20,718 nucleotides of DNA from a virus: IMG/VR virus record IMGVR_UViG_3300006079_000241, positions 1 through 20,718 of that record, one strand, 5' to 3'. The notes beneath the pieces are model-generated. The model searched no databases and was not told where the DNA came from. It was given only the letters and a program-made list of their open reading frames with translations. A program made the translations under genes and the position numbers. This document shows positions 1 through 20,718 of the stretch, in pieces. Position 1 is the stretch's first letter; every line of letters starts with the position of its first letter.

Positions 1-1
1 C

Positions 2-3000
2 GATAAATCAGGAATGATTGAAGGAACAAACAGAACAATTAATTTATACCGTGGTGGTACATACACATTTAAGATTAACTCTGCTGGTCACCCAATTTAT
101 GTTACAACCGATGATGGTTCACATTTCACTCCAGGTGCTTGGTTCGGTGAATACCTATTAGGTGTTCAGAACTCACGTGCGGAAGAAGGACTTGGTGATC
201 AAACTGAGGGTGATATATTAGATTTATGGGGTGTCGATGATGATGGTGTTACAAAATATGACACTATGACTTGGACAGTTCCTGAAGTATCACCAGACGT
301 AATGTATTATCAGTGTGCTTGGCATGCTTCTATGATGGGTCAATTTAATATCCTTGATTTACCTGTTGTTACTGCCGGAGATGATATTGTTGTTTACTTC
401 CATCACGGACAAGATAACATGTACACTCCATTACATATCAGGGATAAAATCCTTGTTGATAATGGAACTGGACCAGATTTCTTCCAAGTACAACCTGAAC
501 CAGCAAACGGATTCCCAGTAAAAGGAACTCAAGCAGATATTCTTAATCTTGGCAATCAATTAACAGCCACAGGTGCGGGAGCAATTCCTGAGATACAAGC
601 AATGAATATTGAATTAGGTACTATTCAATATATCGAACCTTTATTAATGATTCCTGGAATAGGTTCTGAGCAATTCTTAGTGACTAACGACGTTAGTGGA
701 CTTGCTAAGGTTTACTTTAGTGTTGACATCGACAAACGTTCTGATATTGAATTATCAAATGTTACTTTCAAAGAAGTTGTATGGACTGAAACAGGTTCAT
801 GGTCGGTTTCTGGTGGTAGTGCATTTACTACGAATACAGATGCTGCTTATATTGAGCAACTTGTGACGGGTACAATTGAAGATGGTGTTACATATGAAGT
901 TCAGTACGATATTATTGAATCTTTCAAAGACCAATATGGTGCAGAGATTGGAAATATTACTGCTAATTTAATTGGTGATACTACAGTTCAAGGTACTGCC
1001 AATACACAAGTTGGTCATTATACCGAAACTTTAGTTGCTCCTGCAAATACAACGTTACTACGTTTGACTAATGCAGGACAAGGTAAGATCGACAACGTTT
1101 CTATTAAAGAACGTGTTACTGGCCAAAATGCTTGGTCTATGGGTGAGGGTTGGACTTCTGATGGTGCGAAAGCATACATTGATGGGTCAATCTCTTCTGC
1201 TACAGAAGTTTCTCAAACAGTTTCTATTGATACAGGTAAACTTTACGAAGTTAAATATTCATTAGGTGATGTTGATAACGACAATAATGGTATGACTGGA
1301 CGTATGCGAGTTGCTTTAGGAACTAATCCTAGTAACTTAATTTCTAACTGGAATTTTGATATTACAGATCCAGTTTTAGTTAATTGGGTTATGGGTGACG
1401 ACACGGTTAGTATTATAGACGATACATTAAACTTTAATTCATCTTCTGACGCAACTGCGGTTTACACTTTATCAAATGCACTGGTCGGAGGAGTCAAGTA
1501 TGAAGTTAGTTTAGATTTAGATTTAATTGAAGATAATATCCTTAACTTCCAAGTAGGTCCAGGTCCAACAGGGACTCACTCTCATACGTTCCAAATGACT
1601 CAGTCTCAAGCAGACTGGATATCGTTCGACAGTGTAAGGTCTCTGACTTTTGCACAAACTGATGGATATCACGCAGAAACATATACACATGAATTTACCA
1701 TTAAATATGCAAATATTAACGGAATAGACCAATTCTATATCTCAGAGCAATCGAATCCAGAAGGACACGATGAGTTGACTTTAGTTTCTACTATTATTAA
1801 TACACCTACTGTAGAAGTTGTTATTAACGGAACTGTTGTAGCAAATTCAAATTCAAGTGGTATTCATAATTTAGACTTTATTGGTACAGCATCTAATACA
1901 ATTACAATTAACTTAAATGGTTCTGGTGCTCTTAACTCAATTAAACTCGTTGAAGAAGCTATTCCTGTTATTGATGCCAATACTGATGGACTTAATCAAG
2001 ACGGTGATAAAGTATTCCACGTTCGTGCTGGATCTTATGACCAAAAAGTTCACTTTATTGGTGACGTAGACGACAATAGACCTGAAGAAAATAATCCATA
2101 CTATTCTAATGTTGGTTTTGAGGGTTCTATTGATAACGTTTCTATTAGAGAAATTATCGAAAATTGGACATTTGCTTCTCAACAAGACGGTGTTGCGTAT
2201 ATAGATCAAATTACTCAGAAGATTTACACTTCTGGTACTGGTATTAATAATAGAGGTATTGCTCATATTACTTTCGAAATGGAAGCAGGTATGAATTACA
2301 AGATTTCATTTAAAGTTGATAGACCTACAGATTCAATTCTAAAATTAGGTCCAACTCCAGATAGTGATACGTATGGTTCAATGATTGTCGAAGATACTAT
2401 GACTAGTGGAGTTTATGACGAAACTAGAGACTTTGTAATTACTGCTCCTATTGCTGGTACTGCTTACTTAACACTTTCTACTACTGGAAACGGATTTACA
2501 TATTGGGATGACATTTCAGTTAAAACAATTCCTAACCTTTCATCTGATGAGTATTTATTACTTGCTCGTTCAATGAATGTTATGGGTGTGCCTGTTGGTG
2601 GTGAAGAAAGATGGAAAGCAAATCATTTAGATATGGAAAATGCTGACTATGTTGGACAACCTATTGCTGGTATGAGAACTATGGAATCATTCGGTGAGTC
2701 AATCATTGAAGATTACTACGACGTTAATAGACGTGGTAATGATATTCTTAACCCACCTATATCACTATCATCTACAGATAAGATGGCAGGAAGACGTGGT
2801 GTTTCTGAAATAGTTCCAAACTGTACGACTAATTTTGGTACAGACACATATAACATTGAATTAACTTGTACAAATGTTGTAGGATTGTGGTATGCGACAG
2901 TTGCTGCTCATTGTACTAATACAGATTATTCTACTCAAGTCGATTGTGAAGAAGTATTTGGTTGGTGGAGTGTAGAAACTCCAGGTTCTTGTTCTGATGC

Positions 3001-4006
3001 AACATATATAACAGAGTATGGTTGTTTGGGTGCTGGTACTTGTTCTGATGCAACGTATTCGTTTGAATATACTTGTGTTGCAGCCGGTATTTGTTCTGAC
3101 CCAGTATATAACGACGATGAAACTGGTTGTATAGACTCTGGTGGTTCTTGTTCAGACGGAGTGTCTACTTCATCAGGTGCTTGTTATGAAAATGACGGTA
3201 CTTGTACAGATGCTACATTAACAAATAACACAGATTGTACCGCTGCGGGTGAAACATGGACCGCAACTAACATTTGGACTCCAATAAACACTTACACTAA
3301 CTCTGGTAACACTTGGACTTCTGCTGGTAACGTTTGGACTCCAGGCGATGCTGGATATTGTTCTGACGGTATTCAGACAACACAAGAAGTATGTGAAGGA
3401 CCAAGAGGTACTTGGGTTATAGAAGAATTTGAACATTGTGATACTACTATTGCTGGTATCACAATTGACAATCAAATCGATTGCGAAGCACCTAGAGGTG
3501 TTTGGGATAATACTACTGTTACCGAAATGGATGGTCAGTGGGTAGAGATTGTTGGTGATGGTATTGACTTAGATTTCATAGTTACATTAGGTGATGTAGT
3601 ACAAACAGAAACCGAAAGTCTGAACCTACCATATAAGATAAGGTTTGAAATTCATCCTGATACATTATTGGGTGATAACGAACTACGTGTAACAAATGCA
3701 GACCTTGATACTTCAGCATTTTCTGACCCATTTGTAGTAACAGATACTTTACATATTAGAACTGTAACAGATAACAATGATGGATCTTATGGTGTAACAG
3801 GTGCAGCGTTTATAGCAGCAGACACAATTATTGAAATTATTGATGCATATAGTCAAGTTGTAGTAGACACGCCTGCAGCGGTTGTTAATACTCCTACTGA
3901 TTTAGTATTTGTAATTGGTAGTGTTGTAGCAGGAACGTATAACGTTAAAGTTACAAACCTAGATGGTCAAACATTTACAGAAGTCCTTGCAGTAATAATT
4001 ACATAA
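2..4006 (+). CDS. Giant modular tail fibre / adhesin (fibre 1), 5'-truncated by window edge
   Basis: The reading frame is open from position 2. The first Met (position 14) lies inside a domain-like sequence, so the true start is upstream of the window. Residues here are numbered from that Met (1330 aa). Residues 1-115 resemble a cupredoxin: GHP with H26, then C101, H104 and M108 in YYQCAWHASMMGQF. Residues 254-837 hold several jelly-roll (CBM4_9/laminin-like) modules ending in IDNVSIKE-type strands (359-366, 707-713, and a weaker one at 832-837). Residues 513-590 carry HxH motifs. Residues 937-1164 hold about nine Cys...Cys...Trp repeats, and 1175-1330 form Ig-like beta sequence. This architecture is typical of host-recognition fibres of marine T4-like phages and is expected to act on the virion surface. 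No late box is visible because the 5' end is missing. Function is inferred from module type, size and position next to other tail genes. The exact receptor is unknown. Confidence 0.8.
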   Translation, partial: DKSGMIEGTNRTINLYRGGTYTFKINSAGHPIYVTTDDGSHFTPGAWFGEYLLGVQNSRAEEGLGDQTEGDILDLWGVDDDGVTKYDTMTWTVPEVSPDVMYYQCAWHASMMGQFNILDLPVVTAGDDIVVYFHHGQDNMYTPLHIRDKILVDNGTGPDFFQVQPEPANGFPVKGTQADILNLGNQLTATGAGAIPEIQAMNIELGTIQYIEPLLMIPGIGSEQFLVTNDVSGLAKVYFSVDIDKRSDIELSNVTFKEVVWTETGSWSVSGGSAFTTNTDAAYIEQLVTGTIEDGVTYEVQYDIIESFKDQYGAEIGNITANLIGDTTVQGTANTQVGHYTETLVAPANTTLLRLTNAGQGKIDNVSIKERVTGQNAWSMGEGWTSDGAKAYIDGSISSATEVSQTVSIDTGKLYEVKYSLGDVDNDNNGMTGRMRVALGTNPSNLISNWNFDITDPVLVNWVMGDDTVSIIDDTLNFNSSSDATAVYTLSNALVGGVKYEVSLDLDLIEDNILNFQVGPGPTGTHSHTFQMTQSQADWISFDSVRSLTFAQTDGYHAETYTHEFTIKYANINGIDQFYISEQSNPEGHDELTLVSTIINTPTVEVVINGTVVANSNSSGIHNLDFIGTASNTITINLNGSGALNSIKLVEEAIPVIDANTDGLNQDGDKVFHVRAGSYDQKVHFIGDVDDNRPEENNPYYSNVGFEGSIDNVSIREIIENWTFASQQDGVAYIDQITQKIYTSGTGINNRGIAHITFEMEAGMNYKISFKVDRPTDSILKLGPTPDSDTYGSMIVEDTMTSGVYDETRDFVITAPIAGTAYLTLSTTGNGFTYWDDISVKTIPNLSSDEYLLLARSMNVMGVPVGGEERWKANHLDMENADYVGQPIAGMRTMESFGESIIEDYYDVNRRGNDILNPPISLSSTDKMAGRRGVSEIVPNCTTNFGTDTYNIELTCTNVVGLWYATVAAHCTNTDYSTQVDCEEVFGWWSVETPGSCSDATYITEYGCLGAGTCSDATYSFEYTCVAAGICSDPVYNDDETGCIDSGGSCSDGVSTSSGACYENDGTCTDATLTNNTDCTAAGETWTATNIWTPINTYTNSGNTWTSAGNVWTPGDAGYCSDGIQTTQEVCEGPRGTWVIEEFEHCDTTIAGITIDNQIDCEAPRGVWDNTTVTEMDGQWVEIVGDGIDLDFIVTLGDVVQTETESLNLPYKIRFEIHPDTLLGDNELRVTNADLDTSAFSDPFVVTDTLHIRTVTDNNDGSYGVTGAAFIAADTIIEIIDAYSQVVVDTPAAVVNTPTDLVFVIGSVVAGTYNVKVTNLDGQTFTEVLAVIIT
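14..358 (+). other. Cupredoxin-like domain with intact type-1 copper ligand set (in fibre 1)
   Basis: The segment reads as a plastocyanin-type fold: RGGTYTFKINSAGHP near the N-terminus, then CAWHASMMGQF near the end. The four classical ligands His, Cys, His and Met can be assigned to H26, C101, H104 and M108. Such domains recur in marine phage structural proteins. Copper binding itself is inferred. Confidence 0.6.
1550..1783 (+). other. HxH metal-binding-like module in fibre 1
   Basis: Residues 513-590 begin with GPTGTHSHTFQMTQSQAD and continue through YHAETYTHEF and NPEGHDEL. The spacing of histidines and the T(H)xH followed by a QxTQxQ-like helix match the module in fibre 2 (5713-5904). 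HxH pairs coordinate metal ions in T4 short and long tail-fibre tips. Metal binding here is by analogy. Confidence 0.5.
2822..3505 (+). repeat. Cys/Trp tandem protein repeat (about nine units) in fibre 1
   Basis: Residues 937-1164 contain 18 cysteines arranged as nine pairs. The typical unit is CSDATYxxxxxC followed by an AAG or G and sometimes a Trp. Pairs are C937/C952, C967/C978, C993/C1004, C1010/C1021, C1027/C1039, C1046/C1057, C1064/C1075, C1116/C1127 and C1142/C1157. Trp closes units 1, 2, 7, 8 and 9. A short Trp-Thr ladder (IWTP, TWTSAG, VWTP; 3269-3343) separates units 7 and 8. The 12-mer TGTTCTGATGCA is repeated exactly at 2990 and 3041. Each pair could form one disulphide, which is inferred. 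Confidence 0.8.
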
Positions 4007-4026
4007 TGGTAACAGCAAATAACTTT

Positions 4027-4046
4027 TATAAATAGTATTATAAATA
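4027..4046 (+). promoter_or_regulatory. Two tandem T4-type late promoter boxes
   Basis: Perfect TATAAATA octamers occur at 4027-4034 and 4039-4046, with starts 12 bp apart, in the 71-bp gap before fibre 2. This is the sequence recognised by the T4-type late sigma factor (gp55 family). A ribosome-binding site (TTGGAGA) follows about 12 bases before the ATG at 4078. Doubling may raise late expression of fibre 2. Confidence 0.8.
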
Positions 4047-4077
4047 ATTTAAGAATAATTTTTGGAGATAACGAACA

Positions 4078-7000
4078 ATGTCCGTAACACTATCAACGAT
4101 TTCAACTACGGTTGACCAGTTTAACGATATACCTGATATCACTTTCGAGAGTATTGATATTACGGAGTTCGTTGAAGAAGTAGAGATTTATACCAACACC
4201 CCTGCGGTGATGATTCCAACAAAATTGAACGCTATGGCGGGCAATATGAAATCATGGTTAAATTCAAATGTAACTACACCTTTAGAAAACCAACAAAACA
4301 CATTTAAAAATGAAGTAGTCGTCAAGACTAATACTGCTATGAATGCAGTTGAAACTTACATGAACGATGAAGTTGCTGGTTTTGTTAATTCAGTGTTTGT
4401 CCCTTGGGCAAATGATGCGGGTATTACGTTATCAACAGCTTCTAATCTTTTAGAAACTAATGTAACTACTCAGATAACTCAGTTACAATCAGATTACACA
4501 ATTCACGTACAAAATCAAGATGCTATTATTGCTCAAGCACTTGAAGATATGCTAACTTACCTTGCTCAATTCACCTCTGGTGCAGCTGACTCTGGTTATA
4601 CGGTACATCAAACAAACTTATTAGTTGCTGAAGTAACAATGACTCGTGAAATTGGTTTTGCTGATTACAAATACACACAAGATGGACAAATTGCTTTTGC
4701 TGAAGAAGGAGCAAATAAAACACATCACATTGCTTACAATAAAGCAGGCGGAATTTCTTCTTTCGGTGAGGCTATGCAAATTACGGGAGAACCGTATCCA
4801 TTTGTTCATCATTTAAGATTACAAAACGATGAATTTGGTTCTACTTCTGTAGAAAAAGTTAAAGCATATGATATATTTAAAGAAGTATTAGTCGATGGTA
4901 CTAATGTATTTAGGGCAAGTGGTCACGAAGCAAACGGCGATCCTGCAGAGGATTTAACTATTCTTAATAACACTTCTATTCCGGATGTAGACAACCCAGA
5001 ATTAGTTATTAGACGTGGTACTTCAAATGCTATGTTATATGGTGGTATTGATACTGGCGATATGGTTAAAATCACAGACTTAGGTGGAGCAATCTACAAT
5101 AAAGGCGTTGAAGGTAATTACTCGATTGATTATGGTACTATGATATTTTCTCCAGGAAGTTCTTATTGTCACGACGGTTTATCGTCAATTACAGGTTGGG
5201 GTGTAGTTGCAACAGACGGCGCTTCTGGTATTGATTCTGACGGTGGTGTTTATGACGACCCTACTAAATGTGAAACTAGTTCAGTTTCAACGGTTAATTT
5301 ATTAGACGACATGACTCGTTCATACGAGTCATCAATTGCAGGTGAATCTTACGATTCTGTACTTTCTGACGGTCTTACGTATAAAGTTTCTATTACAGAC
5401 GACTCTGGTGTTGTTGATACATACGGTTACACTATCGATTCAAATCAAACAGTAGGTACTGGAGCAATCTTTAATGCTGTTTATGATGATGGTGTTTCTG
5501 ATGTAATTGTTACAAACAGAGGTACAAGGTATTCAAGCCAATCACTTGCTAGAACATTTGACTTAGGTGCGGTTGATATTTCAGGTTCTGCTGAAACTAA
5601 AGCAATTGCTTCTCATACATTAAGAGATGGTTTGGTAGATTCGGTTAATGTTGTTTCTGGTGGTGCAGGTTATACTGGTTTCTGGAATGTTGTAGTACCA
5701 GACAGTGGTAATGGTCACACGCACAACTTACAATTAACTCAAACAGAAGTAAATTCAATTATTGGCGGAACGGGAGTTGTATCTACTACAGTTGAGGCTG
5801 GACATAGTCACGATATTACAGTTGAATGGAATTCTTTCAATAACGAATTTATCTTTACTAGTCAAGTTGGTCCTCATGACCATGGACTTTACGAAGATGG
5901 TCATCAAATTAATCCTCAAATTACAGTCGGAATGACAACCGTTGCTGGTTCTGGTTTTGCAGGTTATGCATTACTAAATGAAGCAAATGAATTAGATAAA
6001 ATTGTTATTACTAACCCAGGAACTGCTTATGCTTCAGGTGACGTTTTAACAATTACTGGTGGTACAGAAAGTAATTCAGCCTCAACTGTTGTTTCGTTTG
6101 CTAATGGTGGTATTAATTCTATCTCATTAAGCAATCAAGGTAGTGGATATACAGATACAACAGCTAAAACAGTTTCAGTTGTTATTCAAAATAATGCATT
6201 TGTTCCTTCTGTTATTTCGGCAAACGTCGGTGATACAGTAGAATTTACAAACTTAGATTTAGGAGCACATACGGTAACACACGCAGATGGTGTATTTGAT
6301 TCCGGTGATATTCCACAGGCAGGTGTTTGGTCTTACGTTATCACAAAAGATACTGAATTGACAGACAAATATTTAATTGGAGATGACCACTCTGCAGCTA
6401 GTGCTATTCTATGGGTACGTGAAAATACCGTATTTGTAGACATGATCACTGCGACTGGTGGTGGTATGCGTGGTCTTGCTACTGTAAGTGGTGCAGGGCA
6501 AATTCTTAATATTGCAGTTGATCGTCCAGGAAAGAATTATGTTGCTGGTGACGTGGTTAGAATTATTGACGTTTCTGGTGCTGGTGAGGGTGCATACGCA
6601 ACACCAGTATTAGACCGTTCTGTAGCAGAAGTTACTATAAACTCTAAAGGTTCTGGTTATTCTGATGATACATCAATTATAGTATTTGACCCAACAGGTG
6701 TAGCAGTTTTAGATCTAAATGGTTCTGAGATTGGTCGTACATTTGGTTCTGGTGCTGTAACTAAATTAGAAATTGCCCCAGAGTTTGTTGCTGGTTATTG
6801 TTCTAATGGAACATCGTCAAATGAACCTGATTGTACATCTGTATCTGCTACTTGGACATACGAAATTCTTGCTGGACAAATATCAGCAGTTTCAATGTCT
6901 TTTTCTGGTTCTGGTTACGGAGATGTTCAATTAATTATTAACGACCCTGCTGGTACTGGTAGTGGTGCAGTTGTAACTCCTGATATCAACAACATTATTA

Positions 7001-7650
7001 GTGATGTTGTACTTACAGACCGTGGTTCTAATTACGACGAACCTACTATTATTGTAACTGATTCAGGAGGAACTGTTGGTACAGATTCTACAAACACTGT
7101 TGGTATCGGTTTTGCGGGTATAGTTGGATTAAATAATGGTATTGGTTCTGCTTCAATTGTAGAAGATTGGCAAGACTATATTAATGGACAGACTAGAGTT
7201 ATTGTTATCGATAGTCACGCAGAGCCTACTGGTTATGGTGCGACTGGTTCTGTATCATTAGGTGGTGCTGGAAACGTTTCTAATATAATCATTAATAATC
7301 CTGGAAGTTCATATAAAACTCCTACGGTTATTGTTGCTGGTCCTGTTACATATTCTGGTGGTTCTATTAACCAAGCAGGAGAGGCATATGCATTATATGG
7401 ACCTAAAGGAAACCTTGACAGTTCACCATTCAGTGCTAACAGCTCTGCTGGTACAAACTTTAAGAACGGTGTACTTGTTCAGTGGGAACAGTATGAAGGA
7501 CATTCACTAAACGATTCTTGGGAATTTACAACTCAGTCATGGGTTAAAGGTTCACCTGATTCATTAGTATATGAATCTTCTAGATATGATGGTGCTACAA
7601 ATGACATGAAAGGTGTAATAACCTTGAAAGATATTTGGGACATCTTGTAA
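4078..7650 (+). CDS. Large modular tail fibre / adhesin (fibre 2)
   Basis: The protein has 1190 residues. The start at 4078 follows a TTGGAGA ribosome-binding site and two late boxes. The N-terminal ~170 residues are alpha-helical and rich in Asn/Thr (PTKLNAMAGNMKSWL and following), a type seen at the N-terminus of marine T4-like fibres, probably for trimerisation or attachment. From residue 480 to 1088 it carries about nine GxGY-type repeats (for example SGGAGYTG, NQGSGYTD, SKGSGYSDD, DRGSNYDEP). Residues 546-609 have three HxH pairs, 704-775 a plastocyanin-like segment, and 908-926 one Cys/Trp unit. The extreme C-terminus (1120-1190) lacks repeats and may be the tip or the joining domain. 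No signal peptide is evident. The role as a virion host-recognition fibre is inferred from composition, repeat architecture and neighbours. Confidence 0.8.
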   Translation: MSVTLSTISTTVDQFNDIPDITFESIDITEFVEEVEIYTNTPAVMIPTKLNAMAGNMKSWLNSNVTTPLENQQNTFKNEVVVKTNTAMNAVETYMNDEVAGFVNSVFVPWANDAGITLSTASNLLETNVTTQITQLQSDYTIHVQNQDAIIAQALEDMLTYLAQFTSGAADSGYTVHQTNLLVAEVTMTREIGFADYKYTQDGQIAFAEEGANKTHHIAYNKAGGISSFGEAMQITGEPYPFVHHLRLQNDEFGSTSVEKVKAYDIFKEVLVDGTNVFRASGHEANGDPAEDLTILNNTSIPDVDNPELVIRRGTSNAMLYGGIDTGDMVKITDLGGAIYNKGVEGNYSIDYGTMIFSPGSSYCHDGLSSITGWGVVATDGASGIDSDGGVYDDPTKCETSSVSTVNLLDDMTRSYESSIAGESYDSVLSDGLTYKVSITDDSGVVDTYGYTIDSNQTVGTGAIFNAVYDDGVSDVIVTNRGTRYSSQSLARTFDLGAVDISGSAETKAIASHTLRDGLVDSVNVVSGGAGYTGFWNVVVPDSGNGHTHNLQLTQTEVNSIIGGTGVVSTTVEAGHSHDITVEWNSFNNEFIFTSQVGPHDHGLYEDGHQINPQITVGMTTVAGSGFAGYALLNEANELDKIVITNPGTAYASGDVLTITGGTESNSASTVVSFANGGINSISLSNQGSGYTDTTAKTVSVVIQNNAFVPSVISANVGDTVEFTNLDLGAHTVTHADGVFDSGDIPQAGVWSYVITKDTELTDKYLIGDDHSAASAILWVRENTVFVDMITATGGGMRGLATVSGAGQILNIAVDRPGKNYVAGDVVRIIDVSGAGEGAYATPVLDRSVAEVTINSKGSGYSDDTSIIVFDPTGVAVLDLNGSEIGRTFGSGAVTKLEIAPEFVAGYCSNGTSSNEPDCTSVSATWTYEILAGQISAVSMSFSGSGYGDVQLIINDPAGTGSGAVVTPDINNIISDVVLTDRGSNYDEPTIIVTDSGGTVGTDSTNTVGIGFAGIVGLNNGIGSASIVEDWQDYINGQTRVIVIDSHAEPTGYGATGSVSLGGAGNVSNIIINNPGSSYKTPTVIVAGPVTYSGGSINQAGEAYALYGPKGNLDSSPFSANSSAGTNFKNGVLVQWEQYEGHSLNDSWEFTTQSWVKGSPDSLVYESSRYDGATNDMKGVITLKDIWDIL
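5713..5904 (+). other. HxH metal-binding-like module in fibre 2
   Basis: Residues 546-609 contain GHTHNLQLTQTEV, AGHSHDITVEW and GPHDHGLYEDGH, giving the pairs H547/H549, H576/H578 and H600/H602 plus H609. It is clearly related to the module at 1550-1783 in fibre 1. Iron or zinc coordination is inferred from T4 tail-fibre precedents. Confidence 0.55.
6175..6411 (+). other. Degenerate cupredoxin-like segment in fibre 2
   Basis: Residues 704-750 have the plastocyanin signature: NNAFVPSVISANVGDTVEF, then AHTVTHADGVFDSGDI with H731. The expected C-terminal Cys-x-x-His...Met ligand loop is absent (KYLIGDDHSAA instead). The fold may be kept without a type-1 copper site. Confidence 0.5.
6796..6858 (+). 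repeat. Single Cys/Trp repeat unit in fibre 2
   Basis: Residues 907-927 read YCSNGTSSNEPDC followed by TSVSATWTY, with C908, C919 and W926. This is one unit of the repeat expanded in fibre 1 (2822-3505) and also present in gp13 (18678-18800). Confidence 0.65.
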
Positions 7651-7657
7651 AACATAG

Positions 7658-7665
7658 TATAAATA
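7658..7665 (+). promoter_or_regulatory. T4-type late promoter box
   Basis: A perfect TATAAATA lies in the 59-bp gap after fibre 2. The ATG of the glycine/cysteine-rich tip protein is 52 bases after the start of the box. The AT-rich leader and TTGGAGAAA ribosome-binding site resemble the leader of fibre 2. Confidence 0.8.
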
Positions 7666-7709
7666 CTATTATATAATAATTAAATAATTTTTATTGGAGA
7701 AAATAAACG

Positions 7710-8648
7710 ATGGATATTTTAACACTTGGTAAAATGAACCAAATGGCGAAAGATGTAGACCAAACGTTAGAATTTCTAGCGAACGCTACTTTCGAAACAT
7801 TAAAAGACATTTGCAACACTCAGTCGGAGATTGAAGTTTTTCAATCTAGTCAAGTTACAGTTGTAGAAGATGCAGTAACAGCAGGAACAACTACATTACA
7901 AGATGTAATTGATTCTGGATTAGCCGGCGGTGGTGGCGCAGGAACAACATTTACTGTATCGACACAAGACATAAACAGCAACTATAACGACCAAAACTAT
8001 AATGGTTGTTGTTGCGGTTGGACTGTTCCTGCAGATACAACTGAAATCAAATTCGAATTATACGGTGCTGGTGCATCTTCTATGGGTGCTTGCTGTTGTG
8101 GTTCTGCATGGCCAGGTGGTTCAGGTGCTTATGCGGTGAAAACTATTAAGAACGAAAATGGAGATTTTAATCCAGGAGATTTCTACACAATTTGTTCTGG
8201 TGGAACTGGTTGTTGTTGGCCTTCTATGGGTGGTTGTCGTGGACACACCTCATACGTAAATGGTTCTGGAATTTCTAACTTATGTTCTATGGGTGGACAC
8301 AATTCAAACGGGTTTATCTGTCATGGTCCTTGGTCATGTTACTCATGTTGTCAAACATGTTTCGCATGTGCTTGTGCATATGGTGCAGACATGAACGTTA
8401 AAGGTCAATCAAGTTTCTTGAAGAATGGTCAAAGTTGTGGACAAAGATATTGGGGTTATGCTCCAGGTGGTGCAGGTCCATTAGGAAATGAAGGTTCGTT
8501 CAACGGTGACGTATGTAATCATGCAACTCACTCAGGTGGTCGTGCTAACTTCCCAGGTGGTGGTGGTATTGCTCATAACGTAGGTGGCGGTCCATGTTGT
8601 TGTGGTAGATGGGGTGCTGGTGGTCTTGTTGTAGTAACATACTGGTAA
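7710..8648 (+). CDS. Glycine- and cysteine-rich tail tip / adhesin-like protein
   Basis: The protein has 312 residues, and the start follows TTGGAGAAA. The first ~75 residues are helical and polar (LGKMNQMAKDVDQTLEFL) and end in a glycine hinge, AGGGGAG (72-78). The rest is a glycine-rich domain starting NGCCCGWTVPADTTEIKFELYGAG (99-121). That opening beta pattern is common in glycine-rich phage receptor-binding or tip proteins. It ends in a glycine-rich block and VVVTYW. It has 24 cysteines, 23 of them after residue 99, including three CCC triplets (100-102, 128-130, 296-298) and a dense run at 210-222. Polyglycine-type loops suggest an adhesin like the T4-family gp38 or other glycine-rich tips, but homology is not provable here. 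The neighbours are fibre 2 upstream and a chaperone-like gene downstream, 18 bp away. Confidence 0.7.
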   Translation: MDILTLGKMNQMAKDVDQTLEFLANATFETLKDICNTQSEIEVFQSSQVTVVEDAVTAGTTTLQDVIDSGLAGGGGAGTTFTVSTQDINSNYNDQNYNGCCCGWTVPADTTEIKFELYGAGASSMGACCCGSAWPGGSGAYAVKTIKNENGDFNPGDFYTICSGGTGCCWPSMGGCRGHTSYVNGSGISNLCSMGGHNSNGFICHGPWSCYSCCQTCFACACAYGADMNVKGQSSFLKNGQSCGQRYWGYAPGGAGPLGNEGSFNGDVCNHATHSGGRANFPGGGGIAHNVGGGPCCCGRWGAGGLVVVTYW

Positions 8649-8666
8649 TATTAGGAGAATTTAAAA

Positions 8667-9395
8667 ATGTCAAAAATTACAAAAGAAATGTCTTACTCGG
8701 TTGCAGATGATTACTTATCTCAATCTACGAAACTAGGCAACAAAGCAACAAACACATTTATTGGTCCAGACCTTATGTGGGTGGATGTTTGGAAAGAAGA
8801 TAAACCAGACGAGGGGCAAGTTAAAGGTACGTTTACATTAGACGTATTAAAAACTAACTACCTTGACGATGGTGATATTGAAGATTACGAGAATGACGAT
8901 CAGGCAGATGCTATTCGTGCATTACCTGTACCATTAGATTGTGACCGTGTAGAAATTAACTGTGATGAAAATCCACATATTTGTGCGATGTTTATCGGTG
9001 GTAAATCAGTTGGTGATGAAACAGGTTCTTATGAAATGTTACCACAGGTTGACTTTACGTTGACTGGTGAAACTAAACCTTTCTATTCTAGAGTTGCAAA
9101 CGATAGTACTCCACCTGATCATGTTTATGATAAAGAAACTTCGGTTTTTGATGTTATAACAGGTAAGTGGGATCTTAAATTAATGCAATCACATAGATCT
9201 TGGGATGACCTTAGACGTGGTAGAAATTTGCAATTAGATGCAACTGACGTGAAGGAAGCATTACCTGAAGGAAAGGGTAACAAAGATTTGTGGATGACAT
9301 ATAGACAAGAATTGAGGGATTTGCCTTCAAAGTTTGACGGATATGAGGCATTCATGGTTCCTAATCCTGATTCTCCAGATGATCTGGTAGACTAA
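8667..9395 (+). CDS. Tail protein with C-terminal tail-assembly-chaperone-like motif
   Basis: The protein has 242 residues; an AGGAGA ribosome-binding site at 8653-8658 supports the ATG at 8667. Residues 1-170 are acidic and unassigned. Residues 178-220 read as the phage tail assembly chaperone / tail-fibre-assembly signature: SWDDLRRGRNLQLDATD, a short spacer, then MTYRQELRDLP. The pattern W..LR..RN..L...D...YRQ.LRDLP is the hallmark of the Phage_tail_APC type (PF16778-like, from memory). Proteins with it usually lie directly after a fibre or tip gene and help it fold or attach, which fits this position after the glycine-rich tip protein. The gene shares transcription with 7710-8648 (18-bp gap) and is closed by the terminator at 9405. 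A structural role rather than a chaperone role is possible because of the large N-terminal part. Confidence 0.65.
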   Translation: MSKITKEMSYSVADDYLSQSTKLGNKATNTFIGPDLMWVDVWKEDKPDEGQVKGTFTLDVLKTNYLDDGDIEDYENDDQADAIRALPVPLDCDRVEINCDENPHICAMFIGGKSVGDETGSYEMLPQVDFTLTGETKPFYSRVANDSTPPDHVYDKETSVFDVITGKWDLKLMQSHRSWDDLRRGRNLQLDATDVKEALPEGKGNKDLWMTYRQELRDLPSKFDGYEAFMVPNPDSPDDLVD

Positions 9396-9404
9396 AAGAT
9401 TAAC

Positions 9405-9428
9405 AAAACCCCTTAATTGGGGTTTTTT
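9405..9428 (+). terminator. Rho-independent terminator
   Basis: A perfect 8-bp stem AAAACCCC / GGGGTTTT (9405-9412 and 9419-9426) with a 6-nt loop TTAATT is followed by two more T residues. It lies 9 bp after the stop codon at 9395 and separates the fibre module from the cargo operon. Confidence 0.92.
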
Positions 9429-9434
9429 ATGGCT

Positions 9435-9442
9435 TATAAATA
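9435..9442 (+). promoter_or_regulatory. T4-type late promoter box upstream of cargo operon
   Basis: A perfect TATAAATA begins 7 bp after the terminator. It would start late transcription into the cargo operon (first ATG at 9526) in addition to the sigma-70 promoter immediately downstream. Confidence 0.7.
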
Positions 9443-9456
9443 ATTTTACAAAAAGG

Positions 9457-9485
9457 TTGACTTTTACATAAAAGTAGGGTATAAT
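9457..9485 (+). promoter_or_regulatory. Near-consensus sigma-70 promoter for cargo operon
   Basis: The -35 TTGACT (9457-9462) and -10 TATAAT (9480-9485) are separated by exactly 17 bp. Only the last base of the -35 box differs from consensus. The start codon at 9526 follows a strong GAGGTGAA ribosome-binding site. This is the only clear host-type promoter noticed in the window and implies expression before the late phase. Confidence 0.85.
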
Positions 9486-9525
9486 TACTCTATTATGATT
9501 ATATTATTAACAAGTGAGGTGAAGA

Positions 9526-10584
9526 ATGAGCAATCGCTCTAAGGCGTTTTTTATAAACGGTGGTGCAGGTCGTGTACTATGTTCAATTCCAGCATTAGAA
9601 AATTACGCAGAAGAATCTGGGGATAAAGACTTTATTATTGTTGCAGAGGGCGGTATGGACTTTTATAGAGGTCATCCGGAACTCCACAAACGAGTTTTTG
9701 ACGTATGGCATAAAGGTCTATTTGAAAATCATTTAAGAGATAAAGATATTATTTCACCAGAACCATATAGGGTGAATGACTACTTTAATCAAAAATGTTC
9801 TTTAGCCGAAGCATTTGATATTCAAATAAATGAATTAGACGGACCACGTACTTTACAAGACCCTGTTTTGAAGTTAAACAAAGAAGAGTTAATTAAAGGA
9901 CATATGGCGGTTCAAGAAATTAAAGCGTCTACCGGAAAGGAAAAAGTAGTTGTAATTCAACCGTTTGGTCGTTCTATTGGAATGCAGGGTGAATTTATGG
10001 TAGACATTTCAAGTCGTTCTTTTGAATTACAGAATATTATTAATATCATAGAAAAGTTAAGAAACGATTATGCTGTTATAGTTATGTCAGAACACCCTTT
10101 ATCTTTACAACAAGATCCAGATAATCCAGTTGCTGGTCCTCAAGTTAAAGATCTACGAATTTGGGCAAGTATTATTAATTCGGCAGACCATTTCTTAGGT
10201 TGCGATTCAGTAGGACAACATATTGTCAAATCATTAGGTAAAACAGCAACAGTTGTAGTAGGTTCTACATATCCAGAAAATATTTCTTATCCTGGTGCTG
10301 AGGGTTTTGACATTATAGATATTGGTAAAGACATCAGAACATATAGTCCAATAAGAATAGCAATGGACGATGAATTAGATAGAGCTAATAACGATGCTAT
10401 AATGATGGATAGTGACCAAGAACAATTAGTTATAGATTCAGTTAAGTCGTTTATGGGCGAACCTGAAAAATTTGAAGGATCTTATACTCCACCTCAACAA
10501 ACTGGTGGTTGTGGAACGATTCCAGCATCTGATGGTATGCCAGAGTACAAATTTAATACAAAAAACCTGTTAGGTGACTTATAA
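9526..10584 (+). CDS. GT9-like (heptosyltransferase family) glycosyltransferase
   Basis: The protein has 352 residues. It has the two-half GT-B layout of ADP-heptose:LPS heptosyltransferases (WaaC/WaaF, GT9). The N-terminal nucleotide-fold loop is INGGAGRVLCSIPALE (10-25), and a VVVIQPFGRS strand-loop (141-150) opens the second half. The donor-binding region is ADHFLGCDSVGQHIVKSLGK (220-239) with D227 and H232, followed by VVVGSTYPE. In characterised WaaC the first loop is GDVL, with Asp as the proposed base; here it is GRVL, with R16 in that place. The ~35-residue C-terminal tail after residue 315 is not part of the usual family fold. The stop at 10584 directly abuts the ATG of the next gene, so the two are probably co-translated. 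With hldE and hldD nearby, ADP-heptose is the likely donor. The acceptor is unknown. Confidence 0.7.
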   Translation: MSNRSKAFFINGGAGRVLCSIPALENYAEESGDKDFIIVAEGGMDFYRGHPELHKRVFDVWHKGLFENHLRDKDIISPEPYRVNDYFNQKCSLAEAFDIQINELDGPRTLQDPVLKLNKEELIKGHMAVQEIKASTGKEKVVVIQPFGRSIGMQGEFMVDISSRSFELQNIINIIEKLRNDYAVIVMSEHPLSLQQDPDNPVAGPQVKDLRIWASIINSADHFLGCDSVGQHIVKSLGKTATVVVGSTYPENISYPGAEGFDIIDIGKDIRTYSPIRIAMDDELDRANNDAIMMDSDQEQLVIDSVKSFMGEPEKFEGSYTPPQQTGGCGTIPASDGMPEYKFNTKNLLGDL

Positions 10585-10607
10585 ATGAGTCAGTGGATTG
10601 CGGGAAT
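10585..10607 (+). repeat. 23-bp identical 5' end of carbamoyltransferase copy 1
   Basis: The first 23 bases of this gene are identical to the first 23 of copy 2 (12372-12394), encoding the same MSQWIAG start. This supports both start codons and origin by duplication. Confidence 0.9.
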
Positions 10608-12375
10608 AACGTTAGGTCATAACGCAGGAGTGTGTCTACTTAAAGACGGAAAAATAGCATTTAGTGTAGAAGAAGAAAGACTTTCTAGATATAAGCACGA
10701 CGGTGGACCTATACTCAGTCTAATGAAGATATTAGATTATACAGATAAATTAGATTATCTTGTAGTATCTAACCCTAATGATTCTAAAAATAGTATTGAA
10801 TATACTGGAGAACCATTATATCAAGGAATCGCAAGAAGACTAGGGTTAATTGAAAATATTAATAATCCAGACAAGACTCACTATCAGGTTATCAATATGT
10901 TTGAAAACCACCATCTACTTCATTCGGCTATTGCTTTTTACAATTCTGGGTTTGAAACGGCAGCTAGCGTCATTGTAGATAGTTCTGGTGCTGGTAGATC
11001 CTTAATAACTAACGAACTTAGTAGTAATTATTACGAAACAGAATCTATTTTTAAATGTTCTTATAGTAAGGGCATTTTTCCGATATTTAAAAAACTTATG
11101 TGCGACAGAGGAGGCGAAAGTTTTCACGTTCCTAACTTTAAAGACGATAATAATACAATTTATGAATTGGTTGTCGACGAAGGTGCTGGGATTGGTAAAG
11201 TGTTTGATGCAATTACGGATTATTGCGGGTTTAGAAACAGTGAATCTGGGAAAACAATGGGTCTATCTGCATTCGGTTCTATAAACAACCAATTGCCTAA
11301 TTTATTTCACACATATGATGGGTGTGATTTTATAAGTGCTAATAAAGAATTAATTAAATGTTTTTACCCAAATAATGCAAAAGTTAATTTAGGAAATTAT
11401 AGTCTTTTAAATACGGACGACTATACTAAAGATTTAACTTTATCCAAAAACAGAAGAGATATGGCATTCAAACTGCAGAAGGAAACAGAAGAACAAGTTT
11501 TAAATTTAATCATCAAGTCGTCCAAGATGGGTAATACTAAGAATGTTGTATTAAGTGGTGGTTATGCATTAAATTGTGTCTCTAATTACTACTACTTGGA
11601 TAAGTTGAAAGAGCATAATATTAAATTATACGTTGAACCCAACTCAAGTGACGCGGGTACAGCAATGGGTGCAGCGATGCTTCATTATTACAATATTAAC
11701 GGTAATATAGATAATAGAGAAAGATCTAATAATTTATTTTTAGGTCCAGAATATAATTACAATATTGACGATATTAATGAAAAAATAAAGAAATATGAAG
11801 CAGATATTATTGAGTGTTCGTATAAAGACGTTGCTAAGTTAATTAAAGATGGAAATATTGTTTCAATATTTCAAGGAAGAAGCGAGAACGGACCAAGGGC
11901 ATTAGGAAATAGAAGTATATTATTCAATCCAACTATAATTAACGGAAAGGATATAGTTAATAAAGTAAAGGGTAGAGAGTATTTTAGACCATTTGCGGCA
12001 TCAGTGATGAAAGATTATGTTCATGAATGGTTTGATATGAAAGGAATGGAAGAATCTCCTAGTATGATGTATGCCGTCGACGTTAATGAAAGTAAAAAAG
12101 AAATTATACCGTCGGTTTTACATGTTGATAATACTTGTAGAATTCAAACTGTTACAAAAGAAGGAAATGATAATTATTATAAACTTATTAGTGAGTTTTA
12201 TAATATTACAGGTGTGCCGATGTTGTTTAACACTTCGTTCAATTTAGGCGGTGAACCTTTAGTCGAAACGATTGATAATGCATTGGTGGTTTTAAATAAT
12301 TCTGAAATAGAATATTGTTTTATGCCAGAATTAGGTAGTTTAATTAGATTATATAATAAAAAGGATAGATTATGA
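10585..12375 (+). CDS. NodU/TobZ-family O-carbamoyltransferase, copy 1
   Basis: The protein has 596 residues, full length for the family. The enzymes transfer a carbamoyl group from carbamoyl phosphate, via carbamoyl-AMP, to a hydroxyl of a sugar or antibiotic. The N-terminal Kae1/ASKHA-like domain shows LGHNAGVCLLKDG (10-22), EEERLSR (29-35), the metal-binding HxxxH at H109/H113, VDSSGAG (131-137), LSGGYALNCVSN (323-334) and DAGTAMG (356-362, D356 as third metal ligand). The C-terminal YrdC-like domain shows GRSENGPRALGNRSIL (431-446), REYFRPFA (464-471), CRIQTV (518-523) and LFNTSFNLGGEPLV (547-560). The start follows AGGTGA and sits right after the previous stop. The stop overlaps the next ATG by 4 nt. 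All key motifs are present, so activity is plausible. The substrate is not known; a sugar made or transferred by the cargo enzymes is inferred. Confidence 0.93.
   Translation: MSQWIAGITLGHNAGVCLLKDGKIAFSVEEERLSRYKHDGGPILSLMKILDYTDKLDYLVVSNPNDSKNSIEYTGEPLYQGIARRLGLIENINNPDKTHYQVINMFENHHLLHSAIAFYNSGFETAASVIVDSSGAGRSLITNELSSNYYETESIFKCSYSKGIFPIFKKLMCDRGGESFHVPNFKDDNNTIYELVVDEGAGIGKVFDAITDYCGFRNSESGKTMGLSAFGSINNQLPNLFHTYDGCDFISANKELIKCFYPNNAKVNLGNYSLLNTDDYTKDLTLSKNRRDMAFKLQKETEEQVLNLIIKSSKMGNTKNVVLSGGYALNCVSNYYYLDKLKEHNIKLYVEPNSSDAGTAMGAAMLHYYNINGNIDNRERSNNLFLGPEYNYNIDDINEKIKKYEADIIECSYKDVAKLIKDGNIVSIFQGRSENGPRALGNRSILFNPTIINGKDIVNKVKGREYFRPFAASVMKDYVHEWFDMKGMEESPSMMYAVDVNESKKEIIPSVLHVDNTCRIQTVTKEGNDNYYKLISEFYNITGVPMLFNTSFNLGGEPLVETIDNALVVLNNSEIEYCFMPELGSLIRLYNKKDRL
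10726..10770 (+). repeat. 45-bp perfect direct repeat between carbamoyltransferase copies (copy 1)
   Basis: All 45 bases, including third codon positions, match 12513-12557. It encodes KILDYTDKLDYLVVS (residues 48-62). Flanking sequence diverges at once on both sides. Confidence 0.95.
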
Positions 12376-12394
12376 GTCAGTGGATTGCGGGAAT
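12372..12394 (+). repeat. 23-bp identical 5' end of carbamoyltransferase copy 2
   Basis: Identical to 10585-10607, the beginning of copy 1. Confidence 0.9.
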
Positions 12395-14144
12395 TGCCCG
12401 AGGACATAATGGTGGTGTATGTTTATTAAAGGACGGTGAGATAGTATTTGCTATTGAAGAAGAGAGGTTATCTAGGAAAAAGTACGATGGTGGACCATAC
12501 GCTTCTATGATTAAGATATTAGATTATACAGATAAATTAGATTATCTTGTAGTATCTCATACGCAACCAGATGATAGTAGAGTCGATTTTAGTGGGGATA
12601 CAGTTTACACTGGTCTTGCTCGTAAAATGAGATTAATTGAAGATGATAGTCAGGTATTAGATTTACATAAGTGGCATCATAAATCTCATGCGGCTTGTGC
12701 TTTTTATCGTTCTGGTTTTGAATCTGCTTGTGCGGTTATTGTCGATGGCGCAGGAACGTTTATCCCTATGGGAATGAACGGTGAAGAAGAAATGACTTGG
12801 GAATTAGAATCTCTTTTTAGTTGTAATTACCCTGATAATTTTAAAACTCTTTATAAACATCAAGGCGGAAGAGGTCCATGGGTTGGAGAGAAACTAGAAA
12901 TGTCCAGCGAACGTGAGGGAGAAGAAGGAACTCACGAATTAATCATTGACGATACTGCCGGAATTGTGAAAGCATACGAAGCAGTGACCCAATATTGCGG
13001 GTGGCAACCGATTGAAGCGGGTAAAACTATGGGTCTATTCCCATATGGTAAACCTAATGACGAAATCCCTGATATTTACACCGATGCTGGAGGTTCATGG
13101 AAAACTACAGATAGAAATCTTATTATTCCAACATATCCTAATGGAGCACTTGTTAATAGTCAAAAATATCCTTCCCTACATACGACTCAAGAAGAAATTG
13201 AAGGAGATGTTACATTACTTCAAAACCGTAGAGATATGGCATATGCTGTTCAAACGGAATCACAACAAATGGTTCTTGACTTAATTCGTAAAGCAGTTAA
13301 GATGAGTGGTGAAAAGAATGTAGTTATTTCTGGTGGATATGGTTTAAATTGTGTTGCTAACTATTGGTACTTAGAGCAGTTGAAAGACGAAGACATTAAC
13401 ATATACGTTGAACCTATTTCTAACGATGCAGGTACAGCAATGGGTGCAGCGTTATTAGTACATCACTCCCTCAATAAAGATAGTGAAATTAAAGGTTATG
13501 CGGAATCCCTATACCTTGGTCCTGTTCAAGAAGAAACTACTGATAAAATTATTGAAATTTCTAAGAAGTACGGAGCATCGGCAATATATGACGGACAGAC
13601 TCCTAAGGATGCTATTGATTTAATTATGAAAGGTCATATTGTTACTCTATTTCAAGATAGGTGTGAGAATGGACCAAGAGCATTAGGAAACCGTTCTATT
13701 TTATTCGACCCAAGATCCCTTGACGGTAAAGACTATGTGAATAGTGTTAAACATCGTGAATACTTTAGACCATTTGCTGGATCTATTTTACACGAACACG
13801 CACACGAATGGTTTGATATGAGAGGACTAGAAGAATCTATGCATATGATGTATGCTATGAATTGCCAACCTGGAGTCGAAGAAAAGATTCCTGCTATTAT
13901 TCATATCGACGGTACTTGTAGAATTCAAACGGTTAAGGAACATCAAAATCCAGTGTACTATGAAATGATTAAAGAGTTTTATGACCAAACTGGTGTACCA
14001 ATTCTTTTCAATACTTCATTTAACTTAGGTGGTGAACCTTTAGTAGAAACTATCGATGATGCCGTTAGAACCCTTAAAGAGAGCGAGATTGAATACCTAT
14101 ATATTCCTCATAACGGAGTTATTGTAGAAGTTAAGAATGTTTGA
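12372..14144 (+). CDS. NodU/TobZ-family O-carbamoyltransferase, copy 2
   Basis: The protein has 590 residues, paralogous to the preceding gene along its whole length. Motifs are RGHNGGVCLLKDG (10-22), HxxxH at H102/H106, VDGAG (124-128), ISGGYGLNCVAN (319-330), DAGTAMG (352-358, D352), CENGPRALGNRSILF (431-445), REYFRPFAG (462-470) and LFNTSFNLGGEPLVET (545-560). Predicted reaction and donor are as for copy 1. The central 125-200 region differs strongly from copy 1, which may reflect a different acceptor. The ATG overlaps the previous stop (ATGA, 12372-12375) after an AAGGAT ribosome-binding site, so translation is coupled. The end overlaps the next start by 8 nt. Keeping two complete copies suggests two acceptor positions or a hetero-complex; this is inferred. 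Confidence 0.93.
   Translation: MSQWIAGIARGHNGGVCLLKDGEIVFAIEEERLSRKKYDGGPYASMIKILDYTDKLDYLVVSHTQPDDSRVDFSGDTVYTGLARKMRLIEDDSQVLDLHKWHHKSHAACAFYRSGFESACAVIVDGAGTFIPMGMNGEEEMTWELESLFSCNYPDNFKTLYKHQGGRGPWVGEKLEMSSEREGEEGTHELIIDDTAGIVKAYEAVTQYCGWQPIEAGKTMGLFPYGKPNDEIPDIYTDAGGSWKTTDRNLIIPTYPNGALVNSQKYPSLHTTQEEIEGDVTLLQNRRDMAYAVQTESQQMVLDLIRKAVKMSGEKNVVISGGYGLNCVANYWYLEQLKDEDINIYVEPISNDAGTAMGAALLVHHSLNKDSEIKGYAESLYLGPVQEETTDKIIEISKKYGASAIYDGQTPKDAIDLIMKGHIVTLFQDRCENGPRALGNRSILFDPRSLDGKDYVNSVKHREYFRPFAGSILHEHAHEWFDMRGLEESMHMMYAMNCQPGVEEKIPAIIHIDGTCRIQTVKEHQNPVYYEMIKEFYDQTGVPILFNTSFNLGGEPLVETIDDAVRTLKESEIEYLYIPHNGVIVEVKNV
12513..12557 (+). repeat. 45-bp perfect direct repeat between carbamoyltransferase copies (copy 2)
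   Basis: Identical to 10726-10770. A shorter 21-bp identity also links 11656-11676 and 13431-13451 (the DAGTAMG motif region). Confidence 0.95.
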
Positions 14145-14820
14145 AATTAACGATGCAGCGTCTATTCGTGTTATTACGGAGATAGGACCGAATAAAGTTA
14201 GTGTTATTATTGTCGACGATTTCTATAAAAACCCAGATGAAATTCGCAATTTGGCACTCAAAACTAAACCAATAACAAAAGAAGAAAATCCACAATTAAA
14301 TGGAGGAGTTCATAAGAAGCGTATATATTTAGAAACAGATGATGTTAGGAATAATTTAAAAGACACTTACTCAAACTTAGTATCTGTTCCAAATATTTGG
14401 AAAATGAAAAAACAAGATAAGTTGTTTAATAATGCTTGGGATTCTACAAATTTCCTTTGTAATAGTATGAATGAGAGTGAGATTACAGGCGGATGTCCAC
14501 ATACAGACGGGGATTCTTGTCATTTTGCGTCTGTAATATATTTGAATACTCCAGAAGAATGTGCTGGTGGTACTGGGTTATTTTCATATGATGGAGGAAT
14601 GACATCTTTTGATGGTATGCGGTTCTGTCCCCAAGAAGATAATGGTGACGTTGATGATTGGATTTCAGAAAGCAGAACACCGCACTGGGTATTAGAATAT
14701 ACTATTCCTATGAAATATAACAGAATGATTTTATATGAAGGAAATGTATTTCATAGTCAAATATTTAAAAGAGGAATGTTTGACAATTACGACAGATTAA
14801 ATCAATCATTGTTCATGTAA
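14137..14820 (+). CDS. 2OG-Fe(II)-oxygenase-like protein (DUF6445 type), copy 1
   Basis: The protein has 227 residues. It starts with a strand and VDDFYKNPDEIRNLAL (26-41), the opening of DUF6445-type proteins. The double-stranded beta-helix core shows a PHTDGDS HxD pair (H122, D124), LNTPEECAGGTGLF (136-149), and the distal NVFHSQ (H206), the arrangement of the facial triad of 2-oxoglutarate/Fe(II) oxygenases. R195 in KYNRMILY may help. The reaction would be hydroxylation or another oxidation; the substrate is unknown. It overlaps the end of carbamoyltransferase 2 by 8 nt and precedes its paralogue by 11 bp. The DUF number is from memory, while the HxD...H pattern is directly visible. DUF6445 members have no assigned chemistry that I know of, so the oxygenase role is inferred. 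Confidence 0.65.
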   Translation: MFEINDAASIRVITEIGPNKVSVIIVDDFYKNPDEIRNLALKTKPITKEENPQLNGGVHKKRIYLETDDVRNNLKDTYSNLVSVPNIWKMKKQDKLFNNAWDSTNFLCNSMNESEITGGCPHTDGDSCHFASVIYLNTPEECAGGTGLFSYDGGMTSFDGMRFCPQEDNGDVDDWISESRTPHWVLEYTIPMKYNRMILYEGNVFHSQIFKRGMFDNYDRLNQSLFM

Positions 14821-14831
14821 AGGTTATAACG

Positions 14832-15578
14832 ATGGATATAAAAATAATAGACGAAAAGGAAATTTTCGAAGTAAACGAAAACTTAAATATTAGATTCGAA
14901 GAAGTGGGTTTATATACAGCACTTATTATAGATGATTTTTATAAGAATCCAGAAATGGTACGTGAACTTTTAATAGATATACCTAGCACAGAAAGACCGA
15001 ATGTTAAATATTCTGCGGTTGGTAGGAAAATTGCGTGTAATATAGACATCAGACCTCTAACTGATATTTTTTATGATATAATAACAAATTATGTAGATGG
15101 GTGTGAAAACCATAGTTATGAATCATTTAAAGCATCATTTGAACAACAATCATTTGCTGGTAACATTATAAAGGAACAAGACTTATTAAATATTCCAAAC
15201 GGAACAAAAGTTCCTCATGTTGATGGGATGATTGAAGACTTTTTGAACGCACAACGTGGGGGTAAATTTGTAACGGGCAGGAGTGGAGTTGCCTCACTTA
15301 TTACACTTAATACTCAAGAAGAGTGTGCTGGTGGTACAGCCTTTTTTAGGTTTGAGGGTACGCAACAACCCGATTCTGAGTATAGAGATAGAATAGAATT
15401 GGTTGATAATTATGTAACAGAAAGTGTAGGTCAGTGGGAATATATAAAAACAATCCCTATGAAATTTAATAGATTAATAATATATCCAAATTATATTTTT
15501 CATACGGGACATATAGAGAAAGGAATGGGGTTCGACGGAAAACCATTATATAGAATAAATCAAGTAGTTGTACCTTAA
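14832..15578 (+). CDS. 2OG-Fe(II)-oxygenase-like protein (DUF6445 type), copy 2
   Basis: The protein has 248 residues, paralogous to the preceding gene. Shared landmarks are IDDFYKNPEMVREL (33-46), LNTQEECAGGTAFF (159-172) and TIPMKFNRLIIYPNYIFHTG (207-226). The putative facial triad is H129, D131 (VPHVDG) and H224. Its middle is longer and different from copy 1 (residues 50-128), pointing to a different substrate. The start follows an AAAGGTTATA leader 11 bp after the previous stop, so it belongs to the same operon. The cupin gene begins 12 bp later. Confidence 0.65.
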   Translation: MDIKIIDEKEIFEVNENLNIRFEEVGLYTALIIDDFYKNPEMVRELLIDIPSTERPNVKYSAVGRKIACNIDIRPLTDIFYDIITNYVDGCENHSYESFKASFEQQSFAGNIIKEQDLLNIPNGTKVPHVDGMIEDFLNAQRGGKFVTGRSGVASLITLNTQEECAGGTAFFRFEGTQQPDSEYRDRIELVDNYVTESVGQWEYIKTIPMKFNRLIIYPNYIFHTGHIEKGMGFDGKPLYRINQVVVP

Positions 15579-15590
15579 AGGAGTTATATT

Positions 15591-16028
15591 ATGGAAATGA
15601 TTGAAAAAGGGTGGGGAAGAGAAGTAATTCTAGAATCTAACGATAAGTATTGTATGAAAGTTTTACAGTTTGATAAAGCAGGCGGTACATCATCTATGCA
15701 CTTTCACGTAGAGAAAGACGAAACTTGGACGATACTGAGTGGTAAAATAAAAGTTGAACTTATGGATTTAGAAGATGCTTCTGTAGAAGAACTTATTATT
15801 GAAGAAAGAGGAGTTATTAGGATAAAACCAATGACTCCCCATAAAGTAACAGCATTAGAAGATGGAACTTCTATTATGGAATGCTCGTCGTTTGATAGTC
15901 CATCAGATAATTATAGAGTATTTCCTGGAGATAGTCAAATGCCCCAAAAAGAAGAAGAAGTTTCAACTAGCAACAACTCTTTTGAAACTAATCGAAGTGG
16001 GGTGAAAATGAATCTTTTGGAAAGTTAG
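15591..16028 (+). CDS. Single-domain cupin (sugar-isomerase-like)
   Basis: The protein has 145 residues with a strong AAAGGAG ribosome-binding site. The core is one cupin barrel. It opens KGWGREVILESNDKYCMKVL (6-25), the style of mannose-6-phosphate-isomerase-like cupins found next to nucleotide-sugar genes. Motif 1 is SMHFHVEKDETWTILSG (35-51) with H37, H39 and E44. Motif 2 is IKPMTPHKV (78-86) with H84. These four residues form a usual metal site. Residues 110-145 are a polar, probably disordered tail (QKEEEVSTSNNS), and this tail's coding DNA overlaps the convergent hldD gene by 41 nt. It is the last gene of the cargo operon. A sugar-phosphate isomerase or epimerase role is possible, but small cupins are functionally diverse, so the reaction is not assigned. 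Confidence 0.7.
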   Translation: MEMIEKGWGREVILESNDKYCMKVLQFDKAGGTSSMHFHVEKDETWTILSGKIKVELMDLEDASVEELIIEERGVIRIKPMTPHKVTALEDGTSIMECSSFDSPSDNYRVFPGDSQMPQKEEEVSTSNNSFETNRSGVKMNLLES

Positions 16029-16878
16029 ACATATCTGCTTCTGTAAACGATTGATAATGTTCAGATAAATCTTTCGGCATTTCTATTAATTTAATATTAA
16101 TGTTGGGACCTACTTCAGAAACCATATCAGTAAACGACCTAGCAGAACCAGTTCCTATGTTATATACTCCACTGCGGGAAATATGAAGATTAATAGATTT
16201 CATTAAATTAATTGTCATATCTACTACATCGTCTATGTGGATGAAATCGCGTTTGAAATTCTCAGACCCCTTAAATAATGATACCTCTCCGTGTTCTTCT
16301 AATTGGTCTTTCATCCAAGCAGTTGGCGATTTCATCCCCGCCTCATCTTTATGTTGTTCAAATTCTCCATCAGAATAAACATTGAAATATCTACAACCAG
16401 CAATTCTAGAAGTTTTCATTAAACCTCTTGCATACTTATCTGCTTGAAGTTTAGAAAAACCATACATATTATTTGGTCGGTAGTCGTCAGAGTCGTCTTT
16501 AAATTCCTCACTATCTCCGTAAACAGAAGCAGAAGAAGCGTAGACCAAAGGTATTTGATTAGATGCACAAATATTCATAATATTACAAGTGAATTGATAG
16601 TTATTACTCATTAAATATTTACCATCTGTACAAGTTGTGGCGCTTTCTGCACCCAAGTGATAAATTGCTTCTACCATTTTATTTGATGCCAATACACTAA
16701 ATATTTCAATAAAATTATCTTTATCAATATAATCTTCTATTTCTAAATCTCTAATATTTTTTATTTTAGATGCGTCAGATAAATCATCGACCATTACTAT
16801 ATCAGTATGTCCGCCTTTGTTTAACCCTTTAATTAATCTACTACCTATAAACCCTGCTCCACCTGTTACTATAATCAT
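15988..16878 (-). CDS. hldD: ADP-L-glycero-D-manno-heptose 6-epimerase
   Basis: The protein has 296 residues and strongly resembles E. coli HldD (RfaD, about 310 aa), which converts ADP-D-glycero- to ADP-L-glycero-D-manno-heptose using bound NADP. Seen here: MIIVTGGAGFIGS (1-13, Rossmann loop); VDDLSDASK (30-38); YHLGAESATT (73-82); YASSASVYG (113-121); the catalytic pair Y139/K143 in NMYGFSK; RYFNVYS (163-169); FKGSENFKRDFIHIDDVVD (202-220), nearly word for word HldD; YNIGTGSARSF; and YQSFTEADMSN (275-285). The second catalytic Lys is probably K183 or K177. It stops at FSPHFD, so the final ~18 residues (last helix of E. coli HldD) are missing. The ATG overlaps the hldE stop by 4 nt (ATGA). 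The 3' end overlaps the convergent cupin gene. Confidence 0.95.
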   Translation of the reverse strand: MIIVTGGAGFIGSRLIKGLNKGGHTDIVMVDDLSDASKIKNIRDLEIEDYIDKDNFIEIFSVLASNKMVEAIYHLGAESATTCTDGKYLMSNNYQFTCNIMNICASNQIPLVYASSASVYGDSEEFKDDSDDYRPNNMYGFSKLQADKYARGLMKTSRIAGCRYFNVYSDGEFEQHKDEAGMKSPTAWMKDQLEEHGEVSLFKGSENFKRDFIHIDDVVDMTINLMKSINLHISRSGVYNIGTGSARSFTDMVSEVGPNINIKLIEMPKDLSEHYQSFTEADMSNFPKDSFSPHFD

Positions 16879-18116
16879 TTTTCTTTTATCCTCTTAATTG
16901 TATTTGTTGTACTCTTTCCTTCTATCGTAGGAAATATAACAACTTCATTAACTATATCAGAACCAACAACAGTATCAACTGTGTAGTCACCCCCTTTCAC
17001 TATCACGTCTGGTTTCAATTCTTTAATCAATTCTATCGGAGTATCTTCGTCAAATATAACAACTTCATCTACACCGTCTATTGCTTCTAAAATTGTCTTT
17101 CTATCATACATATTATTAATTGGTGTACGTTTAATCCTTGCAACAGAGTCATCACTGTTAATACCAACTATAAGTCTATCTCCTAATTTAGATGCTTCTT
17201 TTAATAATGCTATATGTCCACTATGTATAATGTCAAAACAACCATTAGTAAATACTACTTTTTCAATAACATCTTCATACTTAGGAACAGATGTGCCGAC
17301 TTTGCCTACCACTATTCCTGCGGCTCTATTTGCCTTTCGCATTGCTTCTTCAATTCCTTCGTGAAGAAATGAGGCAAATGTTGCTATTACAGTATCACCA
17401 GCACCAGTCACATCAAACACTTCTTTTGCTTCTGATTCTAATGTAATGGTTTCTTCTTTATCAATCCACATCATTCCATCTGCGCCTAGTGTAACCAATA
17501 AACCGTTTAAATCTAAATCATTGATAATATTTCTTGCGGTTGAAACAGTAAATTCCCCATATGCTTCTTCAAACTCTTTTTTATTAGGAGTCAAACAATA
17601 AGCACCACTATACTTTTCCCAGTCTGTTCCTTTAGGGTCGACGATTACAGGACACGAAAAGTCCATAATATAGTCAAGATACTCTTTACAAAGTGTTCCT
17701 TTATTATAGTCAGAAACAATAATAATATCAGGGGTTTCTTTTATTACTGTATTTTGAGGATATGTTATATTTCCGTGGTCCACACGAACTAATTGATGTC
17801 TGCCTGACATAATTCTTATTTTAGAAATAGTCTTATTTTCGTAAGAATAACTAAAGTGAAATTTGACGTTATTATCAGTCAATTTCTTAGTCATTATTAT
17901 AGAGGCATTATCATACCCTGCACACCCGTATATTGTCGTTCTCGCATTAAATACTCTTGTCGTGACCGCAACGTTAGCTGCTCCTCCAAGTACGTGAGAA
18001 ACGGAAATATCGTCTACTATGGGGACAGGTGCTTCGGGGGATATTCTATTGCTAGTGCCGTACCAATATTCATCTAACATTACGTCGCCTATGACGACAA
18101 TAGTCTTTTCATTCAT
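16875..18116 (-). CDS. hldE: Bifunctional heptose-7-phosphate kinase / heptose-1-phosphate adenylyltransferase
   Basis: The protein has 413 residues (E. coli HldE is 477). The N-terminal ribokinase/PfkB domain (1-283) shows GDVMLDEYWYG (10-20), RISPEAPVPIV (24-34), LGGAANVAV (43-51), the VDPKGTDWEKY region (159-169), TPNKKE (176-181) and the catalytic GAGD loop (238-241, base D241). The C-terminal nucleotidyltransferase domain (287-413) shows VVFTNGCFDIIHSGHIALLK (287-306) with the HxGH motif at 298-301, GINSDDSV (318-325), KGGDY (374-378) and GKSTTNTIKRI (400-410). It would phosphorylate D-glycero-D-manno-heptose-7-P at C1 and adenylylate the resulting heptose-1-P. The GmhB phosphatase step between them, and the GmhA step before, are not encoded here. 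It is first in the minus-strand operon, followed by hldD with a 4-nt overlap. The start at 18116 gives the native MNEKTIVVIGD beginning. Confidence 0.95.
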   Translation of the reverse strand: MNEKTIVVIGDVMLDEYWYGTSNRISPEAPVPIVDDISVSHVLGGAANVAVTTRVFNARTTIYGCAGYDNASIIMTKKLTDNNVKFHFSYSYENKTISKIRIMSGRHQLVRVDHGNITYPQNTVIKETPDIIIVSDYNKGTLCKEYLDYIMDFSCPVIVDPKGTDWEKYSGAYCLTPNKKEFEEAYGEFTVSTARNIINDLDLNGLLVTLGADGMMWIDKEETITLESEAKEVFDVTGAGDTVIATFASFLHEGIEEAMRKANRAAGIVVGKVGTSVPKYEDVIEKVVFTNGCFDIIHSGHIALLKEASKLGDRLIVGINSDDSVARIKRTPINNMYDRKTILEAIDGVDEVVIFDEDTPIELIKELKPDVIVKGGDYTVDTVVGSDIVNEVVIFPTIEGKSTTNTIKRIKEK

Positions 18117-18128
18117 TCGCAGTTCTCA

Positions 18129-18140
18129 TTTATATAAATA
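18129..18140. promoter_or_regulatory. Late promoter box (plus, 18133-18140) within a 12-bp palindrome
   Basis: The 93-bp gap between the divergent hldE and gp13 genes contains ATTTATATAAAT (18129-18140), a perfect palindrome. It includes the late box TATAAATA on the plus strand (18133-18140), 77 bases before the gp13 ATG. On the minus strand the same site reads TATAAATG, one mismatch from the late box and about 10 bases before the hldE ATG. The plus-strand use is likely; the minus-strand use is uncertain. Confidence 0.65.
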
Positions 18141-18209
18141 TAACAAATTCGTAAATATATATAACAAGTAAAAACGAACGAACTAAATAGTTAATATAAG
18201 AGAAAGATT

Positions 18210-19085
18210 ATGGCAAAAGTACAATCCGCATTACAATTAAAAGAATATGCTTACCGCAGATTGGGTTATCCAAAGGTAGAAATACAAGTGGACGATACTC
18301 AAGCATATGACCGTATTGACGATGCTATTCAATTATTCGTTGAACGTCATTATGATGGTGTAGAAGAAAAATACCTTACACTAGTCTTTGACTCTACAGA
18401 CGAAGCAAATCAGTATCTAACTTTAGACGACAGTGTTGTTACAGTCACTAGAATTTACGAACCTAGTGCCAGTTCTGCAGAGGCAATGGGTGACGTTCGT
18501 TATAGAATTATGATGGATGAAATGTTTGACATGACAAGAGTCAATCTACAATATTTCGAAATGACTATGCAACATCTAGATTTAATCACAGATTACTTCA
18601 ACGCAGATAGAACCTTTACATTCAACAAATCAAGCAATAGATTATACTCACATACGGGAACAATATTAGGACCATCATGTCTAGTTAAAGGTGTCTGTTC
18701 TGATGCATCTATTACTGAAGAATCTTTATGTGTATCTCCGGCAACTTGGACTGCATATTCAACTCAATCGATTTGTGAGACAGCAGGCGAAGATTGGTAT
18801 TTTGGAAGTAAAATTATAGTTCGTGCTTTCGTTGCTGTAGAACCAGACGAGGGTACTTCATATGCACTTGATGTATATAACGATGAGTGGATGAAGAAAT
18901 ATACAACTGCATTGATTAAAAAGCAATGGGGTTCTAATATGAAACAATTTGACGGTATGCCACTTCCAGGTGGTATTGTTGTCAATGGTCAACAATTATG
19001 GGACGAAGCAAACGACGAAATTATGAGACTTGAAGAGCAATTCTCACTTGAATACGAATTGCCAACCAACTTTTTAATAGGATAA
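18210..19085 (+). CDS. 13: T4-type neck protein gp13, with Cys/Trp insertion
   Basis: The protein has 291 residues (T4 gp13 has 309). It forms the head-tail neck with gp14. Recognisable parts are MAKVQSALQLKEYAYRRLGY (1-20), IDDAIQLFVERHYDGVEEKY (36-55) and the C-terminal block DVYNDEWMKKYTTALIKKQW (221-240), then MPLPGGIVVNGQQLWDEA (250-267). These match T4-like neck proteins from marine phages, including the PGG..NGQQ signature. Residues 157-197 (C157, C163, C174, W180, C189, W196) form an unusual Cys/Trp insertion between two predicted strands of the family fold. The late box at 18133 drives it; the gp14 ATG follows 4 bp after the stop. The ribosome-binding site is weak (AGAGAAAGA). Confidence 0.85.
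   Translation: MAKVQSALQLKEYAYRRLGYPKVEIQVDDTQAYDRIDDAIQLFVERHYDGVEEKYLTLVFDSTDEANQYLTLDDSVVTVTRIYEPSASSAEAMGDVRYRIMMDEMFDMTRVNLQYFEMTMQHLDLITDYFNADRTFTFNKSSNRLYSHTGTILGPSCLVKGVCSDASITEESLCVSPATWTAYSTQSICETAGEDWYFGSKIIVRAFVAVEPDEGTSYALDVYNDEWMKKYTTALIKKQWGSNMKQFDGMPLPGGIVVNGQQLWDEANDEIMRLEEQFSLEYELPTNFLIG
18678..18800 (+). repeat. Cys/Trp repeat insertion in gp13
   Basis: Residues 157-197 contain VCSDASITEESLC with a trailing SPATW, then YSTQSICETAGEDW. This is the same unit as in fibre 1. The 12-mer TGTTCTGATGCA (18696-18707) is identical to those at 2990 and 3041. Related marine T4-like neck proteins, as I recall them, run straight from the NRLY strand to the IIVxAxxxVEP strand without this segment. 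Confidence 0.75.
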
Positions 19086-19089
19086 TAAA

Positions 19090-19701
19090 ATGGGTATGTT
19101 TGACAATATGTCCAAATCAACAATGATTAAGGACATGGTAGAGGAAATAGTAGAAGTCATAGGATTTACTGCTAAATATCTTCCACGTAAATATAAAAAT
19201 CTAGACCCAATATTTGGCGAAGACCCAACGTCGCATTTTGATACCGTTTGGACTTTTAATGTCCTTGTGGATGAATATCAAGACTACGGAGATGTTGGAG
19301 ATTTCTATTCTAAATTTGGTGTACAAGTGACTGATGAAATGAAAGTCACATTCACTAAGAAATCATTTGCAGAACAAACAGTCGATACGACTGACGATAC
19401 TCCTATTGCTGGTGACTTATTATACTTTGGTGACCTTGAGGCATTGTTTGAAGTAACATTTGTTGGAAACGATTCTTCGTTCTACCCAACACCTGATGGT
19501 CCGCAACACACTTGGCAGTTAAATCTCAAACCTTGGGAATACGGACACGAAGATATTGATGTTACTGATACAGAAATTACTGGGTTAGAAACAGATATTC
19601 AATCGGCATTAAATAGCGAATTAGGAACACCAGATTGGGACGTTTTAGATAACGATATTCTTAATTTTGAAGAAATGAACCCATTTGGAACAATAGGATA
19701 A
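19090..19701 (+). CDS. 14: T4-type neck protein gp14
   Basis: The protein has 203 residues (T4 gp14 has 256). It lies between gp13 and gp15 in the canonical order, 4 bp after gp13 and 4 bp before gp15. The motifs TAKYLPRKYKNLDPIFGED (28-46), VGDFYSKFGVQVTDEM (75-90), PIAGDLLYFGDLEALFEVTF (105-124) and WQLNLKPWEYGHEDID (142-157) match the marine gp14 pattern, which has LPR..., DLFSKFGVEI..., GDLIY... and L..ELFEY.DE. Its product joins gp13 to complete the head neck before tail docking. The C-terminus is acidic. An ATAGGATAATA element, spanning the stop codon of the upstream gene, precedes both this ATG and that of gp15 and probably acts as the ribosome-binding site. Confidence 0.85.
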   Translation: MGMFDNMSKSTMIKDMVEEIVEVIGFTAKYLPRKYKNLDPIFGEDPTSHFDTVWTFNVLVDEYQDYGDVGDFYSKFGVQVTDEMKVTFTKKSFAEQTVDTTDDTPIAGDLLYFGDLEALFEVTFVGNDSSFYPTPDGPQHTWQLNLKPWEYGHEDIDVTDTEITGLETDIQSALNSELGTPDWDVLDNDILNFEEMNPFGTIG

Positions 19702-19705
19702 TATT

Positions 19706-20530
19706 ATGTTTGGTACTACTTTCTATCATGGAACTACACGTAAACTTATTGTTGCTTTTGCTTCAGTATTTAATAACATTCATGTGCAAAGAAAGGAGCC
19801 AGGTGGCAGTGGTACTGTTACCGACATCAAAGTTCCTATTGCATATGAGTCACAAAAGAAATATCTAGCAAGGTTAATAAAAGACACTAAAAAGAATCGT
19901 CAAGTTCCAAGAATGGGATTTATTATGAACGGTATGGAGATAGACCCAACACGTTCTATGAATCAAATGAATGAATTAACTTTCGCGCATGATTCAGACG
20001 ACTCAAAGAATTTTAAAATGTATTCTCCTATTCCATATAACTTTAATTTTACATTAGATATTTATGTAGATTATATGGATGATGGTCTTCAGATTATTGA
20101 ACAGATTGTACCATACTTTCAACCAGACTTTAATGTCGTTATTGAAGAAATACCAGTATTAAATATCGAACGTGATGTTCCTATTGTTCTTGGTGGTGTT
20201 ACAATGACAGATGAATTTGAAGGCGAATTTGGAGAACATAGAATTGTAAATTGGTCTTTAGAATTTGTTATGAAAGGTTGGATGTATCCACCTGTCACAG
20301 ATGGAAAGATTATTAAACAAATTATTACTAATTATAAATTCGCAGGGGCAGATGGTGATTTTGATTTATCCAATTCGCCTATTGTAGAGCAAGTTAAAGA
20401 AACAGTTGACCCATTAACTGCAGATTTTGACGACCCATGGACTACTAAAGTTATGGTTGGTCACCCAGACGACCCAGACGACCCAACAGACGTAGATACT
20501 ATGTCAGAAGTTAAGTGGCCAGTAGATTAA
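19706..20530 (+). CDS. 15: Tail sheath stabiliser / tail terminator gp15
   Basis: The protein has 274 residues (T4 gp15 has 272). It caps the tail tube and sheath and links the tail to the neck. Closest visible matches to T4 gp15 are MFGTTFYHGTTRKLIVAFAS at the N-terminus (like MFG...FRR), IQRK-like HVQRKEPG, KVPIAYESQKKYLARL, the block IIEQIVPYFQPDFNVVIEE (127-145), and WSLEFVMKGWMYPPVTD (191-207). The last corresponds to the T4 WSLTFEVNGWMYPPVDD pattern. The C-terminus is an acidic low-complexity tail (HPDDPDDPTDVD). The gene is 4 bp from gp14, and the gp16 ATG is 16 bp downstream. Confidence 0.93.
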   Translation: MFGTTFYHGTTRKLIVAFASVFNNIHVQRKEPGGSGTVTDIKVPIAYESQKKYLARLIKDTKKNRQVPRMGFIMNGMEIDPTRSMNQMNELTFAHDSDDSKNFKMYSPIPYNFNFTLDIYVDYMDDGLQIIEQIVPYFQPDFNVVIEEIPVLNIERDVPIVLGGVTMTDEFEGEFGEHRIVNWSLEFVMKGWMYPPVTDGKIIKQIITNYKFAGADGDFDLSNSPIVEQVKETVDPLTADFDDPWTTKVMVGHPDDPDDPTDVDTMSEVKWPVD

Positions 20531-20546
20531 ATTATGAGAATATATT

Positions 20547-20718
20547 ATGACAAAGAAAACAGTAGCAGAAAAACTTAATGACGAATTAGGGTTAGCAGAA
20601 GATATTATTGCTGAGTTTCAACACCCAGAAGATGTCGAAGTTGTTGAAGTTGAAGTATTAAGTTCAGGAAAAGAACGTGGACTAACACCAAGGGTTGAAG
20701 TTGAGTCAAACTCAGCTA
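20547..20718 (+). CDS. 16: Small terminase subunit gp16, N-terminal part (cut by window end)
   Basis: An ATG at 20547 opens a frame that runs to the window edge without a stop, giving 57 codons. The beginning is MTKKTVAEKLNDELGLAEDI, followed by an acidic, Val/Glu-rich stretch (VEVVEVEVL). Position right after gp15 is where T4-type phages place gp16, the small terminase that regulates packaging, and its N-terminus here is helix-rich and charged as expected. Identification rests mainly on gene order and on resemblance of the opening residues to marine gp16 proteins. Confidence 0.65.
   Translation, partial: MTKKTVAEKLNDELGLAEDIIAEFQHPEDVEVVEVEVLSSGKERGLTPRVEVESNSA

Follow-up and report, generated by a model that had tools for sequence, protein, structure and literature searches.

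A portable 20-residue cysteine/tryptophan unit in neck, fibre and other virion proteins of phages

A unit of about 20 residues that brings its own pair of cysteines recurs in two fibres and the neck protein gp13 of a marine T4-like phage, and we read it, with a probability of roughly 0.7, as a portable loop micro-domain under selection at the level of the protein, the two cysteines presumably stapling it as a disulphide. That the unit inserts in frame at loops of virion proteins, as whole units and with its own Cys pair, is shown or strongly supported by the comparisons below. Phages are believed to control adsorption and contacts between particles through swappable surface domains, and the familiar exchangeable ones (Ig-like, lectin-like) are about 100 residues each; a self-contained unit of 20 residues in some 20 protein clusters, core neck and sheath proteins included, would be a minimal case. 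It lies outside the coverage of the annotation libraries searched: no model in Pfam, PHROGs or NCBIfam covers it as a domain among the proteins scanned, PDB sequence searches with the unit and with its profile gave no match, and the literature, as represented by open papers, yielded no prior description of a Cys-pair repeat in phage virions.

The unit in the window and its variable number in gp13

The window, i.e., the whole stretch of DNA analysed, comprises an entire IMG/VR record (20,718 bases), with homologues of gp13, gp14 and gp15 at its right end. The consensus of the unit is C1-S-D-x3-T7-x4-C12-x3-G16-x-T-W19-T, its invariant positions being the cysteines and the tryptophan, not serine or threonine, and profile matches in gp13, fibre 1 and fibre 2 of the window accord with the pattern C-x10-C-x6-W with S/T at position 2, D/N at 3 and T/S at 18. 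A profile built from 33 units and run as a six-frame search of the window record recovered the better copies at E-values of 1.8e-10 to 5e-6. The Cys/Trp micro-repeat described in the earlier note is thus real, with nine Cys-paired units in fibre 1, one in fibre 2 and a two-unit composite in gp13 (Table 1); of the form given there, CSD-x(8)-C-x(5..8)-W, the Cys pair holds for all nine fibre 1 units, whereas the Trp is missing from several. These nine pairs (2822-3505) take up 18 of the 19 cysteines of fibre 1 and are spaced by 11 residues in six cases, 12 in one and 15 in two; the exact C-x10-C-x6-W arrangement is present in three of the nine units, against a shuffle mean of 0.0045. For the single unit of fibre 2, shuffling gave P 1e-4.

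Table 1. Positions of the carrier genes, the individual units and a neighbouring gene cluster in the window
Feature	Position	Strand	Sequence	Remarks
Fibre 1	2..4006	+		3' part of giant tail-fibre/baseplate gene; 5' end beyond contig
Fibre 1 unit 1	2822..2893	+	CTTNFGTDTYNIELTCTNVVGLWY	Divergent, C spacing 15; Cys pairing
Fibre 1 unit 2	2912..2971	+	CTNTDYSTQVDCEEVFGWWS	Profile E 1.1e-7
Fibre 1 unit 3	2990..3040	+	CSDATYITEYGCLGAGT	Without Trp; profile E 0.004; direct repeat family D2
Fibre 1 unit 4	3041..3091	+	CSDATYSFEYTCVAAGI	Without Trp; profile E 0.003; direct repeat analysis
Fibre 1 unit 5	3092..3148	+	CSDPVYNDDETGCIDSGGS	Without Trp, C spacing 12; profile E 0.04; direct repeat analysis
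Fibre 1 unit 6	3149..3202	+	CSDGVSTSSGACYENDGT	Without Trp; profile E 0.18; direct repeat analysis
Fibre 1 unit 7	3203..3262	+	CTDATLTNNTDCTAAGETWT	Canonical; profile E 1.1e-7; best AlphaFold2 unit
Fibre 1 unit 8	3359..3418	+	CSDGIQTTQEVCEGPRGTWV	Profile E 1.8e-10
Fibre 1 unit 9	3437..3505	+	CDTTIAGITIDNQIDCEAPRGVW	C spacing 15; profile E 2e-4, second half
Fibre 2	4078..7650	+		1190 aa; GSGY-type repeats common to gp14-like family phrog_460
Fibre 2 single unit	6799..6858	+	CSNGTSSNEPDCTSVSATWT	Profile E 2.8e-8; without counterpart in G012 orthologue
Putative sugar-modification cluster	9526-18116			HldE-like kinase/cytidylyltransferase, NAD-dependent epimerase, cupin, two tandem carbamoyltransferases
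gp13, neck / head-tail adaptor Ad2	18210..19085	+		291 aa; phrog_211 3e-34
gp13 two-unit composite, C157 to Y197	18678..18800	+	CLVKGVCSDASITEESLCVSPATWTAYSTQSICETAGEDWY	Presence/absence series in relatives
gp13 inner canonical unit	18696..18752	+	CSDASITEESLCVSPATWT	19 aa; one residue missing ahead of W; profile E 5.2e-6
gp13 outer unit, second half	18753..18800	+	AYSTQSICETAGEDWY	Presumably pairs with C157 (18678); profile E 0.002

The fibre 1 gene is cut by the start of the contig, its full length being about 2,500-2,800 codons, and the part present shares 57% identity with the C-terminal half of an ORF of 2517 aa from a related locus (L108). Another orthologue (G012, L122 2478-9506) stops exactly at the start of the Cys array, so that the array and the C-terminal beta domains look like a block that was either appended or lost. 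The GSGY-type repeats of fibre 2 match phrog_460 (gp14-like head closure) as well as baseplate wedge families, and form a second module common to neck, wedge and fibre proteins. Adjoining the fibres (7710-8648) is a Gly/Cys-rich protein of phrog_4205 whose 312 aa include 24 cysteines, some of them in CCC triplets. Further along, an ORF at 9526-10584 reads like a family-9 heptosyltransferase and has no Pfam match, and two neighbouring DUF6445 proteins (14137-15578) resemble 2-oxoglutarate/Fe(II) hydroxylases and are absent from the related records searched.

The neck protein offers the clearest view of how the unit comes and goes. Its identity as T4 gp13 is supported by profile and by fold, with a profile match to the T4 gp13 chains at 6.6e-31 and a match of its AlphaFold2 model to T4 gp13 structures 9lu7/9mkb (E 5.7e-13). 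The composite holds cysteines at residues 157, 163, 174 and 189 and, judging from the alignment of two-unit with one-unit gp13, from which the outer unit was assigned, is better read as nested, with the inner CSDASITEESLCVSPATWT lying within an outer unit formed by C157 and TQSICETAGEDW. The same nested Cys steps of 6, 11 and 16 recur in an unrelated tail protein, phrog_10775 (L088/L126, L248).

Among gp13 relatives from 70 IMG/VR loci, one and the same loop is empty in proteins of 247 aa, holds one unit in those of 270 aa and the two-unit composite in those of 291/292 aa. Two of these loci form a clean natural presence/absence pair: L027 has one unit, L058 lacks it, and their DNA agrees at 98.8% of positions downstream and at 90.5% upstream; near-identical pairs of this kind render the effect of the unit directly testable. 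In a gp13 tree computed with the insert removed, zero-unit alleles fall inside the one-unit clade, with L027 among them at a modest support of 0.74, and this nesting suggests loss or allele exchange besides gain. No unit is present in the aligned outgroup gp13 of Mosig, Melnitz, S-SSM7, P-RSM6 and a Desulfovibrio phage, nor in gp13 of T4, cyanophages and pelagiphages. The insertion therefore varies by lineage, as had been proposed from the window alone, and is not an ancestral part of the gp13 family.

Carrier proteins and selection on the protein

Scans of the collection with degenerate DNA patterns returned 19 stretches under a strict pattern and at least 120 under a looser one; such scans favour canonical letters, so that the host proteins listed are a minimum and in part a biased selection. 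After masking of the units, the carrier proteins form at least 20 unrelated phage clusters, including tail sheath gp18, baseplate gp8, neck gp14 (Hc2), a tail tubular protein, minor tail protein L, phrog_10775, GLEYA/PA14 and LamG (lectin-like fibre) proteins, giant fibre/wedge proteins and two gp6-like wedge families, one of which occurs in the cultured Vibrio phage GR7B; a tail amidase-like protein has a weaker copy. Every annotated phage carrier among the matches listed is a virion or tail-lysin protein. Its occurrence in some 20 unrelated clusters bears out the earlier view of the unit as shared and portable, and its presence is variable well beyond gp13: sheath and fibre 2 orthologues exist with and without it, gp8 relatives with and without a further unit, and three genomes picked solely for their zero-unit gp13 (G016-G018) have units in other proteins. 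When a synthetic three-unit consensus was searched against the phage collection, GR7B was the sole record, at a weak E of 0.8, and its unit was then confirmed by the unit profile (1.7e-10).

The unit extends to bacteria, where it is rare and was detected in four of the 274 genomes of one class-level sample (E 1e-5), the starting genome being one of the four. Its carriers there are pilin-like proteins with prepilin leaders (N_methyl) and coiled-coil, adhesin-like proteins with signal peptides, and cellular carriers are mostly of secreted or surface type.

Among the matches listed, all 218 unit-bearing six-frame fragments (of 62,499) lie in ORFs of at least 160 aa, which hold just 22.8% of six-frame residues. 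None of the 218 is shorter than 160 aa, i.e., no copies were detected outside or antisense to genes; because loci overlap, the 218 are redundant, and the clusters comprise 137 distinct ORFs. The underlying DNA varies freely, as in the Ser codon of CSD (TCT 25, TCA 23, TCG 6, TCC 5, AGT 2), and no dyad symmetry is common to the copies, the array having a single inverted repeat of 10 nt and gp13 none. Units confined in frame to long ORFs, together with freely varying DNA, point to selection on the protein.

An exact 12-mer, TGTTCTGATGCA, does occur three times in the window, in gp13 and twice in fibre 1, and had been taken as a sign of recent copying between these loci. We reject recent copying: the DNA of the window's gp13 unit is 50% identical to units in other genes of its own genome, as opposed to 83% to gp13 units of another genome, and the 12-mer fits codon bias, since the peptide CSDA written with the codon usage of the window would yield it with P = 0.11 per copy. 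Across eight records, the nearest DNA neighbour came from another genome for 38 of 39 units. Taken with the 12-mer, this indicates that the spread of units between genes is real but old.

Probable disulphide, modelled fold and possible uses

In the gp13 clade, the insert contains four cysteines in all 27 two-unit sequences, two in all 27 one-unit sequences and none in the 10 zero-unit sequences, and outside the insert not one of the 64 proteins has a cysteine. Cysteines are thus gained and lost in pairs, which argues for a disulphide, and on these counts the suggestion that the unit is disulphide-bonded can be raised to the statement that C1 and C12 are very probably joined. Since the proteins are made in the cytoplasm, the same cysteines could instead stay reduced or bind metal.

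Structure prediction gives a similar local pattern in gp13 and in one fibre unit. The AlphaFold2 model of gp13 places the insert between strands 144-147 and 201-209 (mean pLDDT 62, unit 1 below 50); C189 falls within a helix (186-191), and a two-residue strand follows at the Trp (195-196). In the fibre 1 segment, unit 7 is the only unit modelled with any confidence (pLDDT about 62-66) and consists of a strand (153-155), a helix around C12 (163-168) and a strand at W19 (173-175); mean pLDDT of the segment is 39 and most units are unfolded in the model, a poor result because only six relatives are available. The common strand-helix-strand order of gp13 and one canonical fibre unit is consistent, at low to moderate confidence, with a single fold such as the earlier note anticipated for gp13 and the fibres.

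We propose that the C1-C12 disulphide would staple a strand, a short N-capped helix (T7 to G16, including C12) and the W19 strand into a self-contained loop cap, which an exposed loop could gain or lose with the host fold undisturbed. In gp13, the cap would sit on the loop flanked by strands 144-147 and 201-209 and presumably face outward from the neck, and in fibre 1, nine caps in series would make up a Cys-linked segment of the stalk. The Cys pairs would form their bonds once lysis has freed the virion from the reducing cytoplasm, and an exposed, oxidised knob would add contact surface to the released virion, toward the host, particles or neighbouring virion proteins. Units would have moved between genes and genomes long ago and repeatedly, through illegitimate recombination and the exchange of alleles, with no dedicated DNA element involved. 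The contact knob is most likely, as we infer, and is our preferred use, with pure stabilisation nearly as likely. Neck and fibres might also share a ligand or a modification site, as the earlier note suggested. A more far-reaching reading, which we offer as tentative, is that among the freely exchangeable domains of virion surfaces the unit is the smallest known, a disulphide-closed adhesive knob of 20 residues that tunes particle stickiness by gain and loss from loops of neck, sheath, baseplate and fibre, and that is common to phages of different tail types and to bacteria.

The strongest competitor, which we consider quite plausible if somewhat short of even odds, is that the unit is a purely structural stapler that hardens loops against proteolysis, heat or mechanical stress and binds nothing. 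The pairing of the cysteines would fit, as would the location of units at loops of non-adhesive proteins (sheath, gp8, gp14), and disulphide networks protect sheath and baseplate against stress in phage Milano (PMC10811340). However, close relatives manage without the unit at the same loops, and a contact role would account at least equally well for its addition to lectin-like fibres, to pilins and to proteins resembling adhesins. A selfish coding DNA element merely tolerated in loops, in the manner of the Rickettsia palindromic elements or PARCELs, would account for the many unrelated genes hit and for the clean presence/absence alleles, and there is precedent for a coding repeat spread by transfer (PMC2996958). 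We nevertheless regard such an element as very improbable and reject it as the main reading: among the matches listed, copies occur only in long sense ORFs and annotated phage carriers are all virion or tail-lysin proteins, copies share no palindrome or inverted repeat, synonymous sites vary while C, C and W stay, and the closest units are in other genomes (38/39).

Two further uses appear unlikely, each only a little less so than the mobile element. The Ser/Thr-rich unit might serve as a glycosylation acceptor for the sugar cluster of the phage itself, which separates the fibres from gp13 and most of whose members recur in unit-bearing G001, G002 and G008 and, in large part, in G007/G018. Yet the invariant residues are Cys and Trp, the heptosyltransferase-like ORF lacks a Pfam match, the cluster may serve host surface sugars, and no comparable cluster is apparent for the T4 gp8-like loops or the bacterial carriers of the unit. 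Alternatively, the gp13 unit might be a dock for collar fibres that stands in for domain III of T4 gp13 (residues 193-238), which binds the fibritin gpWac (PMC12270204), and a sequence profile does put the marine insertion beside these residues. The cyanophage alignment, however, places the unit one inter-strand loop before domain III; that position would leave a collar role possible, but zero-unit gp13 occurs in near-identical phages, and the unit is also found in proteins with no role in the collar.

Comparison with known systems

The closest structural lead came from aligning marine gp8 to solved structures: a loop of T4 gp8, CSIASLTDKDECLKLGGKWT (1N7Z, residues ~142-161), has C-x10-C-x6-W-T spacing identical to that of the unit, together with T7 and G16, a spacing that arises in shuffled T4 gp8 with P 0.0015. 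It is kept in all six examined gp8 proteins of T4, RB43, Aeromonas, Acinetobacter and Vibrio phages (Straboviridae or Straboviridae-like) and missing from four of Kyanoviridae; the gp8 relatives of the window have a variant loop, beside which three of them (G012, G019, G021) add a canonical unit. Unlike the variable marine unit, the T4 loop is fixed in its family and is without D3. Against the unit profile it scores 2.8-6.5 bits, which is no significant similarity and too low to make the loop more than a lead for structure and a possible source, as distinct from an established origin.

PARCELs are 25-residue repeats that occur with variable copy number in unrelated surface proteins and taxa (PMC2996958), and the unit resembles them in being short and scattered over unrelated proteins from distant taxa. 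It differs in that PARCEL DNA is palindromic and the repeat amphipathic, whereas the unit is based on Cys and Trp, lacks a palindrome, and also occurs as single copies in core virion proteins. In Agrobacterium phage Milano, disulphides lock the sheath and baseplate of a contractile tail (PMC10811340); there, the key bonds join different subunits through dispersed cysteines, whereas each unit has a pair of its own that would bond within it.

DUF7151 (PF23657), a small Cys-containing repeat of secreted bacterial proteins, shares one protein with the unit: a secreted-type protein on a viral contig (L245 7910-9745) contains two DUF7151 stretches and one unit. The 46-residue DUF7151 profile matches residues 78-121 of this protein as its best stretch, and the unit, at 227-246, lies outside the match.

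Ig-like domains on structural proteins of tailed phages are likewise portable, occurring in many unrelated virion proteins and varying between close relatives. They are beta sandwiches of about 80-100 residues, no Pfam Ig family covers the unit, and at just 20 residues the unit is about four times smaller, sits within loops and is probably based on a disulphide.
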